From: Thiogranum longum
GTDB lineage: Bacteria; Pseudomonadota; Gammaproteobacteria; DSM-19610
Reading direction: 5' to 3'
Assembly: GCF_004339085.1 (NCBI RefSeq)
Contig: NZ_SMFX01000001.1
Coordinates: 1,067,227-1,131,226, forward strand
Length of the DNA stretch: 64,000 nucleotides
Under the pieces are notes generated by a model. It had not been told where the DNA came from. It made no database searches and saw nothing but the letters and a program-made list of their open reading frames with translations. Positions 1 to 64,000 of this stretch are shown here, piece after piece (within the stretch, counting starts at the first letter, position 1; the number at the start of each line of letters is the position of its first letter). The position numbers and the translations under genes were made by a program.

Positions 1-546
1 GAGGTTGCCTGCACCGGGCAGTTCGCCCCGGTAGCCAGCGCGGTCGTTTTCCATTGCAAACCGGAATAGCGTCAGGCATTCACTCCACAGGGCACGAGGT
101 GCACGTTGATAGTGGCTGTAGTAATGACTCAACTGCAATCCCAGCGTATAGATAGCACCAAGCAGTGCCTGGGGTAGCTGGCGTGTCTCAATGAAGCCGG
201 CTTTCTTGTTGACCAGATCGTTGACGATGATCTTGTAGCCGAAGCAGATGTCCTGGCACAGGCGCTTTAGCAATGCGCCGGTATCATCGTTACGATTCAG
301 CTTGGTCGGGAGCGACGAACTGAGCCGCTGCCAGGCGTTCAGGAAGTCTCCCAGTGTTTCGACGCGTGCGGTCACTGCCATGGGCTGGCGATTCATGATG
401 CGCAGTTGCTGGCTGGTAATGCTGGCCGCGCGCTGCAGGTCGAGGTAGGGGAGGTTTTCCAGCCACTCGCGCACTTCACGCGGTTTGATGCGGATGGCCG
501 GGCCTGTCCTGTCCTGTGCCGGAATGGTGAGTTGCAGCTTTTGCAC
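1..546 (-). CDS. Conserved-looking hypothetical protein, N-terminal part only (cut by window edge)
   Basis: An open minus-strand frame of 182 codons begins at a GTG and runs off the left edge without a stop. A purine-rich AAGGGG lies a few bases upstream of the GTG, and no upstream in-frame ATG fits better. The protein opens with VQKLQLTIP and is soluble and helix-rich, with no signal peptide or membrane segment. It contains an LPQALLGAIYTLGLQLSHYY stretch followed by an RAPRALWSECLTLF stretch. I do not recognise the family. The layout vaguely recalls the N-terminal part of proteobacterial PilZ-type or c-di-GMP-binding proteins, but no PilZ motif is visible here. It lies 63 bp downstream of fumarase on the same strand and may be co-transcribed. 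The reading frame is well supported; the function is unknown. Confidence 0.6.
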   Translation of the reverse strand, partial: MQKLQLTIPAQDRTGPAIRIKPREVREWLENLPYLDLQRAASITSQQLRIMNRQPMAVTARVETLGDFLNAWQRLSSSLPTKLNRNDDTGALLKRLCQDICFGYKIIVNDLVNKKAGFIETRQLPQALLGAIYTLGLQLSHYYSHYQRAPRALWSECLTLFRFAMENDRAGYRGELPGAGNL

Positions 547-609
547 GTGCCCCTTGTATCCTTTAATGGGTTAACGGCTTCTATATCGGTAAGTTACGCC
601 AAATCTGGA

Positions 610-2133
610 CTATTCTGTGACGATTTCTATACCGGCGATACGTTGCTTCCATTCCGCGGGGCCGGTCTGGTGGACAGAGACACCAGTGGTGTCGACGGCA
701 ACCGTGACCGGCATGTCCTCCACCTGGAATTCATAGACAGCTTCCATGCCCAGCTCCGGCCAGGCAACGACGTGTGCTTTGCGGATGGCTTTCGACACCA
801 GGTAAGCGGCGCCACCGGTGGCGATCAGGTATACCGCGCGGTGCTTTTTGATGGATTCGATGGCCGCCGGTCCGCGCTCTGCCTTGCCGATCATGCCGAT
901 CAGGCCGGTTTTCTCCAGCAAGGTATCGGTGAACTTGTCCATGCGCGTGGCGGTGGTGGGGCCAGCCGGGCCGACAGCTTCCCCGTCGACCGGGTCGACC
1001 GGCCCGACGTAGTAAATAAAGCGGTTGTGGAAATCCAGTCCGTCGGGCAGGGATTCGCCCTTTGCCAGGGTTTCGACAATGCGTTTGTGCGCCGCATCAC
1101 GACCGGTCAGCAGGTGGCCGCTGAGCAGTAGCGTTTCTCCCGGTTTCCAGTCGCGTATTGCGGTAGCGTCGAGCTCATCCAGGTTGACCCGACGCGAGCT
1201 GGTGGTCGGGTCCCAGGGGATCTGTGGCCATTCATCGAGGGAGGGGGGGGTGGCAAACGCCGGGCCACTGCCGTCGAGTTCCAGGTGGATATGCCGGGTG
1301 GCTGCACAGTTGGGAACGATGGCGACCGGTTTGGATGCGGCATGCGTGGGATAGTCGAGGATTTTCACGTCGAGCACCGTGGTCATGCCGCCAAGCCCCT
1401 GTGCACCGATGCCCAGTTTGTTAACGCGGTCGAGAATCTCCAGGCGCAATTCCTCAACGGTATTTGATGGACCGCGCTGTTGCAGCTCATGGATATCGAT
1501 GGGTGCCATGAGTGATTGCTTGGCCAGCAGCATGGCTTTTTCCGATGTACCGCCGATGCCGATACCGAGGATGCCCGGCGGGCACCAGCCGGCGCCCATT
1601 CCCGGCACCTGGTCCACGACCCAGTCCGCCACGCTGTCGCTCGGGTTGAGAATGGCAAAGCGCGATTTATTCTCCGAACCGCCTCCCTTTGCTGCCAGGG
1701 TAATGGAAACCTTGTTGCCGGCCACCAGGCGGCTGTGAATCACAGCCGGCGTGTTGTCACCGGTGTTGCGGCGGGCACCGGCCGGGTCCTCCACAATCGA
1801 GGCGCGCAACGGGTTGTCGGGGTTGAGGTAGGCGCGATGTACGCCTTCGTTGACCATGTCCTCGACACTTTTTTCCGCGTCCCAGCGTACGTCCATGCCT
1901 ATATCCAGAAAAACCGTGACAATACCTGTGTCCTGGCAGATCGGGCGCTTGCCTTCCGCGCACATTCGCGAGTTGATGAGAATCTGCGCAATAGCATCGC
2001 GCGCCGCTGGCGACTGTTCCAGTTTCCAGGCGCGGTGCATGGCGTGGACAAAATCGAGCGGGTGATAATAGGAAATATATTGCAGCGCCCCTTCAACCGT
2101 CCGAATAAAGTCTTCCTGGGTAATGACGTTCAT
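610..2133 (-). CDS. Class I fumarate hydratase ([4Fe-4S], homodimeric)
   Basis: Catalyses reversible hydration of fumarate to malate in the TCA cycle, using an oxygen-sensitive [4Fe-4S] cluster in the cytoplasm. The start is placed at an internal ATG (MNVITQEDF) because it has a good AGGAAAA ribosome site; the longer open frame upstream has no family character. This gives 507 residues, the normal length of single-chain class I fumarases. Visible family signatures are the CQDTGIVTVFLDIG segment, GWCPPGILGIGIGG, and PNCAATRHIHLELDGSGP, which carry the three cluster cysteines. The C-terminal beta domain contains GPTTATRMD. Both the alpha part (cluster-binding) and the beta part are present and fused, as in FumA/FumB. 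Confidence 0.95.
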   Translation of the reverse strand: MNVITQEDFIRTVEGALQYISYYHPLDFVHAMHRAWKLEQSPAARDAIAQILINSRMCAEGKRPICQDTGIVTVFLDIGMDVRWDAEKSVEDMVNEGVHRAYLNPDNPLRASIVEDPAGARRNTGDNTPAVIHSRLVAGNKVSITLAAKGGGSENKSRFAILNPSDSVADWVVDQVPGMGAGWCPPGILGIGIGGTSEKAMLLAKQSLMAPIDIHELQQRGPSNTVEELRLEILDRVNKLGIGAQGLGGMTTVLDVKILDYPTHAASKPVAIVPNCAATRHIHLELDGSGPAFATPPSLDEWPQIPWDPTTSSRRVNLDELDATAIRDWKPGETLLLSGHLLTGRDAAHKRIVETLAKGESLPDGLDFHNRFIYYVGPVDPVDGEAVGPAGPTTATRMDKFTDTLLEKTGLIGMIGKAERGPAAIESIKKHRAVYLIATGGAAYLVSKAIRKAHVVAWPELGMEAVYEFQVEDMPVTVAVDTTGVSVHQTGPAEWKQRIAGIEIVTE

Positions 2134-2236
2134 GGGCTTTTCCTGCGAAAGGGAACAAAATGTACGATTGCTGTGTCCTACTTGCAGTTGTGTCTTATGC
2201 GCAGTCCGGGTAAGTACCGGGCTGCTAATGTATCTT

Positions 2237-2316
2237 GTCATTGCGAGCGCAGCGAAGCAATCTCAAAACGTCTGGCACGAGGCTGCGGGAGACTGCTTCG
2301 CTGCGCTCGCAATGAC
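2237..2316. repeat. REP-like long inverted repeat (hairpin element)
   Basis: Two 28-nt arms, 2237-2264 and 2289-2316, are inverted copies with 27 of 28 positions paired. Each arm starts GTCATTGCGAGCGCAGCGAA. The loop is 24 nt. This is the widely dispersed 'TTGCGAGCG..GAAGCAATC' type of palindromic repeat found between genes in many bacterial chromosomes. It lies between the divergent fumarase and TlpA-like genes. A full-length transcript would form a very stable hairpin. Only one copy is seen in this window. Confidence 0.85.
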
Positions 2317-2342
2317 GGACCCGGAACACCAAGGAACCCTGT

Positions 2343-2825
2343 ATGCGCGCCCTGACTCTGACGCTTTTCCTGCTGTTTTCCAGCACCCTGTTTGCCGAGC
2401 CCGTGGATTACAGTCTCCCCGATCTTGATGGCAAAACGCATTCACTGACTGATTACAAGGGCAAGTGGGTTATTGTGAACTACTGGGCAACCTGGTGCCC
2501 GCCATGCCTGGAAGAGATTCCCGACCTGGTCAGTTTTTACGAAAAACACCGTGAGCAGGGCGGGGATGTGGTGGTGCTCGGCGTCAACTTCGAGGATATC
2601 AGCCAGGAGCAACTGGCCGACTTTGTGGAAGGGCAGATGATTACCTACCCGGTGCTGCGTTCCGAGCCGCTGGCCTCGACTCCGCTGGGTTCTGTGCCGG
2701 GGTTGCCGACAACCTATATCATCGCGCCGGATGGATCGCCGGTGGCACGCCAGGTCGGTCCGGTGACCGGCAAGCAGCTCGACGATTACATTAATTCGAA
2801 GAAAGCGAAGGCCACTGCCAAATAG
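2343..2825 (+). CDS. TlpA-like periplasmic thiol:disulfide protein
   Basis: A 160-residue secreted thioredoxin-fold protein. An N-terminal signal peptide (MRALTLTLFLLFSSTLFA) is followed by an AhpC/TSA/TlpA-type domain with the active site WCPPC (Cys52 and Cys55). A later cis-Pro region reads VPGLPTTYIIAPDG, as in TlpA/ResA proteins. It probably reduces or oxidises disulfides in periplasmic or membrane proteins; the exact partner is not visible. The gene stands alone between the REP-like hairpin and the convergent DegS-type protease gene. The first ATG directly precedes the signal peptide. Confidence 0.9.
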   Translation: MRALTLTLFLLFSSTLFAEPVDYSLPDLDGKTHSLTDYKGKWVIVNYWATWCPPCLEEIPDLVSFYEKHREQGGDVVVLGVNFEDISQEQLADFVEGQMITYPVLRSEPLASTPLGSVPGLPTTYIIAPDGSPVARQVGPVTGKQLDDYINSKKAKATAK

Positions 2826-2837
2826 GCGAGTCGATCG

Positions 2838-4001
2838 TTAGGGTTCCACCGCGGGACGGCGGCCGGTAGTCGCTTTCAGCGTAAAAGACGCACCGTCGCG
2901 TGCGCCTTCGATGACCAGTTCCTCGTTTGGCCCGAGCTGGGCGATGAAAGCCATCGCCGAGCGTGCATTCTCAACATCCTTGCCGTTGATGCGCTCGATT
3001 ACATCGCCCGGCTTTATAGCGGCCGTATCTGCCGGGCCACCGCGCAGCACGCCGGCAATCAACATGCCACGGGTGTCATCGAGTCCAAAGCTTTCAGCCA
3101 GTTGTGGCGTAATGTCCTGCGCCTCGATGCCCAGCCAGCCACGTTCCACGTGACCCTGCTCGATGATCTGTTGCATGACATTGGCAGCCAGGCTGACCGG
3201 AATCGCAAAACCAATACCCTGGGACCCTCCGGAACGACTGTAAATCGCTGTGTTGATGCCAATCAGTTCACCCCAGGCATTGACCAGTGCACCACCCGAG
3301 TTGCCAGGATTGATAGCGGCATCGGTCTGAATGAAGTCTTCATAGCGGTTGATCCCCAGCTGGCTGCGCCCGGTCGCGCTGATGATACCGAGTGTAACGG
3401 TCTGGCCCACGCCAAACGGGTTGCCGATTGCCAGCGCCACATCACCGACACGCAAATTATCTGATGAGCCAAGAGGCAGTGCCGGCAGGTCATCCAGCTT
3501 GATGCGCAATACGGCAAGGTCGGTGTCCTTGTCCGCGCCGACCAGGGTTGCCTGCGAACTGCGTCCATCCTGCAATAACACCTGGATTTCATCGGCGCCG
3601 GTAATGACGTGGTTGTTGGTCAGTACATAACCCTGTCTGGAAACAATAACGCCGGAGCCGAGGCTGGTTTGCAGACGCTTGCGGGGTCCAAGCTGGTTAC
3701 CGAAGAACTGCTTGAACAGCGGGTCGTCCAGCAACGGGTGGCGTTTGCGGGTGATGACTTTGGCCGTATAGACGTTAACCACAGCTTTCGCGGCCGGTTC
3801 AACGGCATCGGCATAGGATACCGGTCCGTTACCGGTCTGGCGGGAAAGGTTGGCCGCGGTATGCGGTGCAGCCTGCTGCACCTCAACGACGGGTGCCTGC
3901 CGTTCAAACCATTCCGGTCTGAACAGCAGTAATAAAAATGCAGCAACGATACCGACCGTTGCGGCCTGCAGGAAAAAGGAAACGGTATCACGTATATTCA
4001 T
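2838..4001 (-). CDS. DegS/AlgW-type inner-membrane serine protease with one PDZ domain
   Basis: Do-like (HtrA-family) periplasmic protease of 387 residues. The ATG at 4001 is preferred because it starts a basic stretch and a single N-terminal membrane anchor (about residues 10-27) with no cleavage site, as in DegS. The trypsin domain has the catalytic triad His131 (TNNHVITGADE), Asp161 (KDTDLAVLRI) and Ser235 (NPGNSGGALV). One PDZ domain follows (about residues 285-375), where DegP/MucD have two. Known homologues cleave the anti-sigma factor RseA/MucA when their PDZ domain binds misfolded outer-membrane protein termini, starting the sigma-E response. No rseA/mucA gene is in this window. It is divergent from the Nif3-like gene. 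Confidence 0.93.
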   Translation of the reverse strand: MNIRDTVSFFLQAATVGIVAAFLLLLFRPEWFERQAPVVEVQQAAPHTAANLSRQTGNGPVSYADAVEPAAKAVVNVYTAKVITRKRHPLLDDPLFKQFFGNQLGPRKRLQTSLGSGVIVSRQGYVLTNNHVITGADEIQVLLQDGRSSQATLVGADKDTDLAVLRIKLDDLPALPLGSSDNLRVGDVALAIGNPFGVGQTVTLGIISATGRSQLGINRYEDFIQTDAAINPGNSGGALVNAWGELIGINTAIYSRSGGSQGIGFAIPVSLAANVMQQIIEQGHVERGWLGIEAQDITPQLAESFGLDDTRGMLIAGVLRGGPADTAAIKPGDVIERINGKDVENARSAMAFIAQLGPNEELVIEGARDGASFTLKATTGRRPAVEP

Positions 4002-4086
4002 GGAGCCTTCGCTAGTCAGGGTTTGCACAATTATTGCGGATCGGCGATGTGAAGGCTAATTTCAGGGATTTCAAAGGGGAATACAG

Positions 4087-4845
4087 GTGCCAGGCCGCGA
4101 CGAACTTGTACGCTATTGCAACGGTTTGCTGGATACCGGAAGTTTTCGTGACTACTGCCCGAATGGCCTGCAGGTCGAAGGACGCAGGAATGTCGCGCGT
4201 ATCGTTAGCGGTGTTACCGCCAGTCAGGCCCTTATCGAGGCAGCGGTGGAACAACAGGCCGATCTGCTGCTGGTACACCATGGTTATTTCTGGAAGGGGG
4301 AAGATGCCTGTATCACCGGTATAAAGCGGCAGCGCCTCAAGTCCCTGCTCGAGCACGGCATCAATCTGCTTGCTTATCATCTACCGTTGGACGCCCACCC
4401 GAAGCTGGGCAATAACGCCTGCCTGGCACGGCGTTTCGGCCTCGAAGTACAGGGCTGGTTCGGTGATGGACAGGGTCCGGAGCTGGCCTGTGAGACGACC
4501 CTGGACCAGCCTGTGACTGCCGCGCAACTGGGGGCGCAAATCGGTCTTGCGCTGGGGCGAGAGGCGCAGCATATCGATGCCGGCCCGGTCCAGGTTCGCC
4601 GTATCGGCTGGTGTAGTGGTGCGGCACAAGGGTACCTGGAAGCCGCCGCACGGCGTGGGCTGGACGCCTTTATCAGCGGAGAAATCTCTGAGCCGACGGT
4701 GCATATTGCCCGCGAGTACGGTATCCATTATTTTGCCGCCGGTCACCATGCCAGCGAGCGATACGGCGTACAGGCGCTGGGCGAGCACCTGGCAGACTAT
4801 TTCGGGATCGAACATTTTTTTATCGATATAGATAATCCTGTGTGA
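4087..4845 (+). CDS. Nif3-like dinuclear metal centre protein (YbgI family)
   Basis: A 252-residue cytoplasmic protein of the NIF3/YbgI family, which forms toroidal hexamers with a two-metal site; its physiological role is unsettled. Family features are the NGLQVEG segment near the N-terminus, the VHHGYFWKGE metal motif, the AYHLPLDAHP motif, and the C-terminal GEISEPTVHIARE and FAAGHHASERYG motifs that supply further ligands. Translation starts at GTG, with AAAGGGGA about 7 nt upstream. It is divergent from the DegS-type gene with an 85-bp spacer, an arrangement often seen in gammaproteobacteria. Confidence 0.92.
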   Translation: MPGRDELVRYCNGLLDTGSFRDYCPNGLQVEGRRNVARIVSGVTASQALIEAAVEQQADLLLVHHGYFWKGEDACITGIKRQRLKSLLEHGINLLAYHLPLDAHPKLGNNACLARRFGLEVQGWFGDGQGPELACETTLDQPVTAAQLGAQIGLALGREAQHIDAGPVQVRRIGWCSGAAQGYLEAAARRGLDAFISGEISEPTVHIAREYGIHYFAAGHHASERYGVQALGEHLADYFGIEHFFIDIDNPV

Positions 4846-5025
4846 AAAAGTCGTGCAGATCGGCGCTTTTCAGCGGAGTTTCACTTGACCTGTCGGGGCA
4901 GTTCCGACATGCTATGCCCGCTATTCGAACATGGGTTTGTATATCTGAATATTCTAATACTCGCCGGTTTTGGCGGTGCGCCAAGTGTGTGTCAGCCGGT
5001 GATTTTTTGCGTGGAGACCATTTGA

Positions 5026-5619
5026 ATGAGTGGTGACGGTGTAGATACCAGCAAGCGTCGGTTCCTGACAGCTGCTGCAACGGTCGTGGGTGGCATAGGT
5101 GCTGTGTATACCGCGGTTCCTTTCCTGGCGTCGTGGATGCCCAGTGAGCGGGCCAAGGCGGCCGGTGCACCGGTCGAGGCGGACATCAGTAAACTGGAAA
5201 CCGGACAGATGATTCGCGTGCAGTGGCGCGGCAAGCCGGTCTGGGTGCTCAAACGCAGCGAGGAAATGATGGCGGCATTGCCGACACTTAATCCACGCCT
5301 GCGGGATCCTGAGTCACTGGAGCCCCAGCAGCCGGAGTATGCGCAGAACGAATGGCGTTCAATCAAGCCGAAGATCCTGGTAGCCGTCGGCATCTGTACA
5401 CACCTTGGCTGTTCGCCCAGTTTCGTGCCGGAAGCCACACCACAGCCGTATGACCCGGAATGGAAGGGGGGCTTCTTCTGTCCCTGTCACGGTTCCCGCT
5501 TCGACCTGGCCGGTCGCGTGTTCAAGGGGGTACCGGCGCCGCTGAACCTCGAAGTGCCACCGTACAAGTACATCAGTAACACGCTGATCCTTGTCGGCGA
5601 CGATACAGGAGCTGCATGA
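5026..5619 (+). CDS. petA: Ubiquinol-cytochrome c reductase, Rieske iron-sulfur subunit
   Basis: The Rieske [2Fe-2S] subunit of the cytochrome bc1 complex takes the first electron from ubiquinol and passes it to cytochrome c1. The N-terminal SKRRFLTAAATVVGGIGAVY has twin arginines plus a single membrane anchor, consistent with Tat export without cleavage. The two cluster-binding boxes are CTHLGC (Cys124, His126, Cys129) and CPCHGS (Cys152, Cys154, His155), and all ligands are present. Length is 197 residues, normal for the family. It is the first gene of petABC; its stop overlaps the petB start in an ATGA, so the two are translationally coupled. The 180-bp upstream gap is the likely operon promoter region. 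Confidence 0.97.
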   Translation: MSGDGVDTSKRRFLTAAATVVGGIGAVYTAVPFLASWMPSERAKAAGAPVEADISKLETGQMIRVQWRGKPVWVLKRSEEMMAALPTLNPRLRDPESLEPQQPEYAQNEWRSIKPKILVAVGICTHLGCSPSFVPEATPQPYDPEWKGGFFCPCHGSRFDLAGRVFKGVPAPLNLEVPPYKYISNTLILVGDDTGAA

Positions 5620-6860
5620 TGGGTATGTTAGTCAACCTGCGTGACTGGATTGATGCGCGCTTTCCCCTGACCAAGATGTGGGACGAGCACCTCGCCAAGT
5701 ATTACGCTCCCAAGAACTTCAACTTCTGGTACTTCTTTGGTTCGCTGGCACTGATGGTGCTGGTGATCCAGATTATCTCCGGCATCTTCCTCACCATGAA
5801 CTACAAGCCCTCCGCCACGGATGCTTTCGCTTCGGTGGAATACATCATGCGCGATGTGGACTGGGGGTGGCTGATCCGATATATCCACTCCACCGGTGCC
5901 TCGGCGTTCTTTATCGTGGTGTATCTGCACATGTTTCGTGGCCTGCTGTACGGGTCCTACCGTGGCCCGCGCGAGCTGATCTGGCTGTTCGGCATGATGA
6001 TCTTCCTGGCGCTGATGGCGGAAGCCTTCTTCGGCTATTTACTGCCGTGGGGCCAGATGTCCTACTGGGGCGCACAGGTCATTATCTCGCTGTTCGGCGC
6101 CATCCCGGTGATCGGCGATGACCTGTCACTGTGGATTCGCGGCGACTACGTTATTTCCGATGTCACGCTGAACCGCTTCTTCGCCCTGCACGTCATTGCC
6201 GTTCCGCTGGTACTGATTGCCCTCGTGGTAATGCACATCCTGGCGCTGCACGAAGTGGGTTCCAACAACCCCGACGGTGTTGAGATCAAGAAGCACAAGG
6301 ACGAAAACGGCATACCGCTCGACGGCATTCCGTTCCACCCCTACTACACCGTTAAAGATATCGTCGGTGTGGTGGTGTTCCTGATGTTCTTCTCGATCGT
6401 GATCTTCTTCGTACCGGAAGGCGGTGGTTACTTCCTCGAGAAGCCGAATTTCGAGCCGGCCAACCCGTTGAAGACACCCGAACATATTGCGCCGGTGTGG
6501 TACTTCACACCTTACTACGCCATGCTGCGTGCGGTAACCATTGACCTCGGGCCGTTTACCGCCAAGTTCCTCGGTGTGGTCGTGATGGGCGGTGCGGTTG
6601 TGATCATGTTCTTCCTGCCCTGGCTGGACAAGAGCCCGGCGAAGTCGATCCGCTATCGCGGGCCAATCTACAAGACCATGCTGACGCTGTTCGTTATCTC
6701 ATTTGCGGTACTCGGCTGGCTCGGTACACAGGCGCCGACTGACACCAAGACCTTGATGGCGCAGATCTTTACGACGGTGTACTTCGCCTTCTTCCTTGGT
6801 ATGCCGATCTATAGCAGGATCGACAAGACCAAGCCGGTTCCGGACAGGGTTACGGGGTAA
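5616..6860 (+). CDS. petB: Ubiquinol-cytochrome c reductase, cytochrome b subunit
   Basis: The membrane core of the bc1 complex carries hemes bL and bH and the Qo and Qi quinone sites. The 414-residue protein has eight to nine membrane helices. Histidine pairs lie in helix B (RYIHSTGASAFF and VVYLHMFRG) and helix D (FFALHVIAVPLV and VVMHILALHEVG). The Qo-site PEWY motif appears as the variant PVWY (IAPVWYFTPYYAMLRA), a substitution known in some proteobacteria. It starts MMGM, so either ATG (5616 or 5619) may be used; the first overlaps the petA stop. Confidence 0.97.
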   Translation: MMGMLVNLRDWIDARFPLTKMWDEHLAKYYAPKNFNFWYFFGSLALMVLVIQIISGIFLTMNYKPSATDAFASVEYIMRDVDWGWLIRYIHSTGASAFFIVVYLHMFRGLLYGSYRGPRELIWLFGMMIFLALMAEAFFGYLLPWGQMSYWGAQVIISLFGAIPVIGDDLSLWIRGDYVISDVTLNRFFALHVIAVPLVLIALVVMHILALHEVGSNNPDGVEIKKHKDENGIPLDGIPFHPYYTVKDIVGVVVFLMFFSIVIFFVPEGGGYFLEKPNFEPANPLKTPEHIAPVWYFTPYYAMLRAVTIDLGPFTAKFLGVVVMGGAVVIMFFLPWLDKSPAKSIRYRGPIYKTMLTLFVISFAVLGWLGTQAPTDTKTLMAQIFTTVYFAFFLGMPIYSRIDKTKPVPDRVTG

Positions 6861-6867
6861 GGATCCA

Positions 6868-7608
6868 ATGAAAAAACAACTATTCGCTATTTTGTTGCTT
6901 GTTTCTCCCGCGCTGGCACTGGCCAGCGGTGGCGAAGTGCATCTCGATAAAGTCCACATCGATCCGACCAACAAGGAATCGTTACAGCGTGGTGCACGCA
7001 CGTTCGTGAACTATTGCCTTAGCTGCCATTCGGCAAAATACCAGCGCTACAACCGACTGGCGCGTGATCTGGGCATGAGTGAAGACGATGTGCTGGAAAA
7101 CCTGATGTTCACCGGTGACAAGACCGGCGATACTATGGATATCGCGCTGAGCTCAAAGGATGCCAAGAAATACTTTGGCGCCGTGCCGCCGGATCTGACG
7201 CTGGTTGCCCGTGTACGTGGTGTCGACTGGTTGTACACCTATCTGCGCACCTTCTACCTCGATGACAGCCGCCCCTTTGGCGTCAACAACCTGGTATTCG
7301 ACAAGGTCGGCATGCCGCATGTGTTGTGGGAATTGCAGGGCTGGCAAAAGCCGGTCTACGAGACCGAAACCGACAGCGAAGGCCACGAGCACAAAAAAAT
7401 CGTGGAACTTGAGCTGGTCGAACAGGGCAGCCAGACGCCGGCCGAGTATGATCGCACCGTTCGTGACCTGGTAAACTTCCTGGCCTATATGGCAGAGCCC
7501 ATCAAGCTGGAGCGGCAGGCACTGGGTATCAAGGTACTGTTGTTCCTTTTTGTCCTGTTTATCATTACCTACCTGCTCAAGAAAGAGTACTGGAAAGACA
7601 TTCACTAA
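6868..7608 (+). CDS. petC: Ubiquinol-cytochrome c reductase, cytochrome c1 subunit
   Basis: This subunit accepts electrons from the Rieske protein and hands them to soluble cytochrome c or an oxidase. The ATG at 6868, just after the petB stop, precedes a clear signal peptide (MKKQLFAILLLVSPALALAS). The longer open frame upstream is inside petB and is not used. The heme c site is CLSCH (Cys50, Cys53, His54), followed by QRYNRLARDLG. A C-terminal anchor helix (VLLFLFVLFIITYLL) ends in basic residues. Length is 246 residues. Closes the petABC operon; sspA follows 68 bp later. Confidence 0.96.
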   Translation: MKKQLFAILLLVSPALALASGGEVHLDKVHIDPTNKESLQRGARTFVNYCLSCHSAKYQRYNRLARDLGMSEDDVLENLMFTGDKTGDTMDIALSSKDAKKYFGAVPPDLTLVARVRGVDWLYTYLRTFYLDDSRPFGVNNLVFDKVGMPHVLWELQGWQKPVYETETDSEGHEHKKIVELELVEQGSQTPAEYDRTVRDLVNFLAYMAEPIKLERQALGIKVLLFLFVLFIITYLLKKEYWKDIH

Positions 7609-7676
7609 TTCCTGTGGCGGGGTGATGCTGTAAAGCACCTCCTCGCCTGTCAGGTTCGAATACCTGGAGAAAATGC

Positions 7677-8300
7677 ATGGCCGTAATTTCCAATCGCCGT
7701 TCGGTGATGACCCTGTTTTCCGATGCGACTTGCCCGCAGAGCCACCGCGTGCGCATGGTGCTGGCCGAGAAAGGGATTACGGTCGAAATCGTCAACGTTG
7801 ACCCGGATAACCTGCCGGAAGACCTGATCGACCTGAACCCTTACCAGAGTGTTCCGACACTGATGGATCGGGAGCTGGTGTTGTACGACCCGCAGGTCAT
7901 TGTGGAATACCTCGACGAGCGTTTCCCGCATCCGCCGCTTATGCCGGTTGATCCCGTTTCGCGAGCCCGCAGCCGCCTGGCGCTGCACCGTATCGAGAAG
8001 GACTGGTACTCGCTGCTGACCGATATGGAGAAGGGCGAGAAGACGGCCGCCAAGGCTCGCAAGGCCCTGCGTGACAGCCTGGCGTCCAGCGCCGAGGTAT
8101 TTGCAGCCAAGCCGTTTTTTCTCAGCGACGATTTCTCGCTGGTCGATGCCAGCCTGGCACCGATCATGTGGCGCTTGAAACACTACCGCATCGAATTGCC
8201 GCCACAGGCCAAACCGGTGCTGGACTATGCCGAGCGCCTGTTTGCCCGCGAGTCTTTCCAGGACAGTCTCACCGAGTCCGAGCGGGAGATGCGCGAGTAG
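7677..8300 (+). CDS. sspA: Stringent starvation protein A (RNA polymerase-associated, GST fold)
   Basis: A 207-residue glutathione-S-transferase-fold protein that binds RNA polymerase and alters sigma-70 promoter use under starvation and acid stress. The N-terminal thioredoxin-like domain opens MTLFSDATCPQSHRVRMVL, and the C-terminal domain is all-helical. NPYQSVPTLMDRELVLYD is the canonical family stretch. The petC-sspA-sspB order is typical of gammaproteobacteria. A short inverted repeat (CAGGT at 7651, ACCTG at 7662) ends in the ribosome site GGAG, so a small hairpin may partly mask translation initiation; this is inference only. Confidence 0.95.
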   Translation: MAVISNRRSVMTLFSDATCPQSHRVRMVLAEKGITVEIVNVDPDNLPEDLIDLNPYQSVPTLMDRELVLYDPQVIVEYLDERFPHPPLMPVDPVSRARSRLALHRIEKDWYSLLTDMEKGEKTAAKARKALRDSLASSAEVFAAKPFFLSDDFSLVDASLAPIMWRLKHYRIELPPQAKPVLDYAERLFARESFQDSLTESEREMRE

Positions 8301-8312
8301 CGTTAGCGCGCA

Positions 8313-8693
8313 ATGACCTCGAACCGGCCCTACCTGCTTCGCGCCATTCACGAATGGTTGCTGGATAATCAGTGCACGCCCCACCTGATGGTTGACGCGA
8401 ATGCTGAAGGCGTCGATGTTCCGAAGAACTACATTCAGGATGGCAAGATTGTTCTCAACATCGGTCCCAGCGCTGTAGAGGGGCTGCGCATCAGCAACGA
8501 TGAAGTCAGTTTTCTTGCACGCTTCAGCGGCGTTTCCCAGCTGGTATCCATACCGATGAACGCCGTGCTGGCTATTTATGCCAAGGAAAACGGCCGCGGC
8601 ATGATGTTCGGCGAAGAAGGGGATGCGCCGGATCCTGACGGCGACAAGACACCCGAACCACCAACACGTCCATCACTGAAAGTTGTCAAGTAG
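8313..8693 (+). CDS. sspB: Stringent starvation protein B, ClpXP adaptor
   Basis: SspB captures ssrA-tagged and other substrates and delivers them to the ClpXP protease. The 126-residue protein has the folded substrate-binding domain (RPYLLRAIHEWLLDNQCTPH through VLAIYAKENGRGM). A flexible acidic and proline-rich linker follows, then the C-terminal ClpX-docking tail RPSLKVVK. It begins 12 bp after sspA and is certainly co-transcribed. Its last 8 bp overlap the end of the convergent glk gene. Confidence 0.95.
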   Translation: MTSNRPYLLRAIHEWLLDNQCTPHLMVDANAEGVDVPKNYIQDGKIVLNIGPSAVEGLRISNDEVSFLARFSGVSQLVSIPMNAVLAIYAKENGRGMMFGEEGDAPDPDGDKTPEPPTRPSLKVVK

Positions 8694-9672
8694 CTGCTTT
8701 TGCGAGACCAGTGTAACGTGCCAGTCCGTACAGGGCGGTGTGCTGTTCACAAATCACCTTGACCGGCATGGCTTCCAGTAGTGGTTGCATCCTTCCCTTG
8801 TCCATAAAGGCCTGCAAAAAGTAATTTTTTTTCAGCGCTGGCAATATCCTGGGTGCAATACCGCCGCCCAGAAATATACCGCCTGTGGCATTGAGCTTGA
8901 GCGCAAGGTTGCCCGCCTCACGGGCATAAAGCTCGACAAACCACGCCAGTGCTTCGGCACACAATGCATCATCACCGGCAAGGGCACGCTGGCTGATAGC
9001 CGCTGCGGTATCCTGTTGTGGATCATCGAGCCAGCCCGGCGTTGTCGCGGCCTGGCTGTCCAGCAGGTAGCGAAACAGTTCCACCAGCCCGGCTCCGGAC
9101 ACCGTCCGTTCCCAACTGACGTGACCATAGCGTGACTGCAGGGCCTGTAGCAGGCCTGTATCACGTTGAGTCTGTGCTGCAAAATCTGTATGTCCGCCTT
9201 CACAGGCAAAAGGGCGCCGCTGCGCCCCGTCGAAGGTCAGCCCGGCCTGCCCCAGCCCGGTACCGGCCGCGATGACAGCCTGGTTGCCCTGATTGCTGGC
9301 GTGTCCCGCCTGCAGTGTAACCAGTGAACTGTCATCAAGCGTATCGATCCCCCAGGCCAGCGCTTCAAGATCATTCAACAAGTGAACGTGAGGGATGCCA
9401 AGGGCTGTAGAGAGTTCGCTGGCAGACAGTTCCCACGGCAGATTGGTGGTTCGGCAACGGCCATTCACAACCGGCCCGGCCACACCAAACGCTGCCTGTT
9501 GCAGTTGCACTTGTGGATGGTCATGCAGAAAGGATTCGATGATCGGCAGCAGGCCATCAAAGTCGGGGCTGGCGTAGCGGGCGATATCGACAACACGGAA
9601 TCGACCGGCCCCCTGTTCGACTGTCGCAAGGCGCGTGTGAGTGCCGCCTATATCACCTGTCAGTATATTCAC
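8686..9672 (-). CDS. glk: Glucokinase
   Basis: ATP-dependent phosphorylation of glucose to glucose-6-phosphate. The 328-residue protein belongs to the bacterial glucokinase family rather than ROK, as it lacks the ROK cysteine cluster. The phosphate-binding loop reads LTGDIGGTHTRLA at the N-terminus. Sugar-site elements include LLNDLEALAWG, AAGTGLGQAGL and CEGGHTDFA, and the C-terminal IFLGGGIAPRIL matches the adenosine motif. The start codon is GTG. The gene is convergent with sspB (8-bp overlap) and divergent from the ANTAR regulator. Confidence 0.93.
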   Translation of the reverse strand: MNILTGDIGGTHTRLATVEQGAGRFRVVDIARYASPDFDGLLPIIESFLHDHPQVQLQQAAFGVAGPVVNGRCRTTNLPWELSASELSTALGIPHVHLLNDLEALAWGIDTLDDSSLVTLQAGHASNQGNQAVIAAGTGLGQAGLTFDGAQRRPFACEGGHTDFAAQTQRDTGLLQALQSRYGHVSWERTVSGAGLVELFRYLLDSQAATTPGWLDDPQQDTAAAISQRALAGDDALCAEALAWFVELYAREAGNLALKLNATGGIFLGGGIAPRILPALKKNYFLQAFMDKGRMQPLLEAMPVKVICEQHTALYGLARYTGLAKAAT

Positions 9673-9757
9673 GTGTATACTCCGCTTTGAAGGCCGAAGT
9701 GTATCTGATTACTGCCGGCTTTTGTTTTACGTTGATGTGATGTCTGGAGAGCCTGCC

Positions 9758-10429
9758 ATGAATGCGCCTTTAATACTGGTTGCCGACGACAACCCGGAAG
9801 ACCTGGATCTGCTTACCCTGGCTATGCAGGCCGCCGGTTTTGATGTTCTGCAGGCACACAATGGTGATGAGGCTGAAAAACTGGCACTCGAACACCACCC
9901 CGACCTCACCATTCTGGATCTGCGTATGCCGCTGAAAGACGGTTTTGAGGTGGCAGCCAGTTTGCGTAACGCCGGCTTGCCGTTTATTTCCCTCAGCTCC
10001 TATGGCGAGGAAGAAATGGTAGAGCGCGCCACTGACGCCGGTTCGTTGGCCTACCTGGTTAAACCGCTGGAGGCTGACCAGTTGGTGCCGGCTGTACAGG
10101 CTGCGCTACGCCGCGCCGATGACATGCGTCACATGAAAGAGTCCATGGAGCAGATGGACAAGGCTCTGTCGCAAAGTCGTGAAATCAGTATGGTGGTGGG
10201 TATCCTTATGGAGCGCTGTGGTTTCACCGCTATCCAGGCGTTTGACGCCATGCGCGATGAGGCGCGCTCCCAGCGGCGTAAGATTGCCGACGTCGCGCGC
10301 GAATATTTCAATGCCGCAGAAGCCCTGCATGGCATGACCCGCAACATAGCCGAGCGGGCCCGCGAGAAGGCCCAGCGAAGCCAGACAAAACGTCCGCCAA
10401 AGCGCGGCCCGGCGCGGATTATCTCCTGA
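9758..10429 (+). CDS. Response regulator with C-terminal ANTAR (RNA-binding) domain
   Basis: Predicted transcription antiterminator of the AmiR/NasT type. The ATG at 9758 has a GGAG site and begins the receiver domain; the longer frame upstream is not conserved-looking. The receiver has acidic pocket ADDN, phospho-acceptor Asp54 (ILDLRMP) and the VKP lysine. A short coiled linker leads to the ANTAR helices at about residues 140-190 (SMVVGILMERCGFTAIQAFD, then IADVAREYF). A basic, proline-rich tail (KRPPKRGPARIIS) ends the 223-residue protein. ANTAR proteins bind paired RNA hexaloop hairpins in nascent transcripts. No partner kinase lies beside it, so its signal and targets are unknown. Confidence 0.9.
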   Translation: MNAPLILVADDNPEDLDLLTLAMQAAGFDVLQAHNGDEAEKLALEHHPDLTILDLRMPLKDGFEVAASLRNAGLPFISLSSYGEEEMVERATDAGSLAYLVKPLEADQLVPAVQAALRRADDMRHMKESMEQMDKALSQSREISMVVGILMERCGFTAIQAFDAMRDEARSQRRKIADVAREYFNAAEALHGMTRNIAERAREKAQRSQTKRPPKRGPARIIS

Positions 10430-10475
10430 CCGGATTGCCTTTAAGGGGCATCCGTTATATCCTGCGCGGCTTCCC

Positions 10476-10566
10476 GGAGGGGTGTCCGAGTGGTTGAAGG
10501 AGCACGCCTGGAAAGTGTGTATACGGTAATACCGTATCGAGGGTTCGAATCCCTCCTCCTCCGCCA
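10476..10566 (+). tRNA. tRNA-Ser (anticodon GGA)
   Basis: A complete class II tRNA of 91 nt including an encoded CCA. The acceptor stem GGAGGGG pairs with CTCCTCC (one G-U pair) before discriminator G. The anticodon loop CTGGAAA gives anticodon GGA (codons UCC/UCU). A long variable arm contains the ATACGGTAATACCGTAT hairpin, as expected for serine tRNAs, and the T-arm is GAGGGTTCGAATCCCTC. An integrase remnant begins 6 bp past its end, which marks it as an integration site. Confidence 0.97.
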
Positions 10567-10572
10567 TTAAAA

Positions 10573-10839
10573 TCAAGTAATATACTGATTCGCCGATCTG
10601 AACAACGATGTTTTTCCAGCAGTGCCCCAACGCTCAATCGCCTTCTCCCCTGCATCCAGTGCATCGTCAGAAATGAATCGGCTATAGGTTCTTGCAGTGA
10701 AGGTCCAATCGGTATGTCCCATCTGCATCGCTACCCGTTTGGATAATTCTCCCGCCATCAACATCATCGAAGCGAGGGTGTGGCGCACCAATTGCGTGGA
10801 CTTCCCCCGGTATACCGGTATAGAAGACGCCTCCGGCCT
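10573..10839 (-). pseudogene. Truncated tyrosine recombinase (phage-type integrase), C-terminal fragment
   Basis: The open stretch encodes only the end of a tyrosine recombinase. It contains QLVRHTLASMMLMAGE, then VAMQMGHTDWTFTARTYSRF. The box II arginine (RH), the LGH-type histidine (MGH) and the nucleophilic tyrosine (TYS) are visible. The usual histidine of the HxLR motif is Gln. About 85 codons remain out of roughly 300-400. An in-frame stop lies immediately upstream (10840-10842), and there is no convincing start. The fragment points at the tRNA-Ser gene 6 bp away, the standard position for an island integrase. It is a decayed scar. Confidence 0.8.
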
Positions 10840-10958
10840 CTATTCTTAACTCAACCGTCCGTGGACACGGGGTAAAACCCCAGACGGTCGGCTGAGCTAA
10901 AGCTGAGTGCCGATTCACACTACGAACCGCATATTCCTGAATAAGTTACCCAAGGGAC

Positions 10959-10989
10959 TTGACATGGAGTTGACTCCAGGCTTTAGGCT
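10959..10989 (+). promoter_or_regulatory. MerR-type promoter: TTGACA, 19-bp spacer, TAGGCT, with operator dyad
   Basis: The -35 box TTGACA (10959-10964) and -10 box TAGGCT (10984-10989) are 19 bp apart, longer than the usual 17. This spacing is the hallmark of promoters activated by MerR-family untwisting. The spacer holds a perfect dyad: TGGAGT (10965-10970), two bases, ACTCCA (10973-10978). It resembles ZntR/CadR-type operators. It faces the metal/thiol operon that starts at 11077 or 11274, whose last gene encodes a MerR regulator. Confidence 0.75.
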
Positions 10990-11024
10990 GTCTCTCGGCG
11001 GGTATTTTTCTGAATCAGTTGTTG

Positions 11025-11046
11025 AACCTGGAGGGTACTCCAGGTT
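11025..11046 (+). promoter_or_regulatory. Second operator-like perfect dyad (9-bp arms)
   Basis: AACCTGGAG (11025-11033) and CTCCAGGTT (11038-11046) form a perfect inverted repeat around GGTA. They share the GGAG/CTCC core with the dyad 50 bp upstream. A TTGAAC at 11022-11027 could be a -35 box, but the matching -10 position is poor. It could be a second regulator site, or a small hairpin in the leader of the transcript from the upstream promoter. Confidence 0.6.
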
Positions 11047-11076
11047 GTCACAGTGTGAGTAAAGTGGAATGTGGTC

Positions 11077-11235
11077 ATGAACAGACTGAGCAAACAAACG
11101 GATATGAGAGCCGCAAAAGTTATTGCCGGGCCAGCGTCCGCTATCGCCGTCAAGGCTGGTGTACAGATCCCGATCGTCAGCAATTTGCACGGTCGCCAGG
11201 ACAGTAGCGACTACCGCGCCCGGCTGATTCTGTAA
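11077..11235 (+). CDS. Possible small leader protein of the metal operon (52 aa), unrecognised
   Basis: A 52-codon frame from ATG to TAA lies between the MerR-type operators and the first HMA gene. The product begins MNRLSKQTDMRAAKVIAG and has neither a cysteine motif nor a clear membrane segment. The ribosome site is weak (GTGGAA). It may be a small protein, a leader peptide, or a chance frame in untranslated leader. I do not recognise it. Confidence 0.3.
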   Translation: MNRLSKQTDMRAAKVIAGPASAIAVKAGVQIPIVSNLHGRQDSSDYRARLIL

Positions 11236-11273
11236 TGGCATTTGTGAACGTTGAATTACATCGAGGTGGAACC

Positions 11274-11588
11274 ATGAAGAAAGTAATCGCCACCATGTTG
11301 TTGAGTATAGTCTGGAGCGCTGCGACGCTCGCGGCCGGCATCGAGTACCGGATGCGTGTCGATGGTCTGGCCTGTCCCTATTGTGCTTACGGGATTGAAA
11401 AGAAGCTGAAGGCGATTGACGGCGTTGAGAAGATCGACGTCAATCTCAACGCCGGGTTGGTCGTTGTGGACGTGGCCGAAGGCGTCGAGTTGACAGGGTC
11501 GCAGATGAAAACGCTGTTTCAGGATGCCGGCTTTACCTACCGCAGCATGACGGTGAAGCCGCTTGAAGAGGGGGCGAAAAATGAATGA
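11274..11588 (+). CDS. Periplasmic heavy-metal-associated (HMA) protein, MerP-like
   Basis: A 104-residue secreted metallochaperone-like protein. A signal peptide (MKKVIATMLLSIVWSAATLA) precedes one HMA ferredoxin-like domain with the soft-metal site GLACPYCAYGIEKKL (Cys34, Cys37). The PYC insert and the AYGIEKKL helix differ from classical MerP (GMTCxxC). The ATG at 11274 is chosen because it follows GAGGTGGA and directly begins the signal peptide. Its stop overlaps the start of the next gene (MerT-like). A close paralogue with CPFC lies on the other side of that gene. It probably binds thiophilic metal in the periplasm and passes it to the membrane partner; the metal is unknown. Confidence 0.85.
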   Translation: MKKVIATMLLSIVWSAATLAAGIEYRMRVDGLACPYCAYGIEKKLKAIDGVEKIDVNLNAGLVVVDVAEGVELTGSQMKTLFQDAGFTYRSMTVKPLEEGAKNE

Positions 11589-11982
11589 TGCAACGACCCG
11601 GGGTACTTCGGCCCTGAAAACCACCTGGCTGACACTGTTTGCCTCTACCGGCACACTGGTTTGTTGTGCGCTGCCCATCATTTTTGTATCACTGGGTTTT
11701 GGATCAACAGTCGCAGCACTGACCAGCAGTTTTCCACTGCTGATCACGCTCAGTCTGCACAAGACCTGGGTGTTTGCTTTCTCGGGCGCGATGCTGGTCT
11801 TGTCCGGTTGGCTTATGTACCGGCCTGCAAGAACCTGCCCGACTGATCCTGAACTGGGCCAGTTATGCAATACGACCCAGAAGTGGAACCGGCGACTTTA
11901 CTGGTCCTCCGTTGTCATCTGGTGTATCGGTTTTTTTGCAGCGTTCCTCGCTTTACCATTACGCATCTGGATGGGTCTCTGA
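11581..11982 (+). CDS. MerT-like three-helix inner-membrane metal transport protein
   Basis: A 133-residue membrane protein with three predicted helices. Helix 1 carries a vicinal cysteine pair (TLVCCALPIIF, Cys28-Cys29). Two more cysteines (Cys86, Cys96) sit in the loop between helices 2 and 3. This is the same cysteine layout as MerT, which relays Hg(II) from MerP to the cytoplasm, although the sequence is not a close MerT match. It overlaps the upstream HMA gene by 8 bp and lies between two HMA genes. Transport of mercury or another soft metal is inferred, not proven. Confidence 0.75.
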   Translation: MNDATTRGTSALKTTWLTLFASTGTLVCCALPIIFVSLGFGSTVAALTSSFPLLITLSLHKTWVFAFSGAMLVLSGWLMYRPARTCPTDPELGQLCNTTQKWNRRLYWSSVVIWCIGFFAAFLALPLRIWMGL

Positions 11983-12006
11983 AATCGTTAAAAGGAGAAT
12001 CCTGCA

Positions 12007-12327
12007 ATGAAAATAATCCGTCATAGTATCGCTGCGCTAACATTGCTGTTTCTGATACCCATCGCTCAAGCATCAGGGCCATCATACGCCCTTCAGGTGG
12101 ACGGCTTGGCCTGTCCGTTCTGTGCCTATGGCATCGAGAAGAAGTTGAGTTCTATCGAAGGTGTTGACGACATCCAGGTCGATATCAAGAAGGGCGAGGT
12201 CATTGTGATCATGACTGAAGGTGTCCCTCTCGCTGAAGGTCTTGCACGCGAGAAGGTCAAGGATGCGGGCTTTACCCTGCGTGCTTTTTCTCAACGTAAT
12301 GGGGAGAAACGTCATGAACCCGAATAG
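12007..12327 (+). CDS. Second periplasmic HMA protein (paralogue of the MerP-like protein)
   Basis: A 106-residue secreted protein with a signal peptide (MKIIRHSIAALTLLFLIPIAQA) and one HMA domain whose site is GLACPFCAYGIEKKL (Cys36, Cys39). It matches the paralogue at 11274 almost residue for residue across the metal loop and first helix but diverges in the rest of the domain. It starts after AAAGGAGAA. Its last 14 bp overlap the next gene. Two different HMA chaperones around one MerT-like protein suggest non-equivalent roles, for example import and export or two redox states. Confidence 0.85.
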   Translation: MKIIRHSIAALTLLFLIPIAQASGPSYALQVDGLACPFCAYGIEKKLSSIEGVDDIQVDIKKGEVIVIMTEGVPLAEGLAREKVKDAGFTLRAFSQRNGEKRHEPE

Positions 12328-13243
12328 CGGCCACCACGTCTTCCGTAGAGTTTTTACTGCCTTAGCCCTAGTTGGGGGGAGTGTGGTGATTGGTATGGGA
12401 AGCGCCTGGAGCGCTCCAGTTACGTTCAATACCGCATTACCCGTTGCAAAAAATGAGTTCCTGGTACGCGAGCAGTTTATTATTAATAAGTCCGACGACG
12501 ATCCAGGCAACCTGAATCGGGACCGCACAGCGAAAGCGGCCGTGTCGGTACTCGGTTATGGCGTCAGCGGCAAGCTCGCACTGTTTGGTGTACTGCCTTA
12601 TCGCGACAATGAACTGAAACTGACGGTCGCCGGTCAGCGCGTATCGCGCAGTGCCAGTGGCTTCGGCGACCTCACGGTATTTGGCCGCTACACGCTGGTA
12701 CAGCGGGATCGGCGAGGGCGTAATTTTCGCATCGCTCCGTTTGCCGGTATCAAGGCGCCCACGGGAGACGACGACAAGCGGGATTCCATGAGTGTGTTAC
12801 CCCCGAGCGTTCAGGTCGGTTCAGGTTCATGGGATCCGTTAGTCGGTGTGGTGAGCACTTATCAAACACTGGATTACCAGATTGACGGCCAGTTCAGCTA
12901 TCAGATGAATAACGAGGCAAACGACTTTGAGGCCGGTGATGTGGCACGGCTCGACGGCTCCTTGCAGTATCGCTTGTGGCCGCGAACGCTGGGCAGTGGT
13001 GTGCCTGCGTTTTTCTACGGTGTCATTGAGGCCAACCTGATTCATCAACAGAAGAACCAGGTCAATGGTCAGTCAAATCCCGATTCCGGCGGCACCCGGC
13101 TGTTTCTGACGCCGGGTATACAATATGTCACCCGGCGCTGGATTGCCGAGACAGCCATACAGGTTCCCGTGGTACAGAACCTCAACGGCGATGCCCTGGA
13201 AAATGACTACATCGCGCGGATCAGCGTCCGCTTCAATTTCTGA
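12314..13243 (+). CDS. Outer-membrane beta-barrel protein, MetA-pathway/'transporter' family
   Basis: A 309-residue exported protein with a signal peptide ending WSA. It then has an even pattern of amphipathic strands and a terminal aromatic residue (RISVRFNF), as in outer-membrane barrels. The pattern (FGVLPYRDNEL, SGFGDLTVFGRYTL, APFAGIKAPTGDDD, DPLVGVVSTYQTLDYQIDG) matches the putative phenol-degradation MetA/'transporter' family, often found beside metal-resistance genes. The substrate is unknown. The ATG at 12314 overlaps the end of the HMA gene, showing translational coupling. Confidence 0.75.
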   Translation: MNPNSGHHVFRRVFTALALVGGSVVIGMGSAWSAPVTFNTALPVAKNEFLVREQFIINKSDDDPGNLNRDRTAKAAVSVLGYGVSGKLALFGVLPYRDNELKLTVAGQRVSRSASGFGDLTVFGRYTLVQRDRRGRNFRIAPFAGIKAPTGDDDKRDSMSVLPPSVQVGSGSWDPLVGVVSTYQTLDYQIDGQFSYQMNNEANDFEAGDVARLDGSLQYRLWPRTLGSGVPAFFYGVIEANLIHQQKNQVNGQSNPDSGGTRLFLTPGIQYVTRRWIAETAIQVPVVQNLNGDALENDYIARISVRFNF

Positions 13244-13267
13244 GTGAGCCGGGAGAAGGTGGCCATC

Positions 13268-14245
13268 ATGGGAAAAAAGATTTTGAAAGCACTGGGTGGG
13301 GTCACCGTCTTGCTGTTGGGACTGGCAGTGATTGTCTGGCTGGTCTGGATACCCTCAGCGCAGGAACCCGGTTATGTGTTTGTCGCGTCCTGGGGCGAAC
13401 CGGGCGCCGCACCCGGTCAGTTTCACGATCCGACCGGGATTGAGGTCACGGCTACCGAAGTCTTCGTCAGTGATGCGCGCAATGCCCGCATCCAGGTGTT
13501 CAATTTCGACGGGCACTTCAAACGCCAGTTCGGGACCAAAGGTGATGAGCCGGGACAACTGGGCCGTCCCATGAACCTCAGCATCGCCGGTGATGAGTTA
13601 TATGTGGCTGATTACTGGAACGACCGTATTCAGGTATTCAGCCTGGATGGCGTACAGCGTCGCAGCATCGGCAAGGCAGGAAAGGGTCCCGGTGAGTTCA
13701 ACGCGCCGGGTGGCGTGGCGGTGGCCGTCAATGGCGACCTGTATGTCGCCGATTTTTATGGCCAGCGTATTCAGCAGCTTCACGCCGACGGTGCTTTCGT
13801 CAGACAGTGGGGTCAAACCGGCAAGGTTGGCATTCGGGCGGGTGAGTTCAATTACCCGACCGATGTGGCACTGGCGGACGACGGAACCCTGTACGTGGCA
13901 GATGGCTACAACGACCGGATTCAGGTGTTCAGCCCGGATGGCAGTTTCTTGCTCAAGTGGGGTGGGCCTTTCGGTATGAACATCTTCGGACCTTTCAACG
14001 GCTGGTTTGCTACTGTCACCGGAATAACGATAGATCGCAGTGGTAACGTCTTAGTGGCCGACTTCTACAACAATCGGGTGCAGAAGTTTTCACCTGATGG
14101 CACTTTCCTGTCGACGTTCGGTAACAAGGGTACGGGGCCAGGCCAGTTCGAAAAGGCAATTGCGGTCGCAGTAGCACGCGATGGCACTGTTTTTGTGGCC
14201 GATTTTGCCAATAACCGCATTCAGAAATGGAGGCCAAAGCCATAA
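13268..14245 (+). CDS. Membrane-anchored NHL-repeat beta-propeller protein
   Basis: A 325-residue protein with a single N-terminal membrane helix (about residues 7-27) and then about six NHL repeats forming a beta-propeller. Repeats carry the motif GEF..P.gva.....lyVaDf.nnRIQvF, seen at LYVADYWNDRIQVF, LYVADFYGQRIQQL, LYVADGYNDRIQVF, VLVADFYNNRVQKF and VFVADFANNRIQKW. The propeller would face the periplasm. NHL propellers bind protein or ligand partners; its role in this metal/thiol operon is unknown. ATG 13268 is preferred over the GTG at 13244 because GGGAGAAGG lies upstream of it. Confidence 0.85.
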   Translation: MGKKILKALGGVTVLLLGLAVIVWLVWIPSAQEPGYVFVASWGEPGAAPGQFHDPTGIEVTATEVFVSDARNARIQVFNFDGHFKRQFGTKGDEPGQLGRPMNLSIAGDELYVADYWNDRIQVFSLDGVQRRSIGKAGKGPGEFNAPGGVAVAVNGDLYVADFYGQRIQQLHADGAFVRQWGQTGKVGIRAGEFNYPTDVALADDGTLYVADGYNDRIQVFSPDGSFLLKWGGPFGMNIFGPFNGWFATVTGITIDRSGNVLVADFYNNRVQKFSPDGTFLSTFGNKGTGPGQFEKAIAVAVARDGTVFVADFANNRIQKWRPKP

Positions 14246-14270
14246 ACCCTTTAACCATCGGAGAGTCACT

Positions 14271-14354
14271 ATGCTACGAGGTTTATTGATAACACTCGTG
14301 CTTGTTGTATGGAGATCGCACACCGGGTCGATCCATTTTCAGTTATATATGTAG
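14271..14354 (+). pseudogene. Short signal-peptide-like frame, probably a gene remnant
   Basis: A good ribosome site (GGAGAG) precedes an ATG opening MLRGLLITLVLVVW, which looks like the start of a secreted protein. The frame ends after 27 codons and no homologous continuation is visible in the other frames before the thioredoxin gene at 14402. It is best read as the broken start of a lost periplasmic gene in the operon, though a real micropeptide is possible. Confidence 0.4.
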
Positions 14355-14401
14355 AGTGAATAACCGGCAGGAAGAACGATATCTTCGGAGATGAAAGATT
14401 T

Positions 14402-14686
14402 ATGAGCATTAAAGTGGAAGTATTTTCTTCCCCCGGTTGCAGCAAGTGCGGGCATGCAAAGGAGGCGCTGCGTAAACTTGTTGATGAACTGGGTGGAGAT
14501 AAAATCGATTGGCGTGAAGTCAACATTCTGGATGAACTGGACTACGCAGTCGAGCTAGGTGTCCTGTCGACACCAGCTATCGCGATCAATGGTGAATTGC
14601 TCTTTTCCGGATTGCCGTCGGTGCGTAAATTACGTGCGGCATTGGAAACCCGGCTTGGGGTCGATGCCAAGCGAGAGCAGGCATGA
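14402..14686 (+). CDS. Small thioredoxin-like redox protein (CSKC)
   Basis: A 94-residue cytoplasmic thioredoxin/glutaredoxin-fold protein of the small-thioredoxin type. The active site is SSPGCSKCGHA (Cys13, Cys16) near the end of the first strand, followed later by the cis-proline loop STPAIAINGELLFSG. No signal peptide is present. It overlaps the double CcdA gene in an ATGA, so the two are coupled. In known systems a cytoplasmic thioredoxin feeds electrons to CcdA/DsbD, so this is a plausible dedicated electron donor. Confidence 0.88.
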   Translation: MSIKVEVFSSPGCSKCGHAKEALRKLVDELGGDKIDWREVNILDELDYAVELGVLSTPAIAINGELLFSGLPSVRKLRAALETRLGVDAKREQA

Positions 14687-15987
14687 CAACCTTACTGCTT
14701 ACCAGTGCCGCCCTGCTGGGTTTGCTGGCATTTTTTGAGCCTTGTACGATCGCGACGCATACGCTGTTTTCCGTGCGTGCGCACCAACGGGCGGGTCGTC
14801 ACTGTTGCCAGAATCTCCTGACGGTCTGGCTGTCCCGCGTGGCACTGTTGGTCGTCTTGTTCGTCGTCATCGTGCTGGTAACGGAGCCACCGGTTTGGGG
14901 AGCCTGGTTACCCAGCATCATTCTGAGCGCCATTGCGCTTGTCTACATTGTCTCTCGCTTTATGTACATCCCGATACCCCACCTGGCATTTTTCCGCGTA
15001 CTGCCGGCGGGAAAGTCGTTGCCGTTTGCGGTACAACTCGGGATGACCTTGCCGGCATGCACGATTCCGCTGTTTGCGGTGGTCGCCGGTATTGCGGCCA
15101 CCGTGGATTCGGTTGCGTTTGCCGCTTTGGCGGGGCTGCTGTTTGGTAGCCTGTTTACGCTGCCCATGGTTGTCACCGCCTGGCTCGGGTTACACGAGGA
15201 TGGCCGTGAGTTACTTAACCGCGCCGCCCAGGGTAGTCCTTACCTGACAGCCGTCCTGCTGTTTGGTGTCGCCTTGTATCTACTCATACCGTCGTTGGGT
15301 GTCGATACAGACATGCTCAAGGCAACACTTCAGCACGCCAGTTGGGCAGGTATCGGTCTCAGTTTTTTGGCGGGTTTTATTTTCAGCTTTAACCCGGTGT
15401 CTTTTGCCTCTATCCCGGTGATGCTCGCCTATGTGACCAAGGCCCATGAAGAACGCCGCGCCGTCTTGATGGGGGGTGCTTTCGTTGCAGGCATGATTGT
15501 GACACATGTCGTACTCGGCGTGACGGCCGCGCTGGGCGGTGAGTGGGTACAGCACGTGATGGGAAGAGCGTGGGGGTTGTTTCTGGGGCCCTTGCTGATT
15601 GTTCTCGGTCTTGTCTGGCCGGGCTGGATCAAGGTGCGACTACCCTGGATTGCGGTGCGCGGCCGTAAGGTTCCGGGGCTTTGGGGTGCCTTTCTACTGG
15701 GGATTCCTTTCTCGGTAGCGGTGTGTCCATTCTGTGCACCCGCGCTGTTGGTCGCACTTACCGCGAGTGCAGCGATCGGTTCGGTGCCTTTCGCGTTCGC
15801 GCTTCTACTGGCATTTGCTGTGGGGCGCACCATTCCCGTTCTATTGGGTGCCTGGAGTATGGGATGGCTGGAATCATTGCAGCTGATTTCGCAACACCAG
15901 AGAGGATTTGAAATCCTTGCGGGTGTGACGCTGATTCTGACCGGGCTTTATCTGCTCAACGAATACCTGTTCATCATAAAATATTGA
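14683..15987 (+). CDS. Double-length CcdA/DsbD-type membrane thiol transporter (tandem fusion)
   Basis: A 434-residue polytopic membrane protein that reads as two CcdA-like halves in tandem. Half 1 (about residues 1-205) keeps the paired redox cysteines: FFEPCTIATHTL (Cys21) and LPACTIPLFAV (Cys126). Half 2 (about 222-434) has FSFNPVSFASIPV where the first cysteine should be (now Val239). Its second site has become a CxxC (VCPFCAPALL, Cys348 and Cys351). CcdA proteins carry reducing equivalents from cytoplasmic thioredoxin to periplasmic thiols. Partners in this operon would be the small thioredoxin inside, and the HMA or other periplasmic cysteine proteins outside. The fusion is unusual. Confidence 0.8.
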   Translation: MTTLLLTSAALLGLLAFFEPCTIATHTLFSVRAHQRAGRHCCQNLLTVWLSRVALLVVLFVVIVLVTEPPVWGAWLPSIILSAIALVYIVSRFMYIPIPHLAFFRVLPAGKSLPFAVQLGMTLPACTIPLFAVVAGIAATVDSVAFAALAGLLFGSLFTLPMVVTAWLGLHEDGRELLNRAAQGSPYLTAVLLFGVALYLLIPSLGVDTDMLKATLQHASWAGIGLSFLAGFIFSFNPVSFASIPVMLAYVTKAHEERRAVLMGGAFVAGMIVTHVVLGVTAALGGEWVQHVMGRAWGLFLGPLLIVLGLVWPGWIKVRLPWIAVRGRKVPGLWGAFLLGIPFSVAVCPFCAPALLVALTASAAIGSVPFAFALLLAFAVGRTIPVLLGAWSMGWLESLQLISQHQRGFEILAGVTLILTGLYLLNEYLFIIKY

Positions 15988-15993
15988 GGCGCT

Positions 15994-16401
15994 ATGAAAC
16001 TGTATCGGATTGGTGATATTACAAATCTCACGGGCTTGAGCGCGGATACTTTACGGTATTACGAGAAGATCGGTCTCTTGCCCCGGGTATCGCGGACCGC
16101 ATCGGGTATCCGACAGTACCAGGAGCGCGATATCTCACGTTTGAGATTCATTCAACGTGCCCAGAAAATGAATTTTAGCCTGGCAGAGATTGGCGATCTG
16201 CTGCAAATGCGCGAAGATCCACAACACGCTCGCGATGAAATACGTGAACTGACGCGTAACAAACTTGCAGAAGTCGAAAAACAACTTAAGGAACTCGATA
16301 CTTTGCGCAAAGAATTACGGCTGCTGGTCAATCTGTGCCGGGGTTCCAGCGATGGATGCCCTATCATTGAAAACATTGATGGAGCCGATCAGCCCGGCTG
16401 A
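15994..16401 (+). CDS. MerR-family heavy-metal-responsive regulator
   Basis: A 135-residue dimeric regulator. The N-terminal winged HTH (MKLYRIGDITNLTGLSADTL, then RYYEKIGLLP) is followed by a long dimerisation helix and a C-terminal metal loop LCRGSSDGCPIIE (Cys115, Cys122). This places it near the ZntR/CadR/PbrR group. The cysteine usual at the start of the dimerisation helix (near residue 78) is missing; a histidine lies there. It is the last gene of the metal/thiol operon, and the promoter at 10959 has the matching architecture, so it probably controls its own operon. Confidence 0.9.
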   Translation: MKLYRIGDITNLTGLSADTLRYYEKIGLLPRVSRTASGIRQYQERDISRLRFIQRAQKMNFSLAEIGDLLQMREDPQHARDEIRELTRNKLAEVEKQLKELDTLRKELRLLVNLCRGSSDGCPIIENIDGADQPG

Positions 16402-16406
16402 ATTGC

Positions 16407-17024
16407 TTAGTGATGATCCGCGAGTTGCTCACGGGCTTCATGAATTACCGCCCAGGCCGAACGTATCACAATGCCGGCGATGAGCAGGCCGATCAGAATG
16501 TCCGGCCATGCCGATTGCAGCCAACCGACCAGGCCTGCCGCGATCAATACGCCGACGTTACCGATCATGTCGTTACGCGAGCAGATCCAGGTTGCTCGAA
16601 GGTTGATGTCTCCGCTCCGATAACGTGCCAACAGGGCAACGCATAGCGCGTTCGCCAACAGCGCCAGCACACCAAACCATCCCATGGTAGCCGCATCGGG
16701 TAACTCATTTTCCGCCAACTTGTGCATCGCCTCAACAGCAATGCCGACACCCAGTAGTAGTTGCAACAGTCCGCTGGTCAGTGCCGCGCGTGCGCGCCAG
16801 TGAGCAGCGCGGCCCAGGGCGAACAAGCCGAGTGCATACACCAGCGCATCGGCCAGCATATCCAGCGAATCCGCCAGCAGGGCGGTCGATCCACTCCACA
16901 GGCCGGCGCCGAATTCGGCAACAAACATGCCGGCATTGATCAACAACACAATTGTTAGCACGCGCCGCTCGGCAGCATTAGCCTGTTTTAGGTTCACGCC
17001 ACAGTTGTCATCGCAGTTACTCAC
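16407..17024 (-). CDS. Short cation diffusion facilitator (CDF) family transporter
   Basis: A 205-residue membrane protein covering only the six-helix transport domain of the CDF family; the cytoplasmic C-terminal domain of normal (about 300 aa) members is absent. The N-terminus has a cysteine pair (CDDNC). Helix 2 carries DSLDMLADAL (Asp-rich site). Helix 5 reads SRNDMIGNVGVLIAA, where the usual His of HxxxD is Asn/Arg but Asp remains. Short CDF proteins of this kind commonly accompany czc/cus operons. It follows the RND pump gene by 5 bp and is the last gene of that operon. It converges tail-to-tail with merR. Confidence 0.85.
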   Translation of the reverse strand: MSNCDDNCGVNLKQANAAERRVLTIVLLINAGMFVAEFGAGLWSGSTALLADSLDMLADALVYALGLFALGRAAHWRARAALTSGLLQLLLGVGIAVEAMHKLAENELPDAATMGWFGVLALLANALCVALLARYRSGDINLRATWICSRNDMIGNVGVLIAAGLVGWLQSAWPDILIGLLIAGIVIRSAWAVIHEAREQLADHH

Positions 17025-17029
17025 GGGTG

Positions 17030-20000
17030 TTATTCATCGACAAAGTAGCTGCGTGAAAAGGTTTTAAATAACACAGGGAGAATGAACAGCGTCAGTAAGG
17101 TGGAGGAAAACAACCCACCGACTACCACAGTGGCGAGTGGCCGTTGTACTTCTGAGCCGACCCCTGACGAAAGCAACATGGGAATCAACCCCAACGCCGC
17201 AATGGAAGCCGTCATCAGCACGGGCCGCAAGCGGGACAGGGCACCTTCGAATACGGCTTTGTCGGGGCCCGTACCGTCGATGATGCGCTGGTTGATGGCA
17301 TTAACCATCACCACGCCGTTAAGAACGGCGACACCAAACAAGGCGATGAAGCCGATGGAGCCCGGTACCGACAGGTACTGCCCGGAGATGAACAGTGCCG
17401 CGATACCGCCGATCAGCGCCAGCGGCACATTCAGCATAATCAATAGGGCCTGTCCAACGGAGCCGAAGGCGAAGTATAACAACAGGAAGATCAGTCCCAG
17501 TGACAGCGGTACGACGATCATCAGGCGTGACTGCGCGCGTTGCTGATTCTCGAACTGGCCACCGAATACCACGGTGTAACCGGCCGGTAGTTCGATTTCA
17601 TCATTAATGCGCTGTTGCAGTTCCGCCACCAGTCCGCCCATGTCGCGGCCCTCGACATTGGACTGGATGACCACGCGGCGTTGCACATCGTCACGCCGGA
17701 TCTGTGGCGGGCCGGACTCGATGGCAACTTGCGCCACGTCGCCCAGTCGTACCCAGGCGCCACCGGGCGCCTGAAGTATCAGGCTGCGTATGGCTTCGAC
17801 GCTGTCGCGGTATTCTTCGCTCAGTCGCACGTAGATGTCATAGCGCTCGTTCCCCTTGATCACCTGGCCTGCCTCGCGGCCGCCGATGGCGTCCGCAACC
17901 AGGTCCATTACTTGCGCCACCGGGATACCGTAGCGTGCCAGTGCATCCCGGTCCGGTCGAACTGCAAGCTGGGCTTCGCCGCCAATCTGTTCCATGGCTA
18001 CGCCACGCGTGCCCTCGACCTTTTTCACCAGCGCTTCTATTTCACTGCCTTTCTGTGCCAGCAGTTCAAGGTCTGAGCCGAACAGCTTGATGGCAAGCTG
18101 TGCACGAACACCGGATAACAACTCGTCAACGCGTGTAGCGATGGGTTGCGAGAAGGAGAATAGCAGGCCCGGATGGCTGGACATTTTCTTCTCCATCAGT
18201 TTCTGCAAAGCCTGGCGGTTGTCCGCACTGATCCATTCCGACACCGGCTTCAGCCCGACAAAAATTTCCACGTTGGATGCCGGCTCCGGGTCACCGCCGA
18301 TCTCGGGGCGCCCGACGCGACTGGTGGCGTATAGCACTTCCGGGAACTGAATCAATTCAGCTTCCAGCTTGCCGGCCACTTCAAGTGCGGTATCCAGGCT
18401 GGAAGAGGGCGCCAGGGTAACGCGGATGTTGAGCGTGCCTTCCTCCAGTTCTGGCACGAACTCGGTGCCCAGAAACGGCACCAGTGCCAGCGAACCGATG
18501 AATAGCAACAGGGCACTGACCACCACCCTGTTGCGGTGTTGCTGCGCCCAGGGCAACGCGTGCCGGTAAAAACGTTCCAGTGGCCGTATTACCGGGCTAT
18601 CCTTGTGTTTCACGCCGCGTGTGAACAGGTAAGTCGCCAGTGCCGGTACCACCACCAGCGCTACTATCAACGAGGCCAGCATGGCCAGCACAATGGATAT
18701 CGCCATAGGCTGGAACAGTTTGCCCTCGACGCCTTCCAGGCTGAACAGCGGCGCAAAAACAATGATAATAATCAGCACGGCAAAGAACACCGGTCGGCCG
18801 ACTTCACGCGCCGACTCCTGAATACGCAGGGCGATACCGTGTTTGTCGTGGCCCGCATTGTAGGGGTGTTCTCCACCCGGTGCGATGTCGCGTTTCACCT
18901 TTTCATGATGCTCTGCATCCGGCGTGGTGAGGTGACTGAAAATGTGTTCCATCATCACCACCGAGCCGTCCACCATCATGCCGATGGCAATCGCCAGTCC
19001 GCCAAGCGACATCAGGTTCGCTGAGACGCCCCAGTATGCCATGGCCATCAGCGCCAGGCCGATGGAGATCGGTACCGAGATTAGCACCAGGAAGGTGGCG
19101 CGCAGATTGACCAGGAACAGCATCAGTACAATGACGATCAGCACGAAGGCTTCCAGCAGGGCTTTCGTGACGGTGTTCACCGCCTGGTCGACGAGGCTGG
19201 CCTGGTCGTAGAAAGGTTCCAGCGTCACGCCATCCGGCAGTGCGGTCCGGATCGCCGGCATACGCGATTCAATACCGTCGATAGTAGCCTTGGTGTTTGC
19301 GCCGAGCCGTTTCAATATTACACCTGCGACGACTTCACCCAGCGCTTCCGGGTTGCCATCGGCATCGCGGCGCGTGATACTCACCGCCCCCTGGCGGATC
19401 TCCGGACCGAAATCGACGCGTGCCACATCGCTGACACGCACGACTACACCATCAACATCCTTGAGCGGGATGTTGCCGATGTCGCGCAGGCCGTCCTCGC
19501 CACTGCGCACCCAGCCGACGCCGCGTATCACCAGCTGTTCCTCACCGCGGTTCATATACCAGCCGCCGGCGTTGCGGTTATTCGCCTCGACAGCCTCTGC
19601 CACATCGTCTCCGGTCAGGTTGTACGCGAGTAACCGCTGTGGGTCGAGTTGCACCTGGTACTGGCGTACTTCGCCACCAAATGATAAGACCTCGGTCACA
19701 CCGCCCACCGGCATCAGCAGTAGTTTCACGATCCAGTCGTTGAGGCTGCGCAGCGCAATGGCATCGTATTTTTCAGGGTCTTCTGCGCGCAGGATATATT
19801 GATAGACCTGCCCCAGCCCCGAGGTGTTGGGTCCGATACCCGGTGTCCCGATGCCTTCCGGTATCTGTTCGCGCGCCGCCTGCAGGCGCTCGAACACCAG
19901 CTGGCGGGCGAAGTAGATATCAGTGCCTTCCTTGAACACCACGGTAATGACCGACAGACCGGTCTTGGAAATCGAGCGCACTTCCTCCACGTCCGGTAGT

Positions 20001-20224
20001 GCGTACATCACCGCCTCGATAGGGAAGGTGATCAGCTGTTCAACTTCCTCCGCGGCCAGACCGCGTGCCTCGGTGTTGATCTGGACCTGTACATTGGTGA
20101 CGTCAGGGAAGGCGTCCAGGTTGAGGTTGGGCAGAATCAGCATGCCGCCTACCACGGTAGCCAGCAGCGCCAGTACCACCAGTAGGCGGTTTTCGACCCC
20201 CAGGTCGATGAGTTTGTTTAGCAT
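17030..20224 (-). CDS. Heavy-metal efflux RND transporter (CzcA/CusA family)
   Basis: Inner-membrane proton-driven pump of 1064 residues, forming the trimeric core of a tripartite efflux system. It has twelve predicted membrane helices and two large periplasmic loops. The HME-RND helix IV motif AIAIGMMVDGSVVMMEHIF keeps the proton-relay Asp and Glu. A histidine-rich insert just after helix IV (HIFSHLTTPDAEHHEKVK and GHDKHG) is unlike the textbook CzcA sequence and may bind metal at the cytoplasmic face. The family member is certain, but whether it exports Co/Zn/Cd or Cu/Ag cannot be settled from the motif. Confidence 0.93.
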   Translation of the reverse strand: MLNKLIDLGVENRLLVVLALLATVVGGMLILPNLNLDAFPDVTNVQVQINTEARGLAAEEVEQLITFPIEAVMYALPDVEEVRSISKTGLSVITVVFKEGTDIYFARQLVFERLQAAREQIPEGIGTPGIGPNTSGLGQVYQYILRAEDPEKYDAIALRSLNDWIVKLLLMPVGGVTEVLSFGGEVRQYQVQLDPQRLLAYNLTGDDVAEAVEANNRNAGGWYMNRGEEQLVIRGVGWVRSGEDGLRDIGNIPLKDVDGVVVRVSDVARVDFGPEIRQGAVSITRRDADGNPEALGEVVAGVILKRLGANTKATIDGIESRMPAIRTALPDGVTLEPFYDQASLVDQAVNTVTKALLEAFVLIVIVLMLFLVNLRATFLVLISVPISIGLALMAMAYWGVSANLMSLGGLAIAIGMMVDGSVVMMEHIFSHLTTPDAEHHEKVKRDIAPGGEHPYNAGHDKHGIALRIQESAREVGRPVFFAVLIIIIVFAPLFSLEGVEGKLFQPMAISIVLAMLASLIVALVVVPALATYLFTRGVKHKDSPVIRPLERFYRHALPWAQQHRNRVVVSALLLFIGSLALVPFLGTEFVPELEEGTLNIRVTLAPSSSLDTALEVAGKLEAELIQFPEVLYATSRVGRPEIGGDPEPASNVEIFVGLKPVSEWISADNRQALQKLMEKKMSSHPGLLFSFSQPIATRVDELLSGVRAQLAIKLFGSDLELLAQKGSEIEALVKKVEGTRGVAMEQIGGEAQLAVRPDRDALARYGIPVAQVMDLVADAIGGREAGQVIKGNERYDIYVRLSEEYRDSVEAIRSLILQAPGGAWVRLGDVAQVAIESGPPQIRRDDVQRRVVIQSNVEGRDMGGLVAELQQRINDEIELPAGYTVVFGGQFENQQRAQSRLMIVVPLSLGLIFLLLYFAFGSVGQALLIMLNVPLALIGGIAALFISGQYLSVPGSIGFIALFGVAVLNGVVMVNAINQRIIDGTGPDKAVFEGALSRLRPVLMTASIAALGLIPMLLSSGVGSEVQRPLATVVVGGLFSSTLLTLFILPVLFKTFSRSYFVDE

Positions 20225-20236
20225 GTCTCATCTCTC

Positions 20237-21388
20237 CTAGTGGTTGTGGACTTCAAAACCGCCCTTGGCGATTTCGGACTGGATAAAGAAGGCGCCTTTG
20301 CTGACGATGCGTTCACCGTCTTCCAGTCCGTCGATAACCATTCGTTTGCCGACCGTGCGCAGCACTTCGATTTCCTTCGGCTCGTAGCGTCCAGGCTGTT
20401 CCTCGATAAACACCTGCCAGTCTCCGTCCGGGCTGCGCAGTACTGCCGCTAGCGGCACCGCGATGCCGGGTTTGCGTTGTGCGCTCTGAATTTCGACGCT
20501 GACAAATTGACCGGGGTGCAACTGGTCATCGGGGTTGGCGACCTGTACGCGTACTGACAGGGTGCGTGTACTTTCATCCAGCGCGTGCCGTGCCTGGACC
20601 ACCTCGCCGTCCAGCCAGCGGTCATTGACCTTGATACGTGCCGGAGCACCGACGCGGATGTTGGCGGCATCTTCCGGTGTCAGACGTGCATCCACCCAGA
20701 GCGTAGTCTCGTCGGTGATAACGAACAGTTCACGCCCGGGTTCCGCCAGTTCGCCGACAATAAAGTCATCGCGAATCACGGTGCCTCGCTGGGGGCTTAG
20801 CAGTACCAGTTCACCGGTGGCCCTGGAGGAATCGCTCTGTTTCAGCAATGACTGAATCTGTGTGTCGGTCATACCGTAGGCCTGCAACCTTGCATGGGCC
20901 TGCTGGCGTGCTACCTGGGCTTCGATGTAACGCCTTTCCGATACCACCTTGCGACCCAGTTTCTTCACTCGCTTCCACTCGCGGTCGTTGACCAGCAGTT
21001 CGCCCTGCACCTGCGCAACCTCGACGCTGGACAGGGTGACCAGTTCCTGGCCGGCCGTCACCGTGTCACCCAGCCTGGCGTGGCGCTGCAAGATCTGCGC
21101 CTCGATACGCGGCGTCACCTTGGTGGTGCGATAGGCATTCAGAGCGACTTCGCCGGGCGCGTTAATGATGTCGGTGATATTGCTGTGCTGCACCGTCATA
21201 ATTTCGATACCGGCGGTACGGATCTGTACTTCACTTAGTGCCGCGGCGCCTTCCTGTTCGTGACCGCGCTCGTTATGACGCTCTTCCTTGTGGCCGCTTT
21301 CTTCATGTCCACGTTCATCGTCGGCCGCAAACAGAAGGCTGCCAGAACCCAGTGCAAACAGTAAAACCAGTAAATGGGAATAATGCAT
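20237..21388 (-). CDS. Heavy-metal RND periplasmic adaptor (CzcB/CusB-type)
   Basis: A 383-residue membrane-fusion protein linking the RND pump to the TolC-like channel. It has an N-terminal signal peptide, then a His/Glu-rich segment (DDERGHEESGHKEERHNERG) that may bind metal. The lipoyl/barrel-sandwich half motif is EAQILQRHARLGDTVTAGQEL, a coiled-coil hairpin follows, and the second barrel half includes ITDETTLWVDARLTPEDA. The His-rich N-terminus resembles CzcB. It lies between the channel gene and the pump gene with short gaps. Confidence 0.92.
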   Translation of the reverse strand: MHYSHLLVLLFALGSGSLLFAADDERGHEESGHKEERHNERGHEQEGAAALSEVQIRTAGIEIMTVQHSNITDIINAPGEVALNAYRTTKVTPRIEAQILQRHARLGDTVTAGQELVTLSSVEVAQVQGELLVNDREWKRVKKLGRKVVSERRYIEAQVARQQAHARLQAYGMTDTQIQSLLKQSDSSRATGELVLLSPQRGTVIRDDFIVGELAEPGRELFVITDETTLWVDARLTPEDAANIRVGAPARIKVNDRWLDGEVVQARHALDESTRTLSVRVQVANPDDQLHPGQFVSVEIQSAQRKPGIAVPLAAVLRSPDGDWQVFIEEQPGRYEPKEIEVLRTVGKRMVIDGLEDGERIVSKGAFFIQSEIAKGGFEVHNH

Positions 21389-21427
21389 GATATCAATTCT
21401 CCAGAAATTCAGTCGGGGACGTTGCGG

Positions 21428-22648
21428 TTACAAACCCAGCCAGTGTGTGGTACGACCGGATGCGATCAGCCAGTCGATCCAGGCTGTCCAGACAGCGCCT
21501 TGCAGCTTGATGGCCGAGGCTTGTGTGTCCAGGGTTTGCTGAAGCTGAATCAGATATTCGGTGGTACCGATTTCACCGCTTTCCCACAGACGTTTGAGTA
21601 GGTCGATGCGCCCCTTAAGGCTTGGCTGCCCGCTTTTTTCCCAGTAGTTCAGCGCGGCACGCGTAACGCTGTAGCGTTGCGCCGCACCCTGCAAACGGCC
21701 TTTGGCACGCAGCAGCCGGTTGTAATAGAACTGTTCAGCGCGGACTGCATCGGCGTTGGCAGCATCCAGTTCGGCGCGGAAAGTATTGCGCACGAACAGC
21801 GGGATGGACACTGTGATGCCCAGCAGCGTGTCGTCGTCTTCTTTGCCACCGCGCACGCCGATGGTCGGGTCGGGTCGGCGGTCACGCCGGGCAATGGCAA
21901 TCGATGCGCGGGCGGCTGCCGCCTCGGCTTCCAACTGGCGCAATGCTGGATGTTGCTGCAACAATTTATCGGCGTTAAAAGCCGGTAGTTCTGTAGGTAA
22001 CAGCGGTAATGCGGGCCAACCGCTGGGTGGCGTTTGCACCAGTGCGGCCAGACGGGCTTCCGTTGACATAGCATCCGCTGTGGTTGAAGCTGCCTGCATG
22101 CGTGCCTCGGACAATGCGAGACGGGCAAGATCAACATCGGTCTGGCCGACATCACCGGCCGCATAACGACGCTTAGACAGGCGCAGAAATTCACCCAGCA
22201 ATTTCACCCGTTCTTGCGAAAGGCGGGCGGCTTCGCTGGAAATCAATACACCGCTTAGCTCACTCAGTAACTCGCCCAACATCGCCTGCCGCTTTGCGGC
22301 CAGCGCTGCCTGGGCTGCACGCATCGACTCATGGCCGGCTCTGTCACGCGCCGGCTGTTTCCCGCTCCAGTCGAAGGACTGCACCAACCCCACGGTTTTG
22401 GTGATATCCGCAGCATCTTCGTATTCGACCTCGATTTCGGGGTTGTAGAGTGGTTGACCCGTTGCTCGTGCTTCGGCCTCGGCGCGCTGCAAATCGGCGC
22501 GCGCGGCCTGTGCGGCAGGATGTTGCGTAAGAAAATCCTGAACCAACTGTTTCAGCGCCGGTGAAACCCCGGACGCATTGACACTGGTGACCAGACCCAA
22601 TAACAGACAGCCTGCCAGGCCGGACTGCCATACAAGTAATTTTCGCAT
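21428..22648 (-). CDS. TolC-family outer-membrane channel (CzcC/CusC-type)
   Basis: Outer-membrane exit duct of the tripartite metal pump, 406 residues from the chosen ATG (MRKLLVWQSG), which starts a signal peptide ending VNASG. The body is alpha-helical with repeated coiled-coil outer-membrane efflux domains. Family stretches include LPEAx-like GQPLYNPEIEVEYED, RRPDPTIGVRGGKEDDDTLLG (typical CzcC) and ISIPL-like VSIPLFVRN. The longer frame upstream adds 11 residues without a better start. It is transcribed after the CzcI-like gene. Confidence 0.92.
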   Translation of the reverse strand: MRKLLVWQSGLAGCLLLGLVTSVNASGVSPALKQLVQDFLTQHPAAQAARADLQRAEAEARATGQPLYNPEIEVEYEDAADITKTVGLVQSFDWSGKQPARDRAGHESMRAAQAALAAKRQAMLGELLSELSGVLISSEAARLSQERVKLLGEFLRLSKRRYAAGDVGQTDVDLARLALSEARMQAASTTADAMSTEARLAALVQTPPSGWPALPLLPTELPAFNADKLLQQHPALRQLEAEAAAARASIAIARRDRRPDPTIGVRGGKEDDDTLLGITVSIPLFVRNTFRAELDAANADAVRAEQFYYNRLLRAKGRLQGAAQRYSVTRAALNYWEKSGQPSLKGRIDLLKRLWESGEIGTTEYLIQLQQTLDTQASAIKLQGAVWTAWIDWLIASGRTTHWLGL

Positions 22649-22721
22649 TGAAGTGAATCCCGAAAGAGCAAATAGATACACAGCATGACGTACACGTCAC
22701 GCGGCCTGTTACATCAAGGAT

Positions 22722-23042
22722 TCAGGTAATCGGTGGGTGGTACGGGGGTGCGAGCGAGTACGAGAGTGGATAGGTGTCAGAGAAGGGTGGGTCAACTGGC
22801 AGTGGACCAACTGCAATGCCCGTATGCAGGCCACCGATCAGCCCAATAACATGGGCCGTAGCGTGGCAACAATGATCTTCGCAACTATCGTTTTGCCAGG
22901 GAAGCGGTTTATCCTGATCCACTGGCACATCCGTAGTCAGGACATCGTGATTTTCATCGCCATGCCCGGCATAGGCCCACGCTACGCTGTTCATAAGCGT
23001 AAAGACGAGAAACCAGGCTGTCAGAAGGCGTTTAAATAACAT
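22722..23042 (-). CDS. CzcI-like small periplasmic metal-resistance protein
   Basis: A 106-residue exported protein: the ATG at 23042 starts a signal peptide (MLFKRLLTAWFLVFTLMNSV). The mature part has a Cys/His cluster, DSCEDHCCHATAHVIG (Cys54, His57, Cys58, Cys59, His60, His64), and a Pro/Tyr-rich tail (SYSLAPPYHPPIT). This small first gene of a metal-efflux operon, with such a tail, matches CzcI-type proteins, thought to modulate czc expression. Assignment rests on position, size and composition rather than on a strong motif. Confidence 0.65.
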   Translation of the reverse strand: MLFKRLLTAWFLVFTLMNSVAWAYAGHGDENHDVLTTDVPVDQDKPLPWQNDSCEDHCCHATAHVIGLIGGLHTGIAVGPLPVDPPFSDTYPLSYSLAPPYHPPIT

Positions 23043-23124
23043 CACAGTCAACAAATTATTTCCAGGACGGAGCATAGCTGGTTTTTGGCGCAAACCCAAA
23101 TGTATAGAGCTATTGGTTTCGACT

Positions 23125-23141
23125 AAAGTTCCCCAAACTTT
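23125..23141. promoter_or_regulatory. Inverted repeat upstream of the metal-efflux operon
   Basis: AAAGTT (23125-23130) and AACTTT (23136-23141) form a perfect dyad with a 5-bp spacer, about 83 bp upstream of the CzcI-like start codon. The site and distance fit an operator or activator site for the minus-strand efflux operon. It does not share the GGAG/CTCC core of the sites at 10965 and 11025, so a different regulator is likely. Confidence 0.4.
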
Positions 23142-23159
23142 ATCTATCATCGATTTCCC

Positions 23160-23520
23160 GCAGCTTTTTCAACTGGCGGCGTATCTCAGCAATGCTGAGA
23201 AAAACGCGGCTTGATACTAATCGCAGTCCGCACAATACGGTGTGGACTAATAAACAGCGACCAGAAACCGAGCAGGAATCGCTAATGTGCCAAAAGACTG
23301 GGAGGTGGGTTTTGTCGAGACCGAGTGATGACCAGGCGTTGCAGCGCTATGTGCAGGCTGTCAATTACAACGATCTCGGTACCGCTGAGTCCGAGTAGTC
23401 AGACGACAATGGATCTATGAGATGTGCGAGCGGCACTAACAGGTCCTTCATGGCAGGAGGGTGTGGGGTGAGTGCCTTCATGAACAAGACCGCCAGGACA
23501 GCCGGCCGGGCGACAAAGCT
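23160..23520. other. Non-coding or decayed stretch with several inverted repeats
   Basis: No convincing gene is seen between the efflux operon and the hydrogenase remnants. There is a perfect short dyad TCTCAGC/GCTGAGA at 23185-23201 and an imperfect one AGTCCGCAC/GTGTGGACT around 23227-23251. A plus-strand frame could give a 37-residue peptide (ATG 23285, stop 23398), but it lacks a ribosome site and resembles nothing I know. Given the broken genes next to it, this is probably degraded island DNA. Confidence 0.45.
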
Positions 23521-23874
23521 TTAAACCGTAACCACCACAAGCCCTGTACCGGCAACGATCAAACCTGCGCCTGTTAGACGGTAAAAACAGGTTAATCCCT
23601 GACTCCGTGTCCAGATACTCAGCGTAAGCCCCAGGGCATGCAGTAATGCACTGCCACTCATCATTGCAATAACAGGCAGCATACTCAGGGTTCCGGCCTC
23701 AGCGACATGTGCCATTCCATGTGGTAGCAATATGGTCGATCCCAGGTTACGTTGCCGCGTCGCCCAGAAACCCACAGCAACCATCACCAGCAGGTGATCG
23801 TGCCCCATAAACGGGTGGAGCAATTTTTGCAAAAAGGTTTCGCCGGGTGCAACTGAGCTATGGTTACGCGCCAT
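23521..23874 (-). pseudogene. HupE/UreJ-type membrane protein remnant (internally deleted)
   Basis: The frame encodes LLHPFMGHDHLLVMVAVGFW, the recognisable first metal motif of HupE/UreJ nickel-permease-like proteins. The end resembles the family C-terminus (GSALLHALGLTLSIW, then a final helix). The middle helices, normally including a HAHG-type motif, are missing: the protein is 117 residues against about 190-200, and the join reads LLPHGMAHVAEAG. HupE proteins accompany nickel hydrogenase or urease genes, and none intact is present here. A deletion derivative is the best reading. Confidence 0.65.
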
Positions 23875-24184
23875 GCTGGTCCAGAACAGCCCGGTGGCAC
23901 AGGGTTTCCCGCGATTTGAAGACCACCGGTTTGAGTGCAAACGGACCGTTTGACCAGTCGAAATTACGTGGTGAATCCGTGATTTCAACCTTGTAGCAGC
24001 CAGGAGACTGGTGCACTGAAATCCCGCTGGGCAGACTGTCACCAGCCCGCAGCTCCTCGTAGACAATGGCGTCATCACGTACTTTTGGCGCAACACAGCG
24101 GTAGCCGCTGGCAAGGAGGGCGGAAACCAGCTCGGCAAACAATTTACGAGGCAGGAAGCTGTTGGCAAGGTTGTGCTTGGTCAT
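23864..24184 (-). pseudogene. N-terminal fragment of a 4Fe-4S hydrogenase/sulfhydrogenase-type subunit
   Basis: From the ATG at 24184 the product opens MTKHNLANSFLPRKLFAELV and contains GYRCVAPKVRDDAIVYEELR, then SLPSGISVHQSPGCYKV and NGPFALKPVVFKSRETL. This pattern is the N-terminal domain of beta subunits of group 3 [NiFe] hydrogenases and AsrA-like iron-sulfur proteins (GY.V.GP.VRDGAIVYDE, DLP.GW.DEQ.PG.YRL, GP.S.K.F..P). The reading frame stops after 106 residues, before any ferredoxin-type cluster motif, and runs into the HupE remnant. It is a truncated pseudogene. Confidence 0.6.
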
Positions 24185-24242
24185 CCTTGTTCCGCTCCGT
24201 GAAAGCTGGGCCAAGTTTATCCTAAATAGAGGTCAGAAAAGC

Positions 24243-24268
24243 AAAAAAAACCCGCTCCGGGGAGCGGG
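24243..24268 (-). terminator. Rho-independent terminator
   Basis: On the minus strand an 8-bp GC stem (CCCGCTCC paired with GGAGCGGG, 24251-24268) is followed by eight T residues (24243-24250 read in reverse). It lies about 20 bp past the stop of the solute-binding protein gene, which it clearly terminates. Confidence 0.93.
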
Positions 24269-24288
24269 CTGGTCAAGATGAGAACCGG

Positions 24289-25587
24289 TCAGGGTGTGAA
24301 CGGCACAATCACAAGACTGCCATCATCGGCTATCGAGTAGCGTTCACCCTGCTCGGAACCTGTCAGTGCAGAGAAACCACCATCGACATAAATCTGCACA
24401 CCTTCAGGACTGCGCAGGAAATCCACCCATTTTTTTGCCAGTTTCCTGTGTTTTTTCTGCATAGTGGCAAGGAAGGCAACCGAGTAGACAACGGGGCGGT
24501 TTACGGCGTCGATTGGCTGGAAGCCGCTCACAGCGTCACCATTGTTGACAGCCAGTTGCAGCTCGGACACCCAGACAGGACCGACATCGGACTCACCCGC
24601 AAGGATACGTGAGGGTGTTTCGACATGATGAACCCGGGTTTCGTGTGTATTGGCCTTGTTCAGAATGGCGAACTCGCACATCCGTAGCGTACCGTCAGCA
24701 ATGGACGCATGGCCGCTATAGTTGCAGGCCGGGTTGGTGGCGAGACTGAAGTTTGTGCTCACACCGGTGCGGGTTGCCGCCGGTGAACCCGGTTGTGGAT
24801 TGGCCACGGCAGACAGCAACATATCCAGCGCTGCAATATCGGCTGCAGTACCGTTCAGCCGGGTATACTCATCCATGCGTTGGTACATGGCATTGATGCC
24901 GCGATGTACGCCCTCGTTGATATGATCGACTTCAGAGACGCGAATAGCCGGGTCCAGCAGGTCGAGCGTGGCATCGATGGTCGGGTCTGCGGCGTCGCCT
25001 ATTCCTGTGCTGTTGGTGGCATCCGTCATCAACGTCAGCTGGTTGCGGATGTAGGGAATGGCTTCTGTCACAAAACCGTTGGCTGCAAGGTCACGCATCA
25101 GGTTGAAGTTGGTGCTGGTAAAGACATCAAAATCGACCTGGATACTGGTTGGCAGGTAGTTACGAGGGTCTTCATTGCCTAGCAGCATGCAGCCACTCTT
25201 GATCTGGTTACGTTCCTGGCCCGGGGGGATAAGCTCGATGAAGTAGTCAGCGCCTTTTTTCTGCAGACCGGCGAATGTACGTGGCTGGTTGCCAATGGCG
25301 GTTAGATCGATGTCATCATCATCTTCAGCGCGAAGCTCATTGAAGGCTTGCATAAACTTGTCGAAAACAACCCACTGGTTACCCGCCATAGCCAGGTTAA
25401 GGTTGCTGGTAGCAGGGTTGCCGTGGAACTCGGTGGTTCGGTCTGCGGGTAACTGGGCGCAATTGCCGGTTAGCACAAAACCATCTTTGTCCTTGTCATC
25501 ATCGTCGGCCGTCACGGCAACAGGTAGTGCTGCCAGGCCAGTTGTCAGCGCAATGATGACAGCAGTCAGTGTGTTTTTCTTGAACAT
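24289..25587 (-). CDS. Periplasmic solute-binding protein, type 2 (orphan)
   Basis: A 432-residue exported protein. The ATG at 25587, with a GAGGAAAT site, begins a signal peptide ending VAVTA. An acidic linker (DDDDKDKDG) follows. The C-terminal half resembles ModA/SfuA-type binding proteins: ILAGESDVGPVWVSELQ, then VNRPVVYSVAFLATMQKKH and WVDFLRSPEGVQIYVDGGF. The N-terminal half is longer than usual, with three or four cysteines. No ABC permease or ATPase gene is adjacent, but a TtrSR-like two-component system lies directly upstream on the same strand, so a sensing or scavenging role is plausible. The ligand is unknown. Confidence 0.75.
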   Translation of the reverse strand: MFKKNTLTAVIIALTTGLAALPVAVTADDDDKDKDGFVLTGNCAQLPADRTTEFHGNPATSNLNLAMAGNQWVVFDKFMQAFNELRAEDDDDIDLTAIGNQPRTFAGLQKKGADYFIELIPPGQERNQIKSGCMLLGNEDPRNYLPTSIQVDFDVFTSTNFNLMRDLAANGFVTEAIPYIRNQLTLMTDATNSTGIGDAADPTIDATLDLLDPAIRVSEVDHINEGVHRGINAMYQRMDEYTRLNGTAADIAALDMLLSAVANPQPGSPAATRTGVSTNFSLATNPACNYSGHASIADGTLRMCEFAILNKANTHETRVHHVETPSRILAGESDVGPVWVSELQLAVNNGDAVSGFQPIDAVNRPVVYSVAFLATMQKKHRKLAKKWVDFLRSPEGVQIYVDGGFSALTGSEQGERYSIADDGSLVIVPFTP

Positions 25588-25695
25588 GGTGATTTCCTCA
25601 CAGGTATTGTTGTGTCCGGTTGTGCAGGACAAAGTCTATGAAGGGTGTGTTACGGATATAACTGGGTTGTACCCGGATCTGGCCTCGGGTATACC

Positions 25696-26313
25696 CTAGG
25701 ACGATCCCGGGTCGAGGCCTGCAATCATTGCCAGTCTGACCAGTTCGGTCGGCGATGCTGCATCCATCTTGGTCATCAGGTTTGCACGGTGTAGTTCGAC
25801 GGTTTTAATGCTGATGCCAAGTTCTGAGGCGATAACCTTGTTCTGTTTTGAGTGCAGTACGTATTTCATCACTTCATATTCACGTGGTGTCAGGCGTTCT
25901 ATCCTGCTGCGAACGTTGTCTACCTGTGTTTTACGCAATCGCTCGTCCCTGTCACAGGCAATTGCGCTCTGTAGCAGTTCCAGCATCAGTGCGTCATTGT
26001 AGGGCTTCTCGATAAAATCATAGGCCCCGGCCTTCATGGCTCTGACTGCCATTGCTACATCTGCATGGCCAGTGACAATAATTACAGGAATTGTGGCACC
26101 AAGTTTTTTTAAACGCGCATACAGTTCCATTCCGTTGATATCGGGCATGCGAACATCGAGGACAACGCAGCCGGGTAGCCCGTCATCAAAGTGATCAAGG
26201 AAAGCCTGCCCACATTCGAATTCACACACTGACAGGTGGGCAGATTCGGCAAGCCATTTCAGCGATTCCCTGGCCAGTCGGTCGTCATCCACGATATGGA
26301 TTGCAGGTTTCAT
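25696..26313 (-). CDS. FixJ/TtrR-type response regulator
   Basis: A 205-residue DNA-binding response regulator. The receiver domain has IVDDD, phospho-acceptor Asp53 (VLDVRMPDING) and the EKP lysine motif. A LuxR/FixJ-type helix-turn-helix (LTPREYEVMKYVLHSKQNKV, then SIKTVELHRANLMTKM) ends the protein. Its start overlaps the stop of the sensor kinase gene in an ATGA, so they form an operon and a cognate pair. It probably activates the solute-binding gene downstream and/or the b-type cytochrome gene upstream; that is inference. Confidence 0.93.
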   Translation of the reverse strand: MKPAIHIVDDDRLARESLKWLAESAHLSVCEFECGQAFLDHFDDGLPGCVVLDVRMPDINGMELYARLKKLGATIPVIIVTGHADVAMAVRAMKAGAYDFIEKPYNDALMLELLQSAIACDRDERLRKTQVDNVRSRIERLTPREYEVMKYVLHSKQNKVIASELGISIKTVELHRANLMTKMDAASPTELVRLAMIAGLDPGSS

Positions 26314-28709
26314 GACAGGTTTGCCGGTCGTATCGGTAGTTCGAAAAGAAGCTCTGTTCCGCCATTGGAAAGTGATCTGGCCCTGATATTTCCCTGGTGG
26401 GCCTCAATAATAGAACGGCTTATTGACAGGCCTATTCCCATCCCGTCCGCCTTGGTGGTATAGAAAGCGTCAAAGATCCTTGGCATCGCTTCATCTGTTA
26501 TACCTTCCCCGTTGTCTTTTGTGCTGACCATAACAGCCCCTCCTTTAGTGTGTAGCGTTGTTACCGTGAGAATTCGATGCCCTGATATCACGGCATCCAT
26601 GGCATCAATTCCGTTTCGAATAAAGTTAAGCACAACCTGTTCAAGCTGGATCAGGTCTCCGTCGACAAGCGGGAGGTTTTTATCCAGATCCAGTCTGAGT
26701 TTTACCTGGTGGCGACTGGCCTCGTGTTTGACGAGCGTTGCCACGTTGCATACGGCCTGGTTAAGGTCGACCGCGCATTGCCGGCTATCGCCTTTTTGCA
26801 CGAACTCCCGGATGCGTCGAATAATATCGGCTGCCAGCGTTGCACCTTCGACAGCATTCTGCATGCCAATGGCGAGGGTTTCGCTATCGTTTTTCCCGTC
26901 CCGAAGCATGCGCAGGCAGCCGTTGCAGTAATTTATGGCCCCCGTCAGAGGCTGGTTAAGTTCATGTGCAAGACTTGCAGCCATTTCTCCGATGGTGTTC
27001 ATGCGGGATACGCGCGCGAATTCAGCCTGGTGGCGTTGTCGTGCTTCATGTGCAATTTGCAGTTCCACTTCATCAGCGATCCACTGGGCCATGACTTTGA
27101 GTAATTCGTGATCCCAGGTGCTGTATGTGCTTTCACGTGCATGAGTTCCGGCAAATTCAAGCGTGCAGTGAATGCGTCCATCAACGATTACAGCAGCGCC
27201 AAGATAGTTCCTCCAGCCCTGTTGCCGGCACCCGCACGTGTCATTTTTAACCTGTTCCAGATCAGGGATATCGAGAGGTTCACCCTTGTGTTCAATCAAT
27301 CGGGTGACGCATGCGTTACTCAATGGACCGGCACGGTTTTTTACCAGACCAGTGTCTCCCGAAACCCTGCAGATTTGGCGCCCACCAGCTTTTATACTGG
27401 CGAGGACCGCAACCGGCAGGGAAAAATATTCACGGCCTGTGTCCAGCAGCCTTGCCAGTTTTTCTTCATGAGACAGGTCCGGTGCACTGGTGATTTTGAC
27501 CAGTTCCCTTAATGCCATGCGACTTTTTTCCAGCGACCGGTTGGTTTCTTCCAGGTCTTCCGTGCGTTTTGTTACTTCATCTTCGAGGGTGTCCCGGTAC
27601 CGCGCCAGGGCTTCCTGGGAACGCTTTCGTTCGGATATTTCATTGCGCAGAACAGACTGTGCATGTTTGAGTCTGTGGTTGGTGCGCGAGATATAGCCGT
27701 TAAGGATAATCAGGGACAGCAGGAGCAGGGTAATGCCTCCGATCCAGCCGGCATAGCGTTTGATAACGGCACTTAAAGAGGTCTGGCGTAAAATCTGGTA
27801 AGGGCCGATCTTCAATGTCTTCATCAGTCGGTGGACCGGTGAGTAATCCAGCGGTACGGTCCACCCCGCGGTACGTGATGCCTGTGCGGCCGGGTGGTCA
27901 GCCGGCATGGAGAGCAGGGCCTGTGCCACGCGGGTTGCCAGTTCACGGGGTGTATTTCTTAGCGTGGCAAACGGCCATTCCGGGTAAAGCCGGGTACTCA
28001 AAGGAAGCGTGCTGCCTTTTCCATGTTGAGGATTCAGAATTCTGAAAGCGTTCAGGTCTACCGTTCCGGCTTCTACCATGCGCATCAAGGTTTCTGCACG
28101 TACAGTTGCGGCATCGACCGCGCCAGTTTGTACGGCATGGATAATCTTGTCCTGGGGGAAACCGGCAAACTGGAGATCACTGAGATCACTGAAGGGGTCG
28201 ATACCATTCTCGATGAGTTCACGCCAGGCCATCTGAAACCCGCCAAAGGCAACGGGACTGACTGCCATAAACGATTTCCCCTTCAGGTCCTGGAGTGACT
28301 GGATGCTGGAATTTGCAGACCGGGTGATAATGACGGCGCCATAGCGAACACGTGTTTGCCCTTGTTCCCGCGTTTGCATGGTGGCAATACGTGAGGCTCC
28401 AAACCGTGCCTCAAGACTGACGTAATTTCCCGGGTTCGTCAGGGTGAACTGTAATTTACCTGTATTGATGGCATCTGCCATCTCATCAAGGTCTACCGGG
28501 ACAATTTCAAAAGGCCGGCCTATGTGTGCTGAAAGATACTTTGCTGTTGCAGACCAGCGGGTCAGTGCGAGTGTTTTACCCCGGTAGGCGAGGATTCCGA
28601 TGCGAATGACAGCTCCCTCGTCTGCAGCCAGATGGTCAACGGGGGCCGCTCCCAGGACCAGTGCCAGCAGCATGCCTGCAGGTAATAGAGTTTTATGTCG
28701 GTGCTGCAT
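26310..28709 (-). CDS. TtrS-like sensor histidine kinase with PhnD-type periplasmic domain and GAF domain
   Basis: A 799-residue inner-membrane kinase. A signal sequence precedes a periplasmic PhnD/type-2 binding-protein domain (about residues 33-290; RIGILAYRGKTLALTRW, FTLTNPGNYVSLEA). One transmembrane helix (GGITLLLLSLIILNGYI) and a coiled coil follow. Next is a GAF-like domain holding NDTCGCRQQGW. The HisKA phosphoacceptor is SLAHELNQPLTGAINY, and the HATPase has NFIRNGIDAMD, DNGEGI and GMGIGLSISRSII. The layout matches TtrS (tetrathionate sensor) with an extra GAF insert; the HELNQPL H-box is of the FixL/DctB type. The signal is probably a small anion, but its identity is unknown. Confidence 0.9.
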   Translation of the reverse strand: MQHRHKTLLPAGMLLALVLGAAPVDHLAADEGAVIRIGILAYRGKTLALTRWSATAKYLSAHIGRPFEIVPVDLDEMADAINTGKLQFTLTNPGNYVSLEARFGASRIATMQTREQGQTRVRYGAVIITRSANSSIQSLQDLKGKSFMAVSPVAFGGFQMAWRELIENGIDPFSDLSDLQFAGFPQDKIIHAVQTGAVDAATVRAETLMRMVEAGTVDLNAFRILNPQHGKGSTLPLSTRLYPEWPFATLRNTPRELATRVAQALLSMPADHPAAQASRTAGWTVPLDYSPVHRLMKTLKIGPYQILRQTSLSAVIKRYAGWIGGITLLLLSLIILNGYISRTNHRLKHAQSVLRNEISERKRSQEALARYRDTLEDEVTKRTEDLEETNRSLEKSRMALRELVKITSAPDLSHEEKLARLLDTGREYFSLPVAVLASIKAGGRQICRVSGDTGLVKNRAGPLSNACVTRLIEHKGEPLDIPDLEQVKNDTCGCRQQGWRNYLGAAVIVDGRIHCTLEFAGTHARESTYSTWDHELLKVMAQWIADEVELQIAHEARQRHQAEFARVSRMNTIGEMAASLAHELNQPLTGAINYCNGCLRMLRDGKNDSETLAIGMQNAVEGATLAADIIRRIREFVQKGDSRQCAVDLNQAVCNVATLVKHEASRHQVKLRLDLDKNLPLVDGDLIQLEQVVLNFIRNGIDAMDAVISGHRILTVTTLHTKGGAVMVSTKDNGEGITDEAMPRIFDAFYTTKADGMGIGLSISRSIIEAHQGNIRARSLSNGGTELLFELPIRPANLS

Positions 28710-28907
28710 ATCCCCAATTGCTCTGTGGCCAGGCGCAGGCCATACAGTTATCGCAATACTTTTATGTAAGATACAGCGGGGACAGTTCTATTCCGTGGAT
28801 TTCCTGATTTCCAGGGCCTTCATGCTGGTGGTGCAGCTATATCAGCGGTTTTTTCAGACAGGTTGAAAGCCAGTTGTTTGTCCCGGCTGGCCAGGTGAAA
28901 GTGCGCG

Positions 28908-29528
28908 TCAGTCTTTGCGGGTCTTTTTGCCAGTGAGCATGGCTTTTACCAGGTTTTCGTCATGCAGGCGACCGGAAATTATCACTCCGGTAATGTGCAG
29001 GAATACAAGAAACAACATAAAGTTGGTCGAGGCTTCGTGTATTTCCTCCCAGAACTTCCCGGCACCGCTTTCATTTCCTTCCCTCTCATCTTCGTTATCG
29101 TCCGCATGGGCAGGGCTGATAATAGTGACTGCGGGAAGGGGGCCGGCCAGTGGCCCGAGTCCTTCTTCAACGGCATACAGTTTGAGGCCGCTGATGGAAA
29201 CCACAAACAGGCTTGCCAGCATGATGATGACCATCCAGCCACCGGCCGGATTATGCCCGACATAATGCTCCGGTTTTCGGCTGACCAGGCTTTTCAGGTA
29301 GCGGGACACGGCGTGCTGTGAATAGATAAAGTCACTGAAACGCGCATATCGGGTACCGATAAATCCCCACACAACACGGAAGGTGATGAGCCCAAGCACC
29401 GCGTACCCGGAGTAGATATGCAGACTACTTTCCTCTTCACCGGTCAGGTAGGCAATAGTGAAGCCAGCGACCAGGCTCCAGTGAAAAATTCTTACCAGTG
29501 GATCCCAGACCCGAATTTCGTTTTTCAT
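28908..29528 (-). CDS. Di-heme b-type cytochrome (Ni/Fe-hydrogenase/b561 family)
   Basis: A 206-residue membrane protein with four helices. Heme-ligand histidines lie in helix 1 (RIFHWSLVAGF), helix 2 (LHIYSGYAVLG) and the final helix (MLFLVFLHITGVIISG). A charged loop (ADDNEDEREGNESG) separates helices 3 and 4. Such proteins pass electrons between quinones and soluble or c-type partners. No partner cytochrome c or dehydrogenase gene is adjacent. It is transcribed in the same direction as the TtrSR-like pair (198 bp apart) and diverges from the LuxR-type gene. Confidence 0.85.
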   Translation of the reverse strand: MKNEIRVWDPLVRIFHWSLVAGFTIAYLTGEEESSLHIYSGYAVLGLITFRVVWGFIGTRYARFSDFIYSQHAVSRYLKSLVSRKPEHYVGHNPAGGWMVIIMLASLFVVSISGLKLYAVEEGLGPLAGPLPAVTIISPAHADDNEDEREGNESGAGKFWEEIHEASTNFMLFLVFLHITGVIISGRLHDENLVKAMLTGKKTRKD

Positions 29529-29668
29529 TGTGACGTCCTCGTCAAATTAGATTGTGAGGTCAATATCGGCTGTTTTGCCTATGAAATCATCGGGCCGATG
29601 CTATAGGGAGTATCGTATGGGACATATGTCGGATAATATAAGCCGCTGTTTTTAAATAGGTCGTCATT

Positions 29669-30172
29669 GTGTATAGCATTCCGCTCAAAGAGTTTGTAGT
29701 AATTCTGGTTTTGGCCACGGTGGTTGTCGCAAGTGGCGTGGACCTGGTGACAGATCTTTCTCATGGTGCAAATGTTGACCATATAGTTAAAGAAGCGATT
29801 GTTGTTGTGATTTCGTTGGCGGCGATCGCCTGGCTGTTGCTGGGACTGCGTCAGCAGAGACTCGAAATAAAGTCTCTCCAAAAGGAACTTGAAGTCGCAA
29901 ATACGTCCCGGGTCCGGCCAAGAAAATATGTGCTCGAGGCGCGCAAAAAGCTGGGTGACGTGGTTACCCGCCAGTTTTCTGAATGGGGGCTGACGGGTAG
30001 TGAAGTTGAAGTTGGCTGGTTACTGTTGAAGGGCCTGAGCCTGAAAGAAATCGCACTGGTAAGAAATACCCAGGAAAAGACTGTTCGTCAGCAGGCTTCA
30101 TCCATCTATAAAAAGGCCGGTGTCAGTGGCAGGCACGCTTTTTCGGCATGGTTCATCGAGGATATTCTTTAG
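29669..30172 (+). CDS. Membrane-anchored LuxR-type transcriptional regulator
   Basis: A 167-residue protein. Two N-terminal membrane helices (about residues 7-25 and 41-60) are followed by a coiled linker and a C-terminal LuxR helix-turn-helix ([20 protein letters not shown], then [20 protein letters not shown]). There is no receiver or other sensor domain, so the membrane part or a partner must supply the signal. It starts at a GTG. It diverges from the b-type cytochrome gene and probably controls it; this is inference from position. Confidence 0.82.
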
Positions 30173-30297
30173 TCCCTGAATACAACGTAATATTTGCATA
30201 TTGCCAAAAATTAAATAATCCCGTTCATAAACATAAAGGTAGATCGATCCATCGAGTTGGCGCAGGTGTTGATATAACCGCAGTGACGGAATTTGAG

Positions 30298-30489
30298 GGT
30301 AAACCGGAAATTCAGCTTGCACTGTTCTTTGACTACCAGAATAACGTACCGCACTACCCGGCATGGCAGGCATACTTTCGTGACCACCAGCCACCGACCC
30401 TGATTGTTTGGGGCAAGAATGACTACACCTTTCCGTCAGAAGGTGCACACCCTCTACGGACAAGGTATTCACTTCAGGAGCGGTTGTGA
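30298..30489 (+). pseudogene. Alpha/beta-hydrolase remnant (C-terminal piece)
   Basis: The frame encodes [20 protein letters not shown], then [20 protein letters not shown] and a few more residues. This is the cap-to-acid-residue region of an alpha/beta-hydrolase (the D of GKND is the catalytic acid). Neither the nucleophile elbow upstream nor the catalytic histidine region downstream is present: sequence after GAHP loses family character. No start codon fits. It lies wedged between the LuxR gene and the antiporter gene. Confidence 0.7.
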
Positions 30490-30499
30490 ATGAACCTCA

Positions 30500-31789
30500 A
30501 TGGCTTTCCGCAGTCTACTCGCCAGGTATGCCGGAAAAGGACAACCCCTTTTGGCTGTCATCACGCTCTATTTCATGGCTATTCTGCTGGTCGGGCTGCT
30601 GCTGGAGCCTCTCGCCCGCCGGTTACATATGCCATTCATCGCGGCGCTGGTTGCGGGCGGTTTTGCCGTTTCGCAACTACTGGTCGGTATGGGGCTCGAT
30701 ATCGGTCTGCGTTGGCACCATTTTCATGATCTTGTGTTCTATGTTTTTTTACCGGTGCTGATTTTCGAGTCTGCAATTTCACTTGACGTGCGTATATTAC
30801 TGCGCAATCTGTTTCCTGTTCTGCTGCTGGCCTTGCCGCTTTTACTGTTATCGGCAGCGATTACAGGTGCGCTGCTGTATTTCGGTATCGGGCACCCGCA
30901 GGGGTTTCCCTGGACAACGGCGCTTGTCGGTGGCGTTCTGTTGTCTGCAACAGACCCGGTTGCAGTAACAGAGCTTTCGCGTCGATTACCCTTGCCGCAA
31001 CGATTACTGACCCTCATGGAGGGAGAAAGCCTGCTGAATGATGCTACAACGGTAGTATTTTTCATACTGCTGCTTTCCGTCGCAGTCGGACACGATCGAA
31101 TTGACGCAGACCTGACTGGAGCAGGGATCGATTTCCTGAGGATTTCATTTGGAGGGTTGGCCCTCGGGTTGTTGTCTGGTGTTGCAGGGTGCTGGTTGAT
31201 GCGTTGGCTGGACAGGAGGAGGTTTATTGTGAGTGTACTGGCCGCGTATGCCAGCTATCTGGCTGCAGAACACTGGCTGCATGTATCAGGTGTGATGGCT
31301 ACTCTTTCGTGCGGGTTGTGGATCGGACATGCCCTGCGGACAGACCCGGATATAGATGCCCGTTCCCTGTTGCCCGGATGGGAACAACTTGGCTGGGTTG
31401 CCAACAGTGCGCTGTTCCTACTGGCCGGTGTCACCATAACCGTATCCATGTTCGAACAACGCTGGCTTGCCATGCTGATAGGGATTGCTGCGGTACTGGT
31501 AACTCGCCTGCTGAGTGTGTGGCTGGTCGCGTGGCTGACATCGCTGGTGCCGGGGCAACTACCGTTATCGAGAGCCGACCGCGCGGTCATGGTTGCCGGT
31601 GGATTACGCGGCGCCATTACGCTGGCTTTGGCTCTGTCTCTTCCGCTGGAACTGGAAGGTTGGTGGACAGTACAGTCTGTCGCCTACGGTGTGGTGGTAT
31701 TTTCGTTGTTCGTGCAGGCTCCACTGTTAGAGCCACTCGTGAAAAAGTTGCGGCACCAGGGTTATTTTGGAGCCCGGAAACAACCCTGA
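30500..31789 (+). CDS. CPA1-family Na+(K+)/H+ antiporter (NhaP-like)
   Basis: A 429-residue polytopic membrane protein with about twelve helices. CPA1 signatures are present: FLPVLIFESAISLD, GGVLLSATDPVAVTELSRR (the ND/TDP ion-binding helix), LMEGESLLNDATTVVFF and the late VAGGLRGAITLALALSLP. It exchanges cytoplasmic Na+ or K+ for protons. It lacks the hydrophilic C-terminal regulatory tail of longer members. It stands alone. Confidence 0.9.
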   Translation: MAFRSLLARYAGKGQPLLAVITLYFMAILLVGLLLEPLARRLHMPFIAALVAGGFAVSQLLVGMGLDIGLRWHHFHDLVFYVFLPVLIFESAISLDVRILLRNLFPVLLLALPLLLLSAAITGALLYFGIGHPQGFPWTTALVGGVLLSATDPVAVTELSRRLPLPQRLLTLMEGESLLNDATTVVFFILLLSVAVGHDRIDADLTGAGIDFLRISFGGLALGLLSGVAGCWLMRWLDRRRFIVSVLAAYASYLAAEHWLHVSGVMATLSCGLWIGHALRTDPDIDARSLLPGWEQLGWVANSALFLLAGVTITVSMFEQRWLAMLIGIAAVLVTRLLSVWLVAWLTSLVPGQLPLSRADRAVMVAGGLRGAITLALALSLPLELEGWWTVQSVAYGVVVFSLFVQAPLLEPLVKKLRHQGYFGARKQP

Positions 31790-31908
31790 AACTTTAGCTA
31801 TCTATATCATTATTAAAGGAAATAATTAGCTGGCCGCTGTACTGGACGGGGTGGATTACGCTGCCTGATTGAAGATTGATTGGCTAGACTAAGGCGCTGA
31901 TATTTCAT

Positions 31909-33213
31909 ATGAAAAAGGAAGTTAAAACCAGCGTAGACGGGCTGCAGGTCGGCATGTATGTTGCCCGGCTGGACCGACCCTGGTTGAAAACCTCGTTTGC
32001 ATTACAGGGGCTGGCAATTCGCAGCAAGGAAGATATCGAGCGCCTGCGCAAGGTTTGTAACTATGTTTACGTAGATACCGAGCAGGGCGATTCCCCCGAT
32101 CCCCGCTTCTGGATCGTGCGTGAAGGTACGAGAAAATACGGGGCACCACCCACTTCGAGTGGATCCCCGAAAGAAACTCCCGGCAAAGCAACTGACAGCA
32201 AAAAAACTGACAACGTGTTCACCAGGCTGCGCACGAAAATCTACCAGGATGTAAAGCCCATCAAGGAAGAGATGCAGGCAGCGCAGGATGCGCACGTGCG
32301 TCTTCAGGAAGACCTGACCCAGGCAATGGGTGACCTGCGAAATTCCAGAGATCTGGATATTGATGCACTGAACAAGAGTATTTCAGTGGTTGTAAACAGC
32401 ATCATCAGGGCACCGGGTGCCATGATGCTTGTGATCAAGCTCAAACAGTTTGATGACACCACCTACAGTCGTGCGCTCGGCACCTCGGTGTGGTGTGCAA
32501 CATTTGGCCGTCACCTGGGTCTTGAGAAGTCAGCGATAGAGCAGCTTGCGCTTGGTGGTTTGTTGCTCGATATAGGGAAGAGTGATGTGCCTGTCGAGTT
32601 ATTACGCAAGCCGGGCAAGCTGACAGAGGAAGAATTTGCAATCCTGCGCAAGCATGTTGATCAGGGTGTTCGGCTGCTTTCAAGGTCATCGGTATCGGCA
32701 AAACCAGGTGACCGTCTGCCCAGGGAAGTCCTGCAAATGGTTGCTACTCACCACGAAAGGGCAAATGGCAACGGCTATCCTCAGGGCCTGATGAATGATG
32801 AAATTCCGATGTTCGGGCGTATTGCCGGTATCGTCGACAGTTTCGACGCGATGACCAACCCCAGGCACTATTCTGACGATGATCCCATGTCGCCACACGC
32901 AGCCATTAACGAACTCTATGATTTACGTGGAACCCTGTTTCAGGCTGAGTTGGTAGAGCAGTTTATCCAGACAGTTGGCCTGTACCCCACCGGGTCCCTG
33001 GTGGAGCTGTCAAATGGCGAAGTCGGTGCAGTAATCGCCATAAACGGTTTGCGACGACTCCGCCCGACCGTAATGCTCCTGCTTGACAGCAACAAGGAAC
33101 CACTTGAACATTTCCGATTGGTGGATCTTTCCGAAACCGATGACAGTCTTTCCGTTACGGGTGCGCTGCCGTATGGCGCCTATGGTATCGATATGAAGGA
33201 AGTATTCCTGTAG
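31909..33213 (+). CDS. Degenerate HD-GYP protein with N-terminal DUF3391 domain
   Basis: A 434-residue c-di-GMP-related protein. The N-terminal DUF3391 domain (about residues 1-75: VDGLQVGMYVARLDRPW) is followed by an HD-GYP fold (about 180-330). The HH..GYP half is intact (ATHHERANGNGYPQGL, His281-His282), as are His249, Asp310 and Asp313. The eponymous HD motif reads LLLDIGK, with Leu220 in place of His. The preceding YxHS-type histidine is Arg188. Two metal ligands are therefore lost and phosphodiesterase activity is doubtful. It probably acts as a binding or regulatory protein. It is co-transcribed with the EAL protein 18 bp downstream. Confidence 0.88.
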   Translation: MKKEVKTSVDGLQVGMYVARLDRPWLKTSFALQGLAIRSKEDIERLRKVCNYVYVDTEQGDSPDPRFWIVREGTRKYGAPPTSSGSPKETPGKATDSKKTDNVFTRLRTKIYQDVKPIKEEMQAAQDAHVRLQEDLTQAMGDLRNSRDLDIDALNKSISVVVNSIIRAPGAMMLVIKLKQFDDTTYSRALGTSVWCATFGRHLGLEKSAIEQLALGGLLLDIGKSDVPVELLRKPGKLTEEEFAILRKHVDQGVRLLSRSSVSAKPGDRLPREVLQMVATHHERANGNGYPQGLMNDEIPMFGRIAGIVDSFDAMTNPRHYSDDDPMSPHAAINELYDLRGTLFQAELVEQFIQTVGLYPTGSLVELSNGEVGAVIAINGLRRLRPTVMLLLDSNKEPLEHFRLVDLSETDDSLSVTGALPYGAYGIDMKEVFL

Positions 33214-33231
33214 TTCGGGAAGCGGGTTTGA

Positions 33232-34572
33232 ATGAAAGATCCGGTAACAGGTCTGAATAACCGACAGCAGTTCCTGCATATCCTCGACTGTGATATCAGT
33301 GATGCCGCAACGCACAAGGTGTCTTTGGCGCTACTGCTGGTCGATATCAGGCAGTTTTCACGTATCAATATGAAGTACGGTTACGCTGCGGGCGACGGTG
33401 CCTTGCAGGCGGTGGCGAGTGCGCTGGAACAGGTTCGTCGTGAAGGTGATCATATTGCACGTGTCGGTGATGACAAGTTTGGTTTGATCCTCTCGGGTGT
33501 CCTGAACACAGGCCATGCCGAGATGGCTGCACACAAAATCAAGCGATTGCTGGACATGCCTTTACTGGTCGGAGAAGAAAGTATTGCCTGTAAGGTAAGT
33601 ATCGGTATCTCGGTTTATCCGGAACATGCACGTAGCGGGGATAAATTGATGGCTGCAGCGGATGAGGCCCAGCGCCGCGCTCGAAGTACCGGTCAGTTGC
33701 TTTGTGTTGCCCATGATGACGAATGTGCAGAGGAGTCAGAGCATTGGGATATTGAAATGGCGCTGGAAGATGCCATTCACAAATCCGAGTTGCGGGTCTA
33801 TTTCCAGCCCAAGATTTCACTGGCGACCGGCAGGCCGGTTGGCGCAGAAGCATTGGTACGGTGGGAGAATGATTTCCGGGGTCTCATTGGGCCGAATGAA
33901 TTTATTCCTGTTGCAGAGTCGAGTGGATTCATCAGACCACTGACGGAGTGGATGCTAAACAGCGCTTTACGCCTGGCTGGTATGTGGGAACATCGTTGGG
34001 GTGTGCAGGAAGTCTCTGTCAATATCCCGCCCTGCGTACTGGACCGTTCTGACTTTGTCGACACCGTGATCAGCGCACAAAAATTATGGTACTCGGCCAC
34101 CAATAAACTATGCATCGAAATTGTAGAGCAGTCATTTATCGAGAATGTCGAAAATGCGTTCTCCAAGTTAAACCGGCTCAGGGATGAAGGAATCAGCGTT
34201 TCAATTGATGATTTCGGTACCGGTTATTCAAGCCTTGCGTATTTCCGTGATATACCGGCAGATCAGCTGAAGATCGACCAGTCATTCGTATTTGGCCTGC
34301 TGAAAGATCGGGATAATGCCAACATCGTGGAACTGATCGTGGATCTGGCGCATCGATTCGGGTTGTCCGTTGTTGCGGAAGGGGTTGAAGATATCCAAAC
34401 CCTGTCCGCGCTGAAGAAGATGCAGTGTGATATAGCGCAAGGCTTTTTTATCGCCAGGCCGATGCCGGCGGAAGAGTACCACGAGTGGCTGGCGAATTAT
34501 CGTGGCATCAATGCCTCTGGTGTGATCAGTACATCCGGCGCCGAAACAGCCAGGCCGCTGACCACAGACTGA
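33232..34572 (+). CDS. GGDEF(degenerate)-EAL protein, probable c-di-GMP phosphodiesterase
   Basis: A 446-residue cytoplasmic protein without sensor or membrane segments. The GGDEF domain (about residues 1-155) has RVGDDKF (residues 77-83) instead of RxGGDEF, so it is not expected to make c-di-GMP; it may bind GTP. The EAL domain (about 175-420) has EALVRW (Glu206), SVNIPP, IEIVEQSF, IDDFGTGYSS, LKIDQSF and AEGVE, so the catalytic set appears complete. It probably hydrolyses c-di-GMP. The gene's last 47 bp overlap the end of the convergent ABC permease gene. Confidence 0.92.
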   Translation: MKDPVTGLNNRQQFLHILDCDISDAATHKVSLALLLVDIRQFSRINMKYGYAAGDGALQAVASALEQVRREGDHIARVGDDKFGLILSGVLNTGHAEMAAHKIKRLLDMPLLVGEESIACKVSIGISVYPEHARSGDKLMAAADEAQRRARSTGQLLCVAHDDECAEESEHWDIEMALEDAIHKSELRVYFQPKISLATGRPVGAEALVRWENDFRGLIGPNEFIPVAESSGFIRPLTEWMLNSALRLAGMWEHRWGVQEVSVNIPPCVLDRSDFVDTVISAQKLWYSATNKLCIEIVEQSFIENVENAFSKLNRLRDEGISVSIDDFGTGYSSLAYFRDIPADQLKIDQSFVFGLLKDRDNANIVELIVDLAHRFGLSVVAEGVEDIQTLSALKKMQCDIAQGFFIARPMPAEEYHEWLANYRGINASGVISTSGAETARPLTTD

Positions 34573-35635
34573 ACAGGGCGATTACCGCCATTGGCCAATA
34601 TTGCGCTGCAAGCAGTTTGATATCGGCGCCCTCCAGGAATACCCCACGAACGATAATCAGAAAGTAACGCATCGGATTGATCAACGTTAGCTGCTGGACC
34701 GCTTCCGGCATATTGGCAATAGGTGTGGCAAAGCCGGACAGAATGACTGCGGGTACAAGGAACAGGAATGCCCCGAGCAGGCCTTGCTGCTGGGTGACCG
34801 ACAGCGATGAGATCATCAGGCCGATACCGATATTGGCGAGCAGGAACAGGAACAGCCCAAGGTAAAGCGCGCCGATCTTTCCCTGTAGCGGTACTTCGAA
34901 CCAGAATACTGCAACCAGAATGATAACGGTTGATTCCAGCAGGCCAATAATCAGCCCCGGAACAGACTTGCCAATCAGTATTTCAAACGGCCGCAGCGGT
35001 GTGACCAGTAACTGGTCAAAGGTGCCTTCCTCGCGTTCCCGTGCCACTGACAATGCCGTCACCAGCAGGGACACCACCAGTGTCAGCAGACCGACAATGC
35101 CGGGTACGATAAACCACTGCGACACCAGGTTGCTGTTGTACCAGGCGCGCATCACCAGCCTGGCCGGTGGTGGAGGCCGTTGTTGTTGTTGCGCCCAGTC
35201 GGCGGAGAAATCCAGCAGTATGGTGCGGACATAATTGAGCGCCAGCAGCGCCGTATTGGAATTGCGGCCATCGACGATGACCTGTAATGAAGCACTTTCC
35301 CCGGCTGCGAGATCGTCACTGAAGCGTGGACCGATATGCAGGACCATCAGGGCCTGTTTGTTATCGATCAGTGGCCTGATGTCGGCGTCACGACTTATCT
35401 TTCCCACCAGCTCGAAGGTGCCAGAACCACTGAAACGCTCTGCCAGAAGGTGCGATTGTTCCGTGTTGTCCTCGTCGTAAACTGCAAAGGGCACCCGGTT
35501 GAGATCAAAGGTCGCGGCATAACCAAATACAACGAGCTGTATAATGGGCGGACCTATGAGGACAAAACGGCTGCGCTTGTCCTTTAGCAGGGCAAGGAAC
35601 TCCTTGATGATCAGTGCCAGCATGTGTTGCAGCAT
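34526..35635 (-). CDS. ABC-2 type transporter permease (YbhR/YhhJ-like)
   Basis: A 369-residue membrane permease with one N-terminal helix, a large extracytoplasmic domain (about residues 45-165) and five C-terminal helices. Family features include VVFGYAATFDLNRVPFAVYD after helix 1 and AREREEGTFDQLLVTPLRPF before the transport helices. The end reads LTLINPMRYFLIIVRGVFLEG. It is the last gene of a four-gene operon with a second permease, a double ATPase and a HlyD adaptor, making an exporter of unknown substrate (drug, toxin or envelope component). It overlaps the EAL gene tail-to-tail. Confidence 0.9.
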   Translation of the reverse strand: MLQHMLALIIKEFLALLKDKRSRFVLIGPPIIQLVVFGYAATFDLNRVPFAVYDEDNTEQSHLLAERFSGSGTFELVGKISRDADIRPLIDNKQALMVLHIGPRFSDDLAAGESASLQVIVDGRNSNTALLALNYVRTILLDFSADWAQQQQRPPPPARLVMRAWYNSNLVSQWFIVPGIVGLLTLVVSLLVTALSVAREREEGTFDQLLVTPLRPFEILIGKSVPGLIIGLLESTVIILVAVFWFEVPLQGKIGALYLGLFLFLLANIGIGLMISSLSVTQQQGLLGAFLFLVPAVILSGFATPIANMPEAVQQLTLINPMRYFLIIVRGVFLEGADIKLLAAQYWPMAVIALFSLWSAAWLFRRRMY

Positions 35636-35640
35636 CCGTT

Positions 35641-36777
35641 CTACTCCAGCCGCTTGCTTGCCTTGCGGCGTACCAGTATCAGGAAGAAGAATGCCATCAA
35701 TAGTAGTGCCACGGCATTGGGCAGAATGACTGGCCAGACATTACCGGCCAGGAATACGGTTTGCAGGATGGAAACAAAATAGCGCGCCGGAATAATGTGT
35801 GTAATCGCCTGGATGGCCCAGGGCATGGAATTGATGTCGAAGATGAAACCGGACAGGATAAAAGCCGGCAGAAAGGTCACGATAATCGCAACCTGCCCGG
35901 CGACGAACTGGTTCTTCGCGACAATGGAAATCAGCAGGCCCATGGCCAGTGAAACCAGCATGAACAGTGCAGAAGCGACCAGTAGAACCAGGAATGAGCC
36001 GCGTAGCGGCACATCGAACTGCCACACGGCCATTGCCACGGTCAGCAGCATGCCGCCCATGCCGAGTATAAAGTAGGGGATCAGCTTGCCCATCAGCAGT
36101 TCACGGATGTGAATGGGCGTAACCAGCAGGGCCTCCATGGTGCCGCGCTCCCATTCACGCGCCACTACCATGGCCGTCAGCAGGGCGCCGATGAGCGTCA
36201 TGATAACCGCAACCAGTCCTGGCACCAGGAAGTCACGACTGCGTACTGCCGGGTTAAACCAGACACGTTGCTCCAGCGTGATGGGAAAAGCCTTCGGCAG
36301 CCCACGGCGTTCGGTATAGTGCGTCAGCCAGGTTTGCCATGCACCGAGGATATAGCCTTCCGTGATACGCCCCTGGTTTGCGTCCACACCATTGACAATG
36401 ACACCGATCGGCGCACCGAGTCCGGCGTGCAGGCGGTGGCTGAAATCACTTTGCAGCCACACGATTCCGTCGATGTCGTGCTGCTGCAGGGCCTGTTCGG
36501 CGGCCTGTATGGCGTGAAAGACAACCGGGTCAAAGTAATCCGACTGGCCGAATGCAGCGCGAATATCACTGGTCTCGCTATCCGGGCTTTCAATCACGAA
36601 TCCAATGCGGACGTCTTTCGCATCAAGTGATACGCCATAACCGAACAGGAACAGCATCACTACCGGCAGCACAAAGGCAATGGCGATACTGGATGGATCG
36701 CGCAGGATTTGCAGACTCTCCTTGCGCACCATCCCGGCCAGGCGTCGGCGTGAAAGTTGTGCGTCTGATGCCGGCAT
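35641..36777 (-). CDS. ABC-2 type transporter permease (YbhS-like)
   Basis: A 378-residue partner permease of the same fold. It has an N-terminal helix with FVLPVVMLFLFGYGVSLDAK, an extracytoplasmic domain, then AREWERGTMEALLVTPIHIR and five helices, ending ITHIIPARYFVSILQTVFLAG. It pairs with the permease 5 bp downstream as a heterodimer. The ATPase gene overlaps its start by one base, so it is translationally coupled. Confidence 0.9.
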   Translation of the reverse strand: MPASDAQLSRRRLAGMVRKESLQILRDPSSIAIAFVLPVVMLFLFGYGVSLDAKDVRIGFVIESPDSETSDIRAAFGQSDYFDPVVFHAIQAAEQALQQHDIDGIVWLQSDFSHRLHAGLGAPIGVIVNGVDANQGRITEGYILGAWQTWLTHYTERRGLPKAFPITLEQRVWFNPAVRSRDFLVPGLVAVIMTLIGALLTAMVVAREWERGTMEALLVTPIHIRELLMGKLIPYFILGMGGMLLTVAMAVWQFDVPLRGSFLVLLVASALFMLVSLAMGLLISIVAKNQFVAGQVAIIVTFLPAFILSGFIFDINSMPWAIQAITHIIPARYFVSILQTVFLAGNVWPVILPNAVALLLMAFFFLILVRRKASKRLE

Positions 36778-38519
36778 CAGGCGGCAGCTTCCTGCTTGTG
36801 TTGTTCGATCAGCGCAATAAAGGCATCTTCCATGCTGGCTTCTGATTCCCCCGGGGCATGAAAACGCTCGCGCAGGTTCTCTGGCGTGTCTGCTGCCAGG
36901 ACTTCGCCATCGGCCATGACCACCAGCCGGTCACAGTAGTTGGCTTCATCCATAAAATGGGTGGTCACCAGCACGGTGACGCCGGACTCGGCGAGTGCAT
37001 TGATGTGCCACCAGAACTCGCGGCGCGCCAGCGGGTCGACACCGGATGTGGGTTCATCGAGGAACAGGATATCCGGGCGGTGCATAAGTGCCGCGGCAAG
37101 CGCCAGGCGTTGCTTGAAACCCAGTGGCAGGGTGAAGGCGGCAGTATCCCGGTACGTCGTCAGCTCAAAGTCTTCTACTGCGGAGGCAATGCGTTCCCGT
37201 TTTGTGTTGCCGGACAGTCCGTATGCACTGGCGAAAAAGTTCAGGTTCTCCTGCACGGACAGGTTTCCGTACAGGGAGAAACGCTGCGCCATGTAACCGA
37301 TGCGAGCGCGCGCCTTTGCAGCGGCCTTGCGCAGGTTGACGCCGGCAACGCTTACATGGCCGGAGGAAACCGGCAGCAGCCCGCACAGCATGCGAAAGGT
37401 TGTCGACTTTCCGGCACCATTGGCCCCCAGCAGGCCGAAAATTTCCCCACGCCTGACGTCGAAGCTGACCTTGTTGACGGCAATGAAGTCACCAAACCGC
37501 CGACTCAATTCGTGTGCCTGGATAACAGCCTCGTCGTTGCGGGTGGTCGCAGTTTCCGATGTGGTGTCGATGGCCGCCGGTTTGCGAATATCGTGCTGAA
37601 GCATGGCAATAAACGCATCCTCGAAGCGCGGTGCCACAGATTCGATATGGGCGTCCGGCAAGTCTGCAACCAGTGCTTGCTCAGGCGTATTGGCTTCACA
37701 GGTCACCACGCGCACCTTGCGCCCTTCGGTCAGTGCGTCCAGCACCGCCGGGTTGAGGTCGAGCTGCTGCTGCAGGCGGCGTTTGCCGAGCGCGGCACTG
37801 ATTTCCCAGACCCGGCCCTGCATCGGTGCGCTGAAAGCTTGCGGTGTCTGCTGACCGAGCAGTTTGCCTTCATGTAGCAGGATGACATCATCGCAGCGTT
37901 CCGCTTCGTCGAGGTAGGCGGTGCTGAGTAATACACTCATGTGTTGCTGCTTGACCAACCGGTAGACGATAGCCCACAACTCACGACGCGAGACCGGGTC
38001 GACGCCGACCGTGGGCTCGTCGAGCAACAACAGTTCCGGTGAGCTGAGCAGTGTGCAGGCCAGCCCCAGTTTCTGTTTCATGCCACCGGACAGGCGGCCG
38101 GCCAGTCTCGCGGTAAACGGTGCCAGACCGGTCATATGCATCAGCTCACGGTGACGTTTTGCGTGTTCTTCCTCCGGTACACCTTGCAGCTCTGCATACA
38201 GGTCGAGGTTTTCCTGCACAGTAAGATCTTCATAGAGACCAAAGCGCTGTGGCATATACCCAATGTGTGACTGAACCGCGAGCGATGCTTCGCGCATATC
38301 CTGGCCGAGCACCTGGATCTCGCCCTCGTCAGGCAGCAGCAGACCGGCCGCCAGCCGCATGAGTGTGGTTTTGCCGGCACCATCCGGACCGATCAGGCCA
38401 GTGACGATGCCACGCCGGACCTGCAGGTTGAGTTTATCCAGCGCGCGCACCGGCTGCGCACCGGCAAAGGTTTTGCCGAGATCTTTCAGCGTGATGGCAG
38501 GTGATGCGGTACCGGTCAT
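36777..38519 (-). CDS. ABC transporter ATPase, two fused nucleotide-binding domains (YbhF-like)
   Basis: The 580-residue protein holds two complete ABC ATPase domains. Domain 1 has Walker A GPDGAGKTTLMRL, signature LSGGMKQKLG and Walker B LLLLDEPTVGVDP. Domain 2 has Walker A GANGAGKSTTFRML and Walker B ILFLDEPTSGVDP. Its signature region reads FTLPLGFKQRLALAAAL: the LSGGQ is replaced by LPLGF, which is common in the second half of this family. The ATG at 38519 overlaps the HlyD stop (ATGA). Confidence 0.93.
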   Translation of the reverse strand: MTGTASPAITLKDLGKTFAGAQPVRALDKLNLQVRRGIVTGLIGPDGAGKTTLMRLAAGLLLPDEGEIQVLGQDMREASLAVQSHIGYMPQRFGLYEDLTVQENLDLYAELQGVPEEEHAKRHRELMHMTGLAPFTARLAGRLSGGMKQKLGLACTLLSSPELLLLDEPTVGVDPVSRRELWAIVYRLVKQQHMSVLLSTAYLDEAERCDDVILLHEGKLLGQQTPQAFSAPMQGRVWEISAALGKRRLQQQLDLNPAVLDALTEGRKVRVVTCEANTPEQALVADLPDAHIESVAPRFEDAFIAMLQHDIRKPAAIDTTSETATTRNDEAVIQAHELSRRFGDFIAVNKVSFDVRRGEIFGLLGANGAGKSTTFRMLCGLLPVSSGHVSVAGVNLRKAAAKARARIGYMAQRFSLYGNLSVQENLNFFASAYGLSGNTKRERIASAVEDFELTTYRDTAAFTLPLGFKQRLALAAALMHRPDILFLDEPTSGVDPLARREFWWHINALAESGVTVLVTTHFMDEANYCDRLVVMADGEVLAADTPENLRERFHAPGESEASMEDAFIALIEQHKQEAAA

Positions 38520-39562
38520 TGCGCGCCGCTGCACGCGGACGCATCAGGGTCGGCCTGCGTGGAACGGGTATCCAGCTCAACGGTAGCGGGCATGCCCAGG
38601 CGCAGTTTGTTGTCCGGGTTGCAGGCATAGATCCATACCTGGTACACCAGCCGGGTGCGCAGCGCAGGTGTTTCGACGTTCTTGGGTGTGAACTCTGCAC
38701 TCGGCGATATATAGCCAACCCAGCCTTTATAGCTTGAGCCCGGTGTACTGTCAGTGCTGATTTTCGCCTGCATACCCGGCACGACATTGCCCAGGTGTGT
38801 TTCCGGAACGTAGGTTCGAATCCACACCGGTTCGAGCTTTGCCAGGGTAAACACCGGGCGGGAGGGTGTGGCGATGTCACCCGGTTCCAGGATGCGAGAA
38901 CGGACTACGCCGTTGGCAGGGGCAAACAGTTTCGTGTCATCAAGATCTTTGCGGGCACGTTTCAGTAACGCTTCGATTTGCGCGACATTGGCGCGCGCAG
39001 CAGCAATGGTTTCCTTGCGTGGACCTTCCAGTACCAGCGACAGGGCTTCCTCCGCGGCCTTCAGTTTCGCTTTGGCAACATCCAGTTGACTGCGGGCATC
39101 ATCGAGACTTTGCTGTGGCGAAACTTTTTTGCGTACCAGCTCTTTGGTGCGGCGATAGCGCTGCTCGGTGTCGAGCAGGCTGGCTTTCGCTGCGGCGACA
39201 TCAGCCCTGGCCTTGCGGATTTCCTGTGGACGGCTACCGGTTTCCAGCTCCTCGAGCTGCTGGCGGGCCTGTTCCAGGCGTGCTTCCAGTTCCTGAACGA
39301 CACTCTCAAAACGTGTGGTTTCGAGGCGCCCCAGCTGCTGCCCCTGGCTGACGTGTTCGCCTTCGTTTACATCCAGTTCGGCAATCCGATCCTGAACCAT
39401 AAACGCCAGTTGCACCTCGCGCATGTCCACATTCCCGTAAAGGGTCAGCGTGTCAGTGGCCGTGTTACTGTTTTTCCAGTACCGGTACCCGGCCGTCGAG
39501 GCCGCTGCGATCACGATGAGCAGGATCACAACCCGGGCGATACGTTTTTTTTCTGGAGCCAT
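38516..39562 (-). CDS. HlyD-family periplasmic adaptor of the ABC-2 exporter (YbhG-like)
   Basis: A 348-residue membrane-fusion protein. One N-terminal anchor helix precedes a biotinyl-lipoyl half domain (VQDRIAELDVNEGEHVSQGQ), then a long coiled-coil hairpin (about residues 75-205, rich in Glu/Arg/Ala), the second half domain (LFAPANGVVRSRILEPGDIA) and a beta-barrel. It bridges the inner-membrane exporter to an outer-membrane channel, and no TolC gene is adjacent. The gene is first in the operon, followed by ATPase, permease, permease, the YbhGFSR order. Confidence 0.92.
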   Translation of the reverse strand: MAPEKKRIARVVILLIVIAAASTAGYRYWKNSNTATDTLTLYGNVDMREVQLAFMVQDRIAELDVNEGEHVSQGQQLGRLETTRFESVVQELEARLEQARQQLEELETGSRPQEIRKARADVAAAKASLLDTEQRYRRTKELVRKKVSPQQSLDDARSQLDVAKAKLKAAEEALSLVLEGPRKETIAAARANVAQIEALLKRARKDLDDTKLFAPANGVVRSRILEPGDIATPSRPVFTLAKLEPVWIRTYVPETHLGNVVPGMQAKISTDSTPGSSYKGWVGYISPSAEFTPKNVETPALRTRLVYQVWIYACNPDNKLRLGMPATVELDTRSTQADPDASACSGAQ

Positions 39563-39747
39563 AACCTGTTGCCTGTAGGGTAAGTTTTCGTAAGTGTAAC
39601 CGATTTGTGCTGGACAGGACTGTCACCTGTCGGACACCATAGCCGGTAAGGAATTAACAAAATCTTGAAGTATGTCATGCTAGTTTAGCTGCGCCTTATA
39701 TAGCGGGTGACAGGTTTAAAGCATTCCCGGGTTCAGGGCAGGGTGAG

Positions 39748-41199
39748 ATGGGTCTATTTCGTTCCATGCGGATTGTCGGAATCCTGGTACTTGCCTACAG
39801 CGCCAGTATGTTGCCGCCGGCGCTGCTGTCACTGTGGTACAACGACGGTGAAGTCAGGCATTTTGGCACAGCGCTGCTGGCGATCGCTGCGGCTGGTTTA
39901 TTGATCTTGCTGGTTTCAGGCCGGCGCGGTGCTGGCAAGAATCTGCGCCGCCGGGATGGCTTTATTGTAGTGGTATTTTTCTGGGTGGTGCTCAGTATGC
40001 TGGGTGCGATCCCGCTGATGCTCGGTACTCATCTATCGTTTGTCGATGCCCTGTTTGAGGCGGTATCGGGGTTTACCACCACGGGTTCGACGGTCATTGT
40101 CGGACTGGATGGTCTGCCGCCCTCGGTCCTGTATTACCGGCAACAGTTGCAGTGGCTGGGCGGTATGGGGCTGGTGGTGCTGGCCATTGCCGTGCTGCCG
40201 ATACTCGGAATCGGTGGTTCACAGTTGTACCGGGCGGAAACACCCGGCCCTGGCAAGGATGAAAAGATCACACCTCGCCTGGTGCAGGGTGCACGGGCGT
40301 TGTGGATGATCTATGTCGGGCTGACACTGCTGTGTGTGCTGGCCTACTGGCTGGCGGGCATGCCCCTGTTCGAGGCAGTGGCGCACAGTTTTTCGACCGT
40401 ATCGACGGGTGGCTTTTCGACCCACGATGCGAGCCTCGGCTACTTCGACAGTGCAGCGATTGAGCTGGTTGCTACACTGTTTATGTTGCTCGGCGGGATC
40501 AATTTTGCGGTGCATTACGTGGTGCTGAGGGACCACAATCCACTGCACTATTTCCAGGATACGGAAGTGCGCAGTTACTTTCTGATTGTCCTGGCACTGA
40601 TGCTGGTGATTTTTTCGACGCTGGCCCTGACGGGTGTGTACAGGAGTTTTGGCCATGCGGTGATGGATGCCGGCTTTGAAGTGGTATCGGTGATAACCAG
40701 TACCGGGTTTGGCGAGGCGGACTTTTCGAAGTGGCCGCTGTTTCTGCCACTGTTACTGATTTTTACCAGTTTTATCGGTGGCTGTGGCGGGTCTACGGCC
40801 GGCGGCATCAAGGTATTGCGTATCGTGCTGCTGTTCAAGCAGGGCGCACGAGAGGCAACGAACCTGATGCACCCGCATGCCATCCGGCCGATCAAGATTG
40901 GCGGGCGCGTGGTGAACAACCGCACCATTCAATCGGTGTGGGGCTTTTTTTCAGTATATTTGTTTGTGTTCGTCATTCTGACATTGTCGATGATGGCGGC
41001 AGGGCTGGATCAGGTCAGTGCATTTTCTGCGGTGGCCACCAGCATTAATAATCTCGGGCCGGGGCTAGGAGAGGTGGCTTATACCTTTTCCACAGTGAGC
41101 GACCCGGTCAAATTGCTGGCAGTGGTTGCCATGCTGCTGGGACGACTGGAGATCTTCACACTACTGGTGTTGTTGAGCCCGAAGTTCTGGCTGGAATAG
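39748..41199 (+). CDS. trkH: Trk-type potassium uptake protein, membrane subunit
   Basis: Potassium channel-transporter subunit of 483 residues built from four pore-repeat motifs. Selectivity-filter-like loops are at SGFTTTGSTVI, STVSTGGFSTHD, VITSTGFGEAD and ATSINNLGPGLGE. It pairs with the NAD/ATP-binding TrkA regulator, which is not encoded in this window. The 185-bp gap upstream probably holds its promoter. The SulP gene follows 36 bp later and may be co-transcribed. Confidence 0.94.
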   Translation: MGLFRSMRIVGILVLAYSASMLPPALLSLWYNDGEVRHFGTALLAIAAAGLLILLVSGRRGAGKNLRRRDGFIVVVFFWVVLSMLGAIPLMLGTHLSFVDALFEAVSGFTTTGSTVIVGLDGLPPSVLYYRQQLQWLGGMGLVVLAIAVLPILGIGGSQLYRAETPGPGKDEKITPRLVQGARALWMIYVGLTLLCVLAYWLAGMPLFEAVAHSFSTVSTGGFSTHDASLGYFDSAAIELVATLFMLLGGINFAVHYVVLRDHNPLHYFQDTEVRSYFLIVLALMLVIFSTLALTGVYRSFGHAVMDAGFEVVSVITSTGFGEADFSKWPLFLPLLLIFTSFIGGCGGSTAGGIKVLRIVLLFKQGAREATNLMHPHAIRPIKIGGRVVNNRTIQSVWGFFSVYLFVFVILTLSMMAAGLDQVSAFSAVATSINNLGPGLGEVAYTFSTVSDPVKLLAVVAMLLGRLEIFTLLVLLSPKFWLE

Positions 41200-41235
41200 A
41201 CGACGTTTTTTGACTTTATTAAATCAGGAGATGTA

Positions 41236-43020
41236 ATGAATCAGCAGGGTTTTCTGGGGCGGTATAAACAGTTTTTCCCTTTCCTTGTGTGGATGCCGAA
41301 GCTCACCAGGGATACCATCCGGACGGATTTCTTTGCCGGGCTGACCGGTGCGATTGTTGTGCTGCCGCAGGGTGTGGCGTTTGCGACCATCGCAGGCATG
41401 CCGCCGGAGTATGGTTTGTATGCGGGCATGGTGCCGGCCATCATCGCGGCCCTGTTTGGCTCGTCATGGCACCTTGTATCGGGACCAACGACTGCCGCAT
41501 CGATCGTACTGTTTTCCGCACTCAGCGCACTGGCCGAGCCGGGTTCAATGGATTACGTCAAGCTGGCGCTTACCCTGACCTTTATGGTGGGGGTTATTGA
41601 GATAGCACTGGGCCTGGCGCGTATGGGCGCACTGGTCAACTTTATCTCGCATTCCGTCATTGTCGGCTTTACCGCAGGTGCAGCGATCCTGATCGCCGGC
41701 AAGCAACTGAAAAATTTCTTTGGTGTGCCCATCGAGCGTGGTGGACACCTGAACGATGTACTGGTGCAGTTCTGGCACCAGATACCCAACATTAACGGCT
41801 ATGTCACACTGGTGGCCGTCGTGACCCTGTTGTCGGGTATTATCGTCAAACGTTTCTGGCCAAAACTGCCTTACCTGATCATTGCCATGATACTGGGCAG
41901 CGTGGTGGGTGTCTGGTTGAACCAGCGTTTTGGCGTTGACGTGACAGGTATCACGACGGTCGGCGCTTTGCCGCAGACGCTGCCACCGTTGTCATCGCCG
42001 GATTTTACGCTGGATACGATCAAGCACCTGGCGACCCCGGCACTGGCGGTGACCCTGCTGGCCCTCACCGAGGCCGTATCGATTGGCCGTTCGCTGGGCG
42101 CGCGCAGTGGGCAGCGTATTGACGGGAACCAGGAATTTATTGGCCAGGGTCTGTCTAACATGGCCGGTAGTTTCTTTTCCGGTTATGTGTCGACCGGTTC
42201 CTTTAATCGTAGCGGGCTGAATTTCCAGGCGGGTGCGCGTACACCGCTGGCGGCAATGTTTGCCGGTCTTTTGCTGATGATCATCGTGCTGCTGGTTGCT
42301 CCGTTCGCGGCCTACCTGCCCAATGCCGCGATGGCCGGCATCCTGTTCATGGTTGCCTGGGGGTTGATTGATTTCCACGAGATTCGACATGTGCTTAAAG
42401 CCAGCCGTCGTGAGACTGGCATCATGGCAGTCACTTTCTTTGGTGCCCTGTTCCTGGAACTGGAACTGGCCATTTTTGCGGGTGTTTTGCTATCACTGGT
42501 GTTGTACCTGATGCGTGTGTCAAAACCCCGTATCGTTACCCGGGTACCGGATCCGAACATGCCCAAGCGGAAGTTCAACACGGGTGACAATCTGCCGCAG
42601 TGCCCGCAGCTGCATATTTTGCGTATCGATGGCTCGATATTCTTCGGTTCCGTCAGTCACATCCAGGAAGCGTTTGCGGAACTGGAAGAAAAACACCCGG
42701 AACAGAAACACCTCGCCGTTGTGGCGCAGGGTATCAATTTTGTCGATATTGCCGGTGGTGCCGCCCTGGTCGAGGAGGCACGCAAGCGCAAGGCACGTGG
42801 TGGCGGGTTCTATCTGATCAAGGTCAAAAAAGGGTTGTGGGAATCACTCGATTCCTGTGGCTGCCTGGATGAAATCGGCCCCAACAATGTCTTCCAGTCG
42901 AAGTCGGCGGCAATAACCGGTATCTTCCAGAAACTGGACAAGGATATCTGTCGTACCTGTGACAAGCGTATCTTCCGTGAATGTGCATCGGTTGAACCTG
43001 CTCCAAAAAAGGAAGCTTGA
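41236..43020 (+). CDS. SulP-family anion transporter with STAS domain and C-terminal cysteine motif
   Basis: A 594-residue SLC26/SulP protein. The transport domain (about residues 20-425) contains GAIVVLPQGVAFATIAGMPP and VSGPTTAASIVLFSALS. The cytoplasmic STAS domain (about 455-560) includes GSIFFGSVSHIQEAF and INFVDIAGGAALVEE. A short tail after STAS carries CRTCDKRIFREC (Cys572, Cys575, Cys583), a possible metal or redox site. It probably moves sulfate, bicarbonate or another anion; the substrate cannot be read from sequence. RBS CAGGAG lies upstream of the ATG. Confidence 0.92.
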   Translation: MNQQGFLGRYKQFFPFLVWMPKLTRDTIRTDFFAGLTGAIVVLPQGVAFATIAGMPPEYGLYAGMVPAIIAALFGSSWHLVSGPTTAASIVLFSALSALAEPGSMDYVKLALTLTFMVGVIEIALGLARMGALVNFISHSVIVGFTAGAAILIAGKQLKNFFGVPIERGGHLNDVLVQFWHQIPNINGYVTLVAVVTLLSGIIVKRFWPKLPYLIIAMILGSVVGVWLNQRFGVDVTGITTVGALPQTLPPLSSPDFTLDTIKHLATPALAVTLLALTEAVSIGRSLGARSGQRIDGNQEFIGQGLSNMAGSFFSGYVSTGSFNRSGLNFQAGARTPLAAMFAGLLLMIIVLLVAPFAAYLPNAAMAGILFMVAWGLIDFHEIRHVLKASRRETGIMAVTFFGALFLELELAIFAGVLLSLVLYLMRVSKPRIVTRVPDPNMPKRKFNTGDNLPQCPQLHILRIDGSIFFGSVSHIQEAFAELEEKHPEQKHLAVVAQGINFVDIAGGAALVEEARKRKARGGGFYLIKVKKGLWESLDSCGCLDEIGPNNVFQSKSAAITGIFQKLDKDICRTCDKRIFRECASVEPAPKKEA

Positions 43021-43029
43021 TAAAACGCC

Positions 43030-43716
43030 ATGTACATACTGGTCATTGAAGACAACCCGGATCTGGTAGCGAATCTTTACGATTACCTGGAACCAAAGGG
43101 TTATGTGCTGGATGCGGCCTATGATGCGCGTACCGGATTGCAGTTTGCCAGCGACAAAAGTTTTGACGCCATAGTGCTGGATCTGACGTTACCAGGGCTT
43201 GATGGCCTTGAACTGTGCCGGCAGTTACGTGACTCCGGCAGTAACACGCCGGTGTTGATGCTGACAGCGCGTGACACACTGGATGCCAAGCTGGAAGGCT
43301 TTTCTGCGGGTGCCGATGATTACCTGGTCAAGCCATTCGCGCTGCAGGAGCTGGAAGCGCGCTTGCGCGCACTGATTCGTCGTGCGCGTTGCGATCATGA
43401 GCATGAAGCGTTGAGTGTGGCGGACCTGGTATTTGATCCCGAGACACTGTCGGTGCGGCGTGCCGGTCAGCCTATCACCTTGCCGCCGATTCCGCTGAAA
43501 ATACTTGCATTGCTGATACGCCAGTCACCACGCGTCGTGCCACGACGTGAGCTTGAGCGGCGTATCTGGGGTAATGAGAGGCCGGACAGTGATTCGCTGC
43601 GTACCCACCTGCACGTCCTGCGATCCGCAATCGACAAGCCATTCGAGACGCACCTGCTGAGAACGATTCATGGTATGGGATATCAGCTGGCGGCGCCGGA
43701 TGAAATTCAGGACTAG
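43030..43716 (+). CDS. OmpR-family response regulator
   Basis: A 228-residue regulator: receiver domain with IEDNPD, phospho-acceptor Asp51 (VLDLTLPGLDG) and VKPF lysine, then a winged-helix DNA-binding domain ending LLRTIHGMGYQLAAP. It starts 9 bp after the SulP gene and overlaps the kinase gene downstream by 17 bp, so all three are probably one transcript. It could adjust the upstream ion transporters; the target is not visible. Confidence 0.94.
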   Translation: MYILVIEDNPDLVANLYDYLEPKGYVLDAAYDARTGLQFASDKSFDAIVLDLTLPGLDGLELCRQLRDSGSNTPVLMLTARDTLDAKLEGFSAGADDYLVKPFALQELEARLRALIRRARCDHEHEALSVADLVFDPETLSVRRAGQPITLPPIPLKILALLIRQSPRVVPRRELERRIWGNERPDSDSLRTHLHVLRSAIDKPFETHLLRTIHGMGYQLAAPDEIQD

Positions 43717-44959
43717 TCTTCGCTACCGGATTACCTTCGCCTTCGCGCTGATTGGCGGAACAGTCAGTTTTGCACTTGCTACAGCGCTCTACTGGCTGAC
43801 CATTAACATGGAAGAGCGGCTGATCGAGGAGACCCTGTCAGCTGAACTGGAAGACTTTATTGGACGTTACCGACAGGACCCTTCGCTGATACCACCGTCA
43901 AGTACCCTGATGCAGATCCGGGTGATGAACGGGCATGAACGTGATGCAGTTCCCGCTGTATTGCGCAATCTGGACACCGGCCTGCACCAGGTCGACCTGG
44001 AAGACAGAAGTTACTATGCCGAGGTGCGTCTTTCCGGTGAGCAGCATTTCGTTGCACTGTACGACGATTCCCAGATACGTCACCGGGAATCCCAGTACCA
44101 GGTTTTCCTGGTAATAGCAGTGATTGTGATGATCCTGTTATCCGCCGCGCTGGGGTTTTGGCTTGCCGGACGTGTTCTGTCCCCGGTCAGCGAGCTTGGT
44201 CGCCGTGTGCGCAGGCTCGAGCCGGAGGGTGATCCGCGTGAACTGGGCCGGGATTTTCCGCCTGATGAAGTCGGGTTCCTCGCCTCCGAATTCGATGCCT
44301 ATCAAAAACGTCTGCGTGCCTTTATCGAACGGGAGCAGAATTTCACAGCGGATGTGAGCCACGAGCTACGCACACCACTGGCAGTTATAGAAGGTGCGGC
44401 AGAGGTGTTGCAGGAAGACACAGGGCTCGACGAGGCGCAACGCACACGTATCAAACGTATTGCACGTGCAGCACGTGAAATGGGCGAGGTGACAGCCGCG
44501 CTGCTGGAGCTTGCGCGGGAACGACGCCAGGAGCAGGTGTCGGGGGACTGTGATGTGGCGGCCCTGCTGGGAGAAATTATCGATAGCCACCAGCACCTGC
44601 TGGAACGAAGTGAAGTGAGCGTCGAGCTGGAAATTCTGTCGCGCCCGCATTTGCCGATTCAGTGTGCGCTGTTACGCATTGTACTGGCCAACCTGATACG
44701 GAATGCATTCTCCTATACCCGCGAAGGACGGGTGCATATCACATTAAACAAAACAGGGATATCGGTCATGGATACGGGAGAAGGTATTTCACCCGATGAG
44801 ATTGATGAGGTGTTCAAGCCATTCTACAGTGCGCAGGGCGGAGAGGGCATCGGCCTGTCACTGGTATGGCGTATTTGCCAGAACTATGGCTGGAAAGTCC
44901 AGATCGACAGCAAAGTGGACCAGGGCACCTGTTTCCATCTCGATCTGGGTATTCGCTGA
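43700..44959 (+). CDS. Sensor histidine kinase, partner of the OmpR-type regulator
   Basis: A 419-residue inner-membrane kinase starting at the internal ATG (MKFRTSLRYRIT). It has two membrane helices bounding a periplasmic sensor of about 110 residues, then HAMP (about residues 165-215). The HisKA H-box is TADVSHELRTPLAVIEG, and the HATPase has NLIRNAFSY (N-box), DTGEGIS and GGEGIGLSLVW. The periplasmic domain has no recognised fold or metal motif. Overlap with the regulator gene marks a cognate pair. Confidence 0.93.
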   Translation: MKFRTSLRYRITFAFALIGGTVSFALATALYWLTINMEERLIEETLSAELEDFIGRYRQDPSLIPPSSTLMQIRVMNGHERDAVPAVLRNLDTGLHQVDLEDRSYYAEVRLSGEQHFVALYDDSQIRHRESQYQVFLVIAVIVMILLSAALGFWLAGRVLSPVSELGRRVRRLEPEGDPRELGRDFPPDEVGFLASEFDAYQKRLRAFIEREQNFTADVSHELRTPLAVIEGAAEVLQEDTGLDEAQRTRIKRIARAAREMGEVTAALLELARERRQEQVSGDCDVAALLGEIIDSHQHLLERSEVSVELEILSRPHLPIQCALLRIVLANLIRNAFSYTREGRVHITLNKTGISVMDTGEGISPDEIDEVFKPFYSAQGGEGIGLSLVWRICQNYGWKVQIDSKVDQGTCFHLDLGIR

Positions 44960-45046
44960 ACGTCTGTTTACCTGCCTGTGCTTGATGGTGCGGGCATTCT
45001 CTTGTAAAAGTAATCTTCACCCGGACCAGGAAAAACAGGTTGGCCT

Positions 45047-45952
45047 ATGCGTTGGCGTGGAAAGAGAACAAGTTCGAATATTGATGATCGCCGCAGCATG
45101 CGTGCGCCCGCCATGGGCAGGGCAGGGGGTGGTTTGCTGCGCTTTTTGCCAGTGGTCTTGCGTTTTCTCGGGTTCAAGGGCACCGCAGTGGTGGCAGTGG
45201 GGATTATCGGCTACGGGTTGTTGACAGGTAACCTTGGCACGATGTTGTCTGCCCTCGGTTTGCAGCAGCCGGTTGCCCCCGGTTCATCGTCACAGCCGGT
45301 AAAACAAACGGCGGAAGAAAAAGAACTGGTGAACTTTGTCTCGGTCATCCTGGCGGATACGGAAGATACCTGGCGTGGGCTATTCAGCAAGCGTGGAATG
45401 CAATACAGAGAGCCCGGGCTGGTGCTGTTCCGGGGTGCTGTCAAATCTGCTTGTGGGACGGCCCAGTCAGCCATGGGACCTTTTTACTGTCCGGCCGACC
45501 AGAAAGTTTATATAGACCTTGGTTTCTACGATGAGTTGAAAAACCGCTTCAAGGCGCCAGGTGACTTTGCCCAGGCCTATGTGATTGCTCACGAGATTGG
45601 CCATCATATCCAGACCTTGACCGGCATCTCTGGCAGGGTGCAGGCGGAACGCAGGAAACTGGGAGAGGTGGAAGCTAACAGGCTGTCTGTCAAACAGGAA
45701 TTACAGGCAGATTGTCTGGCCGGTGTATGGGCCTACTATGCACATAATCAGCGTCAGATGCTGGAGGACGGTGATCTTGAGGAAGGTCTGCGTGCGGCCA
45801 GTGCAATCGGGGACGATAACATCCAGAAACAGTCGCGAGGCTATGTTACCCCCGATTCGTTTACACACGGCAGTTCATCGCAGCGTGTCAAATGGTTCCG
45901 GACAGGTTTCGACAGCGGTGATATGCAGCGCTGCGATACGTTTTCCGAATGA
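45047..45952 (+). CDS. Neutral zinc metallopeptidase, YpfJ/KPN_02809 family
   Basis: A 301-residue protein opening MRWRGKRTSSNIDDRR, the typical start of the family. One membrane helix (about residues 45-65) is followed by a catalytic domain. The zinc motif is VIAHEIGHHIQ, with a downstream glutamate in KQELQADCLAGVWA. The family has a clear peptidase signature but no well-established substrate. The stop overlaps the start of the phospholipase gene (ATGA). Confidence 0.93.
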   Translation: MRWRGKRTSSNIDDRRSMRAPAMGRAGGGLLRFLPVVLRFLGFKGTAVVAVGIIGYGLLTGNLGTMLSALGLQQPVAPGSSSQPVKQTAEEKELVNFVSVILADTEDTWRGLFSKRGMQYREPGLVLFRGAVKSACGTAQSAMGPFYCPADQKVYIDLGFYDELKNRFKAPGDFAQAYVIAHEIGHHIQTLTGISGRVQAERRKLGEVEANRLSVKQELQADCLAGVWAYYAHNQRQMLEDGDLEEGLRAASAIGDDNIQKQSRGYVTPDSFTHGSSSQRVKWFRTGFDSGDMQRCDTFSE

Positions 45953-47004
45953 TCATGACACAAGCTGTGAAAACGGGCCGCACAGGAATGAAGTCGCTGT
46001 TGACCGGTCTCCTTGCACCGGGACTCCTGTTTCCCGCTGTATTACATGCCGCCCGGGACGCGAAGTATGAAGCCTGTGTACTGGAGCAGGTTGCGATTGC
46101 CCCCGAATCCCTGTCTGCCGGTGAAATTCGTCAGCATTGCGAGGCCCTGTCCGGCCTGGTGGATGATGATGGGGTGACTGAGGAAACAAACCTGGAGCTG
46201 TCCGCTACCAGCGGGGCAGTGACACGCCGTTTTGCTATTGAGGATGCTACCGACCTGGTGCGCTTTGTTATCACACCGCACAAGCCGAACTATTTGATCT
46301 ACTCCTACAACTTCAACGGCTATGACGATGATACTTTCGAGCAGCAGTTCGGCGAGGATGTCGGTTTCAGCGGGGGAGAGGTCGACTTCCAGATCAGCTT
46401 CAAGTTTCCGGTCATCAAACAGGTACTGAATACCCGTTCCAGCCTGATGTTTGCCTATTCCAATCGCTCCTTCTGGCAGATATTCGACAGCAGCGACTCA
46501 TCGCCTTTCCGTGAAACCAATCACGAGCCTGAAGCCTGGCTATCCTGGTATACCGACTGGAAAATACTCGGGCTGACGAACCGGGCTTTCGACCTCGGGG
46601 TGGTTCACCAGTCCAATGGACAGGGTGGCGTGTTATCGCGTAGCTGGAACCGTGTGTATATGCGCTTCGTTATGGAACGTGGCAATGCTGCATTTGCCAT
46701 CAAGCCCTGGTACCGCATCCCGGAACGCAAGAAGGAAGACGATAACCGGGATATCGAAGACTACCTGGGTAACTTCGAGTTTCAGGGTGTATACAAGCAT
46801 CGCAAGCAGCTGTTCGAACTCTTTTTTCGCAATTCTCTTAGGGACGACTACCGTGGTGCCTTACAGCTTGGCTGGAGCTTTCCAGTGACAGACCGCCTGA
46901 ACGGTTACGTCCAGTACTACTACGGTTATGGGGAGAGCCTGATCGACTACAACCACAAGGTTAACAAGCTTGGTATCGGTATCAAGCTGACCGACTGGCT
47001 GTAG
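45949..47004 (+). CDS. pldA: Outer-membrane phospholipase A (OMPLA)
   Basis: Outer-membrane beta-barrel lipase that removes phospholipids from the outer leaflet. It has up to 351 residues; ATG 45949 overlaps the upstream stop, but ATG 45988 would directly start the signal peptide (MKSLLTGLLAPGLLFPAVLH), so the true start is uncertain. The active-site motif VVHQSNGQGGVLSRSWNRVY gives His220, Ser222 and Asn234 (numbering from 45949). Twelve-strand barrel character runs to the end (GIGIKLTDWL). A terminator follows. Confidence 0.93.
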   Translation: MIMTQAVKTGRTGMKSLLTGLLAPGLLFPAVLHAARDAKYEACVLEQVAIAPESLSAGEIRQHCEALSGLVDDDGVTEETNLELSATSGAVTRRFAIEDATDLVRFVITPHKPNYLIYSYNFNGYDDDTFEQQFGEDVGFSGGEVDFQISFKFPVIKQVLNTRSSLMFAYSNRSFWQIFDSSDSSPFRETNHEPEAWLSWYTDWKILGLTNRAFDLGVVHQSNGQGGVLSRSWNRVYMRFVMERGNAAFAIKPWYRIPERKKEDDNRDIEDYLGNFEFQGVYKHRKQLFELFFRNSLRDDYRGALQLGWSFPVTDRLNGYVQYYYGYGESLIDYNHKVNKLGIGIKLTDWL

Positions 47005-47030
47005 TTCCGCTTTCCCGTATACCTGCCAGC

Positions 47031-47058
47031 AAGGCCCCGTAAGGGGCCTTTTGTTTTT
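47031..47058 (+). terminator. Rho-independent terminator after pldA
   Basis: AAGGCCCC and its complement GGGGCCTT form a stem with a short GTAA loop, followed by TTGTTTTT. It lies 27 bp after the pldA stop and separates that transcript from the MoxR operon. Confidence 0.88.
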
Positions 47059-47157
47059 GCGGGAACTTCGCCGTTTGGCAGGCGTCTCACAGCGCGAGTT
47101 GAAATTTCCGTTTTAACACCCCATTTAAAGGACTCAAAGCTGACCGAGGTACTGGTA

Positions 47158-48168
47158 ATGACAACACAGACGGCCCCACAACCGGGCGAAACACAGAATG
47201 ACCCGAACCAGGCTGCATTCCGGCAATTGCGCCGCGAGATGGAACAGTGCGTGATTGGTCAGCAGATGCTGGTCGAGCACCTGCTGATCGCCTTGCTTGC
47301 TGATGGGCACCTGCTGGTCGAAGGCGCGCCCGGGCTTGCCAAGACCACGGCAATCAAGGAGCTGGCCAAACGCATCGACGGTGATTTCCACCGTGTTCAG
47401 TTCACACCGGATCTGTTACCCGGTGACCTGACCGGTACCGAGGTGTTCCGGCCGCAGACCGGCAGCTTCGAATTCCAGCGCGGTCCCATTTTTCACAACC
47501 TGGTACTGGCCGATGAAATCAACCGTGCACCCGCCAAGGTGCAGTCAGCCCTGCTGGAGGCCATGGGCGAGCAACAGATTACCGTTGGCCAGGAGACTTA
47601 TACCTTGCCGCGCCTGTTCCTGGTCATGGCAACACAAAACCCGATTGAGCAGGAAGGCACTTATCCCTTGCCGGAAGCGCAGCTCGACCGTTTCCTGATG
47701 CATATCCGTATCGATTACCCGGATGTGAGTGCCGAGAAACAGATACTGGAACTGGCGCGTAGCCAGGCACGCGAGACAAACAATGCGGCAGCCGAACCGT
47801 CTGTTTTACTGGCCCAGCAACAGCTGTTCGATTCCCAGCAGGCAGTGCTGAACCTGCACGTGTCTCCGGCGGTCGAGGAGTATATTGTCCAGTTGCTGCT
47901 GGCGTCACGAAATCCTTCGCCTTACGGCGAGGATCTGGCCCGCTGGATAAGCTGGGGTGCGAGTCCGCGCGGCACAATTGCACTGGATCGCTGCGCCCGC
48001 GCCCGCGCCTGGCTGAATGGTCGCAACTATGTGTCTCCCGAAGACGTTCAGACGGTGGCATTTGATACCTTGCGTCACCGTATCCTTGTCTCTTTCGAGG
48101 CCGAAGCTGAGGGTGTCACGTCTGATGACGTGATTCGTGAACTGATTCAGCGGGTACCTGTTGCCTGA
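47158..48168 (+). CDS. MoxR-family AAA+ ATPase
   Basis: First gene of a MoxR/VWA operon. The 336-residue protein has Walker A EGAPGLAKTTAIKEL, Walker B LVLADEINRAPAK, sensor 1 ATQNPIEQEGTYPLPEAQ and a C-terminal helical lid. MoxR ATPases act as chaperones or metal-insertion helpers together with VWA proteins, here the BatA and BatB/C products encoded downstream. Its stop overlaps the DUF58 start by one base. Confidence 0.94.
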   Translation: MTTQTAPQPGETQNDPNQAAFRQLRREMEQCVIGQQMLVEHLLIALLADGHLLVEGAPGLAKTTAIKELAKRIDGDFHRVQFTPDLLPGDLTGTEVFRPQTGSFEFQRGPIFHNLVLADEINRAPAKVQSALLEAMGEQQITVGQETYTLPRLFLVMATQNPIEQEGTYPLPEAQLDRFLMHIRIDYPDVSAEKQILELARSQARETNNAAAEPSVLLAQQQLFDSQQAVLNLHVSPAVEEYIVQLLLASRNPSPYGEDLARWISWGASPRGTIALDRCARARAWLNGRNYVSPEDVQTVAFDTLRHRILVSFEAEAEGVTSDDVIRELIQRVPVA

Positions 48169-49184
48169 TGTTGTCACACCTGTTCAGTCGGGAAATGCCG
48201 CAAGAACCCGCTTCGGGCGCTGTGGATACCCGTACATCAAATGTTGTACAGGCGGATACAAACGAACTGATCCAGCTACGTCTGGCAGCACGTAACCTGA
48301 CGCTCGACAGCAGCAAGCCGGCGCGCAGTGTGCTGGCGGGTGCGCATCGCTCACGTTTCCGCGGTCGCGGCATGGATTATCTCGAATCGCGCGGCTATCA
48401 GCCTGGTGACGATATTCGCAATATGGACTGGCGGGTAACAGCACGCTCCGGTCACCCTCACGTCAAGGTCTACGAGGAAGAACGGGAGCGCCCGGTCGTC
48501 AGCCTGGTTGACCTCTCGCCCGGTATGTTTTTCGCCACACGTGGCGCGTTCAAATCGGTTGTGGCCGCCCGTGCAGCAGCGCTGATCGGATGGGCCACGG
48601 TCCGTCATGGCGACCGTTGCGGTGCCTTGCTGTTTAATGGCGGACACCACGAGTTGCGCCCGATGGGGGGGCAGCGCGGTGTGCTGCGACTGATTCGCGC
48701 ACTGGTGCCGGCGACAGATCCTTCCCGGGGCATGGTCTTGACTCATAACGATGACAATCATCTCAATGGTGCCCTTGAGCGTCTGCGCCGCGTGGCCCGA
48801 CCCGGCAGCCTGGTATTTATTCTGAGCGATTTCTATGCCATCAATAATGATACGCATCGACACCTTAAAGAGTTGCGCAAGCATAACGATGTTGTTGCCT
48901 GCCAGATTTTTGATGTGCTGGAAACAGAGCCACCACCGCCTGGTCGTTACCCGGTAACCAATGGTGAACAGACGTCGATACTGGATGTCAGCCAGCGCGA
49001 ACAACGCGAGCGTTATGCCCGCTACTTCGCGCATCACCATCATGCTGTACGTGAGCTGATGCAGCAGTGTGCCATTCCCCTGTTACGCATCAGTACGACG
49101 GATAATGTGGCGGATAGTCTGCGTAACGGCCTGGCGAACTCCGGCCGGGCGGTTACGCCGGCAGTCGGGGAGAGTGCCGCATGA
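48168..49184 (+). CDS. DUF58 domain protein of the MoxR/Bat operon
   Basis: A 338-residue cytoplasmic protein. The DUF58 signature GRGMDYLESRGYQPGDDIRN, followed by MDWRVTARSGHPHVKVYEEER, is clear. A VWA-like fold (VVSLVDLSPGMFF) follows. DUF58 proteins always accompany MoxR ATPases; their biochemical role is not settled. It overlaps both neighbours by a few bases. Confidence 0.93.
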   Translation: MLSHLFSREMPQEPASGAVDTRTSNVVQADTNELIQLRLAARNLTLDSSKPARSVLAGAHRSRFRGRGMDYLESRGYQPGDDIRNMDWRVTARSGHPHVKVYEEERERPVVSLVDLSPGMFFATRGAFKSVVAARAAALIGWATVRHGDRCGALLFNGGHHELRPMGGQRGVLRLIRALVPATDPSRGMVLTHNDDNHLNGALERLRRVARPGSLVFILSDFYAINNDTHRHLKELRKHNDVVACQIFDVLETEPPPPGRYPVTNGEQTSILDVSQREQRERYARYFAHHHHAVRELMQQCAIPLLRISTTDNVADSLRNGLANSGRAVTPAVGESAA

Positions 49185-49663
49185 ACCCGGCAGCACCTGC
49201 ACTGGACCTGCGCGACATACATGCTGCGCCAGCGCCGCCTTTCTGGCCACCAGCCCCTGGGTGGTGGCTGGTGGCTGTATTGATCCTTGTCCTGGTGACC
49301 GTTGTCGGTATGTGGTTGTACCGTCGCTACCGGCGCCATCGCGAGTGGCAACGTATCGAGGCGGAACTCGATCGACTGGCAGCCTTGGCCAATGATGATC
49401 CGGCAGCATTTGCCACCGGCTTGTCGACCCTGTTGCGGCGCGTTGCGTTGCAACGGTTTGATCGACAGCGCGTGGCACCCCTGAGCGGGGAAGCCTGGTT
49501 ACAGTTTCTGGATGAAACCGGGGGCGAAGGTGAGTTCTCACAGGGCATTGGCCAGGTGCTCGCCGATGCCGCCTATGTCCCGGAGCCAGACGCTATTCCG
49601 GCTGAACCGTTGCTGGTACTGGCACGGCACTGGATACGAAAAGTTCGCAGAGGCAACGCATGA
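49181..49663 (+). CDS. DUF4381 membrane protein of the MoxR/Bat operon
   Basis: A 160-residue single-span membrane protein. The N-terminus LDLRDIHAAPAPPFWPPAPG is the family's conserved proline-rich opening. One membrane helix follows (WWLVAVLILVLVTVVGMWLY), then a cytoplasmic helical domain with ALQRFDRQRVAPLSGEAWL. Function is unknown beyond its fixed place between DUF58 and BatA. Overlaps at both ends show coupled translation. Confidence 0.9.
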   Translation: MNPAAPALDLRDIHAAPAPPFWPPAPGWWLVAVLILVLVTVVGMWLYRRYRRHREWQRIEAELDRLAALANDDPAAFATGLSTLLRRVALQRFDRQRVAPLSGEAWLQFLDETGGEGEFSQGIGQVLADAAYVPEPDAIPAEPLLVLARHWIRKVRRGNA

Positions 49664-50673
49664 GTATTGAATTTATCTGGCCCTGGGTATTTGCCGCACT
49701 GCCACTGCCACTACTGATGGCCTGGCTGCTGCCGCGCGCGGCAGAGAATACCGGCGCAGCCCTGCGCTTGCCTTTTTACCAGGCGTTGACGGCATCATCT
49801 GTTGTCAGGCAGTCCACACCTTCGCGGATACGCTTGTGGCTGGCCATACTGGTCTGGGCGTTGCTGGTGATTGCCGCTGCTCGACCGCAGTACCTGGGTG
49901 AACCCGTGCACCTGCCGATATCCGGCCGCGACCTGCTGCTGGCGGTTGATATCTCCGGCAGTATGGAAACCGAAGATATGGTTATGGGCGGTCGCGTGAC
50001 GTCACGGCTGATTGCGGTCAAACGCGTTGCCAGTGACTTTATCGAACGACGCAAGGGTGATCGCATCGGACTGATCCTGTTCGGTGACCAGGCCTACCTG
50101 CAAACTCCGCTGACCTTTGATCGTAAAACCGTCAACACCCAGTTGCTGGAAGCCGCGATAGGACTGGCGGGCAAGCGCACCGCGATCGGTGATGCGATCG
50201 GCCTTGCTATCAAACGTTTGCGCGAACAACCGGAAGGAAACCGGGTACTGATCCTGCTCACGGATGGTGCCAATACAGCGGGCAGTATTGCCCCGCTCAA
50301 GGCGGCAGACATCGCCGCGCAGGAGGGAGTGAAAATCTACACCATCGGCGTTGGCGCCGACGAGATGGTCGTGCAGGGCTTGTTTGGTCGTCAGCGTATC
50401 GCCAACACTGAACTCGACGAAGCCACGCTCAAGGCCATTGCTGATAAAACCGGTGGGCGCTATTTCCGCGCGCGCGATTTACAGGGCCTCGAGCAGGTCT
50501 ACCGGCTACTGGATAAACTCGAACCGGCCAGCCAGGACGAGGAAGTGTTTCGGCCAAGGCACGAGCTGTATATCTGGCCACTGGCGGCTGCCTTACTGAT
50601 CAGTCTGTTGATGGTGCTGGGTCAGCTGAACCTGTTACAGCGGCTGAAACCGGTCGGGGTGCCCCATGCCTGA
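49660..50673 (+). CDS. VWA-domain membrane protein, BatA-like
   Basis: A 337-residue protein with two N-terminal helices, a von Willebrand A domain and a final helix. The MIDAS metal site is LLAVDISGSMETED (DxSxS), with a later Thr loop and LLTDGANTAGS. The VWA domain faces the periplasm. BatA-type proteins are thought to assemble with BatB and MoxR in envelope stress tolerance; the exact mechanism is unknown. It overlaps the next gene by 8 bp. Confidence 0.92.
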   Translation: MSIEFIWPWVFAALPLPLLMAWLLPRAAENTGAALRLPFYQALTASSVVRQSTPSRIRLWLAILVWALLVIAAARPQYLGEPVHLPISGRDLLLAVDISGSMETEDMVMGGRVTSRLIAVKRVASDFIERRKGDRIGLILFGDQAYLQTPLTFDRKTVNTQLLEAAIGLAGKRTAIGDAIGLAIKRLREQPEGNRVLILLTDGANTAGSIAPLKAADIAAQEGVKIYTIGVGADEMVVQGLFGRQRIANTELDEATLKAIADKTGGRYFRARDLQGLEQVYRLLDKLEPASQDEEVFRPRHELYIWPLAAALLISLLMVLGQLNLLQRLKPVGVPHA

Positions 50674-52525
50674 AGCATTCCATTTTCTTTATCCCCATTG
50701 GCTGTGGGCATTGCTGCCACTGGCGCTGTTGCTGTGGTTTATGCGTCGTCATGGCAGCATGAACAACCCGTGGGCTTCAGTGTGTGACCGTCAGCTGCTG
50801 CCCTGGTTGCTGAACGGCGAGGACCATCGCGGTAGTCATCTGCCCGTGTGGCTGCTCGCCGCAGGCTGGGTGATTGCGGTACTTGCACTGGCAGACCCGG
50901 TGTGGGAGAAACAGCCGCAGCCGGTCTATCGCAGTCAGCAATCCGTGGTTGTGGTGCTGGACCTGTCGCGATCCATGCTGGCGCCTGATCTGCCGCCATC
51001 GCGTCTGGCACGCGCCCGTTACAAGGTGGCGGATATTCTTCAACGCAGTGAAGAAGGCCAGATCGGTCTCGTGGTGTTTGCCGGTGATGCCTTTACGGTA
51101 TCACCGTTGACCAACGATGCCGACACCATACTGGCACTGCTCAACCCTTTGTCGCCATCACTGATGCCGGTACAGGGCAGCCGGGTTGACCGTGGCCTGG
51201 CGCTGGCAGGTAAATTACTGGAACAGGCCGGTATCGCACGGGGAAATATTCTGCTGATCACCGATGGTTATGACGATGCACGTGCGCTCAAGGTTGCAAA
51301 GGAGTTGCACCGCAAGGGTTACACGGTGTCCGTACTGGGTGTCGGCACAGCGAAAGGTGCACCGGTACCGGATGGAAGCGGTGGTTTTTTGCGCGATGAC
51401 AAGGGCAACCTGGTGGTGCCAGGACTGGACCGTGATGCCCTGCAGCGACTGGCGAAAGCGGGTGGCGGGAAATACCGGTTGCTGAGCGGCGATAACTCGG
51501 ATATTGACGCTCTGCTGAAAACCGGCAACAGCCCTCTGGGTGATGATATCAAGGCTACAGATTTAAAGACCGATAGCTGGCTGTCGCGGGGTCCGTGGCT
51601 GGTGTTGCTGCTGTTGCCGCTGGCGGCTTTGGCATTCCGACGCGGCTGGCTGGTGGTCATGGTGTTCATGATTGGCAACAGCCTGTTTACCCCACAGCCG
51701 GTTATGGCATCAGGCTGGGATGACTTATGGTTGCGTCGCGATCAGCAGGCACAAAAAGCCCTGGCGTCGGGGAAGCCGGAAAAGGCACTAACGCTTGCAG
51801 AAGATAAACTGCAACGCGGCACGGCTGCCTACCGTGCCGGCAAATACGAACAGGCTATGCAATCGTTTTCCGGTGAGGAAAGTGCTGATGCCTTATACAA
51901 CGAAGGTAATGCACTGGCAAAACTGGGGCAGTATGAAGCTGCTATCAAGGCTTATGAGAAGGCATTGAGCCTGCGGCCTGACATGGCGGATGCAAAGCAT
52001 AATCGTGACGAAGTCGAGAAGCTGCTGCGCCAGCAACAGGCAGAGCAGCAAAAACAGCAGGGTCAGCAGGGTCAGCAGGGTCAGCAGGGTCAGCAGGGTC
52101 AGCAGGGTCAGCAGGGTCAGCAGGGTCAGCAGGGTCAGCAGGGTCAGCAGGGTCAGAACGCTGCTGCTGAAGGTCAGACGGGCGAGACTTCCGGTGCTGG
52201 GGAAAAGCAGGATGCCGGCGCAGAAGCAAAGTCATCGGGTGGCACACAGGCTGATGAGCAATCTGCTGGCCAGGTATCACAACAACAGAAAACCGGGAGC
52301 CAGGCAGATAAAGGGCAGAACGCACAAGGACCTGCCGGTAAGCAGGGAAAACAGAGCGAGCCCGGTGGCTCACAGGCCACGCCCCTGAGTACAGAACAGC
52401 AACTGGCCGCAGAGCAATGGTTGAAACGTATCCCCGATGACCCGGGTGGGTTACTGCGGCGAAAATTTCTTTACCAGTATCAACAGCGGGCAACCCCGCC
52501 GACAGATGGAAGGCAGGCATGGTGA
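50666..52525 (+). CDS. BatB/BatC fusion: VWA domain plus TPR and Gln/Gly-rich tail
   Basis: A 619-residue protein. Two helices lead to a VWA domain with MIDAS VVVVLDLSRSMLAPD. A further helix pair (about residues 310-345) is followed by a TPR segment (YNEGNALAKLGQYEAAIKAY). A low-complexity tail comes next, with ten perfect Gly-Gln-Gln units and then a Gln/Ser/Gly-rich stretch. A short folded end (LAAEQWLKRIPDDPGGLLRR) closes the protein. In other bacteria BatB (VWA) and BatC (TPR) are often separate genes, so this is a fusion. The tail length is set by a 9-bp tandem repeat and is probably variable. Confidence 0.92.
   Translation: MPEAFHFLYPHWLWALLPLALLLWFMRRHGSMNNPWASVCDRQLLPWLLNGEDHRGSHLPVWLLAAGWVIAVLALADPVWEKQPQPVYRSQQSVVVVLDLSRSMLAPDLPPSRLARARYKVADILQRSEEGQIGLVVFAGDAFTVSPLTNDADTILALLNPLSPSLMPVQGSRVDRGLALAGKLLEQAGIARGNILLITDGYDDARALKVAKELHRKGYTVSVLGVGTAKGAPVPDGSGGFLRDDKGNLVVPGLDRDALQRLAKAGGGKYRLLSGDNSDIDALLKTGNSPLGDDIKATDLKTDSWLSRGPWLVLLLLPLAALAFRRGWLVVMVFMIGNSLFTPQPVMASGWDDLWLRRDQQAQKALASGKPEKALTLAEDKLQRGTAAYRAGKYEQAMQSFSGEESADALYNEGNALAKLGQYEAAIKAYEKALSLRPDMADAKHNRDEVEKLLRQQQAEQQKQQGQQGQQGQQGQQGQQGQQGQQGQQGQQGQQGQNAAAEGQTGETSGAGEKQDAGAEAKSSGGTQADEQSAGQVSQQQKTGSQADKGQNAQGPAGKQGKQSEPGGSQATPLSTEQQLAAEQWLKRIPDDPGGLLRRKFLYQYQQRATPPTDGRQAW
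52061..52150 (+). repeat. Perfect 9-bp coding minisatellite, ten copies of GGTCAGCAG
   Basis: Ten uninterrupted identical copies of GGTCAGCAG encode (GlyGlnGln)x10 in the BatB/C tail. The next unit is GGTCAGAAC. Because the unit is 9 bp, copy-number change keeps the frame and only alters linker length. Perfect identity over 90 bp suggests recent expansion. Confidence 0.97.
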
Positions 52526-54414
52526 CGACAGTACAGCGATCAACAATGACAGGAATACAGACTAAAGCAGAACACACCGGGTTCACATATTACGGTCGAG
52601 CCTTGTTTCTCCTGATGATGTTGGCACTGACGTCTAACGTTTGGGCGGATGTGCAAGCAACCCTGGATCGCTCGACGGTCTATGACGGGGAAACGGTCAC
52701 CCTGATGATCGAGGCAACCGGCAAGGATGAGTCGGGTGAGCCGGACTTGTCACCCCTGTCAAAGGACTTTGCCGTATTGGGTACCAGCACCAGCCAGCGT
52801 ATCCAGATTATCAACGGGCGGCGATCTGACAGCCGGCAATGGCAAGTGGAACTGGAACCCAAAAAGACCGGTTCCCTGGATATCCCCGCATTGAGTGTCG
52901 GCCGTTCAAAGACAAAACCGCTCGCCCTGAAGGTGATGGAGCAGTCAGCAGTCAGTGCGGTAGCCGGTGACCGGCCGGTGTTCATGCGTACCGAGGCGAG
53001 CACAGGTTCAATGGATGTCTATGTCCAGCAGCAGATCCTTTACGTAGTACGCCTGTACTACCGCGTGCCTCTGCTGGAAGGCGATTTCCAGGATCCTCAG
53101 CCTGACGATGCTGTCGTTGAACGCCTCGGCGAGGACCGCCATTTCAAGACCACGATCAAGGGTAAGGATTACCAGGTTGTAGAACGGCACTATGCAATCT
53201 TTCCCGAGAAAAGCGGTGATCTGCTGCTCCCGGCGATTACTTTCACCGGGCGTACGGCTTCGATATCATCAAGACGCTCATCACCCATGTCGTCAGATCT
53301 GCTCATCAAACGTTTCTTCGGGCGCAACCCGTTTGACGATCCTTTCTTCGGCGGCATGGCGGGAGACCCCGGGAAACGGTTTCGTGTTCGTAGCGAGGCG
53401 TTGACACTGGAAGTAAAACCCCGGCCGGCTTCCTATACGGGGAAGTTCTGGTTACCCAGTCAGGCGCTGACGCTGCAGGACAGCTGGCAGGACCCGTCGC
53501 CTGAGTTTCATGTTGGCGAACCGGTGACGAGGACGGTAACACTGAAAGCCAAAGGGCTTGAATCTTCACAGTTGCCGGTCATTGATTTCCCGTCGGTACA
53601 GGGAGTGCGGGTATACCCGGAACAGCCGGTCAGTGAAAATCTTACGGATGGTGACTGGATCTTTGGCGTCAGCAAGCAAACTGTTGCCTACGTGCCATCC
53701 ACGGCCGGCAAGATCACCCTGCCTGCTGTGCGAATCGACTGGTGGGACACGGCAAAGCACCAGCAGCGTAGTGCGCAATTACCGGCCAGAGAGATAGCCG
53801 TATTACCGGCAGCCGGCGGTACTTCGACACCGCAATCGCCGCCTGCTTCTGATACAACACCCGACACCGCAGTGCATGACACCGGGTCAGCACTACCTGC
53901 CGGTATACAAGGCTGGTGGAAGCAATGGATGGGGTATCGGAATATCCTGCTCGCCGCCGTGGCTGTGTTGGTGCTGCTTGTTGTCATTGTTTGGTGGAGA
54001 AATCAGCGGCATTTTACCCGTAACCACGGGTCTGCCGTGGCAGGCGCCCAGGGCAGGCAGCAGCACCCCCGTACCCGTAGCCGTGAATTGCGCGCAGCGC
54101 TTAAAGCAGCGTGCGAGGCCAATAATCCGCATGTGGCTGCAAAGGCCCTGCTTGAATGGGCAGCACTGGAGTGGCCGGAACAGCCGCCGCGCAACCTTGG
54201 CGCACTCGCACAACGACTGGCATCCGGCAGTGAAGAAGTCCGCCGGCTCGACAATATTCTTTACGGTGACGGGGCAGAGGCATGGCAGGGTGAAGCGTTA
54301 TGGAACGCACTGAAAACAGGGTTATCTCCCCGCCAGAAGCATGAGACTAAAGGGTCTGAAGGGCTGGCGCCTTTGTATCCCGAAGTCCAGCGGGCTGGCG
54401 AACACAGTAGCTGA
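52519..54414 (+). CDS. BatD-family membrane protein of the MoxR/Bat operon
   Basis: A 631-residue protein with an N-terminal signal/anchor helix (ALFLLMMLALTSNVWA), then a long periplasmic beta-rich region with tandem Ig-like BatD domains. Signatures include VYDGETVTLMIEA, ATLDRS near the start and KRFFGRNPFDDPFFGG. A single C-terminal membrane helix (ILLAAVAVLVLLVVIVWW) and a cytoplasmic helical tail end the protein. It closes the operon and overlaps batB/C by 7 bp. It probably scaffolds the VWA proteins in the envelope. Confidence 0.92.
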   Translation: MVTTVQRSTMTGIQTKAEHTGFTYYGRALFLLMMLALTSNVWADVQATLDRSTVYDGETVTLMIEATGKDESGEPDLSPLSKDFAVLGTSTSQRIQIINGRRSDSRQWQVELEPKKTGSLDIPALSVGRSKTKPLALKVMEQSAVSAVAGDRPVFMRTEASTGSMDVYVQQQILYVVRLYYRVPLLEGDFQDPQPDDAVVERLGEDRHFKTTIKGKDYQVVERHYAIFPEKSGDLLLPAITFTGRTASISSRRSSPMSSDLLIKRFFGRNPFDDPFFGGMAGDPGKRFRVRSEALTLEVKPRPASYTGKFWLPSQALTLQDSWQDPSPEFHVGEPVTRTVTLKAKGLESSQLPVIDFPSVQGVRVYPEQPVSENLTDGDWIFGVSKQTVAYVPSTAGKITLPAVRIDWWDTAKHQQRSAQLPAREIAVLPAAGGTSTPQSPPASDTTPDTAVHDTGSALPAGIQGWWKQWMGYRNILLAAVAVLVLLVVIVWWRNQRHFTRNHGSAVAGAQGRQQHPRTRSRELRAALKAACEANNPHVAAKALLEWAALEWPEQPPRNLGALAQRLASGSEEVRRLDNILYGDGAEAWQGEALWNALKTGLSPRQKHETKGSEGLAPLYPEVQRAGEHSS

Positions 54415-54435
54415 GTATAATTCCGGACTCTGGCG

Positions 54436-54837
54436 CTATGCCAGAGTCTGTTCGAGCGTTCGCTTGATATTTTCCCGGTCGAATGTTTTCTCCAGTGCTC
54501 CATTGAACCCGTGTTCCGCATAATGGGTCATTTCCACTGCCGTCGTATCTCCACTTGAGACAATCAGCCTGGCCTGGGGGTCCAGTTCGCGCAGTATAGT
54601 TGCGATTTCTTTCCCGCCCCTGTCCGCGGGGATGTTGAGGTCGAGGATGACAATGTTAATCGGGGTACCGCTTTCCAGTGAATGTCGGTAGAGGCGGATT
54701 GCCTCGTCGCTGGTACTTGACAGAAGGGTTGTATACCCCAGTTTTTCCAGTATGAGCGCGTAGAGTTCCCGTATATCTTCTTCGTCATCGACTACCAGGA
54801 CTGTTCGGTCGGAAGGCTTGTTTGCAGCAGATTCCAT
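54436..54837 (-). CDS. Single-domain response regulator (CheY-like)
   Basis: A 133-residue receiver domain with no output domain. VVDDEEDI forms the acidic pocket, ILDLNIPADRGG holds the phospho-acceptor Asp, SSGD the switch residue and LEKTF the lysine. The ATG at 54837 is preferred over an upstream TTG. It converges with batD. With no kinase beside it, its partner is unknown; it may act in a phosphorelay. Confidence 0.9.
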   Translation of the reverse strand: MESAANKPSDRTVLVVDDEEDIRELYALILEKLGYTTLLSSTSDEAIRLYRHSLESGTPINIVILDLNIPADRGGKEIATILRELDPQARLIVSSGDTTAVEMTHYAEHGFNGALEKTFDRENIKRTLEQTLA

Positions 54838-54932
54838 TTTAAGTCCGGCTGGCAAAAGGAAGATTGATAGTGATGATTATAGCGTCCGCTGAAAAAACAG
54901 CCACGCAGGTTAAAAGGCGGGAGTCCCGATAT

Positions 54933-54961
54933 AAAAAAGGCCCCGCTAAGGGGCCTTTAAA
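54933..54961 (-). terminator. Terminator of the DsrC/TusE-family gene (possibly bidirectional)
   Basis: AAGGCCCC / GGGGCCTT stem with a GCTAA loop. On the minus strand it is followed by CCTTTTTTAT, and on the plus strand by a shorter T run, so it may work both ways. It lies 17 bp after the dsrC/tusE-like stop. Confidence 0.88.
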
Positions 54962-54977
54962 ACCGCAGGGGGGCAGT

Positions 54978-55313
54978 TTAGCTGCAGCCCTTGGGCCGTG
55001 GCAGGCCGGCGACCTTGTTGGCGCACTTGATCAGTCCGGTCGGGAACAGCGAGTAGATGTATTTCTGGTCACTGCGATCCTTGCCGTATTTTTTCTTCAT
55101 CAGTTTGGAGAACTGACGTGGTTCACAAACGGTACCGTTATCATGGAAGTACTCGCGCGCCAGATTGATGATATCCCAGTGTTCCTGGGTGAGTTCCGGA
55201 ATTTTTTCGTTTTTGGCGATTACCTCTGCCAGTTCCGGACTCCACTCATCCAGGTTGTTCAGCCAGCCCGCTTCGCTGAGTTCAATGATTTTACCGTTTA
55301 CTTCTGCTTGCAT
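54978..55313 (-). CDS. DsrC/TusE-family sulfur-transfer protein with displaced second cysteine
   Basis: A 111-residue cytoplasmic protein of the DsrC/TusE/DsvC family, which carries sulfur as a persulfide or trisulfide on C-terminal cysteines. The C-terminal arm reads KCANKVAGLPRPKGCS. The penultimate cysteine (Cys110, 'CysA') is present. The position of CysB, 11 residues earlier, is Asn99, with a cysteine instead two residues upstream (Cys97). TusE-type proteins have only CysA and true DsrC has both, so this is an unusual variant. There is no dsrAB, tusBCD or dsrEFH in the window. The gene stands alone with its own terminator. Confidence 0.92.
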   Translation of the reverse strand: MQAEVNGKIIELSEAGWLNNLDEWSPELAEVIAKNEKIPELTQEHWDIINLAREYFHDNGTVCEPRQFSKLMKKKYGKDRSDQKYIYSLFPTGLIKCANKVAGLPRPKGCS

Positions 55314-55481
55314 CGTTCAATGCTCCTTGCCAATTTCATGTAGCATTTCAGGTTTAATAGTTGACTAATTTTATCAGGTATTGTCAATAATTACTATTTG
55401 TTGAAATGCTTATGGATGGTTGGGGTATTTCCGGGTCTGGTAAGGTGAGCGAATGACAGGTGCAAAATACAGAGCAGTTGG

Positions 55482-55487
55482 TACAAT
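55482..55487 (+). promoter_or_regulatory. Candidate -10 box (TACAAT) for the SRP RNA transcript
   Basis: TACAAT is followed by a G/C-rich discriminator (GCCGCG), as in promoters of stable RNAs under stringent control. It would start transcription about 40 nt before the mature SRP RNA. The -35 region is weak (no clear TTGACA at 16-18 bp), so the call is tentative. Confidence 0.35.
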
Positions 55488-55532
55488 GCCGCGTCCTCCG
55501 GCCATGTGCCGGCAGTTCGGACAACGCGTTAT

Positions 55533-55647
55533 GGTGATCTGTACCGGTCCCCTCGCGACAGTAAACTGTGAACCCGGTCAGGCCTGGAAGGGAGCAGCCG
55601 CAGCAGTGGACCTGGGCGCCGGGGTGTGGCTGGTACGGGTCGCCACC
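55533..55647 (+). ncRNA. ffs: Signal recognition particle RNA (4.5S type)
   Basis: A rod-like RNA of about 115 nt. The apical core GGTCAGGCCTGGAAGGGAGCAG, split here as GGTCAGGCCTGGAAGG then GAGCAGCCGCAGCAG, matches the conserved domain IV of 4.5S RNA that binds Ffh. The closing stem pairs GGTGATCTGTACC with GGTACGGGTCGCCACC. The SRP RNA gene directly upstream of dnaX is a known gammaproteobacterial arrangement. Ends are set by the pairing and may be off by a few bases. Confidence 0.93.
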
Positions 55648-55718
55648 CATTCTTCCGCAATCTCCCGGCCCGGCTTCTGTATAATGAGCCGTGTTTCTGG
55701 ATGTCTTTCGGATCTTCA

Positions 55719-57332
55719 ATGAGTTATCAGGTTCTGGCACGCAAATGGCGGCCACGAAAGTTTGCCGAGATGGTGGGGCAGGAGCATGTGCTGCGTGCGC
55801 TGATCAACGCGCTGGACAATGACCGGTTGCACCATGCGTACCTGTTTACCGGTACGCGCGGTGTGGGCAAGACCACCGTGGCGCGTATTTTCGCCAAGTC
55901 GCTCAACTGCGAGTCGGGCGTAAGCGCAGAGCCCTGCGGCGAGTGTTCTGCCTGCGTGGAAATCGATGAGGGTCGCTTTGTGGACCTGATAGAGGTCGAT
56001 GCGGCCTCGCGCACCAAGGTCGAGGATACCCGCGAGTTACTTGATAATGTGCAGTACGCACCGACCCGTGGCCGTTACAAGGTGTACCTGATCGATGAGG
56101 TGCACATGCTCTCGGCGCACAGCTTCAATGCGTTGCTGAAAACCCTTGAGGAACCACCACCCCACGTCAAATTCCTGCTTGCTACCACTGATCCGCAAAA
56201 GCTGCCGGCCACGGTATTGTCGCGCTGCCTGCAGTTCAACCTGAAGCGTTTGCCAATGCCGTTGATCAGTGGTCACCTGGAAACCCTGTTAAAGGCCGAG
56301 TCTGTTACTGCTGAGGTATCTGCATTACAACTGCTTGCACGCGCGGCCGATGGCAGCATGCGCGATGCCCTCAGTTTGCTGGACCAGGCCATTGCGTTTG
56401 GTGACGGCGGAGTGAGTGAAGCCGATGTACGCAGCATGCTCGGCACCATCGAGCGTGGTCATGTCACCGCTATCCTGCGCGCACTGGCGGATGCAGATGC
56501 CCCGGCCCTGTTGGCTGTGATCGAACAGCTTTCACAGCAGGCGCCAGACTATGAAGGGCTGCTGGCAGAGTTGTTGACTGATTTACAGCAGATCGCAATT
56601 GCCCAGGTGGCGGCTGAAGCGGTCGATGCCGATATCGAAGCACGCGAGACATTGCTGGAACTGGCACAGCGCATGGATCCGGAAGATGTACAGTTATATT
56701 ACCAGATCGGCCTGGTCGGTCGGCGTGACCTGCCACTGTCCCCCGATCCGCGTGGCGGCATGGAGATGATCCTGTTACGTATGCTGGCGTTTCGTCCGGT
56801 GACAGGTGAGCAGCCACAAGTTGCTGCGCGTCCGCTTCCGTCGCGTAAGGCCGGAGCATCTGCGACGGCCCCGTCAAACCAGGCGAATACTTCCGGCAAA
56901 CCGGTGGCAGCGCCTGCGACTTCGGCAGCCCCGCAGCCTCGCTTGTCAGAGGATGCTGACTGGTCAGCGCTTGTCGACTGCATGCAGCTCAAGGGTATGC
57001 TGCGGGAACTGGCGATGAATTGCGCGGTCGAGACAAGGGATGGCGGCCACTGGAAGTTGATGCTGGACAGTGAGCACCAGCAGTTATTGAGCAAGACGCG
57101 TCAGCAGCAGCTGGAAGAAAGGCTTGGCGAATGCATGGGAAAAGACATTAAACTGGATATCGGTATCGAAGGTGCCAGTTCAGACACGCCCGCACAAAAG
57201 CGTCAGCGTGAAGCGGAACAGCGCCAGGCCGGTGCTGTTGAGGCAATTACCTCTGACCCGAACGTCAAGGCCTTCCAGAAAAGCTTCGGTGCCACCTTGC
57301 ACGATGAAACGATACGTCCCCGGGACACTTGA
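55719..57332 (+). CDS. dnaX: DNA polymerase III subunit gamma/tau
   Basis: Clamp-loader ATPase of the replisome, 537 residues from the ATG at 55719 (MSYQVLARKWRP, the canonical start). It has Walker A GTRGVGKTTVARIFAKSL, a zinc module with four cysteines (CESGVSAEPCGECSACVEI), Walker B YLIDEVHML and SRC motif VLSRCLQF. The C-terminal third has the tau-specific region after a Pro/Ala-rich linker (about residues 395-440). I saw no obvious A-rich slippery site for making gamma by frameshift. It begins the dnaX-ybaB-recR operon. Confidence 0.96.
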   Translation: MSYQVLARKWRPRKFAEMVGQEHVLRALINALDNDRLHHAYLFTGTRGVGKTTVARIFAKSLNCESGVSAEPCGECSACVEIDEGRFVDLIEVDAASRTKVEDTRELLDNVQYAPTRGRYKVYLIDEVHMLSAHSFNALLKTLEEPPPHVKFLLATTDPQKLPATVLSRCLQFNLKRLPMPLISGHLETLLKAESVTAEVSALQLLARAADGSMRDALSLLDQAIAFGDGGVSEADVRSMLGTIERGHVTAILRALADADAPALLAVIEQLSQQAPDYEGLLAELLTDLQQIAIAQVAAEAVDADIEARETLLELAQRMDPEDVQLYYQIGLVGRRDLPLSPDPRGGMEMILLRMLAFRPVTGEQPQVAARPLPSRKAGASATAPSNQANTSGKPVAAPATSAAPQPRLSEDADWSALVDCMQLKGMLRELAMNCAVETRDGGHWKLMLDSEHQQLLSKTRQQQLEERLGECMGKDIKLDIGIEGASSDTPAQKRQREAEQRQAGAVEAITSDPNVKAFQKSFGATLHDETIRPRDT

Positions 57333-57361
57333 ACACGACACATGATTGAGGAACGATACGT

Positions 57362-57685
57362 ATGAAAGGCGGACTCGGAAACCTGATGAAGCAGGCCCAG
57401 GAGATGCAGGCCAATGTACAGAAAGCCCAGGAAGAGGTGGCAAAAATGGAAGCCACCGGTGAATCCGGCGGTGGGCTGGTCAAGGTGACACTGACAGGGC
57501 GCCACGAGGCGCGCCGTGTAGAGATCGACGACAGCCTGATCGGCGACGACAAGGAAATGCTTGAAGACCTGATTGCCGCTGCCATCAATGATGCCACGCA
57601 CAAGGTCGACAACATGACCCAGGAGCATATGGCAGGTATGACTGCCGGCCTGAATCTGCCTGCGGGCATGAAACTGCCGTTCTGA
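57362..57685 (+). CDS. YbaB/EbfC nucleoid-associated protein
   Basis: A 107-residue DNA-binding protein that forms tweezer-like dimers. It opens [20 protein letters not shown], with a long Gln/Glu-rich N-terminal helix, then [20 protein letters not shown] strands and a C-terminal helix with [14 protein letters not shown]. It lies between dnaX and recR, its invariant place in many bacteria. Confidence 0.96.
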
Positions 57686-57690
57686 CCTGA

Positions 57691-58290
57691 ATGGCTGCAT
57701 CCCCCCTTATCCAGCAGTTGATGGAGGCTTTCCGATGTCTGCCCGGCGTGGGCAACAAGACAGCGCAGCGTATGGCCTACCATCTGCTCGAGCGCGACCG
57801 CGAAGGTGGCCGGCAATTGTCACTGATGCTGCAGAAAGCGATGGATGGCATCGGACGTTGCAGTGATTGCCGTACGCTGTGCGAAACGGAGACGTGCTCC
57901 CTTTGTGCCGGCAACAGTCGCGATGACACGGTGCTGTGTGTGGTGGAAAACCCCATGGATGTTGAAGCACTGGAGCAGGCCACGGACTTTCGTGGCCGAT
58001 ACTTTGTGCTTATGGGGCACCTGTCGCCACTGGACGGTATCGGGCCGGAAGAGCTTGGCCTGGACGGGCTGGGAGAACGTTTCGCGAACAGCGCATTACA
58101 GGAAGTCATCCTTGCGACAAACCCGACGGTTGAAGGTGAGGCCACAGCGCAATACATCAGCGACATGGCACGCGAGAAGGGTATCCGAACCACGCGTATT
58201 GCGCACGGTGTGCCAATGGGAGGCGAGCTGGAATATATCGACAGCGGCACATTGTCTCATGCATTCTCCGGGCGTCGGGACCTGACCTGA
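57691..58290 (+). CDS. recR: Recombination protein RecR
   Basis: Recombination mediator that works with RecO and RecF in gap repair. Of 199 residues, the helix-hairpin-helix is [20 protein letters not shown], the zinc finger [16 protein letters not shown], the Toprim domain [13 protein letters not shown], and the C-terminal Walker-like stretch [21 protein letters not shown]. It starts 5 bp after ybaB. Confidence 0.97.
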
Positions 58291-58418
58291 GCAAAGTAAA
58301 AATTATATCTTTAGCGCTGATTTAAAAAACACTTATAACTTATTGTAAATAAAATAATAATAGTTTCGTTTCGTGGTGAATTCCGACGGTTTTCTGACAG
58401 CAGACCCATCTGAAATAT

Positions 58419-58457
58419 TGGTATAAACTTATACCACTGACCTGCCGATTGTGCAGG
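58419..58457 (+). promoter_or_regulatory. Palindrome and promoter-like region upstream of a small unknown gene
   Basis: A perfect 8-bp dyad TGGTATAA (58419-58426) / TTATACCA (58429-58436) lies in an unusually AT-rich stretch after recR. TAAA (58424-58427) and GCCGATT (58444-58450), spaced 16 bp, resemble a flagellar sigma-28 promoter (usual spacing 15). CCTGC/GCAGG (58441-58457) forms a small hairpin right after. This could be an operator overlapping a promoter for the gene at 58485. Confidence 0.35.
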
Positions 58458-58484
58458 CTGAATCGTAACGGACAGGAAGCCATT

Positions 58485-58850
58485 ATGGACGTCACCCGGT
58501 TACCGTCAGCGTCATACACGCGCCCGGTAACATCTCCAGCCAGTGCAGGCGCACACGCGGGTTTCACCAGCGTGGTCGAGCCTGTGGGCGTGGCGAACGA
58601 AAGCAACCGGGTCGATAACGAGAGGCCTGCCCGTGTTGTGCAGGGGGAGCTGCTTGAGCGTCATCGGAGCAGCTACCAGTCCACCCGTGCTTTCGTCAAT
58701 GAACACAACCTGGATCATTCACGCCCTGCTGACCAGTCCGGCATTTCTTCACTCAAGTCACGTTCTGCGTTATTCCAGTACGCCAATAACATCCGCCCGG
58801 AATCCCTTTCAGACCTGACACAGGGTCGCAGCGTCAACTACTTCGTATAA
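58485..58850 (+). CDS. Small hypothetical protein (121 aa), unrecognised
   Basis: The ATG has an AGGAAG ribosome site 6-7 nt upstream. The product is hydrophilic and likely disordered in the first 45 residues (MDVTRLPSASYTRPVTSPAS). A helical middle part follows (ELLERHRSSYQSTRAFVNEH), then a C-terminal SALFQYANNIRPESLSDLTQ with the end GRSVNYFV. There is no signal peptide, membrane helix or cysteine. I do not recognise the family. The upstream sigma-28-like element hints at a link to motility, but this is weak. Confidence 0.65.
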   Translation: MDVTRLPSASYTRPVTSPASAGAHAGFTSVVEPVGVANESNRVDNERPARVVQGELLERHRSSYQSTRAFVNEHNLDHSRPADQSGISSLKSRSALFQYANNIRPESLSDLTQGRSVNYFV

Positions 58851-58923
58851 GTCTGCGCTACACGCATTGATCGTCTTGCCGGCGAGCGTTACGCTTGCAT
58901 AAAACACGGGTGAGGAAATATTC

Positions 58924-59268
58924 ATGACGGACTGTCTGTTTTGCAAAATGGTCAAGGGCGAGATAAACCCGGACACGGTCTACGAAGATGATGATGTGCT
59001 GGCGTTTCGTGACATCAATCCGCAGGCGCCGACGCATGTGCTGGTTATCCCGAAGCAACATGTATCAACCCTGAATGATCTGGATGACAGTAATGCACAT
59101 CTGGTGGGAAAGATGATGCTGGCGGCAGCGGCTATTGCAAGGCAGGAAGGCTTTGACCAGCAGGGTTACCGGACGGTCATGAACTGTAATGCCGATGGTG
59201 GCCAGACGGTGTTCCATCTCCACCTGCACCTGCTGGGCGGGCGCCCCATGCACTGGCCACCGGGCTGA
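58924..59268 (+). CDS. HIT-family (histidine triad, HINT-like) nucleotide hydrolase
   Basis: A 114-residue cytoplasmic protein opening MTDCLFCKMVKGEINPDTVY. The triad motif is TVFHLHLHLLGG (HxHxH) near the C-terminus, the site of the AMP intermediate. HINT proteins hydrolyse phosphoramidates such as AMP-lysine. A TGAGGAAA site precedes the ATG. It converges with the SulP gene 9 bp away. Confidence 0.95.
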   Translation: MTDCLFCKMVKGEINPDTVYEDDDVLAFRDINPQAPTHVLVIPKQHVSTLNDLDDSNAHLVGKMMLAAAAIARQEGFDQQGYRTVMNCNADGGQTVFHLHLHLLGGRPMHWPPG

Positions 59269-59277
59269 GTGGCTGTA

Positions 59278-60945
59278 TCAGTGATGTGTCTGCACGTGCT
59301 TGAGGGCATCACGTAATGCATCGATGCGGTTGCGACAGATATACTTTTCGTCAAAGTGCCGGGTGACGCCCTGTCGTTCCAGCAGGTTGAGCACCTCTTT
59401 CCTTACGCCGACCAGGAATACCGGGCGACCTGCATCGAGAGAATCCATAATGATGTCATCAATGGCGCGCGACGTCGTGTAGTCGACGGATGTCGTGTCA
59501 CTCAGATCCAGCAGCATGACGTCATAGTTGCTGACTTCGGCGTGCAGCCGTACCATAGCCTTGGCTGACGAAAAGCTCATCGGGCCGCTGAGATGAAACA
59601 GCAGGATACGCCCGTCGGCCTGCTTCATGATTTCGGTTTCTTCTTCTGATAGCGGCGTCTCGCCTTCCGGGCGGGTGATGGCGGACATGCCGCGGACCTG
59701 CAGATCCGTCATGCGTTGCATGAACAGGAAGCTGGCCATGACCATACCGATACCGACTGCCAGCAGCAGGTCTATGGTTACGGTAACGATGAACACCACC
59801 AGCATAATGGCAGCACCTGCCCTGGGGACATTGTGCAGCCGCTTGAGATAGTCCCAGTCGATGATGTCAGTGCCGACCTTGATAAGAATGCCCGCCAGTA
59901 CGGCCTTGGGAATACTGCTGGCCAGCGGGCCGGCGCCGAGAACGATGGCGAGCAGCACCAGTGCATGCAGTGCACCGGAAATCGGTGTGCGTCCACCGGC
60001 TTTGACATTGACCATGGTGCGCATGGTGGCGCCGGCACCGGGCAGTCCACCGAACATACCTGCGATGGTATTGCCGATGCCCTGACCAATCAGTTCCCGG
60101 TTGGACTTGTGCTGGGTCCGTGTAATGTTGTCTGCTACCAGTGATGTCAGCAGTGAATCGATGGCACCAAGACCTGCCAGCGTAAACCCTGATGCAACCA
60201 TCTTGAGTGCCAGCGACATCTCGAACACCGGTCTCTGGAACTCCGGAAAGGCAGTTGGTATGTCACCAATGATGGGTGTACTGCCCGGTTCCACAAACAG
60301 GACATAACCCGCTGTACCAACCACCAGCGCCAGTAACGGCGAGGGAACCAGGCGATTGAGGCGTGGCAGCAGTGACGGCACGCCGTATACGATCACCAGC
60401 GTAACCAGTCCCAGCATCAGTGCTACCGTGTTGACGTCGGCCAGGTATTCGGGAAAGGTCTGTGCGGCAGTCAGCGGTTTCGATGCGCCGTCATGGCCGA
60501 GTATCGGGCCCAGTTGCAACAGGATGATAATGACGCCGATGCCACTCATAAACCCGGACACCACCGGGTGTGGCACCAGCTCGATGTACTTGCCCCAGCG
60601 TAACAGCCCGAGCAGGATCTGGAACAGCCCACCAAGCATGACGACGGTGAAAGCCAGTGCGGCGCCACGCGCCGGGTCATCCGGGAACATCGCCGTGTAT
60701 TGCAGGAAGATGGCCGCCATGACAACGGTCATTGGACCCGTTGGGCCTGAGACCTGTGCCGGCGTGCCGCCAAACAGGGCAGCGAAAAGACCAACAAATA
60801 TAGCGCCGTACAAACCTGCTACGGGACCTGTGCCGGCTGCCACGCCCATGGCCATCGCCAACGGGAGGGCAACCACAGCCGCGGTCAGGCCGCCATAGAT
60901 GTCGCCACGAAGATTGTTGAAATGAAGGCCGTTGATCAGTGCCAT
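59278..60945 (-). CDS. SulP-family anion transporter with STAS domain (second copy)
   Basis: A 555-residue SLC26/SulP protein unrelated in detail to the one at 41236. The ATG at 60945 (MALINGLHFNNLRGDIYGGL) is chosen because the longer upstream frame is low-quality, Arg/Pro-rich sequence. The transport domain carries GLTAAVVALPLAMAMGVAAG and VSGPTGPMTVVMAAIF. The STAS domain (about residues 440-545) includes LFHLSGPMSFSSAKAMVRL and the conserved LDLSDTTSVDYT. Members of this subgroup include bicarbonate carriers (BicA-like), so inorganic carbon is a possible substrate; not proven. Confidence 0.9.
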   Translation of the reverse strand: MALINGLHFNNLRGDIYGGLTAAVVALPLAMAMGVAAGTGPVAGLYGAIFVGLFAALFGGTPAQVSGPTGPMTVVMAAIFLQYTAMFPDDPARGAALAFTVVMLGGLFQILLGLLRWGKYIELVPHPVVSGFMSGIGVIIILLQLGPILGHDGASKPLTAAQTFPEYLADVNTVALMLGLVTLVIVYGVPSLLPRLNRLVPSPLLALVVGTAGYVLFVEPGSTPIIGDIPTAFPEFQRPVFEMSLALKMVASGFTLAGLGAIDSLLTSLVADNITRTQHKSNRELIGQGIGNTIAGMFGGLPGAGATMRTMVNVKAGGRTPISGALHALVLLAIVLGAGPLASSIPKAVLAGILIKVGTDIIDWDYLKRLHNVPRAGAAIMLVVFIVTVTIDLLLAVGIGMVMASFLFMQRMTDLQVRGMSAITRPEGETPLSEEETEIMKQADGRILLFHLSGPMSFSSAKAMVRLHAEVSNYDVMLLDLSDTTSVDYTTSRAIDDIIMDSLDAGRPVFLVGVRKEVLNLLERQGVTRHFDEKYICRNRIDALRDALKHVQTHH

Positions 60946-61028
60946 GGGTATGACTGTCCTGCGCCGGTAAAAGACGCAGATTCTAGCATGTCCGGCGTGC
61001 GAGGCATGCGCCGGTTTCTGCAGATTTT

Positions 61029-61970
61029 TCAGGCAGAGGCATTCATGGCCTTGACCAGGGACCGATAGTTTTCCAGTCGCTGCGGGTGGATCTCGCCACG
61101 CCGCGCTGCATCGGCCACAGCGCAGCCTGGTTCGCTGAGGTGCCGGCAGTTGTGAAAGCGGCATTGACCAATGAAGGGGGTGAACTCACGGAACCCGTGC
61201 GCCAGGTCTTCCGGATTGACATGGCACAGGGTGAAATCCCGTACCCCCGGGGAGTCGATCAGGTCACCCCCATCCTGCAGATGATAGAGCATCGCTACCG
61301 TGGTGGTGTGACGGCCAAGCCCCGTTACCTGGGAAAGATTACCAACGCGTATATCGAGGTCGGGCAGTAACGTTTGCACCAGTGACGATTTTCCTACCCC
61401 TGACTGGCCTACCAGGATGCTCGTATGCATTTTCAGCGCCGAGTACAGGTCTTTCATCCCGTCTGTGGTCTGCGTACTGGTAAAAAGCAGGGGGTAACCA
61501 ATATCACGGTATAACGACAGACGCTGCTCCAGTCGTTCCCGGCTTTCCGCGTCCAGCAGGTCGCACTTGTTCACAACGATGGCTGGCGAGACATCAAGTA
61601 ATTCTGCAGCTGCCAGGTAGCGATCGAGCATGCCGTATTCAAAACTGGGCTTACTGGCGATCACGACCACGATCTGGTCGATGTTGGCAGCGACCGGACG
61701 AGGCCGGTTGTTATGGTCTGGCCGCACCAGCGTGCTTTTGCGATCCAGTATCCGGGTGATAGTGCCTTCACGCGGATTGCTGCTGGCCCATAGCACCCGG
61801 TCGCCGCACACCGTACGCGGCAGATTCCTGCGTGTGGTACAGCGGATAATATCGCCTGATGCGGATTCCACCAGGCTGGCCTGCCCGTAGTGGGCAAGTA
61901 CCACGCCAGGCTGGCCCTGCATTTCAGGCGTTTTTACAGATGCGCGTGGTTTGGGTCGACGACTGGCCAA
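61029..61970 (-). CDS. rsgA: Ribosome small-subunit biogenesis GTPase RsgA
   Basis: Circularly permuted GTPase that helps 30S subunit maturation. An OB-fold N-terminus (GVVLAHYGQASLVES) is followed by G4 VVNKCDLLD, then G1 GQSGVGKSSLVQTLLP, the GLGRHTTT switch and G3 LIDSPGVRDF. The C-terminal zinc knuckle is CRFHNCRHLSEPGC. The start is uncertain: a TTG at 61970, 8 bp after the upstream gene's stop, gives 313 residues opening with a basic stretch as in RsgA. An ATG lies farther in at 61922. Confidence 0.93.
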   Translation of the reverse strand: MASRRPKPRASVKTPEMQGQPGVVLAHYGQASLVESASGDIIRCTTRRNLPRTVCGDRVLWASSNPREGTITRILDRKSTLVRPDHNNRPRPVAANIDQIVVVIASKPSFEYGMLDRYLAAAELLDVSPAIVVNKCDLLDAESRERLEQRLSLYRDIGYPLLFTSTQTTDGMKDLYSALKMHTSILVGQSGVGKSSLVQTLLPDLDIRVGNLSQVTGLGRHTTTVAMLYHLQDGGDLIDSPGVRDFTLCHVNPEDLAHGFREFTPFIGQCRFHNCRHLSEPGCAVADAARRGEIHPQRLENYRSLVKAMNASA

Positions 61971-61978
61971 GTGTGCGG

Positions 61979-62314
61979 TCAGTTGTCGGGGTTCAGTGCA
62001 TCGATACGGGCAGCACAAATGAAGTCATTTTCGGACAACCCCGCTACTGAATGTGTAGTGAAGCTGACCATGCAACGGTTGTAGCCGACTTCAAGGTCCG
62101 GGTGGTGATCTTCACGGTGCACTACCCAGGCCACGGCATTGACGAAAGCAACCGTCCGGTAATAGTTGTCGAAGCGAAAGCTGCGCCGGATTGCAAGGCC
62201 GTCATCGCTCATCGACCAATCAGTGTTGATCTGCGCCATGAGCGCGGCGGCCTCATCGTTTTCAAGCCTTCGGGTTTCACGCTGGCAGTGCCTCTCTTCC
62301 AGTGCCTGTGTCAC
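61979..62314 (-). CDS. phhB: Pterin-4a-carbinolamine dehydratase
   Basis: A 111-residue enzyme that recycles the 4a-hydroxy-tetrahydropterin made by aromatic amino-acid hydroxylases; it also acts in some molybdopterin contexts. The signature is AWVVHREDHHPDLEVGYNRC, followed by VSFTTHSVAGLSENDF. No phenylalanine hydroxylase gene is nearby. It is transcribed between the cytochrome c gene and rsgA with 8-bp gaps, so one operon. Confidence 0.93.
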   Translation of the reverse strand: MTQALEERHCQRETRRLENDEAAALMAQINTDWSMSDDGLAIRRSFRFDNYYRTVAFVNAVAWVVHREDHHPDLEVGYNRCMVSFTTHSVAGLSENDFICAARIDALNPDN

Positions 62315-62322
62315 AGGTTCAC

Positions 62323-62595
62323 CTACTTGAACTTGTAGAAGGTTTCGTCCAGGTATTGCACCACATCGTCAATGTCTTCCTTGAACCACTGTGCTCCAAC
62401 ATTCAGCTCGCAGCGGTTGACCTGTTTCATCAGTGCTTCGCGGCTGGTGACAAACCGGTCTGGCCGGGTATAGACACTGGTGTCGTGGCATTCCGTGCAT
62501 TGCTTATCGTGCAGTTTCTTGCCGTTGTCGATATCCGCCCATGCGATACCGCTGGCCAGTGCCAGAACAATTCCTGCTGTCAGAATAATCTTCAT
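62323..62595 (-). CDS. Small class I cytochrome c, periplasmic
   Basis: A 90-residue protein with signal peptide MKIILTAGIVLALASGIAWA and a single heme c site QCTECHDTS (Cys33, Cys36, His37). Asp/Lys-rich helices follow, with Met56 (EALMKQV) as the possible sixth ligand. It is a small electron carrier of unknown partner, in the M48 peptidase / phhB / rsgA cluster. Confidence 0.9.
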   Translation of the reverse strand: MKIILTAGIVLALASGIAWADIDNGKKLHDKQCTECHDTSVYTRPDRFVTSREALMKQVNRCELNVGAQWFKEDIDDVVQYLDETFYKFK

Positions 62596-62606
62596 GATGC
62601 CTCTCC

Positions 62607-63851
62607 TTATCGCGTTTTTCCGGACAGGTGCGCGACACGCACCGGTGCCGGTGGATGTGAGTCGTAGAATGCCGAATACAAGGGATCCGGCGTGAGGGTG
62701 CTGGCATTTTCCTTGTACATTTTAACCAGCGCGTGAATCAGGTCACTGGCGCTGGCCTGTTGTGCAGCGTAATCGTCTGCCTCGAACTCATGCTTGCGCG
62801 AGAACCAGGACGACAGGGGTTGCAGAAAGATTGTGAACACCGGTGACACCATCATGAATAACAGAAGCGCCAGCGCGTTTGATTGGGTCTGTACGCCCAG
62901 TCCCTGGTAGAACCAGGGTTGCTGACTCAGCCAGCCCAGCAGCGCGAGTCCCGCCAGGCTCATCAACATCATGGTAAAAATGCGTTTTTGTACATGCTTG
63001 CGTTTGAAGTGCCCCAGTTCGTGGGCCAGCACGGCTTCGATTTCATCAGCATCAAGCGTTTCAAGCAGTGTATCGAAGAATACAATACGCTTGTTCTGGC
63101 CCATTCCGGTGAAATAGGCATTGCCGTGACCGGAGCGGCGCGAGCCATCCATAACGTAGATCCCCTTGCTTTTGAATCCGCAACGGTCGAGCAGGGACTG
63201 GATGCGTTGTTGCAATTTGTCGTCGTCGAGCAGGGTGAACTTGTTGAACAGCGGTGCGATTACTGCGGGGTAGGCCCATAGCATCAACAGGCTGAAGCCT
63301 GTCCACAACAACCACAACCAAAGCCACCACAGGCTGCCGGATTCCTGCATCAGCCACAGTGCAGCCCAGGCCAGCGGGACACCGAGAGCCAGCATGAGCA
63401 GTGTTTGCTTCAACATGTCTCCAAGCCAGGTGCCTAAGGTGGTCTTGTTGAAGCCGAAGCGCTCTTCAAGCACAAAGGTGTGGTAAAGCGAGAACGGCAG
63501 ATCCAGCACAGCCATAATCATGAATGCACTGATCATCAGTGCCACCCCGGTCGGAACCGGTTGCCAGCCAAAACCCTGCCACAGGTCACTTAGCCATTGC
63601 AGTCCCCCACCCAGTGTCCAGCCAAGTAACAGCAGGTTGCTCCAGAGTAACTCAAGGCGGCCAAGGCGGGTGTTGGCCAGCGTGTAGTCGGCTGCTTTCT
63701 TGTGGGCATCGAGCGGAATCTTGTCGGCAAAGGCATCCGGCACCCTGTTGCGATTGAGGCTGACGGCGCGAATCTGGCGTTGAGCAAGCCATAGTTTTAC
63801 GCCCAGTGAAAGGGCGAGGGCAATAACAAAAATCCAGCTGAATGTATTCAT
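62607..63851 (-). CDS. M48 family zinc metallopeptidase (Ste24/CAAX-protease-like)
   Basis: A 414-residue polytopic membrane protease. About five helices precede and follow the catalytic zinc motif AVLAHELGHFKRKH (His277, Glu278, His281). The third ligand is the glutamate in RKHEFEADDYAAQQA. The N-terminal M48 extension domain (LYHTFVLEERFGFNKTTLG) is characteristic of Ste24 homologues. Known relatives degrade misfolded membrane proteins. It is divergent from orn, 81 bp apart. Confidence 0.94.
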   Translation of the reverse strand: MNTFSWIFVIALALSLGVKLWLAQRQIRAVSLNRNRVPDAFADKIPLDAHKKAADYTLANTRLGRLELLWSNLLLLGWTLGGGLQWLSDLWQGFGWQPVPTGVALMISAFMIMAVLDLPFSLYHTFVLEERFGFNKTTLGTWLGDMLKQTLLMLALGVPLAWAALWLMQESGSLWWLWLWLLWTGFSLLMLWAYPAVIAPLFNKFTLLDDDKLQQRIQSLLDRCGFKSKGIYVMDGSRRSGHGNAYFTGMGQNKRIVFFDTLLETLDADEIEAVLAHELGHFKRKHVQKRIFTMMLMSLAGLALLGWLSQQPWFYQGLGVQTQSNALALLLFMMVSPVFTIFLQPLSSWFSRKHEFEADDYAAQQASASDLIHALVKMYKENASTLTPDPLYSAFYDSHPPAPVRVAHLSGKTR

Positions 63852-63932
63852 GGGTATAGATTCGTCATGATTCGGGAATCATCAAAGGTTAGCCTTTGCT
63901 ACAATGCAGCACAACCTCAGGGAGTATCAGGA

Positions 63933-64000
63933 ATGTCAGACAGAAAAACCAATCTCATCTGGATCGACCTGGAAATGACCGGGCTGGACACTTTTAATGA
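63933..64000 (+). CDS. orn: Oligoribonuclease, N-terminal part only (cut by window edge)
   Basis: The ATG after GGGAGTATCAGGA opens MSDRKTNLIWIDLEMTGLDT, the conserved start of Orn. It contains the first two acidic residues of the DEDD exonuclease site (WIDLEMTGLD). Orn degrades 2-5-nt RNAs and pGpG from c-di-GMP breakdown, linking it to the c-di-GMP genes at 32-34 kb. A TACAAT box at 63900 is a possible -10, with an AAAGG/CCTTT mini-dyad just before it. Confidence 0.93.
   Translation, partial: MSDRKTNLIWIDLEMTGLDTFN

Follow-up and report, generated by a model that had tools for sequence, protein, structure and literature searches.

Within a 64-kb window, the whole 64,000-nucleotide stretch of DNA analysed here, we identified a metal-type operon in which a small thioredoxin gene is followed by a gene for a protein composed of two CcdA-like halves. 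The features of the operon are as follows:

10959..10989, + strand: MerR-family-type promoter/operator (TTGACA, a 19-bp spacer with the dyad TGGAGT-TG-ACTCCA, then TAGGCT)
11235..11588, + strand: MerP-like periplasmic HMA metal-binding protein (GLACPYCAYG; HMA 8e-10; MerP model 1.4e-9, below cut-off)
11563..11982, + strand: MerT-like membrane protein (vicinal CC in the first TM helix; MerT 0.0043)
12007..12327, + strand: second MerP-like HMA protein (GLACPFCAYG; HMA 1.8e-8)
12221..13243, + strand: outer-membrane beta-barrel-type protein (Phenol_MetA_deg, 4e-14; start codon uncertain)
13244..14245, + strand: NHL-repeat beta-propeller protein (NHL 5e-40)
14402..14686, + strand: small cytosolic thioredoxin (GCSKCG; Thioredoxin_3 4.6e-14; ArsE-type thioredoxin model 6.9e-11)
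14683..15306, + strand: half 1 of the fusion (residues ~1-208; CcdA-like, ~6 TM)
15307..15987, + strand: half 2 of the fusion (residues ~209-434; CcdA/DsbD_TM, ~6 TM)
15994..16401, + strand: MerR-family metal regulator, CueR/ZntR-like (CueR 1e-33, ZntR 1e-33, both below cut-off)

The promoter at 10959..10989 is the only such site within the window. Shortly downstream of it, positions 11025-11046 form a perfect 9-bp inverted repeat, AACCTGGAG-GGTA-CTCCAGGTT, which may be a second operator or a hairpin. The MerT match of the 11563..11982 product scores 17.5 bits against a Pfam gathering score of 32.9, so the protein is MerT-like only; its TL[IV]CCALPI motif recurs in most related loci. No signal peptide was seen in the thioredoxin. 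The regulator carries two cysteines in its metal loop (C-x6-C), has no cysteine at the dimer-helix position used by MerR and ZntR, and reaches 97.6 on the MerR mercury-sensor model, below the cut-off of 150.85. Beyond the operon, a response regulator with an ANTAR output domain lies just upstream (9641-10429), and a divergent CDF transporter with a CusA/CzcA-type heavy-metal RND efflux system (TIGR00914, 1039 bits) sits directly beside it (16407-22681). Further along, a histidine kinase fused to a phosphonate-type periplasmic binding domain (26310-28709) adjoins a LuxR-type response regulator.

The fusion gene (14683-15987, + strand) begins with an ATG and encodes 434 residues with approximately 12 TM helices and cysteines at positions 21, 41, 42, 126, 348 and 351. 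Its start codon overlaps the thioredoxin stop codon (ATGA, with four bases common to both genes), and the two genes are therefore probably translationally coupled. Hydropathy and structure models place about six TM helices in each half, and positively charged loops at residues 33-44, 92-111, 252-260 and 317-329 predict the same N-out orientation for both halves. Half 1 contains E19-P20-C21 in TM1, P124-A125-C126 in TM4 and a CC pair at 41/42 in the first cytosolic loop, and half 2 contains N237-P238-V239 in TM1 and C348-P-F-C351 in TM4. An initial annotation had described the first half as keeping one canonical cysteine per redox helix (Cys21 and Cys126) and the second as carrying NPV and CPFC (Cys348/351), and both descriptions hold.

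The same annotation had proposed that two CcdA-like units are fused in this one chain, and sequence and profile matches of both halves confirm it. Half 2 matches Pfam DsbD_TM above the cut-off (1.3e-12; 48 bits, gathering score 27.1) and the solved CcdA 5vkv by sequence. Half 1 alone has no Pfam match; a profile of half 1 together with its free-standing relatives recovers the fusion's own half 2 (E 3e-5), matches the majority of ~45 independent CcdA/DsbD proteins, in many cases along their entire length (best E 3e-10), and matches CcdA-like plasmid genes at about 1e-6 to 5e-5. Comparison of this profile by hhalign gives E 5.9e-7 to half 2 and 1.2e-10 to CcdAs, superseding a weak earlier result (P 0.0017) obtained from the close family alone, before free-standing relatives were added. 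One free-standing half 1 additionally matches the DsbD-like region of TsoB along its length (1.8e-5). Because of the Pfam and 5vkv matches of half 2 and the profile matches of half 1, we classify both halves as CcdA-like by sequence. The profile alignment sets Cys21 on the CcdA TM1 cysteine, with Val239 of half 2 at the same position, and aligns the CcdA PC of TM4 with PAC in half 1 and CPFC in half 2, such that the TM4 cysteines are offset by about one residue. Residue 19, beside Cys21, is an invariant Glu in half 1 and Ser in the CcdA consensus.

In predicted structure, which the initial annotation had put forward for comparison with CcdA, this kinship is less clear than in sequence, with a match for half 2 and a weak one for half 1. 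The half 2 model aligns with 5vkv at Z 6.7 (rmsd 4.0, 190 residues aligned) as the top-ranked comparison, and the half 1 model does so at Z 4.9 (rmsd 5.9, 152 aligned), below the others; Foldseek returned no match at E <= 0.001 for either model. The full-length model is of moderate confidence (pLDDT 79, low in half 2), and the half 1 model is confident (pLDDT 91). Half 1 resembles NqrD/NqrE and RnfA/RnfE in fold, with Z 7.5-7.8 to NqrE/RnfA, values within the chance range for helical proteins. A reading in which half 2 alone is a CcdA and half 1 is an unrelated six-helix domain draws on this closer fold match and on the missing Pfam assignment of half 1, and we consider it highly improbable: the half 1 profile matches both half 2 and independent CcdAs with the TM1 cysteine in register, the free-standing relative matches TsoB, and no sequence relation to Rnf/Nqr proteins (PF02508) is detected for half 1 (hhalign E 0.47). 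Sequence does not support homology to that family for half 2 either (E 0.33), and a non-CcdA identity of half 1 was rejected on the profile evidence. NqrD/NqrE and RnfA/RnfE each place one cysteine in each of two pseudo-symmetric helices. That the two halves form a pseudo-dimer like the NqrDE/RnfAE pairs, with Cys21, Cys126, Cys348 and Cys351 jointly holding one metal ion or iron-sulfur cluster at their interface, is very unlikely in our judgement; if true, this would be an intramembrane metal site linked to thioredoxin, of a kind not known among CcdA proteins.

Cys21, Cys126, Cys348 and Cys351 are conserved in 100% of 79 full-length homologues, all of them fused and mostly from gammaproteobacterial genomes, which answers in the affirmative the earlier question of whether the Cys348/Cys351 CxxC is maintained. 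Cys41 and Cys42 are present in about 76% and 70% of the same 79 proteins, and mean column identity is 74% in half 2 versus 63% in half 1. Residues invariant across half 1 and its free-standing relatives include E19-P20-C21, R52, Y88 and P124-A125-C126-x-x-P129; one homologue search pattern itself contained the EPC motif, and EPC is also present in nine relatives found via other patterns and in all seven free-standing half-1 proteins.

Each half also exists as a protein of its own. Free-standing half-2 proteins occur in one further genome (G130, locus L096) and on plasmids of Cupriavidus, Paraburkholderia, Variovorax, Afipia and Nitrobacter, where they are annotated "cytochrome c biogenesis protein CcdA". 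TM1 carries N/TPV and TM4 carries CPxC in those whose sequences were read; each of these has a thioredoxin gene immediately in front and a MerR-type regulator close by, and the Afipia and Nitrobacter loci further contain genes for MerT, MerP, a P-type ATPase and an MFS protein. Neither the rest of G130 nor the plasmids that bear half 2 yielded a half 1. Free-standing half-1 proteins, with EPC and PAC motifs, occur in seven genomes whose half-2 relatives are at best distant. One is the last gene of a merT-merP-merA operon (L261), one follows a MerR and an HMA gene and precedes a P-type ATPase (L265), one has the order HMA-half 1-P-type ATPase (L264), and one is flanked by a MerR/HMA unit on one side and a mer operon on the other (L260). 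At two of the seven loci (L262 and L263) no recognised metal gene was found nearby, and a thioredoxin gene was found near none of the seven in the about 7-12 kb examined. The initial annotation had held that half 2 lost its first cysteine and gained the CxxC within the fusion. Free-standing half-2 proteins already carry NPV and CPxC, and the asymmetry therefore predates the fusion; it is a trait that two older subfamilies brought with them and did not arise through fusion, and the fusion unites two pre-existing metal-operon CcdA types. The further suggestion of electron relay through the halves in series is required by neither unit, as each occurs alone in genomes or plasmids in which no close relative of the other turned up.

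The surroundings of the fusion recur across 81 related loci. A thioredoxin gene (GCxKC) lies directly upstream at 77, every one with upstream sequence, and the remaining four begin right at the edge of a contig. At 58 loci the downstream neighbours include a MerR-family gene whose loop is of the CRGSxDGCPII type, and in 53 of these the dimer-helix stretch is free of cysteine, so that the three-cysteine Hg site is absent there. HMA genes are present at 39 of the 81 loci and MerT-like genes at 30 (some loci are truncated), an outer-membrane barrel-type gene, identified by clustering, is present at 23 and in several is the first operon gene, and the minimal unit of thioredoxin, double CcdA and MerR often stands alone. 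Of the 81 loci, 52 have a MerR-type promoter with the 19-bp spacer, in almost all cases ahead of the first operon gene or immediately ahead of the thioredoxin, compared with three loose matches in shuffled sequence.

Several rarer associations were also seen. At eight loci a metallo-beta-lactamase-fold gene lies downstream of the fusion, before MerR where that gene is seen (for example, L010:4894-5877), and its product is possibly part of the fusion system. Five loci link the fusion with a cysteine-rich metallochaperone of the zf_CopZ type (for example, L056:4225-4701), a hint of copper. At two loci (L042 and L043) the thioredoxin gene recurs, together with an NHL propeller gene, between the fusion and MerR. 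At another (L098, genome G076), a thioredoxin and a truncated CcdA-fusion fragment lie inside an arsenic operon with, by eye, ArsR, arsenate-reductase-like and Acr3-like genes, alongside MerR and MerT-like genes.

The host genome carries a separate 760-aa DsbD and a DsbD_2 protein, which rule out the fusion as its sole DsbD or cytochrome-c CcdA; because of these proteins the fusion is best regarded as accessory and not as a housekeeping system. Metal handling is plausible and is supported by the operon context for the whole fusion, half 1 included; the protein probably contributes to the transport or detoxification of a toxic metal, for instance mercury or copper, and not to cytochrome maturation. 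We tentatively favour a thioredoxin-coupled soft-metal carrier in the inner membrane, giving this reading a little less than an even chance. With both halves in the N-out CcdA topology, a thiophilic metal ion would cross the membrane through half 1 by ligand exchange between Cys21 and Cys126, assisted by Glu19, His26 and the cytosolic Cys41/42. Docking of thioredoxin would fall to half 2 and its CPFC motif, and the docked thioredoxin could then reset the cysteines by reducing them or by taking the metal over. Movement could be uptake for detoxification or efflux via the outer-membrane barrel protein, and the metal could be Hg, Cu, Cd or another, as the regulator resembles CueR and ZntR equally and is without the MerR/ZntR dimer-helix cysteine.

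This soft-metal carrier is favoured because free-standing half 1 occurs mostly in metal-transport operons without thioredoxin, because half 1 has a charged EPC/PAC site with an invariant Glu19 beside Cys21, and because half 2 is a thioredoxin-linked unit whose free-standing counterparts reside in clusters with MerR, P-type ATPase, MerT and MerP. The HMA and MerT-like genes at many loci, an envelope-spanning set of parts and the conserved MerR-type promoter argue in the same direction, as does ArsG, discussed below. The repeated occurrence of the two families in metal operons, and their union in a single polypeptide here, suggest a joint function.

Some of the same observations also fit a transmembrane electron relay, the main rival, which we take seriously without expecting it to prevail. 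Electrons would pass from the cytosolic thioredoxin through the CcdA units to the periplasm and keep the MerP-like CxxC and MerT CC cysteines reduced and metal-binding, with half 1 working via Cys21/Cys126 and the CPFC of half 2 as an extra dithiol. CcdA and DsbD carry electrons from thioredoxin (PMC4460558), half 1 retains their canonical cysteine pair, one in TM1 and one in TM4, the thioredoxin that such a relay needs lies directly upstream in 77 of 77 testable loci, and the HMA partners have CxxC; the cysteine pair and the thioredoxin neighbour each weaken the carrier interpretation. In half 2, however, TM1 has no cysteine with which to form the CcdA TM1-TM4 disulfide, free-standing half 1 sits mostly in mer or P-type ATPase operons with no thioredoxin neighbour, and many loci are without the HMA and MerT genes whose products would be the substrates. 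The limited share of loci with HMA or MerT-like genes counts against the carrier too, since the lone thioredoxin-CcdA-MerR unit fits a redox role as well, and so do the two free-standing half-1 loci with no metal gene nearby count against it. That minimal unit, which is conserved downstream of a metal-type promoter whether or not transport genes are present, would also suit a thiol-repair module in which thioredoxin and the double CcdA, carrying no metal themselves and co-induced with metal transporters, repair metal-damaged periplasmic or membrane thiols. We regard such a module as unlikely, as it leaves unexplained both the lone half 1 beside P-type ATPases and MerA and the invariant Glu beside Cys21.

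Routine annotation treats CcdA-like proteins as cytochrome c biogenesis factors. The conserved fusion, the two parent families that occur free-standing and the association of all three with metal operons speak for a branch of CcdA that serves metal resistance, and the fusion would provide a testable case of how a disulfide-carrier fold turns into a metal carrier. Our literature search on tandem CcdA proteins found nothing relevant; CcdA entries annotated as "mercury transporter" are described in actinomycetes (PMC12195606). Both halves belong by sequence to the family of the CcdA/DsbD TM domain (PF02683 DsbD_TM, PF13386 DsbD_2), with which the fusion shares the TM1 and TM4 cysteines of half 1 and a cytosolic thioredoxin partner. 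It differs in having two units per chain, in a half 2 with CPxC in TM4 and no TM1 cysteine, in EPC and PAC of half 1 in place of the CcdA SPC and PC, and in its position in a metal operon with a MerR-type promoter. The free-standing half-2 CcdAs of the Cupriavidus, Paraburkholderia, Variovorax, Afipia and Nitrobacter plasmids are about 51-55% identical to half 2 and share NPV and CPxC, with the order MerR-thioredoxin-CcdA in those examined and MerT/MerP in Afipia and Nitrobacter; unlike the fusion loci, they are without half 1, and their MerR has CC in the dimer region. ArsG (NF040495), a reported organoarsenical efflux transporter (PMC9144182) that is found with ArsE, is likewise a CcdA-like membrane protein in a metalloid operon, and the report of its transport activity shows that a CcdA fold can carry metalloids. 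The fusion-operon thioredoxin also matches the ArsE-type model, and ArsG is the best NCBIfam match of half 2; at 66 bits against a cut-off of 200, membership of the fusion was rejected. ArsG is moreover a single unit, and the ArsG examined has SPC in TM1 and FCP in TM4. With MerP/MerT uptake systems the fusion operon shares MerP-like HMA proteins, MerT-like CC proteins and a MerR-family regulator, and free-standing half 1 occurs in one mer operon. It differs from mer in that MerT and MerP matches fall below curated cut-offs, the regulator is without the MerR dimer-region cysteine, and MerA is encoded elsewhere in the host genome, beside a gene that is MerC-like by eye, and not in the fusion operon. 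The fusion would supply a component so far missing from the picture of mer-like operons in gammaproteobacteria that oxidise sulfur or live at vents.
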